DNA of 64,000 nt from a virus. How positions within the stretch are numbered: position 1 is the stretch's first letter; each line of letters starts with the position of its first letter. The notes under the pieces were generated by a model that made no database searches, was not told the origin of the DNA, and worked only from the letters and a program-made list of their open reading frames with translations. This document shows, piece by piece, positions 1 through 64,000 of this stretch. The position numbers and the translations under genes are program-made. Location of the stretch: positions 1-64,000 of IMG/VR virus record IMGVR_UViG_3300035183_000373; one strand, 5' to 3'.

Positions 1-600
1 TTGAGGATAACCAGATTCAGATAGTATATTAGAAATAGAAGCAGTTACATTTTGTGATATAGATGCTGAACCAACAGTAAATTTAACATATTTTCCTAAA
101 AAGTCAAATTCTATAGAATATCCACTGTCTGCAATAGAACCAGTTCTAATAAAAGATAAATATGATGCATTTGTAGTTGCATCTATTCCATAAATATATG
201 TTTCCCACGAAAAACTATCATTGAAGGCTAAAGACGGTGCTGTAGTTGATAAATTGTATCCAGTACTGCCACCACCTAATATCATATACTTTGTTTGGTC
301 TCGTCTTGAAACCCATAAATTATTATTTTCTACAGTAATTTTTGAATTAATTAAATTAGCTTTATTTCCAGATATATCATATACAGATTGAGTTGGATGA
401 GTTACTGCGAATGTCCAATGACCTTTTACTGAACCATCAGTTGAAAGATTCAATAAAGGTATTGGAAATATAGGGTCATATCTTTTCCATGGTAATGAGT
501 CTGGTATCGATTGACTATTGTATTGTCTAAATTCTACTGTATAAAAAGCATCGTTTTTTGCTATCGCACACCAATCATAAAACCAATTAAATGCTGCCAT
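1..600 (-). CDS. LamG-like tail fibre/appendage protein (3' end outside window)
   Basis: Open frame of 200 codons running off the window edge, starting at ATG 600 seven bases after the stop of the next gene. The translation begins MAAFNWFYDWCAIA. It contains a stretch typical of concanavalin/laminin-G-like jelly rolls (LAFNDSFSWETYIYG, then SYLSFIRTGS and YSIEFDFLGKYVKFTVGS). Such domains bind glycans in phage fibres and host adhesins. It follows the large repeat fibre in the same transcription unit, so a receptor-binding or fibre-tip role is likely. The fold assignment is by eye, and the C-terminus is not visible. Confidence 0.7.
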   Translation of the reverse strand, partial: MAAFNWFYDWCAIAKNDAFYTVEFRQYNSQSIPDSLPWKRYDPIFPIPLLNLSTDGSVKGHWTFAVTHPTQSVYDISGNKANLINSKITVENNNLWVSRRDQTKYMILGGGSTGYNLSTTAPSLAFNDSFSWETYIYGIDATTNASYLSFIRTGSIADSGYSIEFDFLGKYVKFTVGSASISQNVTASISNILSESGYPQ

Positions 601-607
601 AAAAACC

Positions 608-3600
608 TCATATAATATACCATTGAGTACTAGTACCAATAATACTTAAACTGGCGTATTGAGTAGTTAGACTTTTCACAGCATTAGCGTCAATTAATTG
701 TCCAGATGACCCAGATACATGTACATTATTAGACGATGAATCTATTTTTTTAATTTTGATATGTCTACCAACAGAAATATTGATAGGAGGTAATTGAATA
801 TGAATGTCTCCTAAAGACGCACTTGCAAAAATAACATAATCTTTACTAAGAACTGTATATAAACCTGGTGAACTAATAAAAGTAGGTTCTATACTCAAAC
901 TACCAGTTACAACAATACCACCTGAAACAATTTGAGTTTTAGTGAATGTATTAGAAACTCCAGTTCCCGCAAATCCAGTGTGACCTGATGAAGAATAAGC
1001 AAGATTAGTTAAAGCAGCATGATTAGTAGTACCTATAGTACTTGAAGCAATCCATTTAGCATTTCCAACAGCATCTGATGATAATATATATCCATTTACC
1101 GCTCCAGATGTCATCTGGAACTTATTTGTAATAATACTTCCTGTTACAATAACACTACCTGTAACTTGTACATTGTTATTGAATCTTGATTTTCCAAATA
1201 CTTCAAAATTATTCTGAACATTATTTGTTGTAATCGAATTTACATTACCAACTGCAACTCTTCCATCAGAGAACATTACTTGTACAACATTAGTAGTAGC
1301 ATCTGTTTGGATATTGTATAATCCAATAGCTAATGCTGTTGCTGGAGATAAACCACTTTGATAACTTCCTATTCTAAAATCGACATAATTATTATATTTT
1401 TGACCACCTACACCCTCTCTAGCAAGTACAATTGCTGGAAATAGTGGTTCAGGAGAATTACCACCATTATTAGTAGGAGTATTAAACATTGCTGGAACAG
1501 CTTGTCCAGATGAATTCCAGTTTGTAACAGAATAATTCCCGCGTAAAGCATCATTACGACTATTAACTTGTAAAGGTATATCAGGTAATACAGAGGCTCC
1601 TATATTTACTCCAATTTTCGTAAGAGATTGAATTATACCATTTGGTAAATCTAATACATTATTGGCTTGAAAACTTGCTACGAGGTTATCTGCACTAATT
1701 ACTCCATCAGATATAGATTTCAAGTATATTTCAAATTTCGACTCAGAACCTATACCTGTCGCATAAGAGCCTATATTGAATTGAACAATTTCAGGGAAAG
1801 ATACTCCACTATTAAATGGTCTATGTACCATAAGAAATGGTTCACTTGTTATAGCATTAGATGCAAGTGACCCTGAAATAAAAATAGGACTTAGAGTATA
1901 AATAGAACCAGTTATTACTTGATTTTGTGTGAAATGGTTTACTACTTCAGTTCCCGCAAATCCAGTGTGACCTGATACAGAATAATCTAAGTTTGTTAAA
2001 GCAGCATGATTAGTAGTACCTCCTCCACTACCACTTGACCAATATGCATTACCATTTGAATCCGAAGTAAGTACATATCCATTTACAGCACCAGATGTCA
2101 TCTGGAATTTATCTGTAATAACACTTCCTGTTACAATAACACTACCAGTTACAGATACAGTACCTAAAACATCAAGAGTATTATTTGCCGATGTTTTACC
2201 AAGCGCAGTACTACCAAGATTAACTAATTTTACACTGTTTGGTGTAAGTATTTGTTTTACACTAACATTGTCGATACTACCATCAAAATTACTGGAAGGA
2301 GTAATTTGTAGTGGGTCCTGTGTAGTAGCAATAAATGTTTTTGTAAATGTACTATTATAATTACTTGTCTGGAATGTTTGCCCACCAATACTTACAGTAA
2401 CAGTACCAGCACTTGAAGTTGAAGGCATAAGTTGTTGATATGAAACAACATATGCATTACCTATAGTAATAGGTACAGATTGTGTAAGTGGATTAGTATT
2501 TCCTGTATTATGTGTTGCTATTCCACCAGATATTGTCCATCCAGTAGAATCCCACCCACTACCACTTGAAAAATCTCCATTGACAACAAGTTCACTACCT
2601 AATTGAGTTTTATCTGCTATAAAGATATTCTTTGAAATATCTAATGTATAATCGGCATTATGAATAGGAGGATTAGTATTTCCAAATATAGATTTATGAC
2701 CAAAAACATTTAATACTTTATCTGCACTTTGGAATATTCCATATCCTTCACTAATATTATTAAGATTAGCTTCACCACTAAAATTTGCAATTCCATACCA
2801 TCTGCCCACTGTACCATTATTTGGGAACACTTGATTTCTAACATTAATTACTGTATCAACGTGACCGCCAGTAACATTTATTTGAGGTTGAAGTTCAAAT
2901 CCAACCATTGTTCCATATCTCATTACAGTATTAAGTCGTAATGGAATACCAAACCCAAGCATATTAGGCGTAGTCCATGTAGCTCTTCTTGCTCCAGAGT
3001 TTACTCTACAATCAAAAAATGCACCTACAAGTAAATCACCAGCAATATCAGTGTGATTTACAATCTGAAGGCCTATAGCACGACCAGCAGTTGATATAGT
3101 TCCACGTGTAGTCATAACGTGACCATAAGCAGGAAATGGTTGTACTGAAGTTCCTGTTTGGTCGTACCATCTCATTTTTCCAGATGGAGCTACCTCTATA
3201 GACTTAGCTCCATCTTGTTTATCAACAATAATAACACTATTAACTTGACGGTTTATTGTCCATGTATCATTAAGTGTATGACCTGTACCATTTGTAAATG
3301 TGATAAATATACCGTCAGACACCTCTTGTGGTAGTCCTGGTGTTATTTGATTTTGCGGTACTACAAATTCACCTTGATTTTGTACAGAAAATGTATCTAC
3401 AGGCAAACCATTGGAAGGAGAAGTACTATCAATTTTTATTACTACAAAATTGCTATCAAGCCTACCTCTAAAACTACCACTCGCACTTAAATCGTTAAGA
3501 CCAGTGCCAGTAAATACTATATTTGTGTTAAAGCTCTCAGGATTTTTTAATCTCAAACTTCCAGTAGTAATTAAACTTCCAGAGATAGTTTGAGGTTGAG

Positions 3601-4357
3601 TAAAAAGGTTGGAAACTTGAGTGCCTGCAAATCCAGTATGTCCTGATACAGAATAATCAAGATTAGTTAAAGCAGCGTGGTCAGTTGTACCTCCTCCACT
3701 ACCCGAAGGCATCCAACTTGCATTTCCATTTGCATCTGATGTTAATACATATCCACTTACCGCTCCAGATGTCATCTGGAATTTATCTGTAATAACACTT
3801 CCTGTTACAATAACACTACCTGTAATAATTTGATTTTGTGAAAATTGATTTACTACTCCAGTTCCAGCAAATCCAGTGTGACCTGATGAAGAATAATCAA
3901 GATTAGTTAAAGCAGCATGATTAGTAGTACCTCCACCTCCACTACCACTTGACCAATATGCATTACCATTTGCATCTGATGTTAATACATATCCACTTAC
4001 CGCTCCAGATGTCATCTGGAATTTATCTGTAATAACACTTCCTGTTACAATAACACTACCATTAACACTTAAATCACCATCAACTAAAAAATCATTTACA
4101 TAATTTATATTACCTACAACAGAACCTAACCATAATCTACCCCATTCTTCTTTAATTATGTTATTTACATACCAAAATCCATATTTTGGAATTTCATTCC
4201 AAGTAATTTCATAATTTCCACTATTTGGTGGATTTTCTATTGCATTAGCAACAATTACAGGAGTTGGTTCATCTGTCTTTATAGATAAAGATTGTCCACT
4301 ATCTGGTTGATAATTTCCATTATTTAATTTTAAAAGTACTTTTGTTAATTTTCTCAT
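608..4357 (-). CDS. Large tail fibre with repeated HAALTNLDY/SGHTGF modules
   Basis: 1249 aa. Four copies of a module start near residues 101, 179, 736 and 1065. Each reads SVIVTGSVITDKF, QMTSGAV, then a Gly/Ser linker and HAALTNLDYS..GHTGFAG. The HAAL.NLDY..(S/A)GHTGF motif is a common trimerising element in phage tail and appendage fibres. Between modules 2 and 3 (about 265-735) lies a long unique beta-rich segment containing a WDSTGWTISGG / TQSVPITIGNAY carbohydrate-binding-like jelly roll. The C-terminus (from about residue 1170) resembles fibre knob domains: a LYTVLSKDYVIF beta start and an NNVHVSGSSGQLID loop. Last baseplate-proximal genes lie upstream. Internal DNA repeats make it prone to recombination. 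No catalytic motif was recognised. Confidence 0.85.
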   Translation of the reverse strand: MRKLTKVLLKLNNGNYQPDSGQSLSIKTDEPTPVIVANAIENPPNSGNYEITWNEIPKYGFWYVNNIIKEEWGRLWLGSVVGNINYVNDFLVDGDLSVNGSVIVTGSVITDKFQMTSGAVSGYVLTSDANGNAYWSSGSGGGGTTNHAALTNLDYSSSGHTGFAGTGVVNQFSQNQIITGSVIVTGSVITDKFQMTSGAVSGYVLTSDANGNASWMPSGSGGGTTDHAALTNLDYSVSGHTGFAGTQVSNLFTQPQTISGSLITTGSLRLKNPESFNTNIVFTGTGLNDLSASGSFRGRLDSNFVVIKIDSTSPSNGLPVDTFSVQNQGEFVVPQNQITPGLPQEVSDGIFITFTNGTGHTLNDTWTINRQVNSVIIVDKQDGAKSIEVAPSGKMRWYDQTGTSVQPFPAYGHVMTTRGTISTAGRAIGLQIVNHTDIAGDLLVGAFFDCRVNSGARRATWTTPNMLGFGIPLRLNTVMRYGTMVGFELQPQINVTGGHVDTVINVRNQVFPNNGTVGRWYGIANFSGEANLNNISEGYGIFQSADKVLNVFGHKSIFGNTNPPIHNADYTLDISKNIFIADKTQLGSELVVNGDFSSGSGWDSTGWTISGGIATHNTGNTNPLTQSVPITIGNAYVVSYQQLMPSTSSAGTVTVSIGGQTFQTSNYNSTFTKTFIATTQDPLQITPSSNFDGSIDNVSVKQILTPNSVKLVNLGSTALGKTSANNTLDVLGTVSVTGSVIVTGSVITDKFQMTSGAVNGYVLTSDSNGNAYWSSGSGGGTTNHAALTNLDYSVSGHTGFAGTEVVNHFTQNQVITGSIYTLSPIFISGSLASNAITSEPFLMVHRPFNSGVSFPEIVQFNIGSYATGIGSESKFEIYLKSISDGVISADNLVASFQANNVLDLPNGIIQSLTKIGVNIGASVLPDIPLQVNSRNDALRGNYSVTNWNSSGQAVPAMFNTPTNNGGNSPEPLFPAIVLAREGVGGQKYNNYVDFRIGSYQSGLSPATALAIGLYNIQTDATTNVVQVMFSDGRVAVGNVNSITTNNVQNNFEVFGKSRFNNNVQVTGSVIVTGSIITNKFQMTSGAVNGYILSSDAVGNAKWIASSTIGTTNHAALTNLAYSSSGHTGFAGTGVSNTFTKTQIVSGGIVVTGSLSIEPTFISSPGLYTVLSKDYVIFASASLGDIHIQLPPINISVGRHIKIKKIDSSSNNVHVSGSSGQLIDANAVKSLTTQYASLSIIGTSTQWYII
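3726..3820. repeat. 95-bp exact direct repeat inside tail fibre gene, copy 1
   Basis: Identical over 95 bp to 3966-4060 (240-bp period). Diverged versions lie at about 1072-1165 and 2066-2152, and a partial copy lies in a different gene at about 23341-23430. It encodes the GYVLTSDANGNA...VIVTGS part of the fibre module. Confidence 0.9.
3966..4060. repeat. 95-bp exact direct repeat inside tail fibre gene, copy 2
   Basis: Second exact copy of the 95-bp block at 3726-3820. Recombination between the two would delete or add exactly one 240-bp (80-residue) fibre module and keep the frame. Confidence 0.9.
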
Positions 4358-4380
4358 TTTTGTTACACCTTATAAAATTT

Positions 4381-4797
4381 TTATAGTACAGCAAAGTCTT
4401 CGTCACTTAATGTTAAAATAGGTACGAAATGAGTACTACTTATAATATAAAATGCTGTTCCATTGTATGGTGGTCTATGTTTATTAAATATATGTTCTTG
4501 AACATTTCTAACAACACATATTTGAGTTGTATTATCTTTTGAAAATCTTATATTACATGATGGGTCACTATCTACTGTAACAGATTTATTAATTTGTATT
4601 TGTTCTACTGTATTACTAAATGTAATTGTAAAAGTTTTTGGTTCATATACATATAAATACCTTGAACCTTCTGGAGGTAAAATTCCAAATTCTGGAATAA
4701 AAGCATAAGTAGCATTATTTGAATACCATGTAAATTTGCATAGTTCTCCGTTAAATCCAACATTAGAAGGTGATATGTCAAATGAACCAGAAATCAT
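4381..4797 (-). CDS. Unknown baseplate/tail-region protein
   Basis: 138 aa, beta-rich. It contains an Ig-like stretch (FTITFSNTVEQIQINKSVTV) and SNPSCNIRFSKD-type cysteines, with no recognisable family. Its ATG overlaps the stop of the upstream 321-aa gene by four bases (ATGA), so it is translationally coupled to baseplate wedge genes. A small structural role at the baseplate-fibre junction is the most likely reading. Function is not known. Confidence 0.6.
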   Translation of the reverse strand: MISGSFDISPSNVGFNGELCKFTWYSNNATYAFIPEFGILPPEGSRYLYVYEPKTFTITFSNTVEQIQINKSVTVDSDPSCNIRFSKDNTTQICVVRNVQEHIFNKHRPPYNGTAFYIISSTHFVPILTLSDEDFAVL

Positions 4798-5759
4798 GGT
4801 ATTTCAATTACGTCTGTAATAAATATAGAACCAGTAACATGTGTTGGATTAGCATTATATATCCAACCATGTTTGCTTATTGCAAATATATTTGAACCAG
4901 AAACCATAATATCTGATGCTGGTTGAACTGGTCTCCATGAAATGAAATCGTATGAATAAAATATATGTGGTTTAATATATGCTGGTAAAACATTGTCTAC
5001 AGCAGTTTTAATTATATTTTGTGTATCGTTTATTTGATTTATTGAGCCAGAAGGTATAAAGAAATATAGTATTACTCCAGCATTTAAGGAATATTCATCC
5101 ATCAATATTGTATTTAATCCTAAAATACTGTAACTCATAGATATAACACTACCAGTATTAATTACTGGTTTCAGTATTGGTAATATACTTCCATAACGTC
5201 CAAATGGAGGATAAACCATTGCATAAAATTGTCTGGATTGTTGATTATAAGCAACATTTAATACTGAACCAGAATAATCCATTAATACCCAACCTGGATA
5301 ATTTAATATAGGTTCTATAATTACTGGTCCTATGCAATTTATAGCATGCCCAATTCTACTTAATGAATCTTGAGTAGTTGATTCTATATACGACAAATAT
5401 AATAATTTTAATTCTTGTCTATAACTATTTAATAATGAATTAGTATTAAATTGGTCATATTCTTGATATGGAGTTTTGTTTATACCAACCATTACTCCAA
5501 AGTTATCATACATCTTGCTAACATTTCTATTATTTATTACTCCAGTTCTTACATTTTCAATAAATAAATCATTAAGTGTTTGTGTTATTTGTGAAGAACC
5601 AGAACTAAACTCTGAACCGTACATTTCTAAAATATTATATAAATCATAGTATCCTTGTATATTTAAAGGATACCATAAAGATAAATTTGAAAAAAGATTT
5701 GCAATAAATCTTTCTTTTGTATCTGGTTCAGTATTTTGCCATTTAAGATATATAGACAT
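4794..5759 (-). CDS. Putative baseplate wedge / tail protein I-like
   Basis: 321 aa, placed directly after the J-like wedge gene, the position of tail protein I (P2 gpI) or its equivalents. The N-terminal half is helical (FIANLFSNLSLWYPLN, then LEMYGSEFSSGSSQITQTLNDLFIENVRTG), as in proteins that connect the wedge to fibres. The C-terminal half is beta-rich and contains repeated SGS turns. No catalytic motif was seen. The assignment rests mainly on gene order and overall architecture; direct sequence similarity to the gpI family is not certain. Confidence 0.55.
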   Translation of the reverse strand: MSIYLKWQNTEPDTKERFIANLFSNLSLWYPLNIQGYYDLYNILEMYGSEFSSGSSQITQTLNDLFIENVRTGVINNRNVSKMYDNFGVMVGINKTPYQEYDQFNTNSLLNSYRQELKLLYLSYIESTTQDSLSRIGHAINCIGPVIIEPILNYPGWVLMDYSGSVLNVAYNQQSRQFYAMVYPPFGRYGSILPILKPVINTGSVISMSYSILGLNTILMDEYSLNAGVILYFFIPSGSINQINDTQNIIKTAVDNVLPAYIKPHIFYSYDFISWRPVQPASDIMVSGSNIFAISKHGWIYNANPTHVTGSIFITDVIEIP

Positions 5760-5762
5760 ATA

Positions 5763-7166
5763 TTAAAATATGTTAACTGTTATTGTACCTGGAGAACCAT
5801 ATGAATTTTTAGGTATTGTTAAATTATTAAAACTATTTGGTAATATAGTATTATCTTGAGATTTAAAAACAGTAAATGGTAATAATACATCATCAACACC
5901 AGCAACATTCAATACTTCTCTTGCTATATCTGCTTGTTGAATTTCTTGACCTATTTTTAAATTTGATAAGAATGTATTTATAGCAGAAGATACAAGCGAT
6001 ATAACATCAGAACCAGAAAAACCTTGCATAACACGAATACTCACGGTAACATCAATTGGTATCTCATTAGCCCATTTAATTAATGTATCAGAATTAATAA
6101 CGTTTTGATTTTCTTTTTTAAGTAAGGACTGCAAATCTTCAATCAATCCATTATATTGATAATTAACTATTATTGAGCCAGATGAAATTGGAATAGACGA
6201 CAACCAATGTAATTTATCTTGAGCTAAAATAGAACCACCATATGCTCCAGAATCTTTTTGAATAATCCATGAAGAATTTGATAAATTTCCACTTATACTA
6301 GATACAACTGTATTAATTGAAGATTTTATCACAGGTTGTTTACTGAACACAAAATCTGGATACGGTTCAAATGGACTAAAAAATTCATCTTTAAAATCTC
6401 TGAATAATTTACCTTTGATATAAATATCAACGGCTCCTATGTCTGCTCTTCCAGTTTGTCCTTTTCCAACTACAACAGCATCTTCTACAAAGTCTTTATC
6501 TAAAATAAAAGATAAAAATCCGCTAGCTGAACCTAACGCTGTACCTGCTAATGCAGCACTTAATCTTGACCTCATTTCGGCAGTAGTTTCTTTATCTAAA
6601 CCACCAGTTGCTGCGAATGGATTATATACCCCATCTATTCCAGCTATTGCTCCATTGATATTCGTTATAGTTCCTGCACCAACATTACCATCAGACCCAC
6701 CGTTAACAGCCTCTACTTCTACAGCTATTTCATATTTTCCATTTTGTGTATTGAAATAACTTAAAGCCAGTGAAGCAACCATGGTTGCTGATTGAATTGT
6801 TCTAAATCTTATTGCGGTATTAGTATTTGATAGTGGTGTGGATACTAATGTTCCTGATGGTATAACAATGTCTGATTGTGGTGCTTGATTTCGGAAAAAT
6901 CGTACAATAGTTCTTGCTCTCCTAGCACCTCTAATTACTTTTGAAAAATTTAAAAGTGTTTTTTCTAACCCAGCTTCACTAGCAGTATTAATACTTTGTT
7001 CATCTGAAACTTGGTCAATTCTTGTGTACAATAATTCAAATTCTTTAGCTGGAGCGTCTATTACAACATCTCTTGTAAAAGTTCCTTCACTTAATTCAAC
7101 TTTTGAATTTCTACTTCTAATAAAATCTTTAAATGCTTGTACTATTGTTAAAAAATTTCTAGCCAT
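5763..7166 (-). CDS. Baseplate J-like wedge protein
   Basis: 467 aa. The order of elements fits the Baseplate_J (P2 gpJ / T4 gp6 core) family: an N-terminal helical part with DAPAKEFELLYTRIDQVSDEQSI, then R.A.T.VRFFRN, IPSGTLVSTPL, VEVEAVNGGSDGNVGAGTI and AATGGLDKETTAEMRSRL. The last two, the 'A...G..GNV..G.I' and 'GG.D.E....R.R' signatures, are typical of the family. J proteins form the wedge ring around the tail hub and rearrange at contraction. It is flanked by the gp25-like gene (upstream) and the gpI-position gene (downstream), the usual order. Confidence 0.88.
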   Translation of the reverse strand: MARNFLTIVQAFKDFIRSRNSKVELSEGTFTRDVVIDAPAKEFELLYTRIDQVSDEQSINTASEAGLEKTLLNFSKVIRGARRARTIVRFFRNQAPQSDIVIPSGTLVSTPLSNTNTAIRFRTIQSATMVASLALSYFNTQNGKYEIAVEVEAVNGGSDGNVGAGTITNINGAIAGIDGVYNPFAATGGLDKETTAEMRSRLSAALAGTALGSASGFLSFILDKDFVEDAVVVGKGQTGRADIGAVDIYIKGKLFRDFKDEFFSPFEPYPDFVFSKQPVIKSSINTVVSSISGNLSNSSWIIQKDSGAYGGSILAQDKLHWLSSIPISSGSIIVNYQYNGLIEDLQSLLKKENQNVINSDTLIKWANEIPIDVTVSIRVMQGFSGSDVISLVSSAINTFLSNLKIGQEIQQADIAREVLNVAGVDDVLLPFTVFKSQDNTILPNSFNNLTIPKNSYGSPGTITVNIF

Positions 7167-7172
7167 ATTGAA

Positions 7173-7667
7173 TTACCTTCTAATTTGCGTTGATACTTCA
7201 GCAATTAAACCAGAAACAGTTAAAATCGACACATTTACGAATACTCCACGAGGGTCACTAGGATTTATAAAAGCATCTATAGTTGTTATAGGAAATCCAT
7301 TAGCTATTTCTTCAGTAGGTAAATATATAAATCCTTCTGATTTTTCTTTTTGTTGTAAAGATTTTAAATATTCTATACATCTGATTACTTCTGATTTTAC
7401 AGCAGTTAAAGTACTTGGCGTAATTACTCCAGATAGAATATTTGTATCAAACCCATAACCAGATGGTCTTTTCTTTTCTGTTAGAATTTTAACAATTTGT
7501 TGAGATAATTTATCAACACCAGTAACAGTTATAATTCTACCATCTGGTCCAAATTGTACTCCATTGTAATAACCTTTACCTAAACATCTAGCACAAGATG
7601 TTAATGTAAATTGCTGTGGAGGTATACCTATTAAATGGTCACATTTTACTTTAAATAATGCATCCAT
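7173..7667 (-). CDS. gp25/W-like baseplate wedge protein with CxxC zinc motif
   Basis: 164 aa. The N-terminus has C9 and a DnaJ-like CARCLGKGYYNG motif, which suggests a bound metal. It is followed by DKLSQQIVKILTEKKRPSGYGFDTNILSGV and a helix (TAVKSEVIRCIEYLKSLQQ) that matches the gp25/gpW layout (helix, 'P..yGt.l', helix, beta tail). The C-terminal strand pair (FVNVSILTVSGLIAEVSTQI) is also typical. It would attach the wedge to the sheath end and nucleate sheath assembly. It lies between the spike/hub genes and the J gene. The family call is by motif and position. Confidence 0.65.
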   Translation of the reverse strand: MDALFKVKCDHLIGIPPQQFTLTSCARCLGKGYYNGVQFGPDGRIITVTGVDKLSQQIVKILTEKKRPSGYGFDTNILSGVITPSTLTAVKSEVIRCIEYLKSLQQKEKSEGFIYLPTEEIANGFPITTIDAFINPSDPRGVFVNVSILTVSGLIAEVSTQIRR

Positions 7668-7668
7668 A

Positions 7669-8229
7669 TTATTGAGCTTTAGATAATATAGTTAAATACT
7701 TGTCTATTATAGATATAGACCTATCTATATCAGATGATAGTTTATTTGCTTTATCGGAAATACTTAATGACCTTTGTAATCTAAAAGATAATTCATCTAT
7801 TTTATTTCTAAGACTTTTATAGTTAGTTACTCCAGAAAAAATATCAAATTCATCTATATTTAATGCTTGAGTAACTGTATTTGAAGGTATTGCAGCTGGA
7901 CTATTATCAAATATAGTTTTTAGTTCTTCTAATACAGTAGGACACGATTTAACTATTTGTTCAATTGGAATAGTATTTATTATAGAATCTACTGGAGCAA
8001 GAGCGGCACGTGCAGCCGTTAATACATTTCCCACTTGTTCCGATACAATATCAGCTTGTTTAGCTTTCCCTATCATTTTTGATTTTTCAGCAATAAATTT
8101 AGCTTTATATGTATTTAAAAATGTTATTAATAATTGTCTTAATGGATATGATAAACCTACTATTGCAGATACAATACATTTATCATAACCAGTTTCTTCC
8201 ACTATTTTGTCAACAATATTATTCGCCAT
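7669..8229 (-). CDS. Unknown helical baseplate-region protein
   Basis: 186 aa, mostly alpha-helical, Ile/Ser/Lys-rich. It shows a possible amphipathic segment (IVSAIVGLSYPLRQLLITFLNTYKA) near residues 20-45 and heptad-like C-terminal helices ending in LLTILSKAQ-type sequence. No family was recognised. It sits one base from the gp25-like gene inside the baseplate operon, so a structural or assembly role is inferred only from context. Confidence 0.6.
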   Translation of the reverse strand: MANNIVDKIVEETGYDKCIVSAIVGLSYPLRQLLITFLNTYKAKFIAEKSKMIGKAKQADIVSEQVGNVLTAARAALAPVDSIINTIPIEQIVKSCPTVLEELKTIFDNSPAAIPSNTVTQALNIDEFDIFSGVTNYKSLRNKIDELSFRLQRSLSISDKANKLSSDIDRSISIIDKYLTILSKAQ

Positions 8230-8238
8230 ATTGTTTTT

Positions 8239-8703
8239 TTAGGACCAATTTATTGTAGGTCCACCTCCAATTGGTGTAGCCGTACCAGTTTTAAACCAAT
8301 TATGTATTATATTGCCCATTGAATTAGCAACATCATTACTACTTCCACCATTTTTACCAATTAAAAATGCTTGAGTAAAATCTATTTGTACTGGAGGTGG
8401 TACACTAATATATCCAGTCATACCAGACGCTATTACAGAAGCATAATTATCAAATGCATTTTTTATGATATTTTCACCATTAGTATTTAATGATAATGTA
8501 AGTAAAATATTTTTAAATGAATTTTTAGCTTGATTATAAGAATTACTAGAAGGTATTATATTTATACCAGCATATGTATCTATGGCGGCAGCCCATCTAG
8601 TAGATGCATCTTCTATTGAAGATGGAAATCCTTCAAATCCAATATATTTTTTATCAAAAATTTTTTTTAATTCTGTAATTATTGTAGATAAATTAAGTGA
8701 CAT
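8239..8703 (-). CDS. Unknown conserved-type baseplate-region protein
   Basis: 154 aa. It contains a helical first half (FPSSIEDASTRWAAAIDTYAG, AKNSFKNILLTLSLN) and a Gly/Pro-rich end (GTATPIGGGPTINWS). The pattern W...I..Y....PPS...A...F is one I associate with small baseplate proteins of large myoviruses, but I cannot name the family. It is encoded between the spike gene and the baseplate wedge genes. Confidence 0.55.
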   Translation of the reverse strand: MSLNLSTIITELKKIFDKKYIGFEGFPSSIEDASTRWAAAIDTYAGINIIPSSNSYNQAKNSFKNILLTLSLNTNGENIIKNAFDNYASVIASGMTGYISVPPPVQIDFTQAFLIGKNGGSSNDVANSMGNIIHNWFKTGTATPIGGGPTINWS

Positions 8704-8705
8704 TT

Positions 8706-9755
8706 TTATTTTAAAATAACTTTTTCGCTTAAAATTTGTGATAATTCGTTTTTTATACTAATAAAAGATGCTGAATTAATTGGAGTTCCAGATGGTCCAA
8801 ATGCAGTTGGTACAGTCAAATTTGTAATACTATCTATCAAATCTTCTAATTTTTCTTTAAGTTTATTGCCCAACACTGCCTTTTCAGTAGCATCATTACT
8901 TCCTAATACTATTTTTGGTGAAGTTATATAGAATTTACCAGATTTATCTATAACTATAGATAGCGAACCATAATTTGAATTTATATCTAACTTTAAGGCT
9001 AGTGCAGAACTACTATTTGGATTTACAACATTACCATCTTTATCTTTAACTTTTCCTTCATTATCAACAACACTACCTATTATAATTTTGCATATTGGGC
9101 TATCTGATTGATATTTATCATTAATTATTAAATTATACTCTGTAAGAGGAGTGCCGTCTGGAAATTTACTAGTAGGAACGTTATCTGTTATTATTTTATT
9201 AGTCGCAGTATTTCCTTCTTGTATATATCTTTTTACTTGACCACTATATTCATTTCCAGCAGCATTTACAATTTTCCAATTAACAGTTTTTCCTTTTATT
9301 AAATTTATATTTGGGTCTATTTCAAAAGTATCATCGAAAGGAGATGATAAAAGTATTCTACCATCGCTTGTCATATATATAAATGCACCACCAGAACTTT
9401 CCCAAAATTTCTCTCCTGGTTTTAACTTTGGTAAATCTCCATAACCTCCTTCAGACGTAGGTTTTTGTCTTGCAGCCTGATTAAGATTAACATATCTAAC
9501 TATTCGTGCTTGTTCATGTTTATCAAATTGAACTAAAACAATAGCACCTTGAACAGGCATATTATACTCGCCCCAACTACCCTGTGTAAGCAAAACATCT
9601 ACTCTACCTCCTGGATTATCCAACCAATTTAAAGAACAAACTCCTCGTTCGGTATCAACATTTGTTATAACAGCAGGTCTGTTATAAGAAAATAATTGTT
9701 CTTGAGGATTATATGCGTTATTGTAAAATATTTTTCTTCTTTTAATAATAGCCAT
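8706..9755 (-). CDS. gp5/gpV-like baseplate spike protein (OB-fold)
   Basis: 349 aa. Residues about 25-100 carry an OB-fold signature (AVITNVDTERGVCSLNWLD, then VQGAIVLVQFDKHEQARIVRYVN), as in the N-terminal domain of T4 gp5, P2 gpV and VgrG. A 'GGAFIYMTSDGRILLSS' element follows, which in many large-phage spikes precedes the beta-helical shaft. The C-terminal part has SLSIVIDKSGKFYITSPKIVLGS, also spike-like, and a helical end. It would form the trimeric membrane-piercing needle. It is separate from the lytic domain, which is on the neighbouring 629-aa protein. Confidence 0.75.
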   Translation of the reverse strand: MAIIKRRKIFYNNAYNPQEQLFSYNRPAVITNVDTERGVCSLNWLDNPGGRVDVLLTQGSWGEYNMPVQGAIVLVQFDKHEQARIVRYVNLNQAARQKPTSEGGYGDLPKLKPGEKFWESSGGAFIYMTSDGRILLSSPFDDTFEIDPNINLIKGKTVNWKIVNAAGNEYSGQVKRYIQEGNTATNKIITDNVPTSKFPDGTPLTEYNLIINDKYQSDSPICKIIIGSVVDNEGKVKDKDGNVVNPNSSSALALKLDINSNYGSLSIVIDKSGKFYITSPKIVLGSNDATEKAVLGNKLKEKLEDLIDSITNLTVPTAFGPSGTPINSASFISIKNELSQILSEKVILK

Positions 9756-9757
9756 AA

Positions 9758-11647
9758 TTATATTAGACTTATATTACCACCTTGATTTTGTAATTCATTT
9801 GGATAACCAGTCATAGTAAGTCCTGATATTGGATTATCTCCAGTTGGAATATCCACATCTGCAACTAAATTAGGTGATACTTTATTTGATATATCAAATA
9901 CTAATAATCTTATTGCGTTAACGCTAGTAACTCTTGCTATTGTATATAGATAATTATTCTTAACTACTATTTGTGATAAAGAACCAGCACCATCTCTACC
10001 ACTAACGGCAGGAGTTTGACCAACAAATATGGGTGAAGCTGGGTTACTAACATCGTATATTTTAACATGAATTTTTGTTGTTGCATCATTTATTAATACA
10101 AATAAATAATTATTGTTTAACCCAATATAGTTTATTCCACCACTACCGATACTGAATGAACCTACAAATGATGGTGTTCCAGAAGAAATATTATAAATAT
10201 TTATTGTACTTGGTCCTGGTTGTAACCCAATATACAAGTGGTTACCTACAATAGCTGATGGGTTTTCAGCTAAATCAATATTATTAATCATAAATGAACC
10301 AGCACCCATTGTAGGAATAACTGGAGCTTTGTATAATCCATTTGATGCAAATCTAAAACATCCTCCCCACCATATACCATTTGAATCTATACATCCGCTA
10401 AATTTACCTGGTCCACCCACAGTGGATGACACTCCTGCTATTATATTTGATGGGTCTGTAATATCAAATTCTCTTATACCTGAACTTGTACTTCCTAAAT
10501 TAGCAATTAATCTATTTTGTGAAACTCTTATAAATTGACCTTTCAAATCATTTATAAAAGAGTCTCCAAAAAATGTACCTATTAGTGATAAAGATGTCGG
10601 ATTTGATACCCAATTAAATACTCTAATATTTCTATTGTATATAGTATATATGTATGTATCACTTTGAATCATTCTTACTGGCTCTAAACCAACCGATATT
10701 CCACCAGCATTATAAGCTATTCCCAAATATATAGGACTTGTTGGTGTAGAAATATCAAATACTACAATTTTTCCAGTATTTGTAAATACATATAAATATT
10801 TTAATGGAATTACTCCTGAAACAGTGGTGGTTACTGCATTTGATAATTGACTCTCAATACCATTAGATAAAACAGCAGATACATAATACGTATATGTATT
10901 TCCAACAATAACATTAAAATCATCAAAAGTAAGTCCAGTTGAAGTTCCTATTTTTGTAATAGTACCATTACTTGTAACATCTATACGATAAATATTATAA
11001 TAACTAACAGATACATTAGCTTGTGTTGCTACATCATTCCATCCAATATTTACGTCTGGAGATGTATTATCAATTAAATAAAGAACTGGAATAATACTTC
11101 CTTGAATTTTAAATTCATGAGTATCTTTTGTATCTGGTAATAATATTTTTCTTAATTTATCTTTACGTATTATATCATTTAGTCTTATACCTGGACAAGA
11201 TATTGATACTATATCACTGTGATATAAAATATCTTTTATAGTTGGAACATTTTTTCTTATTAAATTGATTAATTTTTCTAATACATTTATTTGAATTATA
11301 GACGGCAAATCTTCATCAAAATTACCTATTAATAATATATGAATTGCTTGATAATTCATTTGTTGTTGTGGACAAGCATCAGAAATATCATGTAATGTAT
11401 AATTAAATATAGAATATAATGGAACATTTTCTTCATAGTGTAATGGATTTTCTGCTCTAATCCATCTTGGTCCTAAATCTACTTTACCGTCTACATTAAT
11501 TATAATATCAAATGGAATTCCAAATTGACCTTCTTGAACAAATGATATATTAATATCTTTACCACGTATTTTATTATAATGTTCAGAATGATGAATCATA
11601 ATAAATTTTAAATCTGAATTTTTTCTTATATTTTTATTAATAGGCAT
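9758..11647 (-). CDS. Virion-associated amidase with FN3 and beta-propeller domains
   Basis: 629 aa. Residues about 10-170 match the PGRP/Amidase_2 fold (N-acetylmuramoyl-L-alanine amidase): FIMIHHSE with H19/H20, a central NYQAIHILLIGNFD strand, and YHSDIVSISCPG with H143 and C151 as the remaining zinc ligands. Residues about 187-280 look like a fibronectin type III domain (YYNIYRID...TYTYYVSAVLSNGIES). Residues about 281-629 form about six repeats of the type 'V.VFDIS.P..P...G', a LVIVD-like beta-propeller. The tail operon position implies a tail-tip lysin that opens peptidoglycan at infection. The propeller probably binds the wall or another tail part. Confidence 0.8.
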   Translation of the reverse strand: MPINKNIRKNSDLKFIMIHHSEHYNKIRGKDINISFVQEGQFGIPFDIIINVDGKVDLGPRWIRAENPLHYEENVPLYSIFNYTLHDISDACPQQQMNYQAIHILLIGNFDEDLPSIIQINVLEKLINLIRKNVPTIKDILYHSDIVSISCPGIRLNDIIRKDKLRKILLPDTKDTHEFKIQGSIIPVLYLIDNTSPDVNIGWNDVATQANVSVSYYNIYRIDVTSNGTITKIGTSTGLTFDDFNVIVGNTYTYYVSAVLSNGIESQLSNAVTTTVSGVIPLKYLYVFTNTGKIVVFDISTPTSPIYLGIAYNAGGISVGLEPVRMIQSDTYIYTIYNRNIRVFNWVSNPTSLSLIGTFFGDSFINDLKGQFIRVSQNRLIANLGSTSSGIREFDITDPSNIIAGVSSTVGGPGKFSGCIDSNGIWWGGCFRFASNGLYKAPVIPTMGAGSFMINNIDLAENPSAIVGNHLYIGLQPGPSTINIYNISSGTPSFVGSFSIGSGGINYIGLNNNYLFVLINDATTKIHVKIYDVSNPASPIFVGQTPAVSGRDGAGSLSQIVVKNNYLYTIARVTSVNAIRLLVFDISNKVSPNLVADVDIPTGDNPISGLTMTGYPNELQNQGGNISLI

Positions 11648-11652
11648 AATTT

Positions 11653-13797
11653 TTATACTTTTTTAATATCTGGATTTAATTTATCATCAGAAATAGGTTT
11701 AGATTTTCTTTTTCCTTCACCATCAATAGAAGGTTGATTTTTTTGTGGTTCTCTTACAATACTTATGTGACCATCTGTAGAATGTATCATATCAAATGAT
11801 TGAGTAATAACTTCTGCTATAGTTTCCCATGGCTTACGACCATAAGCTAAATGTAATGTTGTAGTGAACTGTCCTCCAAAACTAAAGGAATGGTCAACTG
11901 TTTCAACCCAATAAATCATATTTCTAAATGGTATATAAATAGGAAATCCTGGGTCTATTTCTGCTCTTCCAGTTATTGTAATTTGTCCTTGAGATTTATT
12001 AGCCAACAACTTCATTAACTTAGCTTTTGCATAAAATGTAGCTGACTCAGAAGCAAATGGAACTGAACTTCCACCCATTTTAGCTACAAATGGATTTGAC
12101 TCTGTTAATATCTTATTACCATATTTATATGTTAACAATTCATCTGTATATGAGCCTCTGTTAAACATTTCAGTTCCAGGTACTACATTTTTACGTAAAT
12201 CTGGTTCTGATGATACTACACAAGTACTATATACGTTTGAATCATCTTCAACAAAAGCATAATTAATAATAGAATTTTCGTCTATTATTCTTAACTTATC
12301 ATTTTCTTCTAATAATATCCAAGCATTTGAATATCTTGGAGGATGAAACCATATATGACCATTTCTATCTGCATAAAAATTAAAATTGGAATCTTCAGCA
12401 GCTTTATAGCATATATCACGTCTATTTTGATATTCTGTTTGAAATTCTGATGGTAATTGAAAATTCTCATTATAAGCTAAATAGGCGTCTAATTTACTTT
12501 TTGTTGGGTCAATTACATGAACAGAACTTTTTGTAAAAAGACTACCCATCATGTCACGTATATTAACTGTTGATACAGTTTTTACATGTTTATTATTACG
12601 TTCTATTCTAAATGCATTGAGTTTCTGGTCGTAAACTATATTTTCAGGATTTGTTGTTGCATTTCTTGCTACAGAATATGTATCTACACCCCTTACTTTT
12701 TTAAAATTTCCAGAAATTTTTGATTTATCATCATCTTCTAGCCCCTCATAACCAACTGTTAATAATTTAATTAAATCTGGTGTTTTCATACCTTGAAATA
12801 TATTTGTATAAAAATTTAAATCAGATGTATCTGAATAGGAAAATCTTAATGCATCTCCTGTTTGGTCTGTTAATAGTGCTGGATTTACTGGAACAACTGA
12901 TAATTTTAACCACTTTGTTACATCTTCGCCAGATACAGTAATTATATTACCAGCATCTGGAGAATATTCAGCTTGAACTGTATTAACTAAACCAGTAAAT
13001 GTTCTAATTAATTCTGTTTTTGGAGATTGTACTATTTGCCAAGAACCATCATTTGTTTTTTCATATCTTTTAGATAAAAATATAGCAACTCTATCCATTG
13101 GTTCTATTTTTAATCTTCCTAATTTTAATGGATTATTAACTTCATTTTGATATTTTAACATGAAATCTGAATTTTTAGTTTTTAATAGTGTAAAATATCT
13201 AGTAGATATTCTTTTTTTATCATTTTCTACTTTTAATAAAAATGTTTTACCATTACTATTAGGACTTCTAAATTCTTTTTCTGAGATAGAGTGCGGTACA
13301 ACTCTTATAATATCACCTTTTTCATCAAATGCCCATCGTTCCACAATATCTCCAGCTGGATTTCTTCTATAAAAAACAATTGTTCTAAAACTATTATTGT
13401 CTACTGCAACTAATGTACCCCATTCAAAATCGAACCATTTATTAATATCTTCTGGTGCTCCTCTAAATCCATTAAATTCATAATAGGATAAACCTCCTTT
13501 TTTTTGTGATTTAAATCCACGTTGCGAGACATCTCTTTTTACTTGAAATTCAGAGTTAGCACGTAGATTACGTACTTCTAATTCTGGATTATCTGATTGA
13601 AAAAATTTATTAGCTGTATCGTTAATAGTTAATGAAAATGTGCTAGCACTATTAGCAACCGTTAGTGTTATATTTGCAGACATAATTTCTTTAGTTTGTA
13701 TCATTAATAGGTCTTCACGAGATACATTTTCTACTTCTCTAAAACCCTTAACAAATACAACTAAAGCGTCTGGATAATAATGTATAACATTAGCCAT
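11653..13797 (-). CDS. Baseplate hub / tail protein (gpD or gp27-like)
   Basis: 714 aa. The long beta-rich protein begins with IHYYPDALVVFVKG and contains a segment of the type 'ANITLTVANSASTFSLTINDTANKF'. A further segment, VHVIDPTKSKLDAYLAYNENFQLPSEF, is followed by FNFYADRNGHIWFHPPRY, the 'd..G.l.....' hub element. The end has ARAEIDPGFPIYIPFRNMIYWVETVDHSFSFGGQFTTTLHLAYGR. This profile matches hub proteins of large myoviruses that cap the tail tube and hold the spike. The C-terminal tail is highly charged (KKNQPSIDGEGKRKSKPISD). Confidence 0.72.
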   Translation of the reverse strand: MANVIHYYPDALVVFVKGFREVENVSREDLLMIQTKEIMSANITLTVANSASTFSLTINDTANKFFQSDNPELEVRNLRANSEFQVKRDVSQRGFKSQKKGGLSYYEFNGFRGAPEDINKWFDFEWGTLVAVDNNSFRTIVFYRRNPAGDIVERWAFDEKGDIIRVVPHSISEKEFRSPNSNGKTFLLKVENDKKRISTRYFTLLKTKNSDFMLKYQNEVNNPLKLGRLKIEPMDRVAIFLSKRYEKTNDGSWQIVQSPKTELIRTFTGLVNTVQAEYSPDAGNIITVSGEDVTKWLKLSVVPVNPALLTDQTGDALRFSYSDTSDLNFYTNIFQGMKTPDLIKLLTVGYEGLEDDDKSKISGNFKKVRGVDTYSVARNATTNPENIVYDQKLNAFRIERNNKHVKTVSTVNIRDMMGSLFTKSSVHVIDPTKSKLDAYLAYNENFQLPSEFQTEYQNRRDICYKAAEDSNFNFYADRNGHIWFHPPRYSNAWILLEENDKLRIIDENSIINYAFVEDDSNVYSTCVVSSEPDLRKNVVPGTEMFNRGSYTDELLTYKYGNKILTESNPFVAKMGGSSVPFASESATFYAKAKLMKLLANKSQGQITITGRAEIDPGFPIYIPFRNMIYWVETVDHSFSFGGQFTTTLHLAYGRKPWETIAEVITQSFDMIHSTDGHISIVREPQKNQPSIDGEGKRKSKPISDDKLNPDIKKV

Positions 13798-13800
13798 AAA

Positions 13801-14658
13801 TTAAAGATTCAAATCTTTTATTTTTAAAAACGAAAATGTAGTTCCAGCAGTTACAGCAGCCTTAACTGATGGGTTAAACGTAGATACATTAGTTTCATAT
13901 AAAACTTTAAATGTAAACCCATATGAAAATTGATATGGGTCGTTTGCGTCATGATTTGGTCCAGTAAAATTGGTAAAATATCCAACATAAAATGAATCAT
14001 AAACAGCTATGCCTAACAAAGTTAATTCTTCTTGATTTCTAACAGCATGGTCTATATCATATAATTTTTTTAATGCTAAAAGTCTTTGCCATGCTAATGA
14101 ATGTGTAACATCCTCGTTAATTCTCAATCCATCACCACCATCACTTTGTTGTCTAGAGGATTCTTGTTCTAATGCACTTACTGTAACATCTCTATTAATA
14201 TTTTTTAAAATACCTTTTCTATGTGCTCCTCCAGACTTACCTTCAACTCGTATTTCAGTTAATTCATCACCCCAATGTTGAATTTCCCATCCACCTCTAG
14301 TTCGTATTTCAGAAACTTTTTTTTGATAATTTAAAGTTAATCTTTGAGGATTTACATAAAATTCAAAAACATCTATGGATTCTTGCTGTGGCTTTTCTGG
14401 ATTTCTAATATAAAATTTATTAGCACCATCAAGAATTACAAATTTACCAAACTGGTCAGTATAAACACGTGTTGAAGTAGTTTCAGCTAATGGTTGGTTT
14501 GATGGTTTTTGACCTATGTTAATTACTTCAGAACCATCACTATTTATTATAATATCTTTAGTAGTAAATCCCTGTAAAAATCTTGTTGGAGATAAGTCAA
14601 AAACACCAGGTTTTATTTGTTGTAATTTAAATATTTTTATAGGAACACGAGATGGCAT
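13801..14658 (-). CDS. Baseplate/tail-hub accessory protein
   Basis: 285 aa. It contains DVFEFYVNPQRLTLNYQKKVSEIRTRGGWEIQHWGDELTEIRVEGKSGGAH. The 'F.VNP..l......' and 'RGGW...HWG.EL..i.v.G.SG' signature is shared by a tail protein that lies between tape measure and hub in many Gram-positive myophages. Its start is fused to the tape-measure stop (TAATG-type overlap at 14658). No LysM or enzymatic motif was seen. It probably links tube end and hub. Confidence 0.65.
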   Translation of the reverse strand: MPSRVPIKIFKLQQIKPGVFDLSPTRFLQGFTTKDIIINSDGSEVINIGQKPSNQPLAETTSTRVYTDQFGKFVILDGANKFYIRNPEKPQQESIDVFEFYVNPQRLTLNYQKKVSEIRTRGGWEIQHWGDELTEIRVEGKSGGAHRKGILKNINRDVTVSALEQESSRQQSDGGDGLRINEDVTHSLAWQRLLALKKLYDIDHAVRNQEELTLLGIAVYDSFYVGYFTNFTGPNHDANDPYQFSYGFTFKVLYETNVSTFNPSVKAAVTAGTTFSFLKIKDLNL

Positions 14659-16751
14659 TACGGTTTAGATGAGGTTGTTGATTTTGATTGATTTATTTTT
14701 TGTTCTACACGACTAGCTATTTGTTCAGAATCAATAAATACTTTAGCTTCAATATTTACATTATTTTGTATTTTTGATTTTTCTTCTTCTCTACCTTCAA
14801 CTCTTCCACTTTTAAATATATTCCAAAATCCATACCTTTTTTCATAATCTTCTATTTGCTCTCTAGTCCACATAGACATATCTGGTTTTTTGAATTGTTG
14901 CATGATTGCTGGAATAAATCTCTGTACTGCTTCAGCAGCAGCGCTAACAGCAAATCCCCCTGGAACAAAGGATAGTGCTCCTTCGGCAGCAGATTTAACA
15001 CCTAATAATGCAGAAGTGCCTGTATCTCCACGTTCTTCAGCTTGTGTTGCATCATATGCACTTAAAATTGCTGGTGCGAACTTAACAGCTTGTTTTGCTA
15101 AACGTAATGTTGTTTTACCTATTCCTCCACCCACTGGAGGTTGAGGTGGTGTACCCCATCCGCCGCTCCAACCGCCACCCCATTCGCCTGTAGTAGTAGT
15201 AGTCCAACCACCACCCCATGTAGGACCACCTGTAGGAGTAGTTTTTGTTCCAGATAATAAATCTCTTATAAATTTTATCCAATTTTTTCCACCTTTTAAT
15301 AATGACACTCCGCCTATAGTAAATGCAGCTATTTCTATAGCATCAGCTAATTTTCCTACTTGAGGAACAAGTAATTGTATTTGTTTTAATAATGCTTCCA
15401 TAGAATCTTGCCATGTTCCAGCAGCATTTACAATTTCTTTTAATAAATCATTAAAAGCATTCATTGGGTCTCTATTTATTTCATTTAGTTTTTTACTGAA
15501 TTCTTCTATAGATTTTTCATCTTTTAGTTTTGATACATCTTCAGCTTCTGCTAATTTAATTGCTGTGTCTAATCCACCAGGTGGTAAGAAGAATTCTTTT
15601 TCTATTTGTCTTGCATTTTTAGCTAATGTTAAAGTATCTACTTTACCTTCTTTCATAGGTAAAATAGCTCTAAGATAAGCCTGCATAAAAGTAAGATAAT
15701 CTTTAGTTCCACCTTCAGTATATTTCATTGCAAATAGGGCTTCTTCTGGTCTTAATCCTTTATATTTTTGTAATATATCTTTTATTTCTTTTGGATAACC
15801 ACCTGGTATAGTTTGTAAACCACCAGTAATTTTAAGTCTAGCTTGAACACCAGATGCACCAAATTCTTGAAGTACTGAAGCATTTCTAAATAAATCTAAC
15901 ATTGCGTTAGTTGTTAAATGAAGATGATTAGCTGCTTCATTTAATTCCAACATCTTAATCGTTGCTTCTGGAAGACGCATCCCTTGTCTAATAAATTCGC
16001 TTATTAGTTCTGTTCCAGCTTCAATATTCTCATTTAAAGAACCAATTGCTGTTTTTTGATTTAACCAAGCCTCTTCAATCATTTTTAACGATGTAAGAAC
16101 TTCTACTGAATTTGTATTAAATGCACCTAATTTATCTTGAATAAGTTCAATTGCTTTAGCAAAATCAGCTCCGCTTGCTTCAGATAATCCAGTAATTGCT
16201 TCAAACATTGCTTTTTGTTTATCTGGATGCATATTTTCTCTTCTTAATCTTTCTTGTAAAGTAGAAACAGTACGTATATAAGTTTCTACAAATTGTTTAC
16301 CATACATCTCTTGCATTCTTGCTTGTTCTTTAGTAAATCCAAGTGCATTAGCCATACCAGTGCCGAATGCACCACCAGGTTTTTCTCCACCTATTTTATA
16401 TAAAGATAGTCTAGTTTTTTCTAATTCATCTTTAATATATTGTATTCTAAATCCTACAGCTAAAGCAGCAGAACCAATTCCTGTCCAAGTTCTAGGGTCT
16501 TTAAAAATAGACATCTCTCTATTTATTTTTTGGAGTTCTTCACGTGTCTTTTTTAAATTATTGATAAAATTTACTATTTGATGCTCTATTGATGATACAG
16601 CAAGTGGTGCAGCTATTGGATTACGAGCTATTTCGTAAACTAATCCCTTTATTTGGGATAGTAATCCTACAGCAGTGGATAAAGTAGTAATACTAGTTGT
16701 TTCTAGTTTTAGTGCATCGTTTAAGTCTATATTTTCTTTTTCATTAGCCAT
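14658..16751 (-). CDS. Tape measure protein
   Basis: 697 aa, mostly helical, between the tail chaperone pair and the hub genes, the canonical tape-measure position. It shows long amphipathic helices (NFINNLKKTREELQKINREMSI), hydrophobic segments (IEIAAFTIGGVSLL; FAPAILSAYDATQ) and a Gly/Trp/Thr-rich linker around residues 520-555 (GGGWTTTTTGEWGGGW). No lytic transglycosylase motif was found. Length would specify a tail tube of roughly 100 nm by the usual ~0.15 nm per residue rule, but that is an estimate. It overlaps the next gene by one base. Confidence 0.78.
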   Translation of the reverse strand: MANEKENIDLNDALKLETTSITTLSTAVGLLSQIKGLVYEIARNPIAAPLAVSSIEHQIVNFINNLKKTREELQKINREMSIFKDPRTWTGIGSAALAVGFRIQYIKDELEKTRLSLYKIGGEKPGGAFGTGMANALGFTKEQARMQEMYGKQFVETYIRTVSTLQERLRRENMHPDKQKAMFEAITGLSEASGADFAKAIELIQDKLGAFNTNSVEVLTSLKMIEEAWLNQKTAIGSLNENIEAGTELISEFIRQGMRLPEATIKMLELNEAANHLHLTTNAMLDLFRNASVLQEFGASGVQARLKITGGLQTIPGGYPKEIKDILQKYKGLRPEEALFAMKYTEGGTKDYLTFMQAYLRAILPMKEGKVDTLTLAKNARQIEKEFFLPPGGLDTAIKLAEAEDVSKLKDEKSIEEFSKKLNEINRDPMNAFNDLLKEIVNAAGTWQDSMEALLKQIQLLVPQVGKLADAIEIAAFTIGGVSLLKGGKNWIKFIRDLLSGTKTTPTGGPTWGGGWTTTTTGEWGGGWSGGWGTPPQPPVGGGIGKTTLRLAKQAVKFAPAILSAYDATQAEERGDTGTSALLGVKSAAEGALSFVPGGFAVSAAAEAVQRFIPAIMQQFKKPDMSMWTREQIEDYEKRYGFWNIFKSGRVEGREEEKSKIQNNVNIEAKVFIDSEQIASRVEQKINQSKSTTSSKP

Positions 16752-16757
16752 ATTTTT

Positions 16758-17471
16758 TTATTTAATTATGTCTAAATCATTATCATCATAATTAGTTTGT
16801 CTTTCTAATTGTTTAATAATTTTTTCATCATTTTCAGAAAGTCCAAATGTACCACTATACATCTTTTTTATGTGTTCTTCATATTTTACATTTGTTTTTT
16901 TGTTTTTTTCTATCTGTTTAACATGTTGAAATAGTTCATAATTTAACCATGGATGAAGAGAATTAACAAGTTCTATTATAAAATTTTTTTCATCTTGTCT
17001 AAAATAAGCACTTGCATATGCAACCCATAGTTGTTGTTCCATAGAAAGAGGAATATTCATTACTGAAGTTATTCCTATTGATTTAACTAATTCCCATTGA
17101 AATCTAGATATTGTTGATTTAGTATATTCTGGTATAGTTTTATAAAAATAATTTTTCCATTTTATAAATTCGTTAAATGTTTCAAAATAAATAGTGTTAT
17201 TTAATGAAATTGAACTTTTTGATAAAAAATCAAGCAATATATCTTCTTTTATTGGTATATTTTTTATTTTTTTTATTACCTTTGATAATTGTTTGTATTC
17301 ATTCTCTTGAATTGCCCCTATTATTCTAGAATTTAATTCGATACTAAAATAAATATTTTTTATTTCTTCATTACAAGAACGCCAGAAGGGATAAATAATC
17401 ACTTCTGGCGGTTTATTATAGAATAAACATTGTTCTATATCATAATCGTTATATTTTTTCATTTTCTTCAT
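16758..17471 (-). CDS. Putative tail assembly chaperone, second frame
   Basis: 237 aa, acidic/helical, Tyr/Lys/Asn-rich. Conserved-looking elements are FYKTIPEYTKSTISRFQWELVKSIG and QQLWVAYASAYFRQDEKNF. It overlaps the previous gene by 23 bases in the +1 (-2) frame. It lies between tail tube and tape measure, where tail chaperone pairs (lambda G/GT type) normally sit. It could be translated independently from ATG 17471 or as a frameshift extension. No direct family match was recognised; the call is positional. Confidence 0.55.
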   Translation of the reverse strand: MKKMKKYNDYDIEQCLFYNKPPEVIIYPFWRSCNEEIKNIYFSIELNSRIIGAIQENEYKQLSKVIKKIKNIPIKEDILLDFLSKSSISLNNTIYFETFNEFIKWKNYFYKTIPEYTKSTISRFQWELVKSIGITSVMNIPLSMEQQLWVAYASAYFRQDEKNFIIELVNSLHPWLNYELFQHVKQIEKNKKTNVKYEEHIKKMYSGTFGLSENDEKIIKQLERQTNYDDNDLDIIK

Positions 17472-18216
17472 AATTAGAAGTAGCCTTTTCTATTAAATAA
17501 TTTCTATAATCTTCTAATGATTCAAAATCAGCTACTGTTTTTATTTTATTAGATTTAGAATTATTATCTACATTAGTAGAATTATTATCTACATTAGTAG
17601 AGTTATTATCTACATTAGTAGAATTATTTTCAATATTTGTGAAATTATTGTTTTGTACTTCAAAATCAAACATATCATTTTCTGTTATAGTGCTTTTACA
17701 ACTATCACAAATATATTCAGCAGTATGGAATTTAATTTTATTTTCTTTTGGAGGAGGAGAGGAAACTGTATTTCTGCATACTGCACACATGTATATTCCA
17801 AATATCTTTCTAGTCTGTTTCTGTTGTAATTCAGAATACACGTTATATAAATAATCTACAACATATTGTTCAAAATCACCTACAAATATCCGTTTGTATT
17901 CCAAATCTGATAATTCAGTTTTATGTTCTTTATTATATTGCTCTAGTTCTTCTTTTGGAACAACATAAGCTCCGTCTATAGACCATAAAGCTCTAGCGAC
18001 AATCTCTCTTTTTAATGCTTGCTCCTTTGATGTATCAGAATACGTATTAATAACTTCTAATGCTTGTTCTATTTCTTTAGCATTAAGCAATCGTATTCCA
18101 ACTAGTCTATTTCTCCATTCAGGAATTCCAAACCATGAACGGAATGGTTTTAAAACTACTATCCCGTTTGGACTTAACGCAGTTAATTCTGTTAATACTT
18201 TTAATATCGATGCCAT
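17449..18216 (-). CDS. Putative tail assembly chaperone with zinc ribbon and NNSTNVD repeats
   Basis: 255 aa. The N-terminal helical domain (LKPFRSWFGIPEWRNRLVG) is followed by a likely four-cysteine zinc ribbon (YMCAVCRNTV ... YICDSCKSTI, residues about 140-180). A low-complexity linker with three near-perfect NNSTNVD repeats comes next, then an acidic helical tail. It begins after the tube gene and a hairpin, and it overlaps the next frame by 23 bases. A zinc ribbon is unusual for a tail chaperone. The call rests on position and the overlapping arrangement. Confidence 0.5.
   Translation of the reverse strand: MASILKVLTELTALSPNGIVVLKPFRSWFGIPEWRNRLVGIRLLNAKEIEQALEVINTYSDTSKEQALKREIVARALWSIDGAYVVPKEELEQYNKEHKTELSDLEYKRIFVGDFEQYVVDYLYNVYSELQQKQTRKIFGIYMCAVCRNTVSSPPPKENKIKFHTAEYICDSCKSTITENDMFDFEVQNNNFTNIENNSTNVDNNSTNVDNNSTNVDNNSKSNKIKTVADFESLEDYRNYLIEKATSNYEENEKI
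17561..17632. repeat. 24-bp tandem repeat encoding NNSTNVD
   Basis: Three nearly identical 24-bp units with the core attatctacattagtag, within the 255-aa gene. They encode an Asn/Ser/Thr/Asp linker between the zinc ribbon and the C-terminal helix. Copy number is expected to vary by slippage. Confidence 0.85.
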
Positions 18217-18239
18217 AGTATCCTCAAGAAAGGTAATTT

Positions 18240-18261
18240 AGCGGCAAAATAATTTGCCGCT
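18240..18261 (-). terminator. Hairpin between tail tube and chaperone genes
   Basis: Perfect inverted repeat AGCGGCAAA...TTTGCCGCT (9-bp stem, 4-nt loop), 38 bases downstream of the tube stop on the minus strand. It is followed by a weak U-run (AAATTACCTTTCTT). It may be a partial terminator that lowers chaperone and tape-measure expression relative to the abundant tube and sheath, or an mRNA-stabilising 3' hairpin. Confidence 0.5.
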
Positions 18262-18298
18262 GAAGTGATAAAACAGTGGTTTGGTAGAAAAGAAAATT

Positions 18299-18754
18299 TT
18301 ATGTATTGCTCATAAATATACGTTCAACCTCTAATGTTACGTTTTCTTTCGTAGTAATTTGACCTTCTTGAACAGTTTTAGACCACGATGTTATCCAGCA
18401 ACGGTCATAAACTATCTGTCTAGATTCTCCATTAGGTCCAGTTATCTGTTCTACTATAGTTATAGGGTCACGAATTTGAGCTATAGATTCTCCAAATATA
18501 TTATACCCTAAAGCCTTAATAACGTTTTTATTATATGTTTCTATACGGTCAATTGTAATACGAAATTCTGACCTGCCTGGAACTATTTCAAATGTATCTT
18601 CTATAGTATTAAGAATTTCTCTAACTCGTTCAACAGGTCTGTTTGCTGATGGATTGAAACCTTGTAATGTTCCGATTTCAACTCCATTAGCCTTTATTGT
18701 ATAAGCGTAAGAAACAACAGATTGAGTATTTGGAATTACAGTATGATTAAGCAT
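18299..18754 (-). CDS. Tail tube protein
   Basis: 151 aa, immediately after the sheath gene (12-bp gap). The beta-sandwich pattern VVSYAYTIKANGVEIGTLQGFNPSANRPVERVREI, then SEFRITIDRIETYNKNVIKALG and VTLEVERIF, matches myovirus tube proteins (T4 gp19 type). Size is normal for the family. It would polymerise inside the sheath to form the DNA channel. Gene order sheath-tube-chaperones-tape measure supports the call. Confidence 0.82.
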   Translation of the reverse strand: MLNHTVIPNTQSVVSYAYTIKANGVEIGTLQGFNPSANRPVERVREILNTIEDTFEIVPGRSEFRITIDRIETYNKNVIKALGYNIFGESIAQIRDPITIVEQITGPNGESRQIVYDRCWITSWSKTVQEGQITTKENVTLEVERIFMSNT

Positions 18755-18766
18755 AATTTTTAAACC

Positions 18767-20299
18767 TTATACAAATGTGGATACTGTTACACTAATGAAT
18801 TTCATAGGATACAAGAATTTAACAGAGCATGTTACGTTAATTCTACGAGGTTCGTTTGAATCTTGAATAGCTGTTATTTTTGTTTCTCCAGTATTTGGGT
18901 CATCTTTGGTTCCATACCCGAAAATTTCTCCAGATTGTCTTAATGAATTAAGTATGGACCTAGTCGTAGCCTCAACATCTCGTACTGTTTGTGGGTTAAT
19001 TGTTTTACCCTTATTAGTATAAGTCTCAAATAATTTTTGTGATAGAGTACGTTGAACAAGCCTACGCTGAGAAACAACGTTAATTTCCTGTGTATCCGCA
19101 CTAGTACTGTCAGTAGTAATAGCATCTCTTATAGTTATAAGACCAGCAACGTTTTGTAGTACAAGTACACCACCAGCACCAAGTGTATTCATCTGGAACA
19201 TATCCCATTTATCTTCCTCAATATTTATTCCAGTAACAGCAAATCCAGTAATAGGTGTAGACCTTAATGTTTGAGCAGCATGAACTCCAGCTACAGCGCA
19301 AGCAGCATAAGAACCATCAAGTTCAATTCTTTCGTTTTTATTGTTGGTTCTCCAAACTACCGATGGAGCAACTAATATAACATCTGAATCGGAGTACGTA
19401 CTTGCTTTACCTACATAAGAATTTGAAATGGTAGCATCGCCTATTAAGTCAAATCCATTTGGATTATACTTTGGAGAAGGAACACCATAATACATACCTC
19501 TCCATCTACCAACGGAATTCATGAGTTGTACATGCTGAAATAAATACGTATGAACATCATCTCTAAATGTTGACGTTGGCAAACTTCCACTTGGGAATAT
19601 AGCAATTATTTCTTCTACTGCACTTTTTTTACGGAGTTTATCAATAGCATCACGATAAGATGAAACGGAGTAGTTTGATAATGAACCACTTACTTGGCAA
19701 ACAATTACTGCTGGAGAACCATTTTCAAGTATAATTGATGCAGCAGTGGTCAAGCTACCAGTGGTATTGTTTTCTTCTCCATATGTATTTATTAACGATT
19801 GTTTATCTGAAAACACTTTTGGTTCAAATTGTGTACTATCGACATCATAAATATAAGATACATAATAAACTGAACCAGTTGCTGGAACATATCCGTTAGT
19901 AACAGCAGATGATTCTTGATTCCAAGAAATTATACCGTTATTATAAAATCCATTACTACCAAAATATCCAGGTATAGGTACACCATTAACAATGGAACCA
20001 GATACAAGATATAAACTTCCATTTAATCCAGGAACAGCATCTGGGTCATTACTAGAAGAACCAGAAACATAATTTAAACCAGCTCTTTTAGATATTTTTG
20101 TAATAATTACATTTGAAGTAGGGTAAACAGATAAAGTATCTATATTTGTTAATCCTCTTTGAACTGCTTCGTCTGTTACATATTTTACTGTTGGACCTAC
20201 ACCAACTATCGCTGGCAACCTTGCTTCTCCAGCTATATTGATAATTCTGGGATTAGGTACAACATTAACGTCAACTTTAGGCGGAGAATACAAACTCAT
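18767..20299 (-). CDS. Contractile tail sheath protein
   Basis: 510 aa. The start (SLYSPPKVDVNVVPNPR) is followed by AGEARLPAIVGVGPTVKYV, the usual sheath N-terminus. The conserved C-terminal domain carries ITGFAVTGINIEEDKWDMFQMNTLGAGGVLVLQNVAGLITIRDAITTD and INVVSQRRLVQRTLSQKLFETYTNKGKTI, which align with the T4 gp18/phage sheath C-terminal core. The protein ends with IRRINVTCSVKFLYPMKFISVTVSTFV-type strands. It proves the phage has a contractile tail. A normal RBS (AAAGGAAA) precedes the ATG. Confidence 0.92.
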   Translation of the reverse strand: MSLYSPPKVDVNVVPNPRIINIAGEARLPAIVGVGPTVKYVTDEAVQRGLTNIDTLSVYPTSNVIITKISKRAGLNYVSGSSSNDPDAVPGLNGSLYLVSGSIVNGVPIPGYFGSNGFYNNGIISWNQESSAVTNGYVPATGSVYYVSYIYDVDSTQFEPKVFSDKQSLINTYGEENNTTGSLTTAASIILENGSPAVIVCQVSGSLSNYSVSSYRDAIDKLRKKSAVEEIIAIFPSGSLPTSTFRDDVHTYLFQHVQLMNSVGRWRGMYYGVPSPKYNPNGFDLIGDATISNSYVGKASTYSDSDVILVAPSVVWRTNNKNERIELDGSYAACAVAGVHAAQTLRSTPITGFAVTGINIEEDKWDMFQMNTLGAGGVLVLQNVAGLITIRDAITTDSTSADTQEINVVSQRRLVQRTLSQKLFETYTNKGKTINPQTVRDVEATTRSILNSLRQSGEIFGYGTKDDPNTGETKITAIQDSNEPRRINVTCSVKFLYPMKFISVTVSTFV

Positions 20300-20446
20300 A
20301 TTGTTATTTTCCTTTTTAATTGTTTCAACTTATGTGACATTATTAAGTCAATAGTCGAATAAATATTCAATTAAATTAAAATAGTATATATATACGTTAA
20401 CTACCATACTATATTTAACATAATTATATTAAAATTTATAGTATTA

Positions 20447-21526
20447 TTAACATACATTTACAAAAATTTCTTTTATATATTTCTCATCAAAATCCATATA
20501 CCATTCTGAACGAACCTCAATAGTTAACGAAATTGTGAATATAACATCGTTATCTCCACGTTTTCTATTTTCTATCCCACCTTTATTTATATTTTTTATA
20601 AATAATCCACGTTTTGTCAGAAAAGATACATTATCATTTGATAACATAGATAAATCTATTTTTGTATCACTGTTAAGTAATCTATTTAAATTACCATATT
20701 GACTAATCTTTGTATATATTTCTATTAAATCCGCTAAATTTTGTACTTTTTCTATAGAATTTTTTGCAGAACATTTAACTACAAGAGAAAATTCATGTGC
20801 TCCTCCCATTCTCATAAACGGAGAATACCTTAACCCACCATATATACTTCCACTATATATAGTACCGTATGGTATACTCCCAGAATAATTAACTTTTGAA
20901 TATAATCCATTATAATTAGGGTCAATTGCTATTTTATAAACAGAACCACTTAATGGAGTTAATTCAATCCAATAATCTATATTTTTATGTATATTTGTAT
21001 GTGGATAAAAAGCGCCAAAATACGTTTTAAGTACATTAATATCATCAAAATTTTTTATACTTCCAGACGAAAGTAAAGTAGAACCAGTAGGAGAAAAATA
21101 ATTAGAGTACAATTTAATAGAAATATCATCTGTATTTGCTCCAATTTTCCAAATCAAATCAGATTCAAATCCTCCTAAAGAACCAGAAAAATTATTTGGT
21201 ATTTTAAATGCGAATGGTGAATTTGTTGAAAACTCTACTAGTGATAATGAACGATTACCTAATGGAAATAAAAAATCATATATATTTTCTACTTGATTAT
21301 TAAAACTCATTGAAACATGAGTTCCACCAGTAGTACCTACTGTTATAATAGGATATTTTTCTGGTTCTTCAAAAAATTGTTCAAATACCAATTCTTGTTC
21401 TGGTTTATCTACACTAATTATTTCAAGTTCTTTATTAGACCAGGGTCCACTATAAAGAAAAACTCGGCGTAAGTATTCTACGAATACTTCACGGCCAGTT
21501 TTTTCCATTCTATAATATAGATTCAT
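20447..21526 (-). CDS. Putative tail completion / neck protein
   Basis: 359 aa, beta-rich, between the neck gene and the sheath gene. Features are an N-terminal helix (MEKTGREVFVEYLRRVFLYSG), Gly/Ser-rich strands (ESDLIWKIGANTDDISIKLYSN) and a C-terminal strand pair (VIFTISLTIEVRSEWYMDF). The position directly before the sheath is where tail-terminator and head-tail joining proteins are encoded. No specific family was recognised. Confidence 0.55.
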   Translation of the reverse strand: MNLYYRMEKTGREVFVEYLRRVFLYSGPWSNKELEIISVDKPEQELVFEQFFEEPEKYPIITVGTTGGTHVSMSFNNQVENIYDFLFPLGNRSLSLVEFSTNSPFAFKIPNNFSGSLGGFESDLIWKIGANTDDISIKLYSNYFSPTGSTLLSSGSIKNFDDINVLKTYFGAFYPHTNIHKNIDYWIELTPLSGSVYKIAIDPNYNGLYSKVNYSGSIPYGTIYSGSIYGGLRYSPFMRMGGAHEFSLVVKCSAKNSIEKVQNLADLIEIYTKISQYGNLNRLLNSDTKIDLSMLSNDNVSFLTKRGLFIKNINKGGIENRKRGDNDVIFTISLTIEVRSEWYMDFDEKYIKEIFVNVC

Positions 21527-21527
21527 A

Positions 21528-22391
21528 TTATTTTATGTATGGTATGTTATATCTATCGTCTGAGAATTCTAATAAATTTAATTTAAATCGTTGTGAAACT
21601 AATTGTCTTTGTATAATTGAATCAGTTGAATTTACTATTTCATATCTATATTCTAATCCATCTGGACTATCTTCTGCTGCTAATATTAATATATCAAAAT
21701 CATTTACATATGGTGTCCATGCCATATGTGATTCTCTATTTTCAATTATAACTTTACCTTCGTCACTTATAACAATATCTTGAATGTTAATAGGTAATCT
21801 AACAAGAACTTGATTTGGTTTTTGAACAAAATCATTGTAATTACTTATATATTGTTTCCATCCGAATATCGATTGATTATTTGAATCTCCACGTTTTACA
21901 GTTAAATCTTCTACACCTTCTTCCCATGTAGTATAATGGTATGTTATAGAATTTATATTATTGAATCCTTTATTAAATACAACTTGAACTTTGTTTGGTT
22001 GTACATCTTTTTTTTCAATAACGGCTATTTCATTATCATTCGTAATATCATCTACAGTTAATACACGTGTTAATAAATTATTATTACTATATATAAATAT
22101 GTTACCTTTTCCATCATTAACATATGGTCTAGTATCTGGATGATTACTACCACCAGACCATAAAGTTAAATAATACCTATTGTCTATAAATTCAAATTGA
22201 TTTGGTAGTGGAGAGATTTGTGCTCCAGAATAGCCTACTGGAACACCGCCAGTAGCTCTTTGTAAAAGATACATTGGCGTGTGAGATATTCTCTGCAATA
22301 CAAGATACGTATCCTTAATATATTGAATATGTAAAGGGTCAATACCAAGATACGCATCGTAACCAAATGAAAAATTTCTTGGTGTTATCAT
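21528..22391 (-). CDS. Putative neck / head-tail joining protein
   Basis: 287 aa. The start MITPRNFSFGYDAYLGIDP is followed by beta-rich segments (QFEFIDNRYYLTLWSGG; KVQVVFNKGFNNINSITYHYTTWEEG). It sits one base upstream of the 359-aa gene, so the two are co-translated. Gene order (membrane protein, this gene, tail completion, sheath) suggests a neck component. No domain is recognised with confidence. Confidence 0.5.
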   Translation of the reverse strand: MITPRNFSFGYDAYLGIDPLHIQYIKDTYLVLQRISHTPMYLLQRATGGVPVGYSGAQISPLPNQFEFIDNRYYLTLWSGGSNHPDTRPYVNDGKGNIFIYSNNNLLTRVLTVDDITNDNEIAVIEKKDVQPNKVQVVFNKGFNNINSITYHYTTWEEGVEDLTVKRGDSNNQSIFGWKQYISNYNDFVQKPNQVLVRLPINIQDIVISDEGKVIIENRESHMAWTPYVNDFDILILAAEDSPDGLEYRYEIVNSTDSIIQRQLVSQRFKLNLLEFSDDRYNIPYIK

Positions 22392-22394
22392 TTA

Positions 22395-22856
22395 TTATAT
22401 ATTATTATTTGTGGTATTATTTACATTATTAGAGGTAGTATTAGTATTAGTATTAGTATTAGTATCTATAAAATTATTTATATTATTAGGAGTAATATTA
22501 TTATTTGTATTAATAGAAGACCTTTTCTCAAAAATAGATTGAATAGAACGTATTAATAATATACCTAAAAGTAATTGCTGCCAATTATTTGGTATATCTA
22601 TTAACTGTAACGAAGATGTAGCTACTAATACTCTAACATATGCTATTATAAATAAAGATACTACTGCTAAAGATAATAGATTTTTATGACTTGGTTTATT
22701 TGGCTGACCGTTATTTTCTTCAAAAAATCCTTTAAACCATTCAAATTGATTATTCAACCATTGTTTACTTTTATCGGTTCCTCTTATTATTATATAAAAA
22801 ATTATTAAAATAATTAATGAAAGAATAGATAAAAGTATTATACCTGTAGTATTCAT
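22395..22856 (-). CDS. Small membrane protein in virion/lysis region
   Basis: 153 aa. There is an N-terminal transmembrane helix (IILLSILSLIILIIFYIII, residues about 5-24), a basic/polar loop and a second hydrophobic segment (LLSLAVVSLFIIAYVRVLVA, about 60-80). A third weaker one (WQQLLLGILLIRSIQSIF) precedes a low-complexity tail of Asn/Thr (NTNTNTNT). It could be a second holin, a spanin-like factor or a membrane-associated neck factor. Nothing in the sequence decides between them. Confidence 0.6.
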   Translation of the reverse strand: MNTTGIILLSILSLIILIIFYIIIRGTDKSKQWLNNQFEWFKGFFEENNGQPNKPSHKNLLSLAVVSLFIIAYVRVLVATSSLQLIDIPNNWQQLLLGILLIRSIQSIFEKRSSINTNNNITPNNINNFIDTNTNTNTNTTSNNVNNTTNNNI

Positions 22857-22871
22857 GTTTTATATTCACCT

Positions 22872-23612
22872 TTAACCATTTCCAAGATATGTTATTGTAG
22901 CCCAAGTCCACCTTTGGTCAGGTGTAGCGTTTACTTGCGATGAATTATTTTCTATTCTTAATGTCATAGTTTCATCAGCACTTAATCTAACACTAAAATT
23001 AGTACTTAAATGCATATTTGCATTAGTTAAACCAAAGTTTCTATCTTCCCTACCTCTACCATTTTTACTATTCGTAATTCTAAACAGTTGAGCAACACCC
23101 GTATTTAATACAAGTACATTATAGTGCACAAGGTATACACCTGTAAGAGGAGCAGTAAATACACCAGTTGTAGTATTATACTCACTTCCAGCAGTTGGGA
23201 ATGTAGAGAAATCAATTACGTCATAAATAAATGTTTGTGGGTTATCTATTGTACTTGAATTCACTGCAAAACCAGAACTTCTTTTAAGCGATAATTGATA
23301 TTTTGTAATACTTCCAGTTGACCAGTATGCATTCCCATTTGAATCCGAAGTAAATACATATCCACTTACAGCACCAGATTTCATCTGGAATTTATCTGTA
23401 ATAACACTACCAGTTACAAGAACACTACCAGTAGTAATTAAACTTCCAGAGATAGTTTGAAATTGAGTAAAAAAGTTGGGAACATATGTTCTTGCAAATA
23501 CTTGAATAGGTATTCTATAATTATCACCAGCATGAATTATTGGTATATAATCATTTTGTGCGTCAATAGAACCAGAAGGCAGTATATTTAATTCACTTAT
23601 TTTTTTACTCAT
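22872..23612 (-). CDS. Short fibre with C1q/TNF-like head
   Basis: 246 aa. The N-terminal part (residues about 50-105) carries the same VTGSVITDKFQMKSGAVSGYV module as the large fibre at 608-4357, including matching DNA. The C-terminal 140 residues look like a C1q/TNF-like jelly roll (YNTTTGVFTAPLTGVYLVHYNVLVL ... ADETMTLRIENNSSQV ... WTWATITYLGNG). C1q-like trimers are common receptor-binding or decoration tips. It may decorate the head or be an alternative fibre. It is far from the other fibre genes. Confidence 0.72.
   Translation of the reverse strand: MSKKISELNILPSGSIDAQNDYIPIIHAGDNYRIPIQVFARTYVPNFFTQFQTISGSLITTGSVLVTGSVITDKFQMKSGAVSGYVFTSDSNGNAYWSTGSITKYQLSLKRSSGFAVNSSTIDNPQTFIYDVIDFSTFPTAGSEYNTTTGVFTAPLTGVYLVHYNVLVLNTGVAQLFRITNSKNGRGREDRNFGLTNANMHLSTNFSVRLSADETMTLRIENNSSQVNATPDQRWTWATITYLGNG
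23341..23460. repeat. Tail-fibre module DNA repeated in a second gene
   Basis: Near-identical to parts of 2060-2150 and to 3558-3593 (ccagtagtaattaaactt then ccagagatagtttga) in the large fibre gene. The two genes are 19 kb apart, so this is a dispersed repeat within one genome. Confidence 0.8.
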
Positions 23613-23615
23613 AAA

Positions 23616-23762
23616 TTAGTTCTCCATTAATATAAAACTACCATCTTCTAATAGTAAATCACTACCGTCTTCTAAAAGAATACGATGTATAATAGTAGGT
23701 ATTACAAAATTATTGCTGACACTTTTTTGTAGTAATAAATTATTTAATAAAATTAGTTTCAT
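23616..23762 (-). CDS. Small protein with LLEDG repeats
   Basis: 48 aa. The ATG overlaps the preceding stop as ATGA, and the stop lies three bases before the C1q fibre start, so it is tightly packed between two real genes. Its sequence has the short repeat LLEDGSDLLLEDGSFIL, a pattern seen in small structural proteins encoded next to tail-fibre genes. Function is unknown. The tight coupling and coding-like repeat support that it is expressed. Confidence 0.55.
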   Translation of the reverse strand: MKLILLNNLLLQKSVSNNFVIPTIIHRILLEDGSDLLLEDGSFILMEN

Positions 23763-24034
23763 GACGATACGAAAGGTTTAATATTATATGCTATAACACT
23801 TCCTGTAGATAGTTGAATAGCCGTAAATTCTCCAGCTAAAAGAATACCTGCTGGACAAGTTACGCTACTTATATTACCAGATATACTACCACTCAATACT
23901 TGAAATTTACAGTTTTCTATTACTTGTATCAATCCAAATTTACCTGCTACTTGTCCAGAAGATGATGATATTACAACTCCACCAAATCTACCAGAACTAA
24001 GATTTAATATTTCAGTATTGTTTAAAAAATTCAT
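23759..24034 (-). CDS. Small beta-rich fibre-associated protein
   Basis: 91 aa. Ser/Gly-rich strands (GRFGGVVISSSSGQVAGKFG, then LLAGEFTAIQLSTGSVIAYN) look like a compact beta-sandwich such as a decoration or fibre accessory domain. Preceded by AAGGAGAAAATTATG (good RBS). It is encoded between a 139-aa gene and the LLEDG gene. Family unknown. Confidence 0.6.
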   Translation of the reverse strand: MNFLNNTEILNLSSGRFGGVVISSSSGQVAGKFGLIQVIENCKFQVLSGSISGNISSVTCPAGILLAGEFTAIQLSTGSVIAYNIKPFVSS

Positions 24035-24046
24035 AATTTTCTCCTT

Positions 24047-24466
24047 TTATGATGGTCTTACCCAAACTTCACCTTCTAACCAACGTTGAGCTAATTCTAT
24101 ATTGCCACTTGGGTACATAAATAAATTATATATTCCTCTAATTCCGCCTTCAAATAATTTTGTTTGATTTGCAGTTAAACTAATAGTTATACTTCCGCTA
24201 CTATACAATGAACCCGTACTAGGATTAGGACCATTAAATATTAATGTAAAATAAGCCATTATATTAGGATTACTATATGTTTCCTTGATATATGCTAATC
24301 CTGTATACCCTTCTAAATTTACTGGTACTAATGTTGGATTTATAGAAGAAGAAGGTTCTAAAAATGATATTGGTAATGAGAATGCAGCACCCTTATCAAT
24401 AGTAATATCCCAATGTTCCGCATTATTTCTTTGAGTTAAAGTAATAATAGCTTTATTGGACATCAC
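24047..24466 (-). CDS. Unknown small virion-region protein
   Basis: 139 aa. It has an N-terminal DITIDKGAAFSLPISFLEP stretch, followed by GYTGLAYIKETYSN, FTLIFNGPNPSTGSL, SGSITISLTANQTKLF and a Trp-containing end. The pattern resembles small tail/appendage proteins with an Ig-like fold ('dW...r.G.t...pi...d..G.p.dLtG..a..qir'). It overlaps the holin gene by 14 bases. Function is unknown, probably structural. Confidence 0.55.
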   Translation of the reverse strand: MMSNKAIITLTQRNNAEHWDITIDKGAAFSLPISFLEPSSSINPTLVPVNLEGYTGLAYIKETYSNPNIMAYFTLIFNGPNPSTGSLYSSGSITISLTANQTKLFEGGIRGIYNLFMYPSGNIELAQRWLEGEVWVRPS

Positions 24467-24959
24467 TTTTATCCCTTTTTTTTTGTACAGAAAAAATTCT
24501 TAATTTATCTAATATACCATTAGGAAATGGTAAATTTAAAATTATACAACAATTTTCGACAATTGAAATAACTTCTGTTAAAGCTAACCATGTAAGTGCG
24601 GCTGTATCTAATCCTAGAAAATTAAACAATGGATTAACATAAGATAATAAATGAAATACAGATACTATTATTAAATATAATAATAATTTAATAAGACCAT
24701 TTCTAAATGAACTTGAAGTAAAAGTTTTATTTTTAAGTGCTACACATACACCTATTATTTGGTCAATAATCACTAAACCAACAAGTACTCCTACGCCTAA
24801 TACATTAGAGTGTATAAAAAATGATATAAATGATGTTATACAAGTTATTATGGTTTTAAACCATTTAAATTCTAATATTGAATTAATAGAATTATATATT
24901 GGTGATAAAAATGTTTTTAAGTAATTCATAGTAGTTATTTCATATTCATATACACACAT
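24453..24959 (-). CDS. Holin, phage_holin_4/TcdE-like
   Basis: 168 aa; residues 11 onward (MNYLKTFLSPIYN) are an alternative start. Three to four transmembrane segments are visible: VLGVGVLVGLVIIDQIIGVCVAL, LIKLLLYLIIVSVFHLLSYV and ALTWLALTEVISIVENCCIIL. The layout, a D in TM1 (IIDQIIGV), a K-rich loop (KNKTFTSSSFRNGLIK) and an E in the last TM (TEVISIVEN), matches the toxin-secretion/phage-lysis holin family of Gram-positive phages. It would permeabilise the membrane at lysis. No endolysin gene is adjacent. Confidence 0.8.
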   Translation of the reverse strand: MCVYEYEITTMNYLKTFLSPIYNSINSILEFKWFKTIITCITSFISFFIHSNVLGVGVLVGLVIIDQIIGVCVALKNKTFTSSSFRNGLIKLLLYLIIVSVFHLLSYVNPLFNFLGLDTAALTWLALTEVISIVENCCIILNLPFPNGILDKLRIFSVQKKRDKSDVQ

Positions 24960-25128
24960 AATTATTCTTATCCATTAAAGTTCTACACACACTTACCCCT
25001 CATTAACTAATTATATTTTTCATAAAACAAATTTTATTGTAATGTTAATAATGTAGTATAACAACAAGTACTATCTTTACTGATGCTATCACTGTTAATC
25101 AATATAATATTTTATTTTAATAAATTCA

Positions 25129-25683
25129 TTAACTACCCATACCAAGTCGTGTACCACGAAGACCTCTCGTAAGACTTCTAGGAAATGATACCATTCCAGA
25201 GAATTGACCCTTCGGTTCAATTCTCTGAAATGCTATAGTTTTACGTAATACTGGTAGTGTATTTGTAATAAATGATAAAATTGCTCCAGCACCTATATTA
25301 GCATAATCTTGCTGTTTTTTACGCATTAATGATATGCCATTATCACTGTATTCAAAATGCACACCTGCTTCAAACCATTGTAAACGTATACCAACAAAAA
25401 ATTCGGCACACATCATTACTGCCGTTGTAAGTATAGATGTATTATCTTCTAATGTTGGATTTGCAGCACCTTGATATAAGTCAGCAGATGTAAATGTAGT
25501 AGTAATCGGAGGAAATGTATTAAACCAATTCAATCCTAATCTAAAATCTTCCCAAAGCTCGTCATCACTCAATTGCCCTGGAAGTCTATAATTTGAACCA
25601 GATGCTAATTGAGTTCTCATGGATAATCTAGACCTAAGCATATCAACAAAAAATTTTTGTTCTGTAGTTAATTGGTATGCCAT
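25129..25683 (-). CDS. Putative head completion/connector protein
   Basis: 184 aa, directly downstream of the major capsid gene and a terminator. It has a helical N-terminal part (TTEQKFFVDMLRSRLSM), LSDDELWEDFRLGLNWFNTFPP, a central helix (ILTTAVMMCAEFFVGIRLQWFEAG) and a basic end (RSLTRGLRGTRLGMGS). This fits a connector/adaptor-like protein in size and position. Homology is not certain. Confidence 0.55.
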   Translation of the reverse strand: MAYQLTTEQKFFVDMLRSRLSMRTQLASGSNYRLPGQLSDDELWEDFRLGLNWFNTFPPITTTFTSADLYQGAANPTLEDNTSILTTAVMMCAEFFVGIRLQWFEAGVHFEYSDNGISLMRKKQQDYANIGAGAILSFITNTLPVLRKTIAFQRIEPKGQFSGMVSFPRSLTRGLRGTRLGMGS

Positions 25684-25699
25684 AACGAAATTCCTTTTT

Positions 25700-25747
25700 T
25701 AATAAAAAAAGGGAACAAACCTAATGAAAATTGGTCTGTTCCCTTTT
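25700..25747 (-). terminator. Rho-independent terminator after the major capsid gene
   Basis: On the minus strand an 11-bp GC-containing stem (GGGAACAGACC / GGTTTGTTCCC, one G-U pair) is followed by a run of seven U. It lies about 65 bases after the capsid stop and ahead of the connector gene, so it should lower transcription past the capsid gene. Confidence 0.85.
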
Positions 25748-25812
25748 AACAGGTTTGTTCATTGGTTTACATACTATAACATATATTATGTTATATTGTA
25801 TGAAAACTTATT

Positions 25813-26760
25813 TTACTGAATTATTGTACCACTATGCAATCCACGAGCAACACCATTAGCAACTAATGCAGCCATACCAATTTCTTCGTAAGCCACATAG
25901 CCGATTGATGCTTGCTTAGGATTATCGTCAGGCATTAAAATAAGTTCAGTACGAACTGGCATAACCCCAAAGAAGCGAGGTTCAGCAAGAGCATAAACAG
26001 AACCCTTCTGAACGAGACGGCTAACAATTAAGTCAATACCCCATATACTTCCATAGAGACCAGTTTCCAGAACTTCACGGAGAGACACAGGGTCTAAATC
26101 TTTATTAGACCACACACGAATATCGGCAAATGAACGGAATCGCATTAAGAATGCATACTGCGGTAAATCAAAATCCATAATAGATGCCGATAAATCGTTC
26201 AAAAAGACCTTACTTGCACCAGCTGTTCCAGTAGTATAAGGAACATTGCTTAAATTACCAGCAGTAGTACTGTTAAGTAACGCAAGGAACTGTAAGTCTT
26301 CCTGTTCCTGAACAGCAATCTTCAATGCTTCTTGAGTACGGTCAAGAATATTGAACCTACGCTGTTGAATTTCAGACAATCGAATATTTGCATCAGCAAA
26401 TATTTCCCAAGTAGTGGGTTCAACATATTCAGCATTGATATTAACAGAATCAACACTTCCTTGCTTTGAAACAACGAAAGCATTGACCTGCTTTTTAATA
26501 TCTCGGTCGTACCTAACAATCTGACCTTGAGCAAGAACGTCTATCTCAAGAAATTTTCTAGCAACTCCAACATAGTCTAACTGTTCACGAATAGGAACAG
26601 CCATTTGAGCACCTACTGCCTGACGCCCAGCTTCAGTCTGTAATGCATCAAACACCTGGTCAACGCTTATAGAATTCTGAAAGGTGTCAAATGCATCCTG
26701 AGCACCAGTTACTGTACCTGCCTGAGTAGCAAACCCAGATTGAGGTCTATTTGTATTCAT
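25813..26760 (-). CDS. Major capsid protein
   Basis: 315 aa. The HK97-like pattern includes an N-terminal arm, then REQLDYVGVARKFLEIDVLAQGQIVRYDRDI, a beta-hinge and E-loop region, and a long spine helix (RRFNILDRTQEALKIAVQEQEDLQFLALLN). The late P-domain/A-loop part has LPQYAFLMRFRSFADIRVWSN, LYGSIWGIDLIVSRLV and YALAEPRFFGVMPVRTEL. Codon use is more GC-rich than its neighbours, as usual for the most abundant phage protein. A strong RBS (AAGGAG) precedes the ATG. It lies after a decoration gene and the scaffold. Confidence 0.85.
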   Translation of the reverse strand: MNTNRPQSGFATQAGTVTGAQDAFDTFQNSISVDQVFDALQTEAGRQAVGAQMAVPIREQLDYVGVARKFLEIDVLAQGQIVRYDRDIKKQVNAFVVSKQGSVDSVNINAEYVEPTTWEIFADANIRLSEIQQRRFNILDRTQEALKIAVQEQEDLQFLALLNSTTAGNLSNVPYTTGTAGASKVFLNDLSASIMDFDLPQYAFLMRFRSFADIRVWSNKDLDPVSLREVLETGLYGSIWGIDLIVSRLVQKGSVYALAEPRFFGVMPVRTELILMPDDNPKQASIGYVAYEEIGMAALVANGVARGLHSGTIIQ

Positions 26761-26796
26761 ATTATTACTCCTTAATATAAAATGTTTTACATATTG

Positions 26797-26818
26797 ACTG
26801 TGATTTTAAAATCACAGT
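26797..26818 (-). promoter_or_regulatory. 22-bp perfect palindrome upstream of the capsid gene
   Basis: ACTGTGATTTTAAAATCACAGT, a perfect inverted repeat 38 bases before the capsid ATG. It could be an operator or a leader hairpin. A second inverted repeat (GGTGGTGT...ACACCACC) lies just upstream at about 26826-26853. Neither has a clear U-tract. Confidence 0.45.
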
Positions 26819-26888
26819 TATAATTGGTGGTGTTTTATTTTAGGTACACCACCAAAACCTATTTAGCTATAATAATTACCGTATTTTA

Positions 26889-27344
26889 TTATATACGGAA
26901 TAAAACACCAAGTGTATAATCATTATCAGCAGACGGAACTTGAATCAACTTAGCTATAACAGAACTTGTTGCAACAGTAGCAGTCAGCTTACCGCTAGCA
27001 TTAACCCACAAATTAGCACCAACAGCAGCACTCTCAACACTGGAATCATAAGCACGGCTTGAACTACCAGCTTTAACCTCTGCACTATGGTTAATATATA
27101 CCTTAGAACCAGCACCATAGATACCTGTTAACAGCGAACCAGTAGGCGGAGTAGAAAGACCAAGCTGAGTAGTATTAGCAGGGTCAACGCCCATGAACAG
27201 AGCATTATCGCCAGAAGCTAATGATGCTTCTCCTAACGAATTTAGCGTGAAAAACTGACCAGGAAGCCACCCAGTATTAACAGTTGCTGACGTAACTTTA
27301 AATGTGTCCTTTGCAAACACACGATTCATCAATACTTTACTCAT
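26889..27344 (-). CDS. Putative capsid decoration protein
   Basis: 151 aa, Ala/Ser/Gly/Val-rich and beta-rich, encoded between scaffold and major capsid protein with similar codon use. The pattern FFTLNSLGEASLASGDNALFMGVDPA and LWVNASGKLTATVA resembles head-fibre or decoration proteins ('G..V.l...G....a.....'). It probably stabilises the capsid surface. Confidence 0.55.
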   Translation of the reverse strand: MSKVLMNRVFAKDTFKVTSATVNTGWLPGQFFTLNSLGEASLASGDNALFMGVDPANTTQLGLSTPPTGSLLTGIYGAGSKVYINHSAEVKAGSSSRAYDSSVESAAVGANLWVNASGKLTATVATSSVIAKLIQVPSADNDYTLGVLFRI

Positions 27345-27404
27345 AATTTACCTCTTTAAAATATATTTAGATAATATTTACGATTTAACGAGTTATTTAA
27401 CATT

Positions 27405-29231
27405 TTACCGTTTTCGATAATGCGGCCTTACTTTTCTGAACGATTCCGCCTCAGGGTTCAGACCCATTTTGCGAAGTCTATTGGTATATGTATCTAAGTA
27501 ATTAATAAATGATTCTTTTTGTAAAGAAGAATTAACCTGAAGCTGAGGAACAATAGAAGCAGTTCGTGCAATTTTTGCATCATCTCTAACTTCTTGAGAT
27601 ACACCTTCTGTAGATACATTTTGATTCTGAGGATTACGAACAGCTTCTTGAGTATTAGCTATAATTCCAGATTCAGTTTCTTCATTTTCAGGAATCCTGG
27701 CTTCTTTAAGAGCCGCTTCATTCACTATCGGCATAGACTCAATTAACTCTTTTTGTGCTTGGAACTTAGCATCATCATAAGAAACAACTTTCTGAGCGTA
27801 ACTGGCTATAGCCGATTTAGTAAATGGTATTAATCCACGACTTGCTGCAAGACGAGAAAAATCAACAGCCATACGAGCTTTAGCTTTTCTAACTTCTAAC
27901 GAAGCAGTAGTATCAGGACTTCCAGAACCAACCGAATTTTCATCATTACCGCCTTCAAGGCCACCTTCAACCTCATCTGCCTCTAATTCGGGTTCATAAT
28001 TAACATTCATTTCATCACCACTTTTTACGCCCATTTCAGCATAATCTTCATTAATACCAGCACCTAAATCAGACTTTTTCTTATTTGATGTAAGTTCTCG
28101 TGCAAATTCTGCATCACCAAATGCATCCTTATAATATTGACGTAACTTTTCTTTATCCTTAACGTGAGGTTCACGTTCAGACGTAGCACTTAAACCAATT
28201 ACATCGACATCCGCGTTAAGGTAAGCAGCAACTGCATCTATACCATTACGTCGAACCTGATATTCAACATTTTTAGCAAAGAGAGGACTTAAAAATATTT
28301 CATAATTTTCAGCAGTTTTTTCTCCAACAACAGGAGATAATTTGTCCCATGTAACAACTGCATATTTACCTTTACGGTCTTTATTCAATGCTCGAACAAC
28401 AATTGCAGAACTAAATACATTGTTCTTTTTAACAGCTTTTGCATTAACATAAGCACTAAGCTCATGAGGATTTCCTTCATCGACTAAACGAGGTTCAGAA
28501 GCTGCATTCGGAAGTTTGTCTTCCTTTTCCTTATTCTTCTTGTACTCTTCATAGCCAGACTGGAAATGCTTTAATTCTTTTTTAGCTGAGTAATATACGT
28601 CTCCATCTATACCCTTGTCTCCAGTAAACTGTGCACCAGTAGGAGGAACTGCGGTAGAAAACACCTTACCCAGCTCTTGCCAAACAGTTTTAGCTTCCTT
28701 TACACTATTAACAACTTCCTGTAACGGAGACTTCTTTGTGGAAGAAGAAGACGATTTACGAAGCAAGAATGACCAGTGTCGAATTGCGTTATTTGCATCG
28801 TCTATAGCAGCTATTGCTTGACGAGTTAGAATACCAATTTCATCTTGAACCTTAGAACTTAACCTGAAGGTTTTGCTGGAAGTTTTTTCTTCCATTTCTT
28901 TGCCCTGTTCGGTAATATTATCTATACCTTCAACAACAGATTTTAAATCAGTAATAGCTTCATTCAATGTCTTTTTGGCTTCCTCTGGAGTCTTAATTTC
29001 TTGAGTTTCCTCGCCCTTCATTTCACCTGGTTTTTCATCCATTTCCGTTACACTGTCGGTCATATCAAGATTCTTAGCGTCTTCTGGAAGTTCACCCCTT
29101 CCAGCACCAACAAAAGTTTCAGGTTCTGCTGTAGACAACTTATTTAATAAATAAGTTGCATTATTACGAACAGAAGCTAATTCATTAAGCATTTCTTTTA
29201 AACTTTGATTAACTTTAGAAGTAGTAATCAT
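27405..29231 (-). CDS. Putative prohead scaffold/core protein
   Basis: 608 aa, strongly charged and largely helical (KTPEEAKKTLNEAITDLKSVVEG, KKEKEDKLPN, the acidic ELEADEVEGGLEGG). It is encoded two genes upstream of the capsid protein, where scaffolds sit. A beta-containing middle (IVVRALNKDRKGKYAVVTWDKLSPVVGEKTAE) might be a folded accessory domain. I looked for prohead protease signatures and found none I could defend. Higher GC than the neighbourhood suggests high expression. An ATAAATA box and an IS605-like element lie upstream. Confidence 0.6.
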   Translation of the reverse strand: MITTSKVNQSLKEMLNELASVRNNATYLLNKLSTAEPETFVGAGRGELPEDAKNLDMTDSVTEMDEKPGEMKGEETQEIKTPEEAKKTLNEAITDLKSVVEGIDNITEQGKEMEEKTSSKTFRLSSKVQDEIGILTRQAIAAIDDANNAIRHWSFLLRKSSSSSTKKSPLQEVVNSVKEAKTVWQELGKVFSTAVPPTGAQFTGDKGIDGDVYYSAKKELKHFQSGYEEYKKNKEKEDKLPNAASEPRLVDEGNPHELSAYVNAKAVKKNNVFSSAIVVRALNKDRKGKYAVVTWDKLSPVVGEKTAENYEIFLSPLFAKNVEYQVRRNGIDAVAAYLNADVDVIGLSATSEREPHVKDKEKLRQYYKDAFGDAEFARELTSNKKKSDLGAGINEDYAEMGVKSGDEMNVNYEPELEADEVEGGLEGGNDENSVGSGSPDTTASLEVRKAKARMAVDFSRLAASRGLIPFTKSAIASYAQKVVSYDDAKFQAQKELIESMPIVNEAALKEARIPENEETESGIIANTQEAVRNPQNQNVSTEGVSQEVRDDAKIARTASIVPQLQVNSSLQKESFINYLDTYTNRLRKMGLNPEAESFRKVRPHYRKR

Positions 29232-29250
29232 ACTTGCCTCGTTTAAAAAT

Positions 29251-29258
29251 TATTTATA
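29251..29258 (-). promoter_or_regulatory. Possible T4-type late promoter (TATAAATA)
   Basis: Exact TATAAATA on the minus strand about 20 bases upstream of the scaffold ATG. Chance matches are expected in such AT-rich DNA, and I did not find the same box before the other late genes. Confidence 0.25.
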
Positions 29259-29267
29259 ATGTAATGT

Positions 29268-29368
29268 TTGACATTCTCCCGTATAAATTACGGAAGATTC
29301 TCAGGCAAACTCCAACGTGGAGCTTAACGCCTGTTGCGGAGTGCCCCTCCGCATGATATTCAATACTG
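29268..29368 (-). ncRNA. Orphan IS200/IS605 right-end / omegaRNA-like structured element
   Basis: Three consecutive hairpins are visible in about 100 bases. The first is TGCGGAG/CTCCGCA (29335-29341 with 29347-29353). The second is nested, GCCTG/CAGGC enclosing CTCCA/TGGAG (29302-29333). The third is CCGTA/TACGG (29279-29293) ending GAGAATGTCAA. On the minus strand this order and the terminal 'GAGAATC..CCGT...ACGGGAGAATGTCAA' look like the right end of IS605-type elements, the scaffold of TnpB omegaRNA. No tnpA or tnpB is present, so it would be a solo end or a miniature element. The assignment is from memory of such ends. Confidence 0.5.
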
Positions 29369-29387
29369 AATTATACATACATTTGAA

Positions 29388-29421
29388 AAGAATGTATTGA
29401 CTTTTGCATCAATACATTCTT
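29388..29421 (-). terminator. 13-bp hairpin after methyltransferase gene
   Basis: Perfect inverted repeat AAGAATGTATTGA / TCAATACATTCTT with an 8-nt loop, about 110 bases past the methyltransferase stop, followed on the minus strand by TTTTC. It could be a weak terminator or the left-end hairpin of the IS605-like element next to it. Confidence 0.4.
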
Positions 29422-29532
29422 CTAACACCCATAAGAAATATAATGTTAATAGGTTAAATTTTATAGTATAATATTAAAAATATATGTGGTATTTTAGGAG
29501 GGAATATAAAGATTGGATTTTTATTAAAAAAA
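29422..29532 (-). other. AT-rich spacer, no gene seen
   Basis: About 110 bases between the hairpin and the methyltransferase stop. An AGGAGG box reads on the plus strand at about 29500, but only a 15-codon frame without an ATG follows. I see no supported feature. Confidence 0.4.
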
Positions 29533-30324
29533 TTAAGATTTAGATGTTATTTCTGTTAATATTCTTGTTTTTGCTAATTCACAATATTTTTTATCTATAT
29601 CTACACCTATACCATTACGCCCTGTTTCTAAACATGCAAGTAAAGTAGACCCACTTCCAACAAATGGGTCAAGTACAACATCCCCAACAAAACTAAAAAG
29701 TTTTATACATCTTTTAGGAAGTTCAACAGGAAACGGAGCTGGATGTCCAGCTCTTTTTTTACTTTCACCAGTAATATCCCATATTCCATTTGTCCATTTT
29801 ATAAACTCATCTTTACTTATATCTGATACACGACTGCCACTAATTTTTTTCCATTGTTGTTTATACATAATCAAAACAACTTCAACTGGTGGTATAACAT
29901 ATGGTGCTGATGCCGAAAGCCACGAACCCCATGCAGTTCTTTTTGATACATTGTGCTTATTCCATATAACTGTAGAATGATACTTAAAACCTATATTTTT
30001 TGCTATAGTTGTTATATCTGCACAAATACTGTATTGTCCGTTTTTATTTCCATTCAATGGTATATTAACACATAATCTACCATCGTCTTTAAGAAATTTA
30101 TAAATTTTATTAAGCCAATTTTTTGTAAAAATAAGATAATTATCATAATCCATAGTATCATTATGAGAATTATATTCTATACCTACGTTATACGGAGGCG
30201 AAGTAACTACTAAATCTATAGAATTAGATTCAATACTTTGTATATTTAATATATCGGCGTTATAAATTTTTATTGAATTTTCGTTGTTACTAAAAAATAA
30301 TTCATTTATCATATTATTGTTCAT
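29533..30324 (-). CDS. Site-specific DNA methyltransferase (amino-MTase, beta-class order)
   Basis: 263 aa. The catalytic TSPPYNVG motif is at residues 41-48 and the SAM-binding motif LDPFVGSGSTLLAC is at about 218-231. The GIGVDID strand follows at 239-244. The SPPY-before-FxGxG order is that of beta-class N4-cytosine/N6-adenine methyltransferases. HPAPFPVELPKRCI precedes the SAM site, as in many phage enzymes. No cognate endonuclease is encoded nearby, so it likely protects phage DNA from host restriction. It has its own sigma70-like promoter (30349-30377). Base specificity cannot be read. Confidence 0.9.
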   Translation of the reverse strand: MNNNMINELFFSNNENSIKIYNADILNIQSIESNSIDLVVTSPPYNVGIEYNSHNDTMDYDNYLIFTKNWLNKIYKFLKDDGRLCVNIPLNGNKNGQYSICADITTIAKNIGFKYHSTVIWNKHNVSKRTAWGSWLSASAPYVIPPVEVVLIMYKQQWKKISGSRVSDISKDEFIKWTNGIWDITGESKKRAGHPAPFPVELPKRCIKLFSFVGDVVLDPFVGSGSTLLACLETGRNGIGVDIDKKYCELAKTRILTEITSKS

Positions 30325-30348
30325 AATGTTTATGATAGCATCGATTAC

Positions 30349-30377
30349 AATATAATTAAATCAATTATTTATTTCAA
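30349..30377 (-). promoter_or_regulatory. Sigma70-like promoter for the methyltransferase gene
   Basis: Minus strand TTGAAA - 17 bp - TATATT, with the -10 box about 25 bases upstream of ATG 30324. It uses the same -10 (TATATT) and spacing as the promoters at 33294 and 63879. Confidence 0.5.
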
Positions 30378-30390
30378 CACAATAATAAAA

Positions 30391-30437
30391 ATAAAACTCG
30401 CACTGTAATTTTAACAAGTCTAACAATGCGAGTTTAT
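30391..30437 (-). terminator. Rho-independent terminator
   Basis: On the minus strand AAACTCGCA ... TGCGAGTTT (9-bp stem, 28-base loop) is followed by TTATTTTTATT. It ends the transcript that carries the 110-aa gene and the structured element at 30448-30533, and insulates the methyltransferase promoter. Confidence 0.7.
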
Positions 30438-30447
30438 TTACTCCAAT

Positions 30448-30533
30448 GTGTTGGACGTATTTAGAGTGGATACGGCAATCACTGCGGAGCTTTCGCCAAG
30501 CAGTTCAAACACCAGCTCCGCCAGCACCAACAC
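30448..30533 (-). ncRNA. GC-rich branched structured element, unknown
   Basis: 86 bases with clearly higher GC than the surroundings. A 7-bp outer stem (GTGTTGG / CCAACAC) encloses an 8-bp stem (GCGGAGCT / AGCTCCGC) and a 4-bp stem (AGTG / CACT). It sits between the 110-aa gene and a terminator, so it would be the 3' end of that mRNA or a separate small RNA. It looks superficially tRNA-like (7-bp closing stem, D-arm-like GTAT/ATAC on the plus strand), but no T-arm or 3' CCA fits. The transcribed strand is inferred from its neighbours. Confidence 0.4.
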
Positions 30534-30569
30534 TTGCTGAAATAAACAGGATTTGAACTACTATAATTG

Positions 30570-30902
30570 TTAATCTCGAACCCTCTGAATTGCCTTTTCA
30601 AATGGGTCGTATTGACGTTTTTGAATGACCTTATAAAATCCCTTTTCCAAAGGTATTGGTTTGTGTTCCGCAGGCATACCAGTTGTAACATATACGTGCT
30701 CAACAATTGCATCTAGTTGAGCGTCAATGTACATATCACCATTTTCATCTTCAAGTAAAAGACCATTCTTTAAAACATGGCCATGACCGCTCACTTCTCC
30801 TAAAGCGATAATGCCATTGTCTTTTACTTTAAGATTGGATGACTTCTTTCGCCTTGTCCGAACAAAGAGAAGGTCACCTTGCCTAAATTGTTTTGCTTTC
30901 AT
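30570..30902 (-). CDS. Conserved-type phage protein with HGH motif
   Basis: 110 aa. It begins MKAKQFRQGDLLFVRTRR and contains ALGEVSGHGHVL around residues 33-44, a beta-rich middle (DMYIDAQLDAIVEH) and the end LEKGFYKVIQKRQYDP. This 'RQGD.L......GE.TGHaH......LP.G.Y.v..Qre' pattern recurs in small phage proteins of unknown function. The protein is probably a small beta barrel. A poor RBS (AGGAGCT) is eight bases before the ATG. Confidence 0.7.
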   Translation of the reverse strand: MKAKQFRQGDLLFVRTRRKKSSNLKVKDNGIIALGEVSGHGHVLKNGLLLEDENGDMYIDAQLDAIVEHVYVTTGMPAEHKPIPLEKGFYKVIQKRQYDPFEKAIQRVRD

Positions 30903-30945
30903 ATTTAGCTCCTTTTTTTTAATTAATATATTAGTTAATAGTTAA

Positions 30946-31488
30946 TTATGTTTCAACGTATGGTTCATACTCTTCTTTAGTTAAACCCCACTGCCAAGCC
31001 CTCGCCTCATCGACATCACTGATTTCGGGCGGCACACACTCAAAGTATGTCCGACCAGTAGGACATTGCATTTTTAATACTTGAATTTTTTCTCCAGTAA
31101 TATCATCCTTTTTTCTAGTTCTGTATAGTTCATATTGCAAACCACCACGCATTTTTTTGTCAACTACCACGAAGTCTAGTACTTCTAAATATTTCATCCC
31201 AAGAACTTCAAACCACGCTCTACGTACTTCAACATTTTTAATACTCAAAATTTCTTCCTTGGTTGCCTCCTTTTTAGTTATCACCTTTTCTGGCATTTCA
31301 ATTCCATGCCAGAAATATACTTTCACGCCTTCCTCAAACTCTATTGCTGGACCATTTTCATTGTGAAGCCTACCATCCTCATCAAACGAAATATGGATAG
31401 GTTTCTTTAATTTGAAATATCCTGCTCTGAAAAATTCATCTGGTCTTCCTCTAATTAGCCATTGATGTGTTACTGATGCCCAATCCAT
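30946..31488 (-). CDS. DUF6745-like protein
   Basis: 180 aa. Segments match what I remember of DUF6745: LHNENGPAIEFEEGVKVYFWHGIEMPEKVI, then ILSIKNVEVRRAWFEVLGMKYL, and TYFECVPPEISDVDEARAWQWGLTKEEYEPY at the end. The role of the family is unknown. It is found in bacteria and phages, often near repeat-rich proteins. Here it stands in a run of small early-type genes. Confidence 0.65.
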   Translation of the reverse strand: MDWASVTHQWLIRGRPDEFFRAGYFKLKKPIHISFDEDGRLHNENGPAIEFEEGVKVYFWHGIEMPEKVITKKEATKEEILSIKNVEVRRAWFEVLGMKYLEVLDFVVVDKKMRGGLQYELYRTRKKDDITGEKIQVLKMQCPTGRTYFECVPPEISDVDEARAWQWGLTKEEYEPYVET

Positions 31489-31508
31489 TTTTAATCCTCT
31501 ATAATTTT

Positions 31509-31787
31509 TTAAAATCCCTTTGTGATATTCTTAAAATCCTCTTCGCTTACCTCATAAAAATGGATTAGTGAATGGCATGGTACTTTAAGGTCACTGAATT
31601 TATCCAAAATGATATTTTTGTTGTTTCTTAACATGCCGTACCCGCATCCAGTATTGTACGAACGTAAATTATAACATTCCTCAATAAGATAATGGTCGTC
31701 GAACGATGATAGTTTACCAATCATAATAAATCCTCTGTCAAGTGTTATCACAGCAGGTACTTTGTTTAACCCATTAATCATCATCAT
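31509..31787 (-). CDS. Unknown small protein
   Basis: 92 aa. ATG 31787 follows a good RBS (AAGGAG, 7-base spacing), so the first of three consecutive Met codons is the start. The protein has an Sm-like opening (VPAVITLDRGFIMIGKLSSFDDHYLIEECYNL) and a C-terminal SLIHFYEVSEEDFKNI. No family was assigned. A consensus promoter lies 59 bases upstream. Confidence 0.6.
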   Translation of the reverse strand: MMMINGLNKVPAVITLDRGFIMIGKLSSFDDHYLIEECYNLRSYNTGCGYGMLRNNKNIILDKFSDLKVPCHSLIHFYEVSEEDFKNITKGF

Positions 31788-31845
31788 TATAATTCTCCTT
31801 ATATTTGGTTAATTAATTAGTTAATTAGTTATTATCTACACTATA

Positions 31846-31875
31846 AATATAGCATAATAAAATTCATTTGTCAAG
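31846..31875 (-). promoter_or_regulatory. Sigma70-like promoter
   Basis: Minus strand TTGACA - 18 bp - TATATT, ending about 59 bases upstream of ATG 31787. The -35 box is a perfect consensus. Confidence 0.55.
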
Positions 31876-31885
31876 TACTTTTTCA

Positions 31886-32284
31886 TTAATTTTTATTAAT
31901 ACAAACTTCTGTATTTGGTGAAATTGTTGTTATTTGACCATCCATTAATACTGTAACTGAACCATCGTTTATTGATAAAACTTTCAGTTTTTTATTAATA
32001 AATGGTATTAAATATTCATTATTTTCTTTACATTCTTTAAGAATTAAAATATTATTATTTTTAATATGTTCTATATGTTTATTTTCTATTTTTTCTTCAT
32101 TTATTGAATTGTTTAAATGTTTACTGTATTCATCAAAAGTAACTTCTTTGTAAGAAGTTACTTTTTTTAACTTATTATCTATTTCATGAATATGAAACGG
32201 AATTAATATTTCATTAGAAGATTTTACATATGTATTTTTAATTTTTTCATCTTCATCAATATAAGTAACCATCCAATATTTCAT
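31886..32284 (-). CDS. Unknown small protein
   Basis: 132 aa, two parts: an N-terminal KYWMVTYIDEDEKIKNTYVKSSNEILIPFHIHE beta segment and a C-terminal beta segment (KKLKVLSINDGSVTVLMDGQITTISPNTEVCI) separated by a Lys/Asn helix. No family recognised. It is one base from the DUF932 gene and co-transcribed with it. Confidence 0.55.
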   Translation of the reverse strand: MKYWMVTYIDEDEKIKNTYVKSSNEILIPFHIHEIDNKLKKVTSYKEVTFDEYSKHLNNSINEEKIENKHIEHIKNNNILILKECKENNEYLIPFINKKLKVLSINDGSVTVLMDGQITTISPNTEVCINKN

Positions 32285-32285
32285 T

Positions 32286-33251
32286 TTATATCAACTCCAA
32301 TGCTAATGAAAAAGATTCCTTTTTTAAATTAGAAGCATTTCCGATTAATAAAGAAATTGCCCGTGATTCTTCATTTTTATACTTAAAATGATGGTCTATC
32401 ATTTCTATCGTTGCATTGTACAAACCCCAAACCGTTTTTCCCTCATAAAGCTCAGACCCAAACCCATTTTCCATTAAATCGATTATTAAATCATGCTTTT
32501 CTTTTTTTCTTTCCTTTACCAAAAGGGAATCATTGTCTTCTATGGGAATTAATTTATTAACATAATCAATAATATCATTATCTGTAATATTAGTTAATGC
32601 CATTCTGTTTAGTATTTTTGAAATTTCCTGATTATATTGATTAACTAATCCCATTAACCTTTGAGCTTCGGATAATTTTTCTTTAGCCGATTTTGTATGT
32701 CGAATTGAAACCACAGATTCAGCAGAATTAATCGCTGCTGTTAAAGTATTATTACAGACAACTCTAACATTAGTAAACATAGCTCTAAGTGCAGTTGTGC
32801 CATCGTGGGAATTAACCAAGAGTACATAACTTTTAACTTTATCTTCTTCACGAAGTACCTTAATATAGTCTGGAAGAACAGCAGTTAAAAAACAAATCCT
32901 TCCATTTTTCAAAATACCAGCAGTTTCGTAAATTGCTTCTCCCTTACCGACAATATTATCAAAGAAATCAAATGCTTCAACATTTTGAATGACAGTGTAG
33001 TTTTTTCCAACTGTACTACACAGTACAGACTCACTACCATCTTTATTCACTCTTATTAGTGAAAATGAATCATCATGAATTACGTTTTTTCCATTAACAA
33101 TTGTTGAATTTGGTCTTTTTTGAACTTCAAAATCAAAGTTTACATATTTAATAATATCTTCAGCAGTAATTAAATTTTCTTTAAGTACTGTACCAATACC
33201 ATGCCATGGAACAATACCTTTTGTGCTAACCATGTCTTCAACATAATGCAT
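32286..33251 (-). CDS. DUF932 phage/plasmid-like protein
   Basis: 321 aa. VPWHGIGTVL near the N-terminus and AEDIIKYVNFDFEVQKRPN are followed by DDSFSLIRVNKDGSE and YTVIQNVEAFDFFDNIVG. YVLLVNSHDGTTALRAMFTNVRVVCNNTLTAA completes the hallmark set of the DUF932 / TIGR03299 family. Members occur widely in large phages and plasmids. Their role is not established, and a replication or DNA-binding function has been suggested. The C-terminus is helical (KEKLSEAQRLMGLVNQYNQEI). It has its own near-consensus promoter. Confidence 0.88.
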   Translation of the reverse strand: MHYVEDMVSTKGIVPWHGIGTVLKENLITAEDIIKYVNFDFEVQKRPNSTIVNGKNVIHDDSFSLIRVNKDGSESVLCSTVGKNYTVIQNVEAFDFFDNIVGKGEAIYETAGILKNGRICFLTAVLPDYIKVLREEDKVKSYVLLVNSHDGTTALRAMFTNVRVVCNNTLTAAINSAESVVSIRHTKSAKEKLSEAQRLMGLVNQYNQEISKILNRMALTNITDNDIIDYVNKLIPIEDNDSLLVKERKKEKHDLIIDLMENGFGSELYEGKTVWGLYNATIEMIDHHFKYKNEESRAISLLIGNASNLKKESFSLALELI

Positions 33252-33293
33252 AATGTATCTCCTATAAATATTAAATCAGTTAATTACACTAAT

Positions 33294-33322
33294 AATATAA
33301 TATAATATATTTGATTTGTCAA
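33294..33322 (-). promoter_or_regulatory. Near-consensus sigma70 promoter for the DUF932 gene
   Basis: Minus strand TTGACA - 17 bp - TATATT, 42 bases upstream of ATG 33251. Best promoter match in the window, indicating transcription by unmodified host RNA polymerase. Confidence 0.65.
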
Positions 33323-33340
33323 TAGTTAAAATATTAATTT

Positions 33341-34231
33341 TTATTCATTAAACCCTAACGGTTTTTTGACAGATTCATTTTTGCACATCATTTTTAATTT
33401 TTTAACAGTTTCATCAAAATTTTGTTCTAATATTTTTACTGAAATAACCATTTCTGCTAATGCTGCAAAAGAAAATCCTTCAGTAGCATTTAACCATCTG
33501 CTTTTTTCTTCTTCATCATTAAATTTTATTTTCTTTTCAAAATATAATTCTCTTTCTTTTCTAGATAAAGTAGGAACTTTAATAATACTATCAAATCTTC
33601 TTGGTCTATTAATTATTCTGTTATCTAATTTTTCTACGTAATTTGAAGTAGCAACATTTAATACATAATTAATTTGATATTCACCATCTAGTATCGATAA
33701 TATTTTATCATCACCATAATTATTTATTATAGCGTCTATATCTTCATAAATACACATTACTGGTCTTTCTGGTTCTATTTTTCTAATACTATCTAAAAGT
33801 GTTTCTAGAAGCAGTGGGTCGCAATCACAATCTATTACTATACCATTTTGTTCAAAAATTACATATTTCATTATACATTGTACTATGGATGTTTTACCAT
33901 TGCCTTGATGTCCGTATAATAATAATCCTCTTCTATGTAATAAATTATGTTTTAAATATTTCTCTTTATTATTATAAAAATCTTTAACTTCTAATAATAC
34001 TTTTTCCATAGTACTATTAGGAAATACATATAATTCATCTAACGTAATATCACGCCATTCGATAGTAGGTAACCCTCTATACCAATTACACACGTATTTA
34101 CCAGGTTTTAATTTATCTATTGTTTTAGATGAAGGATAAAATGTATTATTTTTTATTTCACTCCATTGACATATTTTTTCTTTATTTAATAATTCATCAA
34201 GTGAATCTCTTGGAGAAAGATTAATTTCCAT
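33341..34231 (-). CDS. AAA+ ATPase (BCS1/FtsH-like core)
   Basis: 296 aa. Walker A GHQGNGKTS is at residues 107-115, Walker B MCIYEDID at 159-166 and sensor 1 NVATSN at about 192-197. An arginine-finger region, RPRRFD, lies at 209-214, and a C-terminal lid ends the protein. The N-terminal 95 residues are not a known adaptor. The RPRRFD motif and lid resemble Bcs1/FtsH-type AAA proteins. It may unfold or remodel protein substrates. Its ATG overlaps the stop of a glycine-alternating gene (TAATG), which suggests a functional link to that family. Confidence 0.85.
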   Translation of the reverse strand: MEINLSPRDSLDELLNKEKICQWSEIKNNTFYPSSKTIDKLKPGKYVCNWYRGLPTIEWRDITLDELYVFPNSTMEKVLLEVKDFYNNKEKYLKHNLLHRRGLLLYGHQGNGKTSIVQCIMKYVIFEQNGIVIDCDCDPLLLETLLDSIRKIEPERPVMCIYEDIDAIINNYGDDKILSILDGEYQINYVLNVATSNYVEKLDNRIINRPRRFDSIIKVPTLSRKERELYFEKKIKFNDEEEKSRWLNATEGFSFAALAEMVISVKILEQNFDETVKKLKMMCKNESVKKPLGFNE

Positions 34232-34479
34232 TAGTTTATTACCCTTAAATATTTAAATTGTTCTATGTTTGACCTTAAATAACCAATTCTAATACCATTT
34301 ATAATCATATCGCCATAACCTATACCATTACCATTATTTGGATATAAAATACCTATATCAATACCACATCCATAACCACATCCAAAAATATCTGTATAAA
34401 ATGAATTATAAGTATAATATTTATACCCATAATAATAATTTAACATAAAATCATTAAATTCTACTATATTTAAATGCAT
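34231..34479 (-). CDS. Glycine-alternating (GNG) family protein, outlier copy 1
   Basis: 82 aa. The start MHLNIVEFNDF fits the family N-terminus (short, I-V-E-F). A Tyr-rich stretch and GCGYGCGIDIG ... NNGNGIGYGD repeats follow. It lies 20 kb from the main array, next to another copy and upstream of the AAA+ ATPase with a one-base overlap. Confidence 0.75.
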   Translation of the reverse strand: MHLNIVEFNDFMLNYYYGYKYYTYNSFYTDIFGCGYGCGIDIGILYPNNGNGIGYGDMIINGIRIGYLRSNIEQFKYLRVIN

Positions 34480-34483
34480 ACTA

Positions 34484-34705
34484 TTATATAATATTATATT
34501 TTAATTTTTCTAAAAAAATAGAGTGAGTATATACATTATCATTTGCATATTCATACCCCATACCTATTCCATTACCATTTCTAAATCCATTATATAATCC
34601 ATCTCCAAATGAAAAGTCTCCATAACCTGTTCCATTACCATGTTTACAATATTTATTTCCTGTTCCAGATAATATAGGACTAAATTCAATAATATTATTT
34701 TTCAT
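34484..34705 (-). CDS. Glycine-alternating (GNG) family protein, outlier copy 2
   Basis: 73 aa using the ATG that gives MKNNIIEFSPIL, which aligns with other family starts. Longer starts at 34711 and 34729 exist. Repeats are GNGTGYGDFSFGDG and GNGIGMGYEY. It overlaps the end of the upstream cysteine-rich gene by 11 bases. Confidence 0.7.
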   Translation of the reverse strand: MKNNIIEFSPILSGTGNKYCKHGNGTGYGDFSFGDGLYNGFRNGNGIGMGYEYANDNVYTHSIFLEKLKYNII

Positions 34706-34907
34706 ATTCATTAATATAATTATTATCATTATTATTTTCTATAGAATTTAATGGATAATAAACATTCTTACAATGTAATGTAACACCAACTTCTAATTTT
34801 TCAAATAAAGCACATAATTCACCACAATTATTTCTTGAAAATGGACACATTAAATATCTACCATTTCGCATTAAAAATCCATCTATTGATAGTGAATATT
34901 TATTCAT
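34695..34907 (-). CDS. Small Cys-rich protein
   Basis: 70 aa from ATG 34907, chosen because GGAG lies 9 bases upstream. The frame can begin at 34922. The core RYLMCPFSRNNCGELCALFE plus a later Cys is a pattern (CPF....CG..CALF) found in small phage proteins and could bind a metal. The C-terminal tail is Asn-rich. Function unknown. Confidence 0.6.
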   Translation of the reverse strand: MNKYSLSIDGFLMRNGRYLMCPFSRNNCGELCALFEKLEVGVTLHCKNVYYPLNSIENNNDNNYINEYEK

Positions 34908-34940
34908 GAAATGATTCTCCATAATAAAGTTATAAAAAAA

Positions 34941-35588
34941 TTAAAAATTCAAACATTTAGAAATAAAAGGAAAATTCTGTTTAAATATAGATTTTATATT
35001 TTCAGCTATCTGTCTATGTTCTAATTGAGTATGTTCATCAGAACGTAATTGTATATAATGAATCCATGACCTAACAGAACCAGTCATATAAATTACAGTT
35101 TTAGAAGTTAAAGGCAATATAAATCGTGCACATTCTTTTGCTACATTCATATCTATTAATTTTTTATATGCATCTTGAATTGTTTTTAAAACATTATTAA
35201 CTATTTCATATGCTATTATTTTATCATCATTTTTTAATTCTTCTGAAGAAGATTGTCTATTTTTATCAGCTTTATATCTAAGTTGAATCGGTTCAAATTC
35301 ATTAACAATAGAATATCTTTGAGAAAATTCTTGAAATGAAAATGAACGATGTCTAATAATTTGCTGTGCTATAGCCCTACTTGTAGTAATCTCTACAGTC
35401 ATTGTTACATGTTCAAATGGAGACCAATGTTTATTATCTATAAGATATTTTAATAAAACATTAGCAGTTTCAGTATTTAATTGATTTGAAGGATTACTCA
35501 CACGAGCTATATAGACTATAAATTCTTCTGGAGTTAATTTTTTTTCAGATAAACATGGACTTGTTATAGCTATAAGTCTTACATTCAT
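34941..35588 (-). CDS. thyX: Flavin-dependent thymidylate synthase ThyX
   Basis: 215 aa. The signature RHRSFSFQEFSQR (residues 79-91) matches the ThyX motif RHRxxSxxxxSxR. It is followed by YMTGSVRSWIHYIQLRSDEHTQLEHRQIAENI with the usual SLR-like Ser and Arg and the C-terminal E/R. It makes dTMP from dUMP using FAD and methylene-THF. Its start overlaps the 67-aa gene by four bases. Together with the class II RNR it supplies deoxynucleotides, as in many large phages. Confidence 0.95.
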   Translation of the reverse strand: MNVRLIAITSPCLSEKKLTPEEFIVYIARVSNPSNQLNTETANVLLKYLIDNKHWSPFEHVTMTVEITTSRAIAQQIIRHRSFSFQEFSQRYSIVNEFEPIQLRYKADKNRQSSSEELKNDDKIIAYEIVNNVLKTIQDAYKKLIDMNVAKECARFILPLTSKTVIYMTGSVRSWIHYIQLRSDEHTQLEHRQIAENIKSIFKQNFPFISKCLNF

Positions 35589-35788
35589 ATCTTTTTTTTC
35601 TCCTGTTTTAACTCCATTTCTAATACTTGCATATTATCTTCAATATATTCTTTAAGTTCTTTTTGATTATCATCTAGTTGTGTAGTTTCAGTCCATTGAC
35701 TGTATAACCACAGTAGATAACTAGCTGGTACATTTATTAATTTAGTACCCTTATACTTGCCAAAAGGCATAATAGAATTATCGTTCAT
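35585..35788 (-). CDS. DUF3820 small protein
   Basis: 67 aa. MPFGKYKGTKLINVPASYLLWLYSQW is the defining DUF3820 motif (MPFGKYKG..L.d.P..YL.wl). The family is a small helical protein in bacteria and phages of unclear role. It overlaps the ThyX start (ATGA) and follows the RNR. Confidence 0.85.
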   Translation of the reverse strand: MNDNSIMPFGKYKGTKLINVPASYLLWLYSQWTETTQLDDNQKELKEYIEDNMQVLEMELKQEKKKI

Positions 35789-35790
35789 AA

Positions 35791-38700
35791 TTATACTCCA
35801 GACTTTATTTCACAAACATCGTTTGAACAGAATTTATCAACGTCAGCTTCAGAACCTCTAACACGTCCAAAATTAACTTTATTAATATTTTTTATTTTTT
35901 CTTTATATTGTTCCTCTGTTATTGCTTCATATGGCATTTGTCTATATGGTTTAGTTGTATAACGTGGTAAAAATGATATACCTTTTAATTGATATTGGAA
36001 ATAATTTAATGCATTGGATAATTGATGTCCTTCTTTTTCTGGGTCAAATGTTATAGTTGCTGACACTTGATTGTCACTCCAATATCTTTGCATAAATGCT
36101 GCTAGACATAACTGTTCCCACATAGATACTTCAGATACAGAACGAAGTCCTTCACCAACATCTACTGGTATTTCTACAACTACAGTAGATTCTTCTAAAC
36201 CATAACATGGTTCTATTGTGTATCCTGCTTTTTTTAGAGGTTCTAATAATTTAGAAAATTTATTTAATCTTATTCGTCTAATATAAAATCTTGATTCAGG
36301 ATAATGTATTCCTGGTGTAGCACCAGCAAGTAACGACACTGTATTATGACTTTTTACTGCACCAGCATAATACCAATGTGAATTCTCTACTTCTATATCA
36401 TAGGTATTCATTTCTCCAATTAACGATACACTTTTTACTTTTCCAAGTATTCTATGAGAAGTTTTTAATTCACAATTCCAAGGTAAATCTGGACGTTTCA
36501 TATTATAATTTTGCATCTTTACTGAGTGCTTCTTTAATAACATAAAACGTTCAACATTAGATTCTGGCATCGAAGTAAGTAACCACATAGATTTTCGTTT
36601 TTGCAGATTATATCCTTGTGTATTATGCGACCTACTAAAGACTATACCTACAGCTAAACTAATATCTTGTACATGTCTTGCAAATTCTTCATCAGCAGTA
36701 GATAATATTACAACATTACTTCTTTCACGAGCACTAACACATCCATCTGCATCTATTAAACCAGCAATAAATGCTATAATTACCTCAGCACTTCCTTGTC
36801 GAATTACTTTAGGAATGAATGATAATTTGTCATTATAATACTTGAACACATCATTACGAATAAGCCAATGCCACAAAAATTTAGAACTAATATCTAATGT
36901 CCAAGCCTTTCTATGTTGACTTGCTTTATATATTACAGAATCTAATCCAAAATATTCTTTTACAATATTTTGTGCTTTTTTTAGATTATCCAACCTGCCA
37001 TCTATAAATCTTATTCTAAATTTACCTGGAGACATAGCACCGTCTCCCCATAAATAACCGAAGAACCATGCTAAATCTGGTGTGAGTATTATCGGTTGAA
37101 GAATATCTTTAGCGTCTGTTCTCATTTTAAATGAAATAGAATTTAATTCTTTTAAATATACTGGAGAATCTTTATCATAAATACCTGGTACTATTTCTAA
37201 TATATCTTCTGAAGTTAGTTCGTCTGTTTTTTTCCATGTATTTACGTCATTATATTTTTTATTTTTGTAATTCTTTTTTACCCACCATAAATGATTACCA
37301 GTTGACCTTAATTCTATATTATAACTACATAATATTTTATATACTGGAGTTTTTCCATTAACATACGTTTTAACTATTCTCTCTTCAGTATTATTTTCCT
37401 GAATAACAGTATATCCTTCACAATTAGACCATATTTCTTTTTCATTATGCTGTTCAAATAATTCTTCAAGAGTTAATATACCTTGTTTTGTAGAGGTTAA
37501 AGCATCCGATGGCCGACATCCACTTGGTTTTACGCTAGTGGTTTTAATACTTCTTGGTACAGCTAACCATTCAGAATATATTCCATCCCATTTTTGTATT
37601 TCATTATATCCAGCTTCTAACCATTGTCTTAAAGTTTCTATACCATATTTTGTAATAAATTGAGCTATACCACTTACAGAACATCCTATTCTTCTATTTC
37701 TTAAAATAATTCTATTTGTTTCTACCCAATGAGTTTTACCTAAAGTAACTGTTTTAGCATATAAATATGCATATTTTAAAGTTGTAAGAAAATCTTCTAA
37801 TGATGAATGTCTATAAGGAAAAGTTTCTACAAGATTGCATAATTCATAGGATTCAAGTGTTTGCTCTAAACAAGGATTTCCTCCATCTGCACGTCTATCT
37901 TTATAATCTGGTCCATTATTCATTCTAGAAAAGTTACGCATGTTTTCTAACCATGCAAATCCAGGTTCACCATTTATTAAAATTCTTTCACAAACATTTT
38001 CGTAATTATCCCCAATTTTTGCAAAAACAGAATTATTACTAGCCCATCCATAACTTTCTCTATGTGGATTCTTACTATAATTTTTTAAATCTAAATATTC
38101 AGTATTATTAATATCACCAAATACTATTTCAGCACTACGCCTAATGTTTCCAGATACAACTGCCTTACCAATTAAATTCATTATATCCACAATTGCAGTT
38201 ACAGATATAGGCTGATTTTTTTCTTTATCTAAAACTTTTTTTATATCATTATGCATATCTTCCAATGCTTTATATCCAGAACTTACACCTCCGAATCCAC
38301 GAATTATTGAACCTGCTGGTCTAATCAATGAATAATCAAATTCTATTGGAGCAGTACCTAAAAAATAAGATTCTAATAATAATCTTAATGATTCTACCCA
38401 TCCCTCTCTTGAATCTGGTATTTGATATACTTCTTTATTTCTTTTTGTATTAGGTCCTTTAATTATTATTTGTCCAGCTCCAAGAGTATCAAAACCTACT
38501 CCAACACCTAACATCGACATATCCATCAAAAATAAAAACGGTTTGGATAAATCTTCTTTTAAGTTTTTTGTACTAACAAATCCGCAATTATTCAAAGATG
38601 CATATAAATTTTTTTCCTCAGTAATTTCACTTCCCATTGCCCATAATCCTCTTCCAGGTGGGAGAAATTTCATATTAAAGATTCTATCATACATTTGTTG

Positions 38701-38982
38701 TGCTGACCTTTGAGCTTGCCATGCATTCCAACCACATCCATGAGTTTCTATATGCTTTTTCTGCATATTATAAGTACCTTCAACAACTCTTCTACATGTT
38801 TCCCACCATTGTTCGTTTTGACAATTGCAATTTTTATAATTATTTTCTTTGCATGAAGTAGTATGAATTATACGTGAATATGTTTGAAAAAATACTAATT
38901 CTCCTAATCCATTAAATCCAAATGGTGGTTTTTTATTTTTATAAGATTCTACAAAAGAGTCTGAAAGACGAAACTTATCCAT
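35791..38982 (-). CDS. Class II (B12-dependent) ribonucleotide reductase with intein
   Basis: 1063 aa precursor. The exteins are residues 1-488 and 881-1063 (671 aa when spliced). Extein landmarks are FLPPGRGLWAMGS, LNNCGFVSTKN, GNIRRSAEIVFGD, GGNPCLEQTLESYELCNLVE (catalytic Cys and Glu), KPSG|TVSLLAGATPGIHYP and a C-terminal FCSNDVCEIK pair that acts as the redox shuttle. This order resembles monomeric adenosylcobalamin-dependent ribonucleotide reductases (Lactobacillus RTPR type). No separate R2 gene is needed. It reduces ribonucleotides for phage DNA synthesis, and ThyX lies downstream. The intein splits the active-site loop, so splicing is essential. Confidence 0.9.
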   Translation of the reverse strand: MDKFRLSDSFVESYKNKKPPFGFNGLGELVFFQTYSRIIHTTSCKENNYKNCNCQNEQWWETCRRVVEGTYNMQKKHIETHGCGWNAWQAQRSAQQMYDRIFNMKFLPPGRGLWAMGSEITEEKNLYASLNNCGFVSTKNLKEDLSKPFLFLMDMSMLGVGVGFDTLGAGQIIIKGPNTKRNKEVYQIPDSREGWVESLRLLLESYFLGTAPIEFDYSLIRPAGSIIRGFGGVSSGYKALEDMHNDIKKVLDKEKNQPISVTAIVDIMNLIGKAVVSGNIRRSAEIVFGDINNTEYLDLKNYSKNPHRESYGWASNNSVFAKIGDNYENVCERILINGEPGFAWLENMRNFSRMNNGPDYKDRRADGGNPCLEQTLESYELCNLVETFPYRHSSLEDFLTTLKYAYLYAKTVTLGKTHWVETNRIILRNRRIGCSVSGIAQFITKYGIETLRQWLEAGYNEIQKWDGIYSEWLAVPRSIKTTSVKPSGCRPSDALTSTKQGILTLEELFEQHNEKEIWSNCEGYTVIQENNTEERIVKTYVNGKTPVYKILCSYNIELRSTGNHLWWVKKNYKNKKYNDVNTWKKTDELTSEDILEIVPGIYDKDSPVYLKELNSISFKMRTDAKDILQPIILTPDLAWFFGYLWGDGAMSPGKFRIRFIDGRLDNLKKAQNIVKEYFGLDSVIYKASQHRKAWTLDISSKFLWHWLIRNDVFKYYNDKLSFIPKVIRQGSAEVIIAFIAGLIDADGCVSARERSNVVILSTADEEFARHVQDISLAVGIVFSRSHNTQGYNLQKRKSMWLLTSMPESNVERFMLLKKHSVKMQNYNMKRPDLPWNCELKTSHRILGKVKSVSLIGEMNTYDIEVENSHWYYAGAVKSHNTVSLLAGATPGIHYPESRFYIRRIRLNKFSKLLEPLKKAGYTIEPCYGLEESTVVVEIPVDVGEGLRSVSEVSMWEQLCLAAFMQRYWSDNQVSATITFDPEKEGHQLSNALNYFQYQLKGISFLPRYTTKPYRQMPYEAITEEQYKEKIKNINKVNFGRVRGSEADVDKFCSNDVCEIKSGV
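36343..37518 (-). mobile_element. LAGLIDADG intein inserted at KPSG/T of RNR
   Basis: 392 aa, residues 489-880 of the precursor. Block A starts with Cys (CRPSDALTS). Block B is RSTGNHLWWV (TxxH). Two dodecapeptides, WFFGYLWGDGAMS and FIAGLIDADGCVS, make a full LAGLIDADG homing endonuclease. Blocks F/G are YDIEVENSHWYYAG and KSHN. The following residue is Thr, which serves as the +1 nucleophile. All splicing residues look intact. KPSG/T in the RNR active site is a known intein insertion site. Confidence 0.93.
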
Positions 38983-39035
38983 AACAGAAATAACTCCTGA
39001 AATTGAATAATTGAGGTGTAAATATATGTAGACGT

Positions 39036-39064
39036 AATCTAACGAAATTTTAGTTTTAATTCAA
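39036..39064 (-). promoter_or_regulatory. Possible promoter for the RNR-ThyX cluster
   Basis: Minus strand TTGAAT - 17 bp - TAGATT, about 55 bases before the RNR ATG in a 179-base gap. Weaker match than the other promoters. Confidence 0.35.
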
Positions 39065-39161
39065 GAATACTCGTAGGAACAATAATTTTACGTATCCATT
39101 TTTGTGGAAGTAGTATAATATGTTCGTGCAATCTGGTGATATGTCTGTAAGCATTCTGCTA

Positions 39162-39608
39162 TTATAGGCCAATAAGTAAAGATATGAGTATGCAAACAAT
39201 ACTTTGAATAATTAAAACTATTCCTTTTATTGGAACATCTTTTTTTCCAGGAATTAATCGTGTGAATATACCAACAAATGTCCACCATGCCCAAACAACA
39301 GAATCGGAAAGAACTTCGGATTTAATGGCTCCTTTACCAGGCAACCAGTTTGTACCGAAACCATCTGTTAATTCACATATAAAATAATAAATCCAATCAG
39401 CTAACCATCCAAAATATAAAATTAAAAATTGAAAAGCATATATTGGTTTTATAATAAACAAATTATAAGAAATCAGTATCCAACTGATATTTTGAATTAC
39501 ACGATAAAAATGTAATGCTAATGTATTTCTATATACAATATTATATGCGAAATAATCTATAATTCCAAATACTAAAATAATTAACAAAGATAAAATAAAA
39601 GTTTCCAT
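39162..39608 (-). CDS. Integral membrane protein, unknown
   Basis: 148 aa with about four transmembrane segments (ILSLLIILVFGIIDYFAY; IIKPIYAFQFLILYFGWLADW; VVWAWWTFVGIFTRL; IVLIIQSIVCILISLLIGL). Aromatic-rich loops lie between them (ELTDGFGTNWLPGKG). No family recognised. It is 23 bases downstream of the papain-like protein and may act with it at the membrane. Confidence 0.65.
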   Translation of the reverse strand: METFILSLLIILVFGIIDYFAYNIVYRNTLALHFYRVIQNISWILISYNLFIIKPIYAFQFLILYFGWLADWIYYFICELTDGFGTNWLPGKGAIKSEVLSDSVVWAWWTFVGIFTRLIPGKKDVPIKGIVLIIQSIVCILISLLIGL

Positions 39609-39631
39609 AAATACTCCTTATTATTAATAAT

Positions 39632-40210
39632 TTATTTTTCCCATCGTTCGTAAATTTTTCTAACAACACCAAGATTTTCAAAACGTTGCATAACTTCAGC
39701 TTGGTCTCCAGAATGAAATGTCTCAGGAGACCATTCGTTAAGTATTTTTTGACATATTGGTTTATTTATAGTCATTGCTTGACAAAAATACCAAGTTAAT
39801 TCAGAACAAATAGGATGTTTTGGTGTACCAAACCAATTTTTTCTTTTACGTACATCTTTATGAAAAAATACTTCCATAAACCATCTATATACAAACCAAA
39901 CTACTTGTAGAAAATCATACGTTTTTCCAGCAAAAGTAGTGTAAACATATTGTAACACTTCTTCTATATGTTCTTGTGGAATAACCCATTCCCATACTTG
40001 ATAATCGATTGTTAAATCATTTTCAAATACAGATACTGGTTGTTTATTTACTGTCATATCCGCCCCAAAAAATGACGGTATCCCTAATTCATCTGGAAAT
40101 ATAATAGCTGAATGCGTATATGGTTTTCTAGTAAAAAACCTTTGTGCTGTTGAAAACCATCCACCTTTTTTAGAATTAAATAATATTATACTTCCTATTG
40201 GGTATTTCAT
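39632..40210 (-). CDS. Permuted papain-like (YiiX/NlpC-P60 type) hydrolase
   Basis: 192 aa. The permuted papain layout has GSIILFNS at the start, YTHSAIIF with His33, and a C-terminal HPICSELTWYFC with Cys135 preceding a helix. A Trp/Tyr-rich middle (FLQVVWFVYRWFMEVFF) may touch membrane. YiiX/NlpC-P60 superfamily members cleave peptide or lipid-linked amides. Phage examples can act on cell wall or lipids. It precedes the tagged polyvalent block. No signal peptide is obvious. Confidence 0.7.
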   Translation of the reverse strand: MKYPIGSIILFNSKKGGWFSTAQRFFTRKPYTHSAIIFPDELGIPSFFGADMTVNKQPVSVFENDLTIDYQVWEWVIPQEHIEEVLQYVYTTFAGKTYDFLQVVWFVYRWFMEVFFHKDVRKRKNWFGTPKHPICSELTWYFCQAMTINKPICQKILNEWSPETFHSGDQAEVMQRFENLGVVRKIYERWEK

Positions 40211-40228
40211 TTTTTTCTCCTTTATTTG

Positions 40229-40810
40229 TTAGTTTATATACGGTTCCCAAAATTCTGTTGATTCTAAATTATCAATAAATCCTGATACTAATTCTTTAAC
40301 TCTTATTTCTATATTTTTTAACATATCTAAAATTTCTTTTGACTTAAAACCTATTTGTATAAGAGCATTTAATTTTTCTTTAGTATATTCTTCATCATTA
40401 TCGTCTTCTACTTGTACTATATCATCTAAAACATATTTTATATCTTTATCTTTAGTTATACCGTACCATATTCTACGTTTATAAATATCATCAAATGAAA
40501 ATTGTATATGTAACCATCCACCAGACCTTCCAGCTTGAAATACTGATGATATATCTTTAAATTCTGATTTTAAATAATCAATAAGATAATCTAATTCAAT
40601 TGATGCATATTCCCGTATAATATTATCAATGATTTCTGGACTTAATTCTTCTTCTACTTCTTCTGGCATATTAAATCTATATATTTTAATATTATATGCT
40701 AAATCTCCATTATGGAGATTATCATAATAATAGTTTTTTAATTCATCATACCATTTTTCATAATTAAGATATTCTAATATATTAGAAAATTTTAAATTTA
40801 TAGAATTCAT
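40229..40810 (-). CDS. SNIL-tagged protein, downstream part of a nonsense-split gene
   Basis: 193 aa. It begins MNSINLKFSNILEYLNYEKWYDELKNYY, a copy of the second half of the 306-aa paralogue at 41803-42723. It is in the same frame as the 81-aa piece upstream; only a TAA at 40898-40900 separates them. The ATG at 40810 stands where the paralogue has Thr, just before the KFSNIL tag. A cleaved or reinitiated module, or a recently broken gene. Function unknown. Confidence 0.6.
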   Translation of the reverse strand: MNSINLKFSNILEYLNYEKWYDELKNYYYDNLHNGDLAYNIKIYRFNMPEEVEEELSPEIIDNIIREYASIELDYLIDYLKSEFKDISSVFQAGRSGGWLHIQFSFDDIYKRRIWYGITKDKDIKYVLDDIVQVEDDNDEEYTKEKLNALIQIGFKSKEILDMLKNIEIRVKELVSGFIDNLESTEFWEPYIN

Positions 40811-40897
40811 ATTTGACTCTTTTCTAAAATCTGATTTTACTAAATAAACTAAATTTTTACTTCTATACCAATGTTCTGGTATATAAACTCCACGAGT

Positions 40898-41143
40898 TTA
40901 AGAATTAAGTCTAGTATTCCTTAATACTCTTTCAGGATTTTCATACATTACATCAGAAAGCATTGCTGAATTAATAAAATATCCTTTTATTTTAGGATTT
41001 TCTCCAAGATATAAATAAGGTGATTTATATACTCGTGTATATAAATCTGTAAATTTCCATACTTGATATGGTGATACAATTTTATCAAAATTTTTTATAA
41101 AATCTTTAATATAAAACTTACCTATACTTTCAATAATATTCAT
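40898..41143 (-). CDS. Upstream part of the nonsense-split gene
   Basis: 81 aa, homologous to residues 1-85 of the 306-aa paralogue (IKDFIKNFDKIVSPYQVWKF is shared almost exactly). The frame runs on past the TAA through VYIPEHWYRSKNLVYLVKSDFRKES, which is also matched in the paralogue (IPDSWLRSKNLVYLVKSDF), so the stop is a point change of a Gln-type codon. Function unknown. Confidence 0.55.
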   Translation of the reverse strand: MNIIESIGKFYIKDFIKNFDKIVSPYQVWKFTDLYTRVYKSPYLYLGENPKIKGYFINSAMLSDVMYENPERVLRNTRLNS

Positions 41144-41157
41144 ACATTTTATATTTA

Positions 41158-41778
41158 TTATTCATTGCTATATATATCTATATACGGTTCCCAGAATTCC
41201 ATTGATTCTAAATTATCATGTAAAAGATTAAATCTTTCTTTTATATATTTTTCTATTTCTTTTGACATATATAACATTTCTTTTGATTCAATCCCTAAAT
41301 CCATAGGTATATTAAGTCTTTCTTTTTTTTCTTTACTTTCATTAAAAGTATAATCATAATTATATTTATATTCTATTATTTTATCAACAATATCGTTAAT
41401 ATCTTCATCGTTAAAAATAGATTCCAAAATTACATCTTTATATCCATATAAGAAAATAAATTCTATTTCTAACCAATATCCATTAATTGATATTTTATTT
41501 ATATCTTTAAATTTTGATTTTAATTCGTAATTCATATTTACTACTTCTTCATAAATATTATCGTTTATTATATCATTAATTGCATAACTATTTAATTTAT
41601 TATTTACTTCTTCAGGTACATTAACATCATATAAATTTTCAATGTAAAATGCTAAATTGTTATTATGATAATTATTTTTATTACGTATATAATGATATAA
41701 TGCATAATACCATCTCTCATAATCAAGATGTTCTAATATATTAGAAAATTTTAAATTTATAGTGTTAATACTATTCAT
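41158..41778 (-). CDS. SNIL-tagged protein, paralogue
   Basis: 206 aa. It begins MNSINTINLKFSNILEHLDYERWYYAL and has the same plan as the 193-aa module: a charged beta/alpha middle and the ending LESMEFWEPYIDIYSNE. It stands alone with the tag at the N-terminus, between the split copy and the intact 306-aa copy. Tandem duplication origin is clear from the flanking sequence. Confidence 0.65.
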   Translation of the reverse strand: MNSINTINLKFSNILEHLDYERWYYALYHYIRNKNNYHNNNLAFYIENLYDVNVPEEVNNKLNSYAINDIINDNIYEEVVNMNYELKSKFKDINKISINGYWLEIEFIFLYGYKDVILESIFNDEDINDIVDKIIEYKYNYDYTFNESKEKKERLNIPMDLGIESKEMLYMSKEIEKYIKERFNLLHDNLESMEFWEPYIDIYSNE

Positions 41779-41802
41779 ATATTTTATATTTACTATTTAT
41801 TG

Positions 41803-42723
41803 TTATGTGTCTATATACTGTTGCCAGAATTCCATTGATTCTAAATCGTCAATAAATCCTGATACTAATTCTTTAACTCTTATTTCTATATTTTTTAACA
41901 TATCTAAAATTTCTTTTGACTTAAAACCTATTTGAGTAAGAACGTTTAATTTTTCTTTAACATATTCTTCATCACTATCATCATCTTCTTCTTGTATTAT
42001 ATTATATAAAGCATGTTCTATATCTTCATCTTCAGTTACAGCATCCCATATGTAATATTTATAAGTATCATCAAATGAAAATTGTATATGTAACCATCCA
42101 CCAGATCTTCCAGCTTGAAATACTGATGATATATCTTTAAATTCTGATTTTAAATAATCAATAAAATCTTCTAATGCCCATCCTGCTGTACTCCATATAA
42201 TATTATCAATGGCTTGTGGACTTAATTTTTCTTCTACTTCTTCTGGTATATTAAGTCTATGTATTTTAATATTATATGCTAAATCTCCATCATGAAGATT
42301 ATCATAATAATAATCTTTTAATTCATTATACCATCTCTCATAATTAAGATGTTCTAATATATTAGAAAATTTTAAATTTATAGAATTCGTATTTGATTCT
42401 TTTCTAAAATCTGATTTTACTAAATAAACTAAATTTTTACTTCTTAGCCAAGAATCTGGTATAGATACTTGAGAATTTAATTTAGTATATGTTAATACTT
42501 TTTCTGGATTTTCATTTTCTGAATTAGAAGCTATTACTGAGTTCATAAAACTATCTACTCTTTTAGGATTTTCACCAATATAAATATATATGTAATGATT
42601 AATTCCATGCTTTTGTAACCCTGGATTTATAAATTTCCATACTTGATATGGTGATACAATTTTATCAAAATTTTTTATAAAATCTTTTAAAGAAATCTGA
42701 CCTATGAAGTTAATAATATTCAT
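41803..42723 (-). CDS. SNIL-tagged two-module protein, intact copy
   Basis: 306 aa. Residues 1-115 (IKNFDKIVSPYQVWKF, GENPKRV, RSKNLVYLVKSDF) are followed by NSINLKFSNILEHLNYERWYNEL and a helical/charged second module ending LESMEFWQQYIDT. No known fold recognised. The tag is internal here and N-terminal in paralogues, which shows that the modules are exchangeable. Start overlaps the 617-aa gene by 4 bases. Confidence 0.65.
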   Translation of the reverse strand: MNIINFIGQISLKDFIKNFDKIVSPYQVWKFINPGLQKHGINHYIYIYIGENPKRVDSFMNSVIASNSENENPEKVLTYTKLNSQVSIPDSWLRSKNLVYLVKSDFRKESNTNSINLKFSNILEHLNYERWYNELKDYYYDNLHDGDLAYNIKIHRLNIPEEVEEKLSPQAIDNIIWSTAGWALEDFIDYLKSEFKDISSVFQAGRSGGWLHIQFSFDDTYKYYIWDAVTEDEDIEHALYNIIQEEDDDSDEEYVKEKLNVLTQIGFKSKEILDMLKNIEIRVKELVSGFIDDLESMEFWQQYIDT

Positions 42724-44573
42724 AAACTTTTATATAATTGCTCAAATTTTATATTTCTCCAGTTATCTTTTCTAGGAGTACCTACAGAAATAGAATCTTC
42801 TACAACTACATCTTCAAGATTATATCCAAACACACCGTAGACAAAACCATTATATTCGTCTAATTCTGTAATTCTAACAAATCTTCTAACATCTTGACCT
42901 TGAAATTTTCCTTCTCCGTTTCTAATGTATGACCAAATTTGATTTTTTTTAGCATATCTAAAAAATTCATCAATATCAAAATAATTATTAGATAAATTAC
43001 TAAAATCAAAATCAAAACTACTAACCTTTAATTTACCTTCCCACGGTATTCTATTCAAAACTATACCTTCATACGTAGCTTCCATAGGTTCATCATCCAT
43101 TTTGTAATATTTTCCATCTGAAGATTCAACATATAAAGCTGAATAAAGTTTATTATATTCTTTATGTAATTTCATTTTATTTTCGTATGATATTCCTGTA
43201 TTAAAAGGAGACCTTTCGTATCTACGATACCTATGTATAACTTTTAATGGAATTCCAGCAAAATTTAAAAATCTATTCATCATTTCTTTAGTATACTTTG
43301 TATACCAACCACCAGTATTAAGTTCTAATTTATTAGGATAAAATTTAATTATAGGAGTTTCATGATATATTATATTTATAGAATTTAATATTGGGTCAAA
43401 TTTTATTTTTATACCAGTTACTCCAGCATTTATTTTTTGTCTAATCTTGTATTTAGATGGTTCATTAGGTAAATCTCCTAATGGTTCATAAGAAAAGAAA
43501 CTATTAAATATTTGTGAATATGTAATATGACTATTATTTAATATACTATCTAATTTAAAAAGTTCTAATATATTAGAAAATTTAAGTAATTGTAAATCAT
43601 ATGTATTATAATTTTGTTTTCTAAAATTAGGATAATCTAATTGTTCTCTTATAGGTTGTGCAACTGGAGAAATATAACCAACATCATATGAATCTACTTT
43701 TATTAAATCTTTTATTTCATCAAATGATAATCTTAATTCCATTAATTGATTTTTATGTATTGGATTATACACACCAAAAATAAGAATACTATTTCTACGG
43801 TCTATACTATTTAAGAATAAATAACAATTTAATAAGTAATTATCTAAATTATTATATTTATATATAATATATTGTTTAGTATCTGGTAATAAATGTGAAT
43901 CAATAAATTCAAGCATCTTATTATATAATTTAGAATCTGGTACTATTACGAAGCTATCGCCAATTGTAATTATAGATGATTCTTGAACTCCATTGCTAAT
44001 AATAGTTTTTGATTTATTGCCACGCATTACTTCAGATGGTTGTTCCAATTGCCCGTATATTTTATTTTTCATAAAACAAAACTCGTTTATATTAGATAAT
44101 TTATTCATATATAATAAATCATCTTTTGCTTTATTTCTCAATTCTGATTCATTAAAAGAATATAACTTATTACAATTAGCAAGTTCTTCTGAATAACTAA
44201 TAGATAAAGATACTCTAGCACCTATCTCATAATCAAGTGATGTTTTAAGTTTAACACTAGCTAGTCCAGCTGCTTCTACAGCATATGAAACTGCTTCAGC
44301 AGGGTTATTAATTTCCATTAAATCAGAATCTGCTAATCTACGTATTAGAGTTGCAGTATTCATAAGTTGTCCATATTTTACAGATTCTGGATTTTTAAGC
44401 CATCGTTTAACTAAATTAATAGCCGACCGTAGTGATTTATCATTCGGTCTTTCCTTTTCATATGCAGGAATTATTTTTTCAGCACAATAAATTGCTGTTA
44501 ATATATCTACCAATATATCACTTGGTACTTCTTTAGGTATTACGTTTAATATATTTGAAAAACTTAAATTCAT
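42720..44573 (-). CDS. SNIL-tagged polyvalent-type protein (617 aa)
   Basis: It begins MNLSFSNILNVIPKEVPSDILV and opens with a helical module shared with the C-terminal modules of the 1209-aa protein (IYCAEKIIPAYEKERPNDK...AEAVSYAVEAAGLASV). A second tag (LLKFSNILELFKLDS) sits at about residue 335. It introduces a beta module with NTGGWYTKYTKEMMNRFLNFA, a pattern I know from phage proteins ('ntGGW.T..Tk.r.n..l'). The overlap with neighbours is 4 bases at both ends (ATGA), so expression is coupled. Functions unknown. Confidence 0.65.
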   Translation of the reverse strand: MNLSFSNILNVIPKEVPSDILVDILTAIYCAEKIIPAYEKERPNDKSLRSAINLVKRWLKNPESVKYGQLMNTATLIRRLADSDLMEINNPAEAVSYAVEAAGLASVKLKTSLDYEIGARVSLSISYSEELANCNKLYSFNESELRNKAKDDLLYMNKLSNINEFCFMKNKIYGQLEQPSEVMRGNKSKTIISNGVQESSIITIGDSFVIVPDSKLYNKMLEFIDSHLLPDTKQYIIYKYNNLDNYLLNCYLFLNSIDRRNSILIFGVYNPIHKNQLMELRLSFDEIKDLIKVDSYDVGYISPVAQPIREQLDYPNFRKQNYNTYDLQLLKFSNILELFKLDSILNNSHITYSQIFNSFFSYEPLGDLPNEPSKYKIRQKINAGVTGIKIKFDPILNSINIIYHETPIIKFYPNKLELNTGGWYTKYTKEMMNRFLNFAGIPLKVIHRYRRYERSPFNTGISYENKMKLHKEYNKLYSALYVESSDGKYYKMDDEPMEATYEGIVLNRIPWEGKLKVSSFDFDFSNLSNNYFDIDEFFRYAKKNQIWSYIRNGEGKFQGQDVRRFVRITELDEYNGFVYGVFGYNLEDVVVEDSISVGTPRKDNWRNIKFEQLYKSL

Positions 44574-47500
44574 TTTTTTAATTGATTATTTAATATATAC
44601 CATGCGTCTGATTCTGCTTTTAATTTTAATGACTCTACATCAATGGATATGTTGAATTGTTGCCTAAGAAAATTTATAGAAGTAAGTGCATCAATTTTAT
44701 CTTCATAATCACCATTTATTATATATAAAATACTATTTGATATTGCATGAATACAATATTTAAGCATATCATACTTTCCACCAAAATGTAACGCATCAGA
44801 ATTTACACGATTTTTTAAAATTATTAAATCATTATATGTGTTTTTTAATAATTCTAAATTTGAACTTGTTCTTTCAAATATATATTTTTTTGCAATTTTT
44901 AATACTTTTCTAATATTAAAATCTTTTTTAACAAAAGATTTATTTTCACAAATAGGTATTAATTCTTCTAAACAATATAATAACCAAAGAGAATCTACAA
45001 TTATCTCTGTAGGAACTTCTGACGGAAATACGTTTAATATATTAGCAAATTTTCCAATGTCATTATATATTTTTAATAATTTTGGTGTTAAATATTGAAA
45101 TGCATTACGTTTAGCTTTTAATTTTAATCCATCGTAATCTAAGTTCTCATTAGCTATCAATGCATATTTACGAGATTGGTCTACACGAGCCGTATCTCCA
45201 TAATTTGAAACTGAAATACCTAAATATCCTGCTGCGTTTGCTATAGCATAACATGTATTAGAATTACGTATTTTATGCGACCTATCTAATGCTAATTCAC
45301 CCTGTAATATAGCATCATTATAATTATCTGTTGTAGGATTATTTAACCACTTATATACACTTCTAATTACATTTTTTACTGTTTCATCATTAGGAAATAC
45401 ACTTTCGTACAAAGGTAATAATGATTCTACACAATATAATGCATGTAATAAATTAACTAAAGGTTCAGGTAAAAGTTTAGGTAATGAATTAAGTATATTA
45501 GAAAATTTAATTGAAGAAACACTATTTAATTTGTTTATTAATTGTTTATTCGATGAAAATACTAATAAATCTTCATTAATATTTAATAATTTATCAATGT
45601 TAGATTTCCCTTTTAGTGGTAAAAATGCTGGTTGAATTTGGTCTATTGAAAATGGTATATATGTCCAATCTATTTTTCCTCTAGTACCACGTTCATATTT
45701 ATTTTTATATGCTATTCCATCATAACCAAATCTTTTAAGTAATAGTTTTAATTCCCTATTATTCTTTGGATAAGGAACAATATTTCCATATCTATCAACA
45801 TATTTACTATTAATTTCATATCCATATTCATCTTCCTCTCCTGGTATATATTTTAATATTTTACGTTTTACTAATGCATCCATAATTTCTTGAATTTCCC
45901 AAGTACCTACATCTGGAAGATATAATGGATTTTTAATATTTAAAAATACTGGATGAATATTAGGTGCATATTTAATTTCTTTATTATAATTATCATTATA
46001 ATAAACAGGAACATTTTCTATAAATTTGATAGCTTTTGGTCTATCTGACCATTGTTCTCTCTTCTTTAATATTATATTTGATTGTTCTACAGGACCAAAA
46101 TGAAATCCTATTTCTTTGGTTTTCCTTGGATTAAATTCTTCAAAAATAAACGGAGTACCATGAAATACTGGTTTTAAACTACCATCTTCATATCGAACTA
46201 CACTATCTTTAAATGCTTCTTCTACAGAAGGATGTGGTTTTATATCTCTAACATCTGAAAATTTAGGTGAAGACACTTTTGTTATATTTGTAAATAATAG
46301 TCTTGACTCTTTTTTTCTAGGTAGTTCTTTAATCAATTCATTTGCTTCATCGATATAGTTAGTAGGTACAGTAATATAACCGCCAGTATCATCAACTGGA
46401 ATACCATGTTCTTTCAAATATTTCACTACAAATTTTATATCATAATCTTCATCCAAATCAACAGCTTCTTCAATACCTGACCAATCTATTTTATTTTTCT
46501 CAGGATTAAACATTAAACGGCTTCTTTCTCTTGCTATAGCATATCCTTCAGGCGAAATTACCTCAGTAAAAACACTGTAATTACCAATACCAAATTTACC
46601 ATTTAAATAAGAAATAAGAGCTTCTTGCATAAATTTACCAAGACCTTGGTTACGATACGCAGCTTTAACAGTTGTCTCAAGTATATAAACTTTATTCCTA
46701 ATTATTTCAAAATAAAGACTACCTATTACTTTCCCATCGTATATTGCTTCTATATGATTTAAAACATGGTTCGTTTTGAAAATAAGTCGTAACTTCGACC
46801 AATCAATAATTTTCTTTCTTACTGAGGTTTTTAGAGATGCATCAATTTCCATATCCGAATCAAACACTCTAATAATATTCGAGAATTTTAATGATGTTAT
46901 TACTTTATTAAGGTCTTCCTCTTTATCCATAACATGATGCTCTAATGCTATCTCTGGGTCAATTCCTGGTTCATCGACAATTAATTTCTCTGGGTCAAAC
47001 ATCAAAGACCTACGATAATCAAGCATTTTCTGTCCTTTTGGAGTTAAAGCTCCACTTACAATATAGTAATTGTCTACGCCAAATAATCCATTTAGATAAC
47101 TAATAAATGCTTCTTGTAATTTTTTTCCTATTCCTTTATTTGCATATCTAGGATTAACTAATACAACAGTATGACCTATAACTGGTAAACCTTTATATTT
47201 TACATCAAGAATCTGAAATCCCATTACACCAATAATTTTTTCTTTATATTTCGCTACAATACCTTCTGTATCTGAAGGATAGTCTAAATGTATATTTGAA
47301 CGATTTACCCATGGTAAATTCGATAATTCATTAAATTCACTTGCTGGAACTACTTCATAACGAATTTCATTTATAATATTTGAAAATTTAAGTGAAGAAA
47401 AAATTGTATTTCTATAGTCTTCAATAATATTTTTTATAATTAACAATTTATTTAATACTTTATTAGAAGATATATTAATAATATTCCAAACATTTATTTG

Positions 47501-48199
47501 TTTATCTTCTTTTTCTTTTTTAAAGTCTTGTTCTATAACATGATATAAATGACCAATATCCCATCCAGAATATGCACAGTTCCATGTTATGTTTTGAAAT
47601 AAATCAGAAAATTTTGGTTCTATTATTAAGTAATCATTACCTCTTACATAATCATCACTCCAATTTATATTAATTTTATCATTTGGTAATGCTTCATTAA
47701 CTTTATTTCTTATATTATTTATGAAATTTTTTTTATCTTCTTCGTTTGTAAAATCAATTTTAAATGAATACTTTCCTTTATAAATAGAATGTAAATCTAA
47801 AAAGTTGATTAATTTTTCATATTCTTTATTTGCTAACCATTCATAATTAACATCAATTGTATTCAATACATTCGATATGTTTTTTAAATAAGAGTGGCTT
47901 TTTATTCTTAATTTAAGATTGGGAGGTAAATATCTATTAAAAAAAGAAACATAATATGGTATATTTTGAAGTATACCAGATACATATTCTTCTATTACAT
48001 ATCCTTGTAATAAATAAAGGTCATCTCCTGTATGTCTGTATTTGGACATATTTTGTTCAATAAAATCTTTAGTAGATTTATTAAAATACGGTAACCGTTC
48101 TCTTCCAATGTAAGAAACAAATTCTTGCATAAGAGGAACTGGCATAGCTACTTTTTGTAAATCATTATATTTAGTAATATTTTTAAATGTTAAAAACAT
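44570..48199 (-). CDS. Polyvalent protein: two GNAT domains, ART-like domain, two helical modules
   Basis: 1209 aa. After an N-terminal LTFKNITKY-like tag comes an unknown module. Tags at 269-276 and 436-443 (SLKFSNII) precede two GNAT acetyltransferase folds (NKGIGKKLQEAFISYL at about 354-369, NQGLGKFMQEALISYL at about 517-532). Residues about 655-860 look like a phage ADP-ribosyltransferase: VFHGTPFIFEEFNPRK, GFHFG and FGYDGIAYKN. Tags at 896-903 (SIKFSNIL) and 1049-1055 (GKFANIL) precede two related helical modules. This mixture is the hallmark of 'polyvalent proteins', which are thought to be injected with phage DNA to block host defences. Confidence 0.7.
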   Translation of the reverse strand: MFLTFKNITKYNDLQKVAMPVPLMQEFVSYIGRERLPYFNKSTKDFIEQNMSKYRHTGDDLYLLQGYVIEEYVSGILQNIPYYVSFFNRYLPPNLKLRIKSHSYLKNISNVLNTIDVNYEWLANKEYEKLINFLDLHSIYKGKYSFKIDFTNEEDKKNFINNIRNKVNEALPNDKININWSDDYVRGNDYLIIEPKFSDLFQNITWNCAYSGWDIGHLYHVIEQDFKKEKEDKQINVWNIINISSNKVLNKLLIIKNIIEDYRNTIFSSLKFSNIINEIRYEVVPASEFNELSNLPWVNRSNIHLDYPSDTEGIVAKYKEKIIGVMGFQILDVKYKGLPVIGHTVVLVNPRYANKGIGKKLQEAFISYLNGLFGVDNYYIVSGALTPKGQKMLDYRRSLMFDPEKLIVDEPGIDPEIALEHHVMDKEEDLNKVITSLKFSNIIRVFDSDMEIDASLKTSVRKKIIDWSKLRLIFKTNHVLNHIEAIYDGKVIGSLYFEIIRNKVYILETTVKAAYRNQGLGKFMQEALISYLNGKFGIGNYSVFTEVISPEGYAIARERSRLMFNPEKNKIDWSGIEEAVDLDEDYDIKFVVKYLKEHGIPVDDTGGYITVPTNYIDEANELIKELPRKKESRLLFTNITKVSSPKFSDVRDIKPHPSVEEAFKDSVVRYEDGSLKPVFHGTPFIFEEFNPRKTKEIGFHFGPVEQSNIILKKREQWSDRPKAIKFIENVPVYYNDNYNKEIKYAPNIHPVFLNIKNPLYLPDVGTWEIQEIMDALVKRKILKYIPGEEDEYGYEINSKYVDRYGNIVPYPKNNRELKLLLKRFGYDGIAYKNKYERGTRGKIDWTYIPFSIDQIQPAFLPLKGKSNIDKLLNINEDLLVFSSNKQLINKLNSVSSIKFSNILNSLPKLLPEPLVNLLHALYCVESLLPLYESVFPNDETVKNVIRSVYKWLNNPTTDNYNDAILQGELALDRSHKIRNSNTCYAIANAAGYLGISVSNYGDTARVDQSRKYALIANENLDYDGLKLKAKRNAFQYLTPKLLKIYNDIGKFANILNVFPSEVPTEIIVDSLWLLYCLEELIPICENKSFVKKDFNIRKVLKIAKKYIFERTSSNLELLKNTYNDLIILKNRVNSDALHFGGKYDMLKYCIHAISNSILYIINGDYEDKIDALTSINFLRQQFNISIDVESLKLKAESDAWYILNNQLKK

Positions 48200-48206
48200 A
48201 AACTTA

Positions 48207-51200
48207 TTAATAGTAAATATTTAAGTAATCTAATACTTTTCTAGGATTAGAAAATGTCCTATATTCACCATCAATGTCTAAAGAAACAATTTTATTAGAT
48301 GATAAAAGTGATAAATAATATATTAATGCATCTTTAGCTTTAGTATAATTTACAACTTCAATAGTAGAACCAACAACTCTAATCCAACCTAATCTCAGTA
48401 ACAATTTTAAAGATTCACTATCATATTCATCAACATTTTCAGTTTTTGATAAAAATTGTTTTAAACGAGGATTATTTAATACTATTTTATTTGCCAATTG
48501 AATATGAGTTTCATTATCTCCAACTTGATATAATTCACCACTTGGACTTATCAAACCATAAAAATTTTCTACATAAGATAATCTTACATTTTCTATATAT
48601 TCTAATGCTTCATTTGGAGATTTAAATAATAAAGGTTTATTTTCTATATCAATAAAGACACTTTTATTTGGTGGCAATAAAGATAAATATTCAATTAGTG
48701 AATCTTTAGCTTTTTTATAATTACCAATTTCTATATTTTCTCCATCTATTCTTAGCCAACCCATATTTAAAAGAATATAATTCGCTTTATATAGTTCAGA
48801 TATTTTTTCTTTATATTTTAATTTATTTTTTAATATATCTACAGCAAGTTGGGCATGTGTCATTAAAATATCATTGATAGCATAATATTCACCTTCTGGA
48901 CTCATCCATCCATAAAATGAAGAAAAAGTTTTAATACTACTATTTACTATTTTATTATTTTTACTATTTTCTAAAAAGTAATCTATGTTAGTATAATAAT
49001 AATCAAGTGATGCTTTTTGTTTTTTAAAATTGTATTTACAAAATAAAACTATATAATCATCATTAGTAATAAGTCTATCTCCAATAAATTTATATTTAGA
49101 ATTCAATGCATATTTTTTAACAGCTTGTTTATATGGAAGTGCATTTATTATGTGTACATAAATATAATCTCCTATATCTTTAAAATAAAAAAACCATCTA
49201 TCGGAATTTTTAATCAATGTTTTATTAAATAAATCTATAATGTTACTACCATTTTTAGTAAATGGTTTAAAAAGATGATTCAAGAAATAGTCTAATGAAG
49301 ACCAAGAGTAATATCTATCATCGCATATATAATAAATTACAATATATTCATTATTTTTTCTTATGGAATTAAATTTTTCTTTTTTATCAAATTCATCACA
49401 ATGTAAATTTAATATATCTAAATTATAATTTTTATTCTTTGCATCTTGATATTTCATAATATCATCTATAGTAACATCTACATTAAAACTGCCATGTTTT
49501 GTATCAAAACGTAAATACCAATATTTTGTATTGATAAGTAAATCTTTATTAAAATAATCTACTATACTAGATTGTTTATTAAATCTTTTATCAACCACAG
49601 CATGCTGTAAAAAATAATCTAATGATGTCCAAGAAAGTAAAGAACCTAAATAAAGAATTACTACATTCTTATCTTTTTCTTGAATATCTTTTATTATTTC
49701 ATCTATATTGTTATAGGTAGTAATAAAATTTGTTTTGTTTAATTTATATATTTTTATAGCTTTTGAATATGGAAGTACATTTAAACCACGAAATTCAAGT
49801 TCAACGTTTTTATCAGTAAACGGTAATACTAATTTCCAAAATTCATTTTGTAAAAAATGTTCTTTAGTAAAATGATTTAATATATTAGAATACTTTTTTT
49901 TATTATAAATAAATTCATTCTCTGGATATAACCATGAAATATGTTGTTGTTGTGCTGCACTTATCTTTTGAACATGAATCTTAATATATCTTGGATATTG
50001 TTCATATGTCCCATAAACAATTGGAGGATAATGTTCTCCCTCCAATTCTGAATTAAATTGATTAGCAGTTATATCAACAATATTACCATCAACTTCCACC
50101 CAGTAATGCAGTGGGGTATACATTTCGGACTCCATTTCCTCATCCGAATTAAAATCCTCACTATTCCAAGTTTCATATTTAGAATAATCGGGTTTATCAA
50201 TAATAAATTTACCAATTACAAGATATACATTCTTATAACCTTCTTGTTTAAGTGCCAACGCTAATTTTCTAGAACATTCAAGACACATTGCAGTGAAATC
50301 AGCATAGTAATCATTAGCACGGATAATATCATTTTGTACTTCCTCTGCTATTTCTTCTACTGATTTACGAATATTTGAAGTCTTTGATGTATGTTTTGTG
50401 AACTTATTATAATTATCAAAATTTTCTATAAATTTATCTAATGCTATTATCATATAATTAAGTTTTTTATTTCTTCTATATCTTCCAAATACAACTATTG
50501 CTTCTTCATCTTCAAATAAATATTTTTTAGAAAAATCAATATATAATAATGTATTATTTTTATTAACATAATAAATACCATCAGAAATATAATAATTGTG
50601 TATTTCATCATTAATAATATTTTTTAAACTACTTACTTTTATTACTTCAAAATCAGAATTTCTACCCAATAATTTTTTAAATTCAGGTGTTTTAGGTACA
50701 TAAATATTGTTAAATTGCTCTAAAATATTTGATTCTTTGATTGAAGAATAAGTACGAAAATCATCTATGTGTTCTATAGCTTCATTAGCATCTATAAATG
50801 CTCTAGCATCACCAGAAACTTCCATATATATTGATACATTTTTTGGTAAAAACGAAAGATACATAATAAGAGAATCTTTAGCTTTTCTCAAATTATGAAT
50901 TTCTATATTTATCATCTGATAATTTAATTTAGCTACACGTATCCATCCAATTTTTAGTAAAAATGAAACTGGGTCTATTCTATGATAATACTTTTCTAAG
51001 TATTCTTGTAACGCTTTATTATTTTTTATTATCTCTTGCGCAGTTATAAAATGAGATTGTGTAACTGAATAAGCATCCCCATTTGGAGAAATCCACAAAT
51101 CTCCTGTAGGATAAGAACTTTGTTTTTCTTGTTTTTTTAAAGGAATAAAATTTTTATAAAAATCATTTAATGATAACATTAAGTAATATTGTATAGTAGG

Positions 51201-54200
51201 TTTAATTCCATAAAGTCCAATAACAAATATTTCATTATCTGGAAAACAATTTTTAATATCGGAAATACGATATAAATTAAATGTATTACCACCTTCATAA
51301 TAATACACAGTCATTGATTGTGGATTAGTTTTTAATAATTCATCTATTATATTATCCTTTTTTCCAACACTAACTGTAACAAAGGTTAATTGTTTATTTG
51401 TTTTTATGAACTTTTTAAATACATTATATTTAGGCACAAATTCAGAATAATTAAAATCTAAATAATTAACAATACTTGAACTTTTTTTATTTACAACAGG
51501 AACAAAATATTTTTTAAATTCATCAATAGGAATTACTATATATTTTTGTCTATAAAATATTAACGCTAATTTTTCATTGTCATCTATTGACAAATCTTTA
51601 ATGTAATCAACAACTAGTATACCAGATAATAAATTATCAAAAACATGTACATATAAATCTGGAAATGCAGATTCAAGATATTTTTTTGTTCCTATATCAA
51701 GTAAATCTACTATAGTATTATCTTGTATAAAGAATAATTGTATTGCTCCTTTTTTAGGTCCTATATATTTAAAAGTGCTAGGTATATGGTCTAATATATT
51801 ACTGTAATTACTTACAGAAGAATTTTTATAAGATTTTTTTATTTTCACTGGAACGAAATATTTATTAAATTCATCTAAAGTAGCTACAATAAAAAAATAA
51901 CGCTTAAATATTAATAAAACAATTTTTTCATTTTCGTTAAAAGGTAATAAATCAATATTATGATATGCTTGTAATTTATTATTTTCTATAATATCTTTTA
52001 AATAATAAACTGGAAACCATGTAGGTAATATAAATTTAAGGTCTTTTTTACTATTAATAAAATTGTGTAATATTATTTTTGTACGATTATTTAAATAATC
52101 TGTTTTAGGTCCTACATATTTATAGTATTTAGTTAATAAATAATTTAATATATTTGAATATCTATAAGATTTTCTTCTTTTTACTGGAACGAAATATTTG
52201 TTAAATTCATCGATAGAAAGTACTACAGATTTTTGTCGATAAAATATTAATACCAAATTTTCATTATCATCTATTGGTAAATCTTTAATATAATTAAGAG
52301 AGAATTTATTAGATAATAAATCATCAAAAAAATATACATATAAATTTGGAAATTTTGATTCAAGATATTTTTTTGTTCCTATATCTTCTATATTAGAAAA
52401 GTATATTATAATATTCTTTTGATTAAAGAAGAATTGTATTATTCCTTTTTTAGGTCCTATATATTTAAAAGAATTAGGTATATTGTCTAGTATATTACTG
52501 TGGTGGGAGATGTCTTGTTCTATTTCTATATTTGATTTTTTAATATCTACATTACTTACAGAAGAATTTTTATAATATTTTCTTCTTTTCACTGGAACAA
52601 AATATTTATTAAAATCATTTAAAGTAGCTACAATAAAAAAATAATGCTTAAAATGATGTTTAAATATTACTAATTTTTCATTATTATCTATTGGTAAGTC
52701 TTTAATATAATTAAAATACATTTCACCAGATGACCAATCATCAAGAATACTTATATATAAATTTGGAAATTTTGATTCAAGATATTTTTTTGTTCCTATA
52801 TCAAGTAAATCTACTATAGTATTATCTTCTTTAAACAATAATTGCATTGCTCCATTTTTAGGTCCTATATATTTAAAAGAATTAGGTATATAGTCTAATA
52901 TGTTACTATGATGGGATATATTTTGTGATACATTACTTACAGAAGATTGGGACGTATTATTATTAATTATATAATTATTAAATTCTTCTTCAGTAGCAAT
53001 TAAATAATGACTAAAAGTGCCTTCAATTTGTCTATATATTAATAATAATATTAATTGTTGTTCTTCATCTGGATATGGAGCATATTCTATTTCATGTAAT
53101 AATTGAGTATCTTTTAATATATAACTTATTGGTAATACTTTAATACCATGATGTCTTTCAGATAATTCTCTTTTAGTACCTTTATCAATTACTTTACAGT
53201 ATTCAAATTTATATATTGTATTATCAAAAATTTTATTAGTTAATTGAATAGTATCTGCAATAGTAAAATATCTATAAAAATCTTCCACACTAGCGATAAT
53301 ATGAAAATCTCTATTTCTACAAGACAAAACAACTATGACATCAGTATCATCATATTTATTTAAATTTAATAGTACATTTCCACTATAATCAATTAAATTG
53401 TGTATATCTATAAATTTTAATAAGTTCAATCGGTGAATTATATTATTTATTGAATTTTTGTTTCCTATAAACTGTATATAAAAATGTTGCTTCGCTGGTA
53501 TTGAAAAGCGTATTAAAGTATTCTTAAAATGCGTAATATATTCAGACTTTATTTGATATTTATTAGTTTCTAATCCTAATTGATGTTCTAATATATTTGA
53601 ATATTTATAAGATTTTTTTATTTTTACTGGAACGAAATATTTATTAAATTCATTAATAGGAATTACTATGTATCTTTGTCGAAGTATTAACGCTAATTTT
53701 TCATTGTCATCTATTGACAAATCTTTAATGTAATCAATAGAGAATATACCAGATAATAAATCATCAAAAACACTTACATATAAATTTGGAAATGCAGATT
53801 CAAGATATTTTTTTGTTCCTATATCAATTAAGTCTACTATAGTATTCTTTTGATTAAAGAAGAATTGTATGAATTCTTTTTTAGGTCCTATATATTTAAA
53901 AGTGTTAGGTATATAGTCTAATATGTTACTATGATGAGATATGTTTTGTGATACATTACTTACAGAAGAATTTTTATAAGATTTTTTTATTTTCACTGGA
54001 ACGAAATATTTATTAAATTCATCTAAAGTAGCTACAACATAAAAATGACGTTTAAATATTACTAATTTTTCATTATCATCTACTGGTAAATCTTTAATAT
54101 AACTAAGATACATTTCATTAGATGGCCAACTATCAAAAACCTCTACATATAAATTTGGAAATTTTGATTCAAGATATTTCTTTGTTCCTATATCAATTAA

Positions 54201-54392
54201 ATCTACTATTAAATCTAATTTTGTAAACAATACTTGCAATATTCCCTTTCTAGGTCCTATATATTTAAAAGTGCTAGGTATATGGTCTAATATATTACTG
54301 TAATGGTGTACATTTCGTACTATTTCTAAATCAATAGTATCATTATCTACTTTTGTAGAATGTGAATATGGATTATCCTTTAGGTCTTGCAT
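48207..54392 (-). CDS. Giant modular SNIL-repeat protein with transglutaminase-like domain (2061 aa)
   Basis: At least nine modules start with [Y/H]SNIL[DEN]..P..FKYIGP and continue DLIDIGTKKYLES, IKDL.IDDNEKL and a strand ending EFNKYFVPVK. Residues about 1345-1490 hold a candidate papain/transglutaminase-like site: CLECSRKLALALKQEGY (Cys about 1369-1372), HYWVEVDGNIVDITANQF (His about 1430, Asp about 1440). Three 'W(I/M)SP.G..Y.V....H...A' modules lie near 1097, 1829 and 1949, each with GW(I/L)R(V/I) and AKD(S/A)LI.YLS. Length, repetition and tags fit a multidomain protein delivered with DNA. Functions are otherwise unknown. Confidence 0.65.
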   Translation of the reverse strand: MQDLKDNPYSHSTKVDNDTIDLEIVRNVHHYSNILDHIPSTFKYIGPRKGILQVLFTKLDLIVDLIDIGTKKYLESKFPNLYVEVFDSWPSNEMYLSYIKDLPVDDNEKLVIFKRHFYVVATLDEFNKYFVPVKIKKSYKNSSVSNVSQNISHHSNILDYIPNTFKYIGPKKEFIQFFFNQKNTIVDLIDIGTKKYLESAFPNLYVSVFDDLLSGIFSIDYIKDLSIDDNEKLALILRQRYIVIPINEFNKYFVPVKIKKSYKYSNILEHQLGLETNKYQIKSEYITHFKNTLIRFSIPAKQHFYIQFIGNKNSINNIIHRLNLLKFIDIHNLIDYSGNVLLNLNKYDDTDVIVVLSCRNRDFHIIASVEDFYRYFTIADTIQLTNKIFDNTIYKFEYCKVIDKGTKRELSERHHGIKVLPISYILKDTQLLHEIEYAPYPDEEQQLILLLIYRQIEGTFSHYLIATEEEFNNYIINNNTSQSSVSNVSQNISHHSNILDYIPNSFKYIGPKNGAMQLLFKEDNTIVDLLDIGTKKYLESKFPNLYISILDDWSSGEMYFNYIKDLPIDNNEKLVIFKHHFKHYFFIVATLNDFNKYFVPVKRRKYYKNSSVSNVDIKKSNIEIEQDISHHSNILDNIPNSFKYIGPKKGIIQFFFNQKNIIIYFSNIEDIGTKKYLESKFPNLYVYFFDDLLSNKFSLNYIKDLPIDDNENLVLIFYRQKSVVLSIDEFNKYFVPVKRRKSYRYSNILNYLLTKYYKYVGPKTDYLNNRTKIILHNFINSKKDLKFILPTWFPVYYLKDIIENNKLQAYHNIDLLPFNENEKIVLLIFKRYFFIVATLDEFNKYFVPVKIKKSYKNSSVSNYSNILDHIPSTFKYIGPKKGAIQLFFIQDNTIVDLLDIGTKKYLESAFPDLYVHVFDNLLSGILVVDYIKDLSIDDNEKLALIFYRQKYIVIPIDEFKKYFVPVVNKKSSSIVNYLDFNYSEFVPKYNVFKKFIKTNKQLTFVTVSVGKKDNIIDELLKTNPQSMTVYYYEGGNTFNLYRISDIKNCFPDNEIFVIGLYGIKPTIQYYLMLSLNDFYKNFIPLKKQEKQSSYPTGDLWISPNGDAYSVTQSHFITAQEIIKNNKALQEYLEKYYHRIDPVSFLLKIGWIRVAKLNYQMINIEIHNLRKAKDSLIMYLSFLPKNVSIYMEVSGDARAFIDANEAIEHIDDFRTYSSIKESNILEQFNNIYVPKTPEFKKLLGRNSDFEVIKVSSLKNIINDEIHNYYISDGIYYVNKNNTLLYIDFSKKYLFEDEEAIVVFGRYRRNKKLNYMIIALDKFIENFDNYNKFTKHTSKTSNIRKSVEEIAEEVQNDIIRANDYYADFTAMCLECSRKLALALKQEGYKNVYLVIGKFIIDKPDYSKYETWNSEDFNSDEEMESEMYTPLHYWVEVDGNIVDITANQFNSELEGEHYPPIVYGTYEQYPRYIKIHVQKISAAQQQHISWLYPENEFIYNKKKYSNILNHFTKEHFLQNEFWKLVLPFTDKNVELEFRGLNVLPYSKAIKIYKLNKTNFITTYNNIDEIIKDIQEKDKNVVILYLGSLLSWTSLDYFLQHAVVDKRFNKQSSIVDYFNKDLLINTKYWYLRFDTKHGSFNVDVTIDDIMKYQDAKNKNYNLDILNLHCDEFDKKEKFNSIRKNNEYIVIYYICDDRYYSWSSLDYFLNHLFKPFTKNGSNIIDLFNKTLIKNSDRWFFYFKDIGDYIYVHIINALPYKQAVKKYALNSKYKFIGDRLITNDDYIVLFCKYNFKKQKASLDYYYTNIDYFLENSKNNKIVNSSIKTFSSFYGWMSPEGEYYAINDILMTHAQLAVDILKNKLKYKEKISELYKANYILLNMGWLRIDGENIEIGNYKKAKDSLIEYLSLLPPNKSVFIDIENKPLLFKSPNEALEYIENVRLSYVENFYGLISPSGELYQVGDNETHIQLANKIVLNNPRLKQFLSKTENVDEYDSESLKLLLRLGWIRVVGSTIEVVNYTKAKDALIYYLSLLSSNKIVSLDIDGEYRTFSNPRKVLDYLNIYY

Positions 54393-54625
54393 ATTAATTA
54401 TTTTTATTTAATATATGAAAATTCCTCCTATACACAATAAATATAGAGGTTAATAATTAAAATTTTTCCACTTAAAAGAAAAAATTTAGGAGAAAAAAGG
54501 GGTGAAAATTATAGGTAAGAAAAAATTAAACTATATTGTCAGTATGTTTTGTTGGGATAGATTATACATTTATAACCTTTAAATATCAAAAAAAAATACA
54601 TCGTTTATTATTACATTATTTATAA
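54393..54625 (-). other. 233-base gap before the giant gene
   Basis: No gene seen. On the minus strand it holds a pyrimidine-rich stretch and a hairpin CCTCTATA...TATAGGAGG at about 54424-54449 that can hide an AGGAGG sequence. The AGGAGG is about 35 bases from the giant gene's ATG, so it is not a standard RBS for it. Confidence 0.4.
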
Positions 54626-54898
54626 TTATACAATCCATATTAAACTTCCTTTACCATTACCATTACCATTTGAATTACCATAACCATTACCCATACCACA
54701 ACCTTTAGTGGAACTAAACCCTATTGTTGCTCCATATCCTCTACCATTTCCAGAAGCATAATAATATCCAATAAAATTACTACATCCATTACCATGTCCG
54801 TTACCATATTCATTTCCATAATTTTGAATATAACCATTACCTAAGCCATCAGTATCAAAAAAATAATATCCAATTAAATATTTTAAATCAATTTTCAT
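54626..54898 (-). CDS. GNG-array protein 1
   Basis: 90 aa, last gene of the array in transcription order. It starts MKIDLKYLIGYYFFDTDG without the usual LFE. Repeats are YGNEYGNGHGNG, GNGRGYG and MGNGYGNSNGNGNGKG. Cys in two spots. An alternating (GX)n protein of unknown function. Confidence 0.8.
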   Translation of the reverse strand: MKIDLKYLIGYYFFDTDGLGNGYIQNYGNEYGNGHGNGCSNFIGYYYASGNGRGYGATIGFSSTKGCGMGNGYGNSNGNGNGKGSLIWIV

Positions 54899-54922
54899 AA
54901 TTTATTATATAATAATTCACTG

Positions 54923-55243
54923 TTATGATTTCATTGTAATATATAAAATTTTATTATAACTTTGAATATCATAATATATAATATTATTAATGTGTATATT
55001 TCCTAATCCATTACCACTTTCTTTATAATTGACACTACATCCATCTTCATTAAAATATTCATTAAGTTTTTTAATTTTATTTCCGCTACTATTTCCATAT
55101 CCATTAAGAAATATATTTCCATTTCCGTATCCATTTCCATTATTGTATCCAACAATACCACAACCACATCCATTAGGATATAAGGAATAAATTATATTAA
55201 TAATATTATCAAATGAAAATATTGTTATATTTTTATCAATCAT
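54923..55243 (-). CDS. GNG-array protein 2
   Basis: 106 aa, longest of the array. The N-terminus KNITIFSFDNI matches protein 3. Repeats PNGCGCG and NNGNGYGNGN are followed by a longer non-repetitive C-terminal part (KKLNEYFNEDGCSVNYKESG) shared with protein 3. Confidence 0.8.
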   Translation of the reverse strand: MIDKNITIFSFDNIINIIYSLYPNGCGCGIVGYNNGNGYGNGNIFLNGYGNSSGNKIKKLNEYFNEDGCSVNYKESGNGLGNIHINNIIYYDIQSYNKILYITMKS

Positions 55244-55256
55244 TGTATTTAAAATT

Positions 55257-55514
55257 TCAAATAATTTTACTTATTTTATTATATCCATAAATATTAAAAT
55301 ATATGCATCCAGTATCATTAAAATATTCATTTAATCTATTTGCATTATTTCCATCACCATTTCCATATCCATTACAAAACATATTTCCATTACCAAAACC
55401 ATTGCCTTCCCAATTATTGCAATCTTTATCTCCATATCCATTACCATTAGGATAGTAAAAATAAATTTTATCAATAAAATTGTCAAAAGATATTATTTCT
55501 ATATTTTTATTCAT
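55257..55514 (-). CDS. GNG-array protein 3
   Basis: 85 aa from ATG 55514; the frame can extend to a GTG at 55523, but alignment with protein 2 (MNKNIEIISFDNF) favours the ATG. It has YYPNGNGYGD, EGNGFGNGN and NGYGNGDGN repeats and the RLNEYFNDTGC tail of protein 2. Clearly a recent duplicate pair. Confidence 0.78.
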   Translation of the reverse strand: MNKNIEIISFDNFIDKIYFYYPNGNGYGDKDCNNWEGNGFGNGNMFCNGYGNGDGNNANRLNEYFNDTGCIYFNIYGYNKISKII

Positions 55515-55537
55515 GGCATTCACTATATAAAGTAATT

Positions 55538-55780
55538 TTAATAGCCATTACCATAACCATCACCATATTCATATCCATCACCATATCCATCTCCATAACA
55601 ATCACCATATACATAACCATCACCATATCCACAACCATCACCATAACCATATCCGTTACCATATCCATAACCATATCCGTAATCATCTCCATATGCATTT
55701 CCGAAACCATTACTTTTATTATAATTTTGATACCAGTTACTATCAGGATAGTATGGCTCTTCAAATAAAATTATATTCAT
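55538..55780 (-). CDS. GNG-array protein 4
   Basis: 80 aa. Consensus start MNIILFEEPYYPD, then almost pure alternation from residue 24 on (YGYGYGNGYGYGDGCGYGDG). The ATG overlaps the stop of protein 5 (ATGA). The other-frame Met/Asp-rich reading is a shadow. Confidence 0.85.
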   Translation of the reverse strand: MNIILFEEPYYPDSNWYQNYNKSNGFGNAYGDDYGYGYGYGNGYGYGDGCGYGDGYVYGDCYGDGYGDGYEYGDGYGNGY

Positions 55781-55989
55781 AATAATTCTTCTAATTGATT
55801 GATATTCCTATATCTAATTATTATACCTCTACCTGAACCATCTCTCCATGTATATCCACTACCTAAACCATTACCATCGTAATTTGATTGATAATACTCT
55901 AATTGTATTCCCGTACCATTTTTATAAGGTTTAATTTTTAAATCAGAAATCTGATAAACTATGTTCGATTTCTGAATAGTAGTATCCAT
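55777..55989 (-). CDS. GNG-array protein 5
   Basis: 70 aa from ATG 55989, chosen because AAGGA lies 7 bases upstream. A longer frame reads into the previous gene's repeats. It has NGTGIQLEYYQSN, DGNGLGSGYTW and DGSGRGIIIRY. A less repetitive member with no LFE. Confidence 0.65.
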   Translation of the reverse strand: MDTTIQKSNIVYQISDLKIKPYKNGTGIQLEYYQSNYDGNGLGSGYTWRDGSGRGIIIRYRNINQLEELL

Positions 55990-56200
55990 ATCCATTTCCT
56001 TTATTATATTTATTATTGATATTATAATTACCATCATAATTACTATAATCATCAAGAAATCCATATCCATTACCATAGCCAGTTCCAAATCCATTACCAT
56101 AAAAATCTCCATCTCCGAATCCAGAAAAATATGATTGTATTGTATAATTAATCAATACTGGAGAATAATATGGTAAGTATTCAAAAAGTAATATATTCAT
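55943..56200 (-). CDS. GNG-array protein 6
   Basis: 85 aa from the ATG that gives MNILLFEYLPYYSP. The open frame continues to a GTG at 56233. Repeats GFGDGDFYGNGFGTGYGNGYG and KGNGYGYYY. The 3' end overlaps protein 5 by 47 bases, the largest overlap in the array. Confidence 0.72.
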   Translation of the reverse strand: MNILLFEYLPYYSPVLINYTIQSYFSGFGDGDFYGNGFGTGYGNGYGFLDDYSNYDGNYNINNKYNKGNGYGYYYSEIEHSLSDF

Positions 56201-56210
56201 AAACATATAA

Positions 56211-56462
56211 TTATTTATTTCCGTAATTATCACCGTATTCTAATGAACAAGAAAATTCAAATCCATTTCCTCTTCCGTAACCGTCATTAAATGTATATAT
56301 TAAACCTCCACCTGTACCATTACCATTATGATAACCAATGTTATCACCACAACCCCATCCGTTAATAAGTTTTCTATCATTAACTATAAATGTATTATAT
56401 TTTATAATTGGTGTTAAAATACCAACTATATCTTCAAATAATATAATATTACCTATTTTCAT
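56211..56462 (-). CDS. GNG-array protein 7
   Basis: 83 aa. Start MKIGNIILFEDIVG. NGWGCGDNIGYHNGNGTGGG is followed by DGYGRGNGFEFSCSLEYGD and a YGNK end, a C-terminal pattern shared with proteins 12 and 22. Confidence 0.8.
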   Translation of the reverse strand: MKIGNIILFEDIVGILTPIIKYNTFIVNDRKLINGWGCGDNIGYHNGNGTGGGLIYTFNDGYGRGNGFEFSCSLEYGDNYGNK

Positions 56463-56464
56463 AA

Positions 56465-56695
56465 TTAAAAATTAGCAAACTTAGTAATATAAACATTGCT
56501 TCCATTGCCAAACGTATTACTATATATTCCATATCCATTTCCATATCCATTTCCATTACCGTTACCGACATATAATCCGTCGCCGTATTCTTCGCATCCT
56601 TCAATGTAATTATTAAATTCACCATTTCCAAATCCATCAGTATAATTAGATGGTATTGAATATCTATTAGTATATTCAAATAAAATAATATTCAT
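56465..56695 (-). CDS. GNG-array protein 8
   Basis: 76 aa. MNIILFEYTNRYSIPSNYTDG start, nearly the same as proteins 10 and 13-15. Core YVGNGNGNGYGNGYG, end FGNGSNVYITKFANF. Confidence 0.85.
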   Translation of the reverse strand: MNIILFEYTNRYSIPSNYTDGFGNGEFNNYIEGCEEYGDGLYVGNGNGNGYGNGYGIYSNTFGNGSNVYITKFANF

Positions 56696-56705
56696 AATTT
56701 TTATA

Positions 56706-56948
56706 TTAAATATTTATGTCTTCACTATCATATACGAATACGTATCCATATCCATCCCCATCTCCATATCCATTACCATTATGCATATACCCATTTCCAT
56801 ATCCGTTACCAAATTTAGTATTATACATATACCCATACCCATACCCATTACCAGTTCTATATCCATATTGATACTCATAACCACATCCATATCCACGTAT
56901 GGAATTAACTGTGTGTTCTTTATTATATTCAAATAAAATAATATTCAT
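56706..56948 (-). CDS. GNG-array protein 9
   Basis: 80 aa. MNIILFEYNKEHTVNS start. Long alternation (YGCGYEYQYGYRTGNGYGYG, FGNGYGNGY, NGNGYGDGDGYGY). Acidic C-terminus (YDSEDINI). The other-frame Met/Asp reading is a shadow. Confidence 0.85.
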   Translation of the reverse strand: MNIILFEYNKEHTVNSIRGYGCGYEYQYGYRTGNGYGYGYMYNTKFGNGYGNGYMHNGNGYGDGDGYGYVFVYDSEDINI

Positions 56949-57011
56949 AATTTTTTATACAAATAATTATTATATTCTTATTTATTATTGTGTTATATTA
57001 TAATTTATAAA

Positions 57012-57233
57012 TTAATAATAGTGTGATAATTCATATCCGTACCCATATCCATTTCCATTATTGTTGTGACTATACCCATCACCATACAAATTACCAAACT
57101 TATTTTTATATCCATTTCCACATCCATTACCATATTTATTGGTATAACCATTTAAATTACCATTACCACTACCACTAATATAATTAGATGAAATTGAATA
57201 TCTATTAGTATATTCAAATAAAATAATATTCAT
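57012..57233 (-). CDS. GNG-array protein 10
   Basis: 73 aa from ATG 57233, which overlaps the stop of protein 11 as ATGA; a longer frame begins at 57245. Start MNIILFEYTNRYSISSNYISG, then GNGNLNGYTNKYGNGCGNGY, KFGNLYGDGY and GNGYGYGYELSHYY. Near-duplicate of protein 8 at the N-terminus. Confidence 0.8.
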   Translation of the reverse strand: MNIILFEYTNRYSISSNYISGSGNGNLNGYTNKYGNGCGNGYKNKFGNLYGDGYSHNNNGNGYGYGYELSHYY

Positions 57234-57442
57234 AACATTATACATTCTCTGTTACCATAATTATTAACATATAAAATATTCATTATACCATATCCGTATC
57301 CATTACCATTATAACCGCCATTAAAATCACCATCTCCGTATCCATTTCCTTTATTATTTTCCATAGAACTACATCCATTTCCATTTATAACAGTAATATA
57401 AGTATTTATGTATTCAATATAATCAAATAAAATTGTATTCAT
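57230..57442 (-). CDS. GNG-array protein 11
   Basis: 70 aa. MNTILFDYIEYINTY start (LFD variant). NGNGCSSMENNKGNGYGDGDFNGGYNGNGYGYG core and a divergent end. ATGA overlaps with both neighbours. Confidence 0.8.
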   Translation of the reverse strand: MNTILFDYIEYINTYITVINGNGCSSMENNKGNGYGDGDFNGGYNGNGYGYGIMNILYVNNYGNRECIML

Positions 57443-57672
57443 TGTTTATTGCCATTAAAATCACCATATTGTAAATAAACTGAATAAGAAAATCCATTTC
57501 CTCTACCATTGCCATCATTTTGAGAGTAAGTATCTCCACCACCACATCCACATCCATTATACCATCCTGTTAAACATCCAAATCCTTCTCCATTCATAAG
57601 GCTATATTCCCAATAAATACCATATCCATTTGGATACGTACTTATATCAAATAAACATATGTCTATTACCAT
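57439..57672 (-). CDS. GNG-array protein 12
   Basis: 77 aa. MVIDICLFDISTYPNG start, then YNGCGCGGGD, DGNGRGNGFSYSVYLQYGDF and a NGNKQ end. Sister of protein 7 in the C-terminal half. Confidence 0.8.
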   Translation of the reverse strand: MVIDICLFDISTYPNGYGIYWEYSLMNGEGFGCLTGWYNGCGCGGGDTYSQNDGNGRGNGFSYSVYLQYGDFNGNKQ

Positions 57673-57722
57673 ATTACATAACTATTTATAAATTTATAAA
57701 AATATAATGCATCATATTCATA

Positions 57723-57782
57723 CTAACATATATTAGACAGAATTAAATGTATATTGGTATATTTAAATAAAATAATATTCAC
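57723..57782 (-). pseudogene. Decayed GNG-family remnant
   Basis: A 19-codon GTG-initiated remnant reads VNIILFKYTNIHLILSNIC and stops. It matches MNIILFEYTNRY... of proteins 8 and 10 but has lost the ATG, the E of LFE and all glycine repeats. It lies in a 146-base gap between proteins 12 and 13. Confidence 0.7.
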
Positions 57783-57818
57783 AATTTTTATAATAATTAT
57801 TTATATTATTATTCGTTT

Positions 57819-58031
57819 TTATATACCAAATCTATATCTATATTCATTACTATGTCCATATCCATACACATGTCCATCTCCATATCCATGTCCAAGTCCA
57901 TATCCATAACCATGTCCATACCCATGTCCATATCCATGTCCGTATCCATATCCATGTCCATGTCCATACCCATTAAGACGTGTGAATGTAAATAAATGTC
58001 TATTAGTATATTCAAATAAAAGGATATTCAT
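57819..58031 (-). CDS. GNG-array protein 13
   Basis: 70 aa. MNILLFEYTNRHLFTF start and the only His-rich version: (GHGYGYGHGYGHGYG)-type alternation nearly to the end. Could bind metal through the His side, a guess. A minus-strand shadow reads MDMDMD. Confidence 0.82.
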   Translation of the reverse strand: MNILLFEYTNRHLFTFTRLNGYGHGHGYGYGHGYGHGYGHGYGYGLGHGYGDGHVYGYGHSNEYRYRFGI

Positions 58032-58071
58032 AATTTTTCATATCAATAATTATTTATATTATTATTCATTT

Positions 58072-58314
58072 TTATATATTAAATCCATATCCATTACCAT
58101 AACCATCACCATATACATATCCATATCCAAGTCCATATCCATAACCATCACCATAACCATATCCATTACCATAACTATCACCATATCCATATCCATTACC
58201 ATAACCATAACCATCACCATCACCATCTCCATCTCCATTTCCATATCCATCTCCATACCATTCAATGTGATTAATTTGGTATTTATTAGTATATTCAAAT
58301 AAAAGTATATTCAT
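58072..58314 (-). CDS. GNG-array protein 14
   Basis: 80 aa. MNILLFEYTNKYQINHIEWYGDG start. The longest uninterrupted alternation in the array (about 56 residues, Asp/Tyr/Asn between glycines). 82% or so similar to protein 15 by eye, so a recent duplicate. Confidence 0.85.
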   Translation of the reverse strand: MNILLFEYTNKYQINHIEWYGDGYGNGDGDGDGDGYGYGNGYGYGDSYGNGYGYGDGYGYGLGYGYVYGDGYGNGYGFNI

Positions 58315-58350
58315 AATTTTTACAATAAATATTTATATTATTATTCATTT

Positions 58351-58593
58351 TTATATATCAAATCCGTATCCATATCCGTTGCCATCTCCATATCCATTAC
58401 CATATCCATATCCATTACCATTTCCAAATCCATTACCATATCCATCTCCATATCCATTACCACGTTCATCTCTATATCCATTACTACGTCCATCTCCATA
58501 TCCATACCCATGTCCATATCCATACCCATCTCCATACCATTTAATGTAATTAATTTGGTATCTATTAGTATATTCAAATAAAAGTATATTCAT
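58351..58593 (-). CDS. GNG-array protein 15
   Basis: 80 aa. MNILLFEYTNRYQINYIKWYGDG start. The alternation is broken once by RSNGYRDERG. Same C-terminus (GYGFDI) as protein 14 (GYGFNI). Confidence 0.85.
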   Translation of the reverse strand: MNILLFEYTNRYQINYIKWYGDGYGYGHGYGYGDGRSNGYRDERGNGYGDGYGNGFGNGNGYGYGNGYGDGNGYGYGFDI

Positions 58594-58623
58594 AATTTTT
58601 TATATAAAAAAATATGTTTATTA

Positions 58624-58860
58624 TCATATTGTATAATGACTTATAGGTTTAGGATAATAAAGTTGTCCATATCCATATCCACTTCCGTTGCCATCAATTC
58701 CATTATCTCCATACCCATTACCTTTACCATCCCCACTGTACCATACAATAGTAGAACCGCATCCAATACCATTTCCTTCACAAATATAATATAAATAACT
58801 AATACCTCTACCATTTAAATGCTGGAAATCGTTTTTTAAAAAAATAGAATAATTTTTCAT
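58624..58860 (-). CDS. GNG-array protein 16
   Basis: 78 aa. MKNYSIFLKNDFQHLNG start (no LFE). EGNGIGCGSTIVWYSGDGKGNGYGDNG, then DGNGSGYGYG. Divergent member. Confidence 0.78.
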   Translation of the reverse strand: MKNYSIFLKNDFQHLNGRGISYLYYICEGNGIGCGSTIVWYSGDGKGNGYGDNGIDGNGSGYGYGQLYYPKPISHYTI

Positions 58861-58885
58861 ATTTATATATTTTATGAATTAATGT

Positions 58886-59089
58886 TTAATACGTAAAATT
58901 TACATTTCCACGCCCATATCCTTTACCATCTCTAAATCCATATAAATTTATACCATTGCCAAACCCATGTCCACTAAAAAGACCGTAACCACATCCAGTA
59001 CCACATCCATTTACCATACCGTAATCAGATGGAATACCATAATAATTTTTATATAAGTCTATAAAGTATTCAAATAAAATGATATTCAT
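58886..59089 (-). CDS. GNG-array protein 17
   Basis: 67 aa. MNIILFEYFIDLYKN start. VNGCGTGCGYG, GHGFGNGINLYGFRDGKGYGRG: the GNGINLYGF phrase recurs in proteins 24 and 25. ATG overlaps the stop of protein 18 (ATGA). Confidence 0.82.
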   Translation of the reverse strand: MNIILFEYFIDLYKNYYGIPSDYGMVNGCGTGCGYGLFSGHGFGNGINLYGFRDGKGYGRGNVNFTY

Positions 59090-59319
59090 TCTATTATATG
59101 AAATTTGTTATTATTATAATTAAGTATATTTCCGTATTCTATACCAAATCCAAATCCATTACCATTATAAAATCCGTAACTAAATTTATCATTACATCCA
59201 TTACCGAGTACATAATAATTATCTTGAATACCTATACCAGATTTATAATTATTTAAAATATCACAAAAATTTGTAATCTTTTTTATATAAGTATTATTTT
59301 TTATTGTTTTTTTATTCAT
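59086..59319 (-). CDS. GNG-array protein 18
   Basis: 77 aa from ATG 59319; the open frame extends to a TTG at 59349, which is unlikely to be used. MNKKTIKNNTYIKKITNF start and a weak repeat core (LGNGCNDKFSYGFYNGNGFGFG). Confidence 0.7.
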   Translation of the reverse strand: MNKKTIKNNTYIKKITNFCDILNNYKSGIGIQDNYYVLGNGCNDKFSYGFYNGNGFGFGIEYGNILNYNNNKFHIIE

Positions 59320-59569
59320 AATATTTTCTATACTGTAATTCAATACCAAAATTATATTCAGATTCTATTCTTTTACCATAATGTAATCCATAAACACCAA
59401 ACCCATTACCATAACCATTTCCATTGATAAATCCAAATTCGTAATCGTACATTCCATTACCATTTCCTGATTGATAGTTATTAGAAATTACTTCTAATGT
59501 ATAATCATTAGTATTAATTCTTCTTCCTAAAACTATTCTGATATGTTCAAATAATATATATGATTTCAT
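59312..59569 (-). CDS. GNG-array protein 19
   Basis: 85 aa. MKSYILFEHIRIVLG start, shared with protein 20 (MKSYLLFEHISII). Core SGNGNGMYDYEFGFINGNGYGNGFGVYG. ATGA overlap with the next gene's end. Confidence 0.8.
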   Translation of the reverse strand: MKSYILFEHIRIVLGRRINTNDYTLEVISNNYQSGNGNGMYDYEFGFINGNGYGNGFGVYGLHYGKRIESEYNFGIELQYRKYYE

Positions 59570-59760
59570 ATAGAATTATTATTTATCATTTCTATTCGTT
59601 TATTTTCTATAGTAGTTATCATATTCTCCAGTAAGTCATTCAATAATTTTTCATCAACTTTACATGAGATACGAATATCTACTGTTGTATTTTGTTGACT
59701 AGATACAAAAACTATTTTATATACTCTATTATTAAATTTTTTATGTATAATATTTAACAT
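59566..59760 (-). CDS. Non-glycine-rich protein inside the GNG array
   Basis: 64 aa with no glycine repeats. MLNIIHKKFNNRVYKIVFVSS, TTVDIRISCKVDEKLLNDLLENM and a charged helical end suggest a small alpha/beta protein. It is coupled by ATGA (59569/59566) and a 7-base overlap to flanking GNG genes. It might be an accessory factor for the family. No family recognised. Confidence 0.6.
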   Translation of the reverse strand: MLNIIHKKFNNRVYKIVFVSSQQNTTVDIRISCKVDEKLLNDLLENMITTIENKRIEMINNNSI

Positions 59761-59984
59761 TTTTTATTTCCTTTCTTATCTACATAGATATAATAATTAT
59801 AGTCATAATTATTATATTTAAATTGATTTGCAAATCCATCTCCATGCCCATTACCATCATAACATCCATTGTATCCATTACCTCCCAACAATGGAAAAAG
59901 ATTACCTCTACCAAAACGATAATTATCAGTAACTATTTCATTTGCAATTATACTAATATGTTCAAATAACAAATACGATTTCAT
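59754..59984 (-). CDS. GNG-array protein 20
   Basis: 76 aa. MKSYLLFEHISIIANE start. FGRGNLFPLLGGNGYNG, YDGNGHGDGF, then a Tyr/Asn-rich part and a C-terminal GNKKC. Confidence 0.78.
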   Translation of the reverse strand: MKSYLLFEHISIIANEIVTDNYRFGRGNLFPLLGGNGYNGCYDGNGHGDGFANQFKYNNYDYNYYIYVDKKGNKKC

Positions 59985-60193
59985 CTTTTTATCTCTTTTT
60001 TGTAATCAATACTAATACCGCAGCCATTATTAGACATATTTTTCATTAATCTTATTCCAGAGTCTATCCCATAGACACCGTATCCGTTACCATAACCAGT
60101 ACCACTATAATTTCCATAGTAATACCTATTCCCACATCCATATCCACTATCTAAGAAAACGGTATCTATTGTATTTATCGTCTCAATTTTCAT
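59981..60193 (-). CDS. GNG-array protein 21
   Basis: 70 aa. MKIETINTIDTVFLD start, then SGYGCGNRYYYGNYSGTGYGNGYGVYG. It stands just downstream of a TTGACA promoter and has a good RBS (TAGGAG). First gene of a likely sub-transcript of the array. Confidence 0.78.
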   Translation of the reverse strand: MKIETINTIDTVFLDSGYGCGNRYYYGNYSGTGYGNGYGVYGIDSGIRLMKNMSNNGCGISIDYKKEIKR

Positions 60194-60210
60194 TAGTATA
60201 CTCCTAGTAA

Positions 60211-60239
60211 AAGATACAAAATAAAATATCTGCTGTCAA
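60211..60239 (-). promoter_or_regulatory. Sigma70-like promoter inside the GNG array
   Basis: Minus strand TTGACA - 17 bp - TATCTT, 18 bases upstream of ATG 60193 in the largest gap of the array (164 bases). It would transcribe proteins 21 down to 1. Confidence 0.5.
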
Positions 60240-60357
60240 TAGTTTTTTAAATTAATTATTTTTAATATTGTATAGAGAATAGAGATAAATAACTCTTAGA
60301 CATAGGTTTAAATAGGATTAAATTCTATCAGGATTTACTCTACAAGGAAGATTTTTA

Positions 60358-60627
60358 TTAAAAGTAGAATGTGGAAGAAAGTGAGAGGTTTATTTTATTT
60401 CCTTCTTTATTGCTATATTGAGTTTCTATAGATAATGTATCTCCATTACCTCTACCATCTCCATCGGGGAATCCGTACATATATCCGCATCCAAATCCGT
60501 TAATATTTGCGCAGAAAGAATTTTCATCAAAAAAGTATATAGTATTATCTTTTATGTACATAACGGATTTTGATTCAACATTATCAAATAATGTTATATT
60601 ACATTTATTTTTTCTTAGTATTTCCAT
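60358..60627 (-). CDS. GNG-array protein 22
   Basis: 89 aa. CNITLFDNVESKSV near the start (LFD variant). INGFGCGYMYGFPDGDGRGNGDTL and QYSNKEGNKINLS. Related to proteins 7 and 12 through 'DG.GRGNG'. Overlaps protein 23 by 13 bases. Confidence 0.78.
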   Translation of the reverse strand: MEILRKNKCNITLFDNVESKSVMYIKDNTIYFFDENSFCANINGFGCGYMYGFPDGDGRGNGDTLSIETQYSNKEGNKINLSLSSTFYF

Positions 60628-60851
60628 ATGGTATAGATACTATCACCATTTCCACGTATCGGTGTATTAACTTGTTTATTACCATCTATATCACCATAAT
60701 CTAAGCTACCATTACCACTACCATGCCCATTCATAAATCCATAAACATCTCCGTCTCCAAATCCATTCATATAGTTATCAAATACATTTAATAATTTAGG
60801 GTTAAATTCATCAAATATTTCTATATTTTTATATTCATTATTTGTTTCCAT
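60615..60851 (-). CDS. GNG-array protein 23
   Basis: 78 aa. ENKNIEIFDEFNPKLL-like start (METNNEYKNIEIFDEF). NGFGDGDVYGFMNGHGSGNG, DIDGNKQVNTPIRGNGD. Moderate repeat content. Confidence 0.78.
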   Translation of the reverse strand: METNNEYKNIEIFDEFNPKLLNVFDNYMNGFGDGDVYGFMNGHGSGNGSLDYGDIDGNKQVNTPIRGNGDSIYTIWKY

Positions 60852-61038
60852 TCATAAATCCATATAAATTTATACCGTTACCATATCCGTTACCATATTT
60901 AATTTTATGGTTACAACCGCAGCCGCATCCATTACCAAGTCCATTTCCGTATTTATATTCATATCCATTTCCAAATCCATTCGTATATTTATGATAAAAT
61001 AAATGTTCTAATTGTTTGAATATTTTTATATTTTTCAT
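60838..61038 (-). CDS. GNG-array protein 24
   Basis: 66 aa. MKNIKIFKQLEHLFY start. NGFGNGYEYKYGNGLGNGCGCGC and YGNGYGNGINLYGFMNGNK end, shared with protein 25. Confidence 0.82.
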   Translation of the reverse strand: MKNIKIFKQLEHLFYHKYTNGFGNGYEYKYGNGLGNGCGCGCNHKIKYGNGYGNGINLYGFMNGNK

Positions 61039-61044
61039 AGTATT

Positions 61045-61245
61045 TTATATAGTATAGACATTATCTTCATGTGTTAATTGTTTATTGCCATTCATAAACC
61101 CATATAAATTTATACCATTACCGTATCCGTTACCGTCTATAAATCCATAACCACATCCAGTACCAGCTCCACTTCTATAAATGTTAATTATAGTTAATAT
61201 ATTAAATGTACGTTCTAATTGTTCAAATAACGCTATATTTTTCAT
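61045..61245 (-). CDS. GNG-array protein 25
   Basis: 66 aa. MKNIALFEQLERTFN start. SGAGTGCGYGFIDGNGYGNGINLYGFMNGNKQ. Close paralogue of protein 24. Confidence 0.82.
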   Translation of the reverse strand: MKNIALFEQLERTFNILTIINIYRSGAGTGCGYGFIDGNGYGNGINLYGFMNGNKQLTHEDNVYTI

Positions 61246-61248
61246 ATT

Positions 61249-61488
61249 TTATATAAAAGATACACTTAAATTATTTCCATTACCCTTACCATCTCCATTT
61301 ATATCTCCATCACCATATCCATTTCCATACATATTTACACAACTATTTCCATACCCATTATTATATAAATTGATGTATTTATCTACATGTCCATATCCAT
61401 TTCCATTTCCAAATCCAGATAGTCTATTATTTGGAAGTGCTTTACCATTGAAATGCTGCAATTGCTCAAATAATACTATTTTAATCAT
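61249..61488 (-). CDS. GNG-array protein 26
   Basis: 79 aa. MIKIVLFEQLQHFNG start. SGFGNGNGYGHVD, NNGYGNSCVNMYGNGYGDGDINGDGKGNGNN. Overlaps protein 27 by 8 bases. Confidence 0.82.
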   Translation of the reverse strand: MIKIVLFEQLQHFNGKALPNNRLSGFGNGNGYGHVDKYINLYNNGYGNSCVNMYGNGYGDGDINGDGKGNGNNLSVSFI

Positions 61489-61699
61489 ATATATACAATA
61501 TGTTTACAGTTCCATTACCTAGTCCATTAACATACAAACTATTCGCATTGGAATATCCGCAACCATATCCAAATCCATTACCATTACCTATGCCAATATT
61601 CCTACCATCTCCGTATCCATTTACATTTATAGTATTATAAATATTTAAAAAGAATGGAAAATTATCAAAAATATTTATATTTATGTTATGTAAATTCAT
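61481..61699 (-). CDS. GNG-array protein 27
   Basis: 72 aa. NININIFDNFPFF start type. VNGYGDGRNIGIGNGNGFGYGCGY, VNGLGNGTVNILYIYD. Its C-terminus has the same INIIY-like end as protein 29. Confidence 0.8.
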   Translation of the reverse strand: MNLHNININIFDNFPFFLNIYNTINVNGYGDGRNIGIGNGNGFGYGCGYSNANSLYVNGLGNGTVNILYIYD

Positions 61700-61701
61700 A
61701 T

Positions 61702-61922
<221 letters not shown>

Positions 61923-61926
<4 letters not shown>

Positions 61927-62129
61927 TTATTACCATTTTCATCAATATATATTATATTGGTTTTTCCATTACCTATTGAATTAATATATATTAACACTGG
62001 TGAAAAACAATATCCATTGCCATAGCCATCGCCACTACTAAAGCCATAACCCTTACCACAACCATGACCATTGGCATAATCATCAATATTATCAATAATT
62101 GGAAAAATTTTAATATTTTTGTTTTTCAT
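61923..62129 (-). CDS. GNG-array protein 29
   Basis: 68 aa. KNIKIFPIIDNIDDY start. NGHGCGKGYGFSSGDGYGNGY and DENGNK end. The start shares one base with the stop of protein 30 (TAATG). Confidence 0.8.
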
Positions 62130-62362
62130 TATTCTTCAGCAAAAAGTTTAAATTGTGTAGATTTTGGTAATGACCCACTATTTGATATATACCAACACCC
62201 ACACCCAAACCCATTACCATAAAATGTCCCGTATGCTAATACAAAACCATTACCACAACCATCTCCACGTCTACTACCAAAACCATCTTTGTATCCATTA
62301 CCATTGCCATTAAATGGATTCAATATAAATAAATTATAAAATTCTGTAATATTATTGAACAT
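62129..62362 (-). CDS. GNG-array protein 30 (first gene of the array)
   Basis: 77 aa. FNNITEFYNLFIL start. NGNGNGYKDGFGSRRGDGCGNGF, YGNGFGCGCWYIS, and a non-repetitive end (LPKSTQFKLFAEE). First member in transcription order; no clear promoter seen in the 46 bases before it. Confidence 0.75.
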   Translation of the reverse strand: MFNNITEFYNLFILNPFNGNGNGYKDGFGSRRGDGCGNGFVLAYGTFYGNGFGCGCWYISNSGSLPKSTQFKLFAEE

Positions 62363-62408
62363 AATATAGCTTTAATTCATATATTTGTTCTTTACTTAAA
62401 TGTATCAG

Positions 62409-62654
62409 TTAAACAAGATGTTTACGTATTTGTCTTAATACTTTAAGGAATTCATTACAGTACAATGCTCCACGCTGATATTCAAGTGCCTCAACAAACC
62501 TTAATTCCTTCTGTAATTTACCACACTCCTGTTTGATTATAGAAAACTCTGAAGACCAACGATTTATTTCATTATTAAGCATTATTTTTACAATGTTTAT
62601 GTCAGTATTTAGTTTAACAGTATGCTTAGTAATATTATCTTTTTTGGTATTCAT
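62409..62654 (-). CDS. Small coiled-coil protein
   Basis: 81 aa. Helical and charged: INIVKIMLNNEINRWSSEFSIIKQECGKLQKELRFVEALEYQRGALYCNEFLKVLRQIRKHL. A coiled coil is likely. It follows a terminator and has a GAGGGA RBS. It may head the transcript into the GNG array. Function unknown. Confidence 0.6.
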   Translation of the reverse strand: MNTKKDNITKHTVKLNTDINIVKIMLNNEINRWSSEFSIIKQECGKLQKELRFVEALEYQRGALYCNEFLKVLRQIRKHLV

Positions 62655-62701
62655 TTTATCATTCCCTCATGTTTAATTACATAAGTATACTTTAAATAAA
62701 C

Positions 62702-62729
62702 AAAAAAGCCCATAGCTAACAGGGCTTTA
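62702..62729 (-). terminator. Rho-independent terminator
   Basis: On the minus strand AAAGCCCTG...ATGGGCTTTTTTG: 7-bp AAAGCCC/GGGCTTT stem followed by TTTTTTG. It ends the transcript of the 62775-63778 genes. Confidence 0.85.
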
Positions 62730-62774
62730 TTCAGCTTTATTAAATATTCATAAATATATGTATTCTATATTGAT

Positions 62775-63059
62775 TTAGTGTTTTTCAACTGTATTTGGCT
62801 TTTCTGGCTCTAAACTTCTATAAACTCTGCTTCTACCTCCAAGTGAAGCAGTCTTATAAAAGATTCTATATCCTTTTTTAGCATATTCTTCAATCTCTGT
62901 TTCATAAATTTCAGTGTAACCAGCAGACTCTGGTTTTTGTAAAGGCCTATTTGGGGTACGCTCACTAATCGTTGCGTACCTGACACCCATAGATTTTAAT
63001 ATATTAATTGTAATAACTGGATTACACCGTACACAATTAGTAATTACATATTCTTCCAT
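62775..63059 (-). CDS. Small protein with CxxC, unknown
   Basis: 94 aa. MEEYVITNCVRCNPVITINILKSMG contains a CxxC. It continues RYATISERTPNRPLQKPESAG and a basic/aromatic end. No family. Last gene before a strong terminator. Confidence 0.55.
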   Translation of the reverse strand: MEEYVITNCVRCNPVITINILKSMGVRYATISERTPNRPLQKPESAGYTEIYETEIEEYAKKGYRIFYKTASLGGRSRVYRSLEPEKPNTVEKH

Positions 63060-63070
63060 TGTTATATATT

Positions 63071-63529
63071 CTATTTTAAATATGATTTATAAATTTCATC
63101 TACTACATTTTGATATACAGCTAATGCAGCATTTCTAATATTATCATACTTAACCCACTCCAAAGCCTTCATTTTTCGATATTGTTCAAATGCAGCATCT
63201 TCTATTTTCTTATATTCTTCCCATTTTTGTTCAGTAATTTTAATATATTCAATCAGTGTATCTTCAGATTCATTTTTTTTAAATTCCCTATACGCTGCAT
63301 CTACAAATGATTGATAGTTTAAAAATGCATAGTTGACTGTATTTTTATAATCAGATAAGAGGTTAGACGATACTTGTTCGTATTCGGAAAGTGCTGGAAC
63401 TTCTACCTTTCTAAATTCATTCCACGCCTGCATTCTTGCTTTATTAAATTCATCCCTCTTTGTATCTGATAGCAGTTCCAAAAGTGATTCATCATCAATC
63501 TTTCCGTTATAAGGATTTACTTGTATCAT
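63071..63529 (-). CDS. Helical repeat protein, unknown
   Basis: 152 aa, nearly all helix, with a repeated ~15-residue pattern (A..EY.K....A...Y: WNEFRKVEVPALSEYEQV, YREFKKNESEDTLIEYIKI, YEQYRKMKALEWVKYDNI-like). One of only two clear genes that end in TAG. A spectrin-like helical bundle is likely. Confidence 0.6.
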   Translation of the reverse strand: MIQVNPYNGKIDDESLLELLSDTKRDEFNKARMQAWNEFRKVEVPALSEYEQVSSNLLSDYKNTVNYAFLNYQSFVDAAYREFKKNESEDTLIEYIKITEQKWEEYKKIEDAAFEQYRKMKALEWVKYDNIRNAALAVYQNVVDEIYKSYLK

Positions 63530-63583
63530 TTTAATATCCTGTTCAATAACTATCTAATAAAATTATGGAAATTAAGTATTGCT

Positions 63584-63778
63584 CTAAACTTTATTGATAC
63601 GATTTTCAATATCGTTAGCAATTTGCCTAAGAGCATTTACAATTGCTTGTTCCGCATTCATAGTTTCTAAATTTGCTCTTGTCAATTTATTAAGTCGGTC
63701 AATTACGCCTTCATATGCGTTAATAAGTTCATCTGCTCTCCACAATTTTTCTCTCATATCGTTATCCAATCTTGTCAT
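63584..63778 (-). CDS. Small helical protein, unknown
   Basis: 64 aa, amphipathic helices (MREKLWRADELINAYEGVIDRLNKLTRANLE, EQAIVNALRQIANDIENRI). AGGAGG RBS 7 bases before ATG. Second gene with a TAG stop. First gene downstream of the promoter at 63879-63907. Confidence 0.6.
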   Translation of the reverse strand: MTRLDNDMREKLWRADELINAYEGVIDRLNKLTRANLETMNAEQAIVNALRQIANDIENRINKV

Positions 63779-63803
63779 ATCTGTATCCTCCTATTGGTTT
63801 TCG

Positions 63804-63826
63804 CCACCACTCTTGCGCGGGTGGCT
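63804..63826 (-). promoter_or_regulatory. Leader hairpin upstream of 63778
   Basis: GCCACC...GGGTGGC-type inverted repeat (6-bp stem, 11-base loop) in the 5' leader of the 64-aa gene. It is GC-rich in an AT-rich region. It lacks a U-tract, so it may act on mRNA stability or translation. Confidence 0.4.
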
Positions 63827-63878
63827 TAGTGCTTGTGAATTTTTTTATTTGACTTTTGCTCTTAAATTTTATATATAT

Positions 63879-63907
63879 AATATAATATGATATACCAGCA
63901 AAGTCAA
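63879..63907 (-). promoter_or_regulatory. Sigma70-like promoter for early genes
   Basis: Minus strand TTGACT - 17 bp - TATATT, about 100 bases before ATG 63778. It would transcribe the three small genes down to the terminator at 62702. Confidence 0.6.
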
Positions 63908-64000
63908 GTATAAAATTATTAATTTTAAATAATCTTTCTCTGTAAGTAGTATAATTTTAAATCAAATATTTTCTTCGTTCTATACTATTTACACCACTAC
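63908..64000 (-). other. AT-rich sequence at the window edge, nothing seen
   Basis: No supported gene or structure within these 93 bases. Confidence 0.4.

Follow-up and report, generated by a model that had tools for sequence, protein, structure and literature searches.

The locus raises two questions: whether the series of hairpins on the minus strand, just upstream of the gene of a 608-aa protein, is the end of an IS200/IS605-type element and, if so, whether it serves any function there. The window (the whole stretch of 64,000 nucleotides analysed) is part of a 69,657-bp IMG/VR virus record. The features of the locus, in the order of minus-strand transcription, are:

29533..30324, minus strand: gene of an N6/N4 DNA methyltransferase (PF01555), the upstream neighbour
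29388..29421, minus strand: perfect 13-bp hairpin with a short CTTTTC tail, a probable intergenic terminator, outside the element
29301..29375, minus strand: vestigial tnpB 3′ end of 24 codons, YNSVLNIMRRGTPQQALSSTLEFA, and a stop, recognised by translating the frame against TnpB C-termini
29268..29372, minus strand: solo right end (RE), or omegaRNA scaffold, of an IS200/IS605-type TnpB element, from the covariance-model (R1) match and the fold
29335..29353, minus strand: scaffold hairpin 1, TGCGGAG-GGGCA-CTCCGCA, within the tnpB 3′ end, from the fold
29302..29333, minus strand: scaffold stem 2, CAGGC/GCCTG around the hairpin CTCCA/TGGAG, from the fold
29275..29297, minus strand: terminal RE hairpin TCTTCCGTA-ATTTA-TACGGGAGA, from the fold
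29268..29272, minus strand: terminal pentanucleotide of the RE, GTCAA, the scaffold/guide boundary
29252..29267, minus strand: would-be guide ACATTACATTATAAAT, the bases past GTCAA
27405..29231, minus strand: gene of a 608-aa protein near the major capsid gene, the downstream neighbour

The original prediction, made from the sequence alone, had described three stacked hairpins ending GGGAGAATGTCAA on the minus strand. These were found at 29335–29353, 29302–29333 and 29275–29297, and the series has the GAGAATGTCAA end as stated. In the computed fold, the minus strand reaches −69.7 kcal/mol (z = −7.4), a stability that not one of 200 dinucleotide-shuffled sequences attained; for the plus strand, z = −4.5. 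In TnpB omegaRNAs, a 3′ stem-loop lies no more than about 10 nt from the guide boundary (PMC10278001), and so it does here, with the last hairpin at 29275–29297 and the boundary after 29268. The RE hairpins carry no T run and no terminator was called at the element, so they do not have the make-up of an intrinsic terminator.

The identity of the element was approached with R1, which was built from six REs linked to intact tnpB genes, with the window sequence left out. Run on the 64-kb window, R1 gave a single match, 29268–29372 on the minus strand (49.1 bits, E = 1.9e-9, a rough value because the model is small, with an effective number of 2.07, and its calibration was short); run on the whole record, it recovered the same element at E = 2.1e-9. 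The match is an independent test of the membership of the element among tnpB-linked REs. Rfam, searched at gathering and permissive thresholds, gave nothing relevant and no match above the gathering score. BLASTN gave weak partial matches in phages and none in plasmids, and R1 had no match in the related phage loci L006–L009. The Rfam blank would be expected if ordinary hairpins, for instance terminators, were stacked by chance and merely resembled an RE, but that idea is already refuted by the R1 match and is further opposed by the retained tnpB frame and the Hakubella homology described below; its probability is close to nil. The segment from 29372 to 29268 is the RE and omegaRNA scaffold of an IS200/IS605-type TnpB element, ending in GTCAA on the minus strand, as had been proposed.

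The pattern GTTAAGC-N8-16-TTTGCCTGAGAATC, taken from the second stem of the scaffold, matched once in genomes from 84,980 species; the match sits where an intact tnpB of Candidatus Hakubella thermalkaliphila has its 3′ end. The RE of this tnpB (L062, NZ_BLRZ01000077.1) is the nearest cellular match, and the encoded protein (373 aa) scores 306 bits with the NCBIfam guided_TnpB model, vs a cut-off of 100. Its relatives L063 (75%) and L064 (69%), from viral contigs, and L154 (56%), from a genome, share its RE layout. As in the window, the REs of L062, L063 and L064 display a GGGCA-loop hairpin inside the tnpB 3′ end, then a CAGGC/GCCTG-type stem around a variable hairpin followed by CCTGAGA, and finally a terminal hairpin followed by GTCAA (GCCAA in L064). 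Hairpin 1 coincides in position with GGCTC-GGGCA-GAGCC of L062, L063 and L154. Unlike the window, with its 24 codons, the three REs are joined to intact tnpB genes of 373–386 aa. Concerning viral sequences, a looser pattern gave 46 matches, most of them due to chance, the informative ones being L013, L011/L018 and L054. The viral pattern match L010 was discarded as due to chance, since it falls within predicted coding sequence and lacks the RE layout. The viral contig of L018, in which no TnpB was detected, bears at 3371–3526 two partial copies of TTTGCCTGAGAATCTCAGC about 120 bp apart.

The frame that runs into the scaffold was set beside the TnpB C-termini of L062, L063, L064 and L154. Its product, YNSVLNIMRRGTPQQALSSTLEFA and a stop, is the counterpart of HNASLNILRLGQSLPALSTERVFA in the Hakubella TnpB and of YNASLNIFRLGQSRQALTVGLPTVA in L063, both also followed by a stop, and the stop codon TGA of GCCTGAG is common to the window, L062, L063 and L064. 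Over these 24 tnpB-like codons, with their shared stop, the scaffold overlaps the coding 3′ end of tnpB, and upstream of about 29375 there is nothing tnpB-like; the element extends from 29268 to about 29375. Since the codons of the TnpB C-terminus are in frame, the element is a 5′-truncated tnpB with its RE, i.e. a solo right end.

Concerning the rest of a mobile element, the search of the 69,657-bp record gave no PF07282 or other TnpB protein match and no Y1 transposase (Y1_Tnp). The left-end motif, known from L062 and L063 only, was not found in the window, and there is one copy of the element in the record; in an element of the IS200/IS605 or IS1341 type that is autonomous or intact, tnpB, with or without tnpA, would lie between two ends. 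At 69.7 kb, vs 172–194 kb in relatives, the record covers part of a phage genome, and a tnpB may therefore lie elsewhere in the phage. A miniature element had also been suggested, that is, a PATE, an ends-only IS200/IS605 derivative mobilisable by TnpA acting in trans. The element is indeed short and has an RE, and multi-copy PATE-like elements with a related RE occur in other viral contigs (L158–L160). PATEs, e.g. those of Halanaerobium, also derive from IS605, are short and lack tnpA and tnpB, but they have both ends, whereas only the right end is recognised in the window (PMC7290912). The two palindromic ends and the usual several copies of a PATE were not found; the lack of a left-end motif, the single copy, the absence of a Y1 transposase from the record and from the relatives G047, G048 and G049, and the tnpB codons still present make this origin very improbable.

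The elements of those other contigs (L158, 500–643; L160, 303–447; L159, 1829–1952) are near-identical, stand-alone, 120–145 nt long and set in different flanks, with sigma70-like TTGACA/TATTAT sequences, a palindrome CCAACTA/TAGTTGG and an RE-like scaffold that ends at or near TTCAA. They were considered as promoter-driven guide-RNA genes; the shared TTGACA start, the palindrome and the different flanks mark them as PATE-like instead.

The surroundings of the element were compared with those in three relatives found via the capsid protein (L006, L007 and L008). The 13-bp hairpin that the original prediction counted with the element is present at 29388–29421, but the relatives have T-tailed hairpins of unrelated sequence in the corresponding intergenic region, so it is probably the terminator of the upstream operon and a feature separate from the element. 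The element itself is absent upstream of the homologous 608-aa gene in all three, none of which has a counterpart of the methyltransferase gene. At its place, L006 and L008 have a common leader sequence that is not recognisable in the window. The 608-aa protein, called a scaffold protein at first reading, had no family match. Could the element be kept because it acts in cis on this gene, as an RNA or DNA structure such as a leader, an insulator or an RNA-stability element? A stretch of 36 nt separates its end from the start codon, a different leader is shared by L006 and L008 at that place, and a precedent comes from the free-standing IS605 stem-loops of Borrelia plasmids (Delihas 2009, PMC2775950), kept near lipoprotein genes. 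Like the window element, the Borrelia stem-loops are IS605 ends without a transposase gene next to unrelated genes, but they derive from a different IS and are reported to be conserved at the RNA level, vs the fast change seen here in one sister (PMC2775950). The element evolves faster than its flanks, is missing from relatives with the same 608-aa gene and has no T tract past the terminal hairpin or called terminator, so that a cis-acting role is unlikely.

The rate of change was estimated from a sister contig, L002, which is 95% identical to the window and retains the insertion. The element is the fastest-changing intergenic stretch between both, with 7 substitutions in 105 positions vs 3 in 196 of the intergenic flanks (Fisher p = 0.036), in a comparison of two alleles with few changes. 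A sharper figure, 6/48 (p = 0.002), corresponds to a stretch picked after looking at the data. In L002, the element has a 10-bp deletion, GTCAC in place of GTCAA, an insertion of 1 nt after the boundary, and a terminal hairpin of −7.0 kcal/mol vs −11.5 kcal/mol in the window. The GTCAC end is not proof of loss, because the tnpB-linked relatives L147 and L148 also end in GTCAC. As far as two alleles can tell, the faster change of the element suggests a relic and favours it over a domesticated RNA. The domestication initially contemplated is disfavoured by this rate, by the altered boundary and weaker last hairpin of L002, and by the vestigial tnpB codons, which are the mark of a truncation product.

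It seems reasonable to interpret that the site flanked by the methyltransferase gene and by the virion-cluster gene of the 608-aa protein was formerly occupied by a TnpB element of the IS200/IS605 superfamily, with relatives among the TnpBs of several IMG/VR phages and of Candidatus Hakubella. A deletion would have taken the left end and all of tnpB but the last 24 codons, and the remnant would be the right end that doubles as omegaRNA scaffold, a stranded relic well folded here, apparently degrading in the sister and probably devoid of specific function. The data show the homology, the orphan state within this record, the vestigial frame and the faster change; we infer this order of events and this lack of function, and consider it likely that the element is such a decaying solo right end. 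A point to the contrary is that nearly all the conserved features of the scaffold are intact in the window allele, more than an old relic would have to retain.

Solo REs were also found elsewhere. L013, matched by R1, is an RE from a viral contig in which no TnpB was detected. Another orphan RE, with no tnpB nearby, comes from G048, a related phage of 172 kb (L171, 544–649; G048:C1:59443–59548); into it runs the tail of a 73-aa ORF that ends like a TnpB C-terminus and is similar, at its N-terminus, to a homing-endonuclease-like protein that G048 also encodes. Hakubella has 14 R1 matches at E ≤ 0.01; no tnpB lies near at least two of them, those in C117 and C85 (solo REs L172 and L173). Solo REs are thus not unusual, and the window element, carried by a large phage, falls into this known class of TnpB right ends and is, most likely, mainly a well-documented relic in decay. 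It would mean that TnpB elements of large phages can decay until a bare scaffold for the guide RNA, still able to fold, is left, that Rfam misses this one, and that any stub expressed alongside a TnpB would be a ready-made trans guide.

In that respect, a functional orphan omegaRNA has to be weighed, i.e. a minus-strand transcript that a TnpB of the phage or of its host would take up in trans, with a guide starting ACATTACATT, and serving as a nuclease guide or as a TldR-like repressor guide near the leader of the 608-aa gene. A trans-acting role is conceivable in view of the incomplete record and of the two full-length TnpBs that G048 has besides its orphan RE, the 3′ end of one of them scoring 40 bits with R1. 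The scaffold is intact in the window allele, the guide position is the same in L002 but for the 1-nt insertion at the boundary, and a 2026 paper suggests that guide RNAs may still be supplied in trans by a broken tldR locus (PMC13418256). The TldR guide RNAs of prophages are, like the window scaffold, phage RNAs derived from TnpB, but a nuclease-dead protein is encoded beside them, while there is none in the window (PMC13418256). Against this function, the record has no TnpB, no sigma-70-type promoter was found nearby, the terminal hairpin and boundary are the parts changing fastest in L002, and the target search in the window gave AT-rich matches with mismatches only, none of them a clear target. 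Altogether, we regard a functional omegaRNA as unlikely. It is likewise unlikely that this phage group keeps solo omegaRNA scaffolds (that of the window and L171 in G048) charged in trans by phage or host TnpBs, in which case one nuclease would gain extra guides from phage intergenic sites. The "guide" was also considered as covering a T4-like late promoter, TATAAATA, and this was rejected, as the motif precedes genes about as often as expected (5 vs 4.3).

Some other loci deserve mention. In L063, a methyltransferase fragment (3–551) lies directly upstream of the phage tnpB, as the methyltransferase gene does upstream of the window RE. A methyltransferase–TnpB unit was considered for this reason; with 47% identity over 89 aa, and with L063 and (weakly) L087 as the only instances, it remains a lead. 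In G048 (L058, G048:C1:142000–146000), the gene of a 426-aa TnpB-family protein is followed, at about 1107–1344, by a CRISPR-like array with four repeats of GTTGCAACTCGCACGTGTGTATGAGATGACAG and spacers of 34–36 nt, one of which matches the 3′ end of the adjoining tnpB at 32 of 35 positions. The window itself encodes, at 35791–38982, a 1063-aa ribonucleotide reductase with an endonuclease-like stretch (528–775) inside, probably an intein. In the related phage locus L008, the capsid gene matches only from residue 52 onwards and comes after an ORF of 276 aa (6091–6921); the major capsid gene may be interrupted here by an intron that contains a homing endonuclease.

Follow-up and report, generated by a model that had tools for sequence, protein, structure and literature searches.

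A Short Genome-Specific Tag Before Most Modules of Giant Polyvalent Phage Proteins: a Possible Signal for Capsid Targeting or Cleavage

Introduction

Polyvalent proteins are thought to be delivered together with phage DNA and then cut into units, as described in the main text of Iyer et al. (2017; PMC5512222). How dozens of unrelated effectors could be carried in such chains and yet be delivered separately is an open question. At the locus described here, the same short sequence stands before modules of unrelated families. The locus lies in the window, i.e., the whole stretch of viral DNA analyzed, which comprises the first 64,000 bases of a source record of 69,657 bases. The record is a fragment with a G+C content of 28%, in which baseplate, sheath, tape-measure and major capsid genes are present. 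The tagged block consists of six ORFs on the minus strand (40,229-54,392; 4,673 aa in total); its neighbors on the record are RNR/ThyX genes and an array of small genes. A first-pass annotation, made from the letters of the DNA, had proposed that the tag found there (SNIL and its variants) is a sorting or processing signal.

Results

The Tagged Block of the Window

The ORFs concerned are listed below (G3 and G4 are relatives described in the next section).

25813..26760, minus strand, major capsid protein, untagged, used as query for finding relatives (phrog_2522, 1e-50)
40229..40810, minus strand, 193-aa free-standing "GRSGGW" module, tag near the N-terminus (homologues in G4 with SLKFSDII and in G3 with RTVAEGL and KTHAEGL)
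41158..41778, minus strand, 206-aa free-standing "GRSGGW"-type module, tagged (sequence reading and cross-genome homology)
41803..42723, minus strand, 306-aa protein with an untagged first module, then the tag, then a "GRSGGW" module (ORF reading and AlphaFold2 model)
42720..44573, minus strand, 617-aa protein with the tag and an Imm5-like helical module, second module also tagged (PF21805, 2.1e-5, just under the cut-off)
44570..48199, minus strand, 1209-aa polyvalent protein with an N-terminal module, GNAT, GNAT, ART-PolyVal and two Imm5-like modules, a tag or variant before each (Pfam)
48207..54392, minus strand, 2061-aa multi-module protein with about 10 tags, among them repeated [HY][HY]SNILDxIP units (sequence reading)

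Pfam matched the 1209-aa protein to PF00583 (GNAT, 4.1e-13), PF18760 (ART-PolyVal, 1.7e-5, just under the curated cut-off) and PF14423 (5.2e-4), and named no built-in processing peptidase in the window. Several domains of the conflict or effector type are thus combined per chain, in the window GNAT and ART-PolyVal; in the relatives, Fic, histone deacetylase and InPase (G3) and Fic (G6) were found above the Pfam cut-off. By eye, a papain/transglutaminase-like module with C, H and D in order was seen at residues ~1345-1470 of the 2061-aa protein; the C-terminal half alone of this module appears to be kept in G4, behind a KTAD tag.

The tags of the window, all on the minus strand, are as follows.

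40775..40795, minus strand, LKFSNIL, 193-aa protein, residue 8
41734..41754, minus strand, LKFSNIL, 206-aa protein, residue 11
42355..42375, minus strand, LKFSNIL, internal, 306-aa protein, residue 119
44547..44567, minus strand, LSFSNIL, N-terminal, 617-aa protein, residue 5
43566..43586, minus strand, LKFSNIL, internal, 617-aa protein, residue 332
48173..48193, minus strand, LTFKNIT variant, N-terminal, 1209-aa protein
47372..47392, minus strand, LKFSNII before the first GNAT, 1209-aa protein, residue 272
46871..46891, minus strand, LKFSNII before the second GNAT, 1209-aa protein, residue 439
46280..46300, minus strand, LLFTNIT variant before the ART-PolyVal module, 1209-aa protein, residue ~634
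45491..45511, minus strand, IKFSNIL before the Imm5-like module, 1209-aa protein, residue 899
45035..45055, minus strand, GKFANIL before the second Imm5-like module, 1209-aa protein, residue ~1049
54288..54308, minus strand, HHYSNIL, 2061-aa protein, residue 31
53919..53939, minus strand, SHHSNIL, 2061-aa protein, residue 154
53589..53609, minus strand, YKYSNIL, 2061-aa protein, residue 264
52896..52916, minus strand, SHHSNIL, 2061-aa protein, residue 495
52488..52508, minus strand, SHHSNIL, 2061-aa protein, residue 631
52146..52166, minus strand, YRYSNIL, 2061-aa protein, residue 745
51792..51812, minus strand, SNYSNIL, 2061-aa protein, residue 863
50721..50741, minus strand, IKESNIL variant, 2061-aa protein, residue ~1218
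49878..49898, minus strand, KKYSNIL, 2061-aa protein, residue 1501
49236..49256, minus strand, KNGSNII variant, 2061-aa protein, residue ~1713

The first-pass annotation had placed SNIL tags at the N-termini of the 193-, 206- and 617-aa proteins and inside the 306-, 617-, 1209- and 2061-aa proteins, and all of them were found there. Its further statement that almost every module is tagged was slightly too broad: most modules are, but no clear tag precedes the opening module of the 306-aa ORF or the final modules of the 2061-aa protein. The pattern [SATK]NI[LIT] has 25 matches in the 4,673 aa of the block (5.35 per 1,000 aa) against 2.5 in shuffles, a count in which a few matches inside domains are probably due to chance (e.g., residue 707 of the 1209-aa protein and residue 659 of the 2061-aa protein) and several are not independent of each other (the HHSNILDxIP units in the 2061-aa protein are recent duplicates, as are the three "GRSGGW" modules). 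In the other 16,914 aa of the record the pattern is eightfold rarer (0.65 per 1,000 aa). When similar downstream sequences were collapsed, 9 SNIL contexts were left, compared to 0.3 expected.

The tagged modules, which include two GNATs, ART-PolyVal, Imm5-like helical modules and several unnamed ones, form no single homology cluster. The tag is therefore common to unrelated families, as had been proposed, which excludes the alternative that it belongs to the fold of a single homologous domain. When the 306-aa protein was modeled with AlphaFold2 from a shallow alignment of four sequences, residues 1-126, including the tag, had pLDDT values <50, while those of most of the domain after it were 75-92.

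Around the block, the RNR gene (35791-38982) is interrupted by an intein with a LAGLIDADG homing endonuclease (Pfam). The region from 54626 to 62362 and beyond is an array of about 25 short minus-strand ORFs of about 65-110 aa with abundant GNG/GYG repeats, and many of these ORFs begin with MNIILFEY or a similar sequence; GNG.G is the most over-represented word across the whole record. Outside the window, on the plus strand (68909-69370 of the record; 5910-6371 of L004), the opening module of the 306-aa ORF occurs again as an inverted copy, with a degenerate tag, ILRFLNIKKW, at its end.

Relatives Follow the Same Rule but Carry Another Word

With the block proteins as queries, single-protein scans of viral contigs and tblastn against annotated phages gave no matches. 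Relatives were therefore sought, and reached, through the capsid protein and through a protease (see below); no relative came from scanning prokaryote genomes with the capsid profile. Two near-complete relatives, G3 (G003; 194,278 bases; 83% capsid identity) and G4 (G004; 171,836 bases; 93%), share the block, and their chains, as long as 4,385 aa, have a tag before most modules. The word itself is TADII in G4 (KTADII/SLKFADII) and AEGL/AEAL in G3 (TAEGL/TAEAL). In an unbiased search of whole proteomes for over-represented words, AEGL ranked first in G3 (32 non-alike contexts vs. 1.8 expected), TADII first in G4 (11 vs. 0.06) and KLSW first in G6, a 19-kb fragment (7 vs. 0.03). Counts of the window, G4 and G3 patterns per block were 25/1/0 in the window, 0/28/1 in G4 and 1/3/51 in G3, and each tag was nearly absent outside the block in each of these three genomes. 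According to the positional profiles, the tag spans about 10 residues, with L-K-F-S-N-I-L-x-x-[IFL]-P in the window, K-[TF]-A-D-I-[IL] in G4 and L-R-T-T-A-E-[GA]-L-[DE]-x-M in G3.

Homologous modules change their tag with the genome. The "GRSGGW" module aligns over its length across genomes, and it is tagged with LKFSNIL in the window, SLKFSDII in G4 and RTVAEGL or KTHAEGL in G3; likewise, the second module of the 617-aa protein is homologous to the N-terminal part of a 1224-aa protein of G4, where the tag is KTADII. Among 41 cross-genome homologous stretches, which were collected without using the tags, the native tag was found near the start of the stretch in 17 of 24 cases in the window, 15 of 35 in G4 and 10 of 23 in G3 (fractions at random positions, 0.17, 0.20 and 0.15, respectively), and a foreign tag in 3 of 24, 0 of 35 and 0 of 23. 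Thus, the tag follows the genome, not the module. Tag identity was 0.81 within a genome between non-homologous modules and 0.27 between genomes for homologous modules, a comparison that is partly circular, and more so than that of the stretches collected without the tags, because the tags were picked by genome-specific patterns. The check proposed in the first-pass annotation, whether relatives keep the tag when modules are shuffled, is hence answered positively for its position and negatively for its sequence, and the use of its own tag by each genome argues for a genome-specific recogniser. The reader of the tag is probably such a genome-specific partner.

Other words are used in more distant relatives, KLSW[EQ]xQ in G6 and its sister L181. 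Relatives of the protease that are more distant also seem, more tentatively, to follow the principle: L193 has SSLNKQS in three proteins beside the portal gene (KQS, 14 vs. 0.5 expected), and L190 has GLRAFVA, in few copies, before several modules of a 3,129-aa chain. This chain of L190 (10226-19615) opens with part of the protease, after which, as judged by eye, come many ART-like (YHGT/HHT) units and GNAT-, NUDIX- and ParB-like modules. A core common to several words, [SATG]L[KR]F[ASG], is enriched in G3, G4, L186, L181, G6 and the window's own genome (e.g., 13 vs. 1.0 expected in G4, 9 vs. 1.3 in G3 and 6 vs. 0.06 in L186), and not clearly in untagged relatives. The tags differ between phages with possibly different hosts, as they might if a host protein (a protease, chaperone or localisation factor) read them after delivery. 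The core shared by six genomes, however, suggests that it is the older element and that the tags arose by descent within the phage lineage rather than by fitting to hosts, and we consider a host reader quite improbable.

The tag is confined to some of the relatives. None was found in the available sequence of G7, G8 and L183, which share the capsid or protease family, and the unbiased word search gave no comparable tag in the distant capsid relatives G13, G14, G16, G19, G24 and G29. The "GRSGGW" module was found in none of 25 further records with related capsids, in a search that had no positive control. By protease or capsid, the nearest relatives in culture are Rhodococcus phage E3, Mycobacterium phage Myrna and Bacillus phage G. 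Two of these, E3 (22 vs. 10.4) and Myrna (19 vs. 10.5), show a modest excess of a generic core, [KR][TVILFM][AS], which serves as a lead only, since this core was chosen after looking. As a separate observation, LDGY occurs 39 times in 9 proteins of G24 (G024; 28 non-alike contexts vs. 1.1 expected), and DGY words are enriched in G13 and G16 too.

Some features of G4 lie apart from its tags. Its capsid gene (108184-110167) is split, the first ~55 residues (110000-110167) being ~1 kb away from the remainder, and the intervening ~1 kb holds a LAGLIDADG-like ORF, which suggests an intron or intein. By eye, G4 also encodes a GroEL-like protein (21995-23626) and a protein (5777-6919) whose NPFNPTT C-terminal sorting-like domain is a hint of type IX secretion in the host.

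The Tag as a Protein-Level Motif

The tags are encoded by 16 distinct 12-mers among 25 in the window, 25 among 28 in G4 and 40 among 51 in G3, and the Ser of the window's tags is coded by both TCN and AGT. As many different 12-mers encode the tag, its conservation acts at the protein level; the tag is a short linear motif under protein-level selection. That modules have been shuffled between fused and free-standing genes at tag boundaries might also be expected if the tag were a recombination seam or mobile DNA repeat that is translated by chance. This reading is contradicted by the codon diversity, including the switch of Ser between codon families, and we give it hardly any credence. A tag that is a left-over of duplication, or part of one homologous domain, with no function of its own, would agree with the several window tags on recent duplicates (the HHSNILDxIP units and the modules of the 193-, 206- and 306-aa proteins). 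Non-homologous modules nevertheless share the tag, the codings differ and homologues in other genomes carry another tag. This swap of tags between genomes contradicts such an origin, which we regard as very improbable.

Head Genes and a Protease Beside the Tagged Genes

In G3, G6, L181 and L186, the tagged genes lie near virion structural genes. The ends of the G3 contig share 126 identical bases, so that this genome is circular as assembled, and across the circular join the portal (3242-5305) and protease (709-1779) genes are ~6 kb from the tagged block. The order on the minus strand of G3 is a 1,551-aa multidomain protein, a protein with a HAD-like start, the portal protein, a 472-aa protein, the protease, a few genes and the tagged block. 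In G6 and L181, both of which have KLSW tags, the portal and protease genes are flanked by tagged genes, which extend to the scaffold gene. The G6 protease gene is at 11280-12287 of L123 and that of G3 at 709-1779 of L020, each on the minus strand. The genomes in which both the protease gene and a tagged block are present are G3, L186, G6 and L181.

The protease was found by gene order and PHROGs, as searches for the prohead protease families PF04586 and PF03420 were empty. It matched PHROG 18299 ("head maturation protease") at 3.5e-15 for one orthologue and 1.2e-5 for another, the annotated prohead protease of Rhodococcus phage E3 (hhalign, 3.6e-13), gp19 of Bacillus phage G (1.3e-24) and the head maturation protease of Tunturi_5 (9e-12). 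His83 and Ser180 are invariant, and a Cys/His cluster is also present. By these comparisons, the neighboring gene of the relatives is homologous to annotated head proteases and has the conserved His and Ser. Its AlphaFold2 model was weak (pLDDT 66), with no PDB match at E ≤ 0.001; named viral prohead proteases were matched only weakly (E 0.25 and above). The record of the window lacks the protease gene, and a search of the G4 contig did not find it either. The location of the tagged genes in the head operon of relatives points to virion packaging and to the head protease.

Discussion

A tag that is common to unrelated modules, lies at their N-terminal edge, persists on free-standing modules and changes in concert within a genome argues for one reader with private specificity. 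Taking all the analyses together, we propose, with a probability of about one half, that the tag is a capsid-targeting or cleavage signal carried by each module of the polyvalent proteins and read by the head machinery or its protease. The tag would be a short linear motif that serves for recognition and marks where each module of the polyvalent, effector-like proteins has its N-terminal edge. Its partner would be encoded by the phage and would have a specificity peculiar to each phage lineage; all the tags in one genome would accordingly change together. The likeliest reader would be the head-assembly machinery, foremost the head-maturation protease encoded beside the tagged genes in relatives, perhaps together with the scaffold. 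We infer that the prohead takes up the tagged proteins, that these are cut at the tags or next to them, and that GNAT, ART, Fic, deacetylase, pyrophosphatase and other modules then enter the host from the virion as separate units, along with the DNA; in effect, the tag would be a capsid-targeting propeptide of the T4 type, repeated once per module.

One tag per module, and tags that start free-standing modules, fit a signal acting on single modules. A general head-protease site, however, predicts tags on capsid, scaffold or portal proteins, and none of these was seen with a tag, nor was any tag enrichment seen outside the block. Single-module tagged proteins need no cleavage site. The most constrained residue of the tag varies radically between genomes (N, D, E or W), and so no common scissile residue is evident. 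The original idea of a sorting or processing signal has gained partial support, from the unrelated families of the tagged modules, from the genome-specific tags and from the head-operon location in relatives.

The persistence of N-terminal tags on single-module proteins would also suit packaging without cleavage, in which the tags bind the scaffold or another head protein by avidity and the chain is packaged uncut. Consistent with such docking are the hydrophobic residues at +2, +3 and +6 (tags of the window and G4) or at +3 and +6 (G3), which suit a short amphipathic helix, and the virion RNA polymerase of N4, a polyvalent protein that is packaged unprocessed, as noted in the main text of PMC5512222. 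One copy per chain should, however, suffice for docking, and ~40 in 4,385 aa are excessive; moreover, the W-type and SSLNKQS tags are unlike amphipathic helices. We view packaging of the uncut chain as unlikely, though worth keeping in mind.

Cleavage might instead be carried out, either before packaging or once the chain has been injected, by a peptidase that forms part of the chain itself, given that polyvalent proteins are thought, in the main text of PMC5512222, to be processed by built-in zincin peptidases. By eye, candidates are the papain-like C-H-D modules of the window, G4 and G3 and a HELVH zincin motif in L181, and a C1 peptidase gene lies beside the G6 block (Pfam, 8.9e-16). These candidates nonetheless belong to different families in different genomes, the papain-like module of the window appears by eye to be reduced to its C-terminal half in G4, and one word per genome suits one lasting enzyme. 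Overall, a built-in peptidase seems improbable to us.

If the proposed capsid-targeting or cleavage signal is read by the head protease, the phages would have a polyprotein system in which a lineage-specific "cut and pack" word marks each module, domains can be added, moved or split, and the word and its reader evolve together, so that the words of related phages are foreign to each other. We put this broader picture forward tentatively. In the open literature searched, we found no report of matching tagged or processed phage polyproteins, and in open papers no description of a tag that is uniform within a genome, specific to a lineage and placed before every module of giant chains in phages. 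The parts, i.e., polyvalent proteins and targeting propeptides, are already known; a proven private code for cutting and packing would be more than a variation on them. A tag that signals both packing and cutting would explain how dozens of unrelated effectors can be encoded as a few giant genes and yet be delivered separately. Candidate virion-delivered effectors, including domains without a known homologue, could then be listed from sequence alone, by finding the word of a genome and reading what follows it. The tags would also be a case, found in nature, of a recognition code that differs as a whole from one related virus to another.

Comparison With Known Systems

The tagged chains are similar to the polyvalent proteins of phages and conjugative elements described in the main text of PMC5512222, as they mix ART, GNAT, Fic, InPase, NTase and unknown domains and, in relatives, lie beside virion genes. 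They differ in the genome-uniform tag before each module, which a term search did not find in that main text, where the word "linker" is absent.

In T4 and the giant Salmonella phage SPN3US, N-terminal propeptides target unrelated head proteins to the prohead and are removed by the prohead protease, which in SPN3US and phiKZ cuts at AXE/SXE sites (PMC5694885). Like the capsid targeting sequences of T4, the tag is a common short sequence before unrelated proteins or modules, whose status as head proteins is here suggested by gene order in relatives. In T4, by contrast, each protein has one propeptide of 10-20 residues; the motif described here is found within giant chains, one for each module, it differs in sequence from one related phage to another and cleavage at it is presumed.

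Eukaryotic RNA viruses make polyproteins in which short sites with a single specificity recur between unrelated domains and are cut by one viral protease. The tagged chains differ from these polyproteins in that their modules are effector-like rather than essential replication proteins and that the tag also starts free-standing modules. They resemble them in the repeated sites of the same type between unrelated domains, at which the phage chains, too, may be cut.
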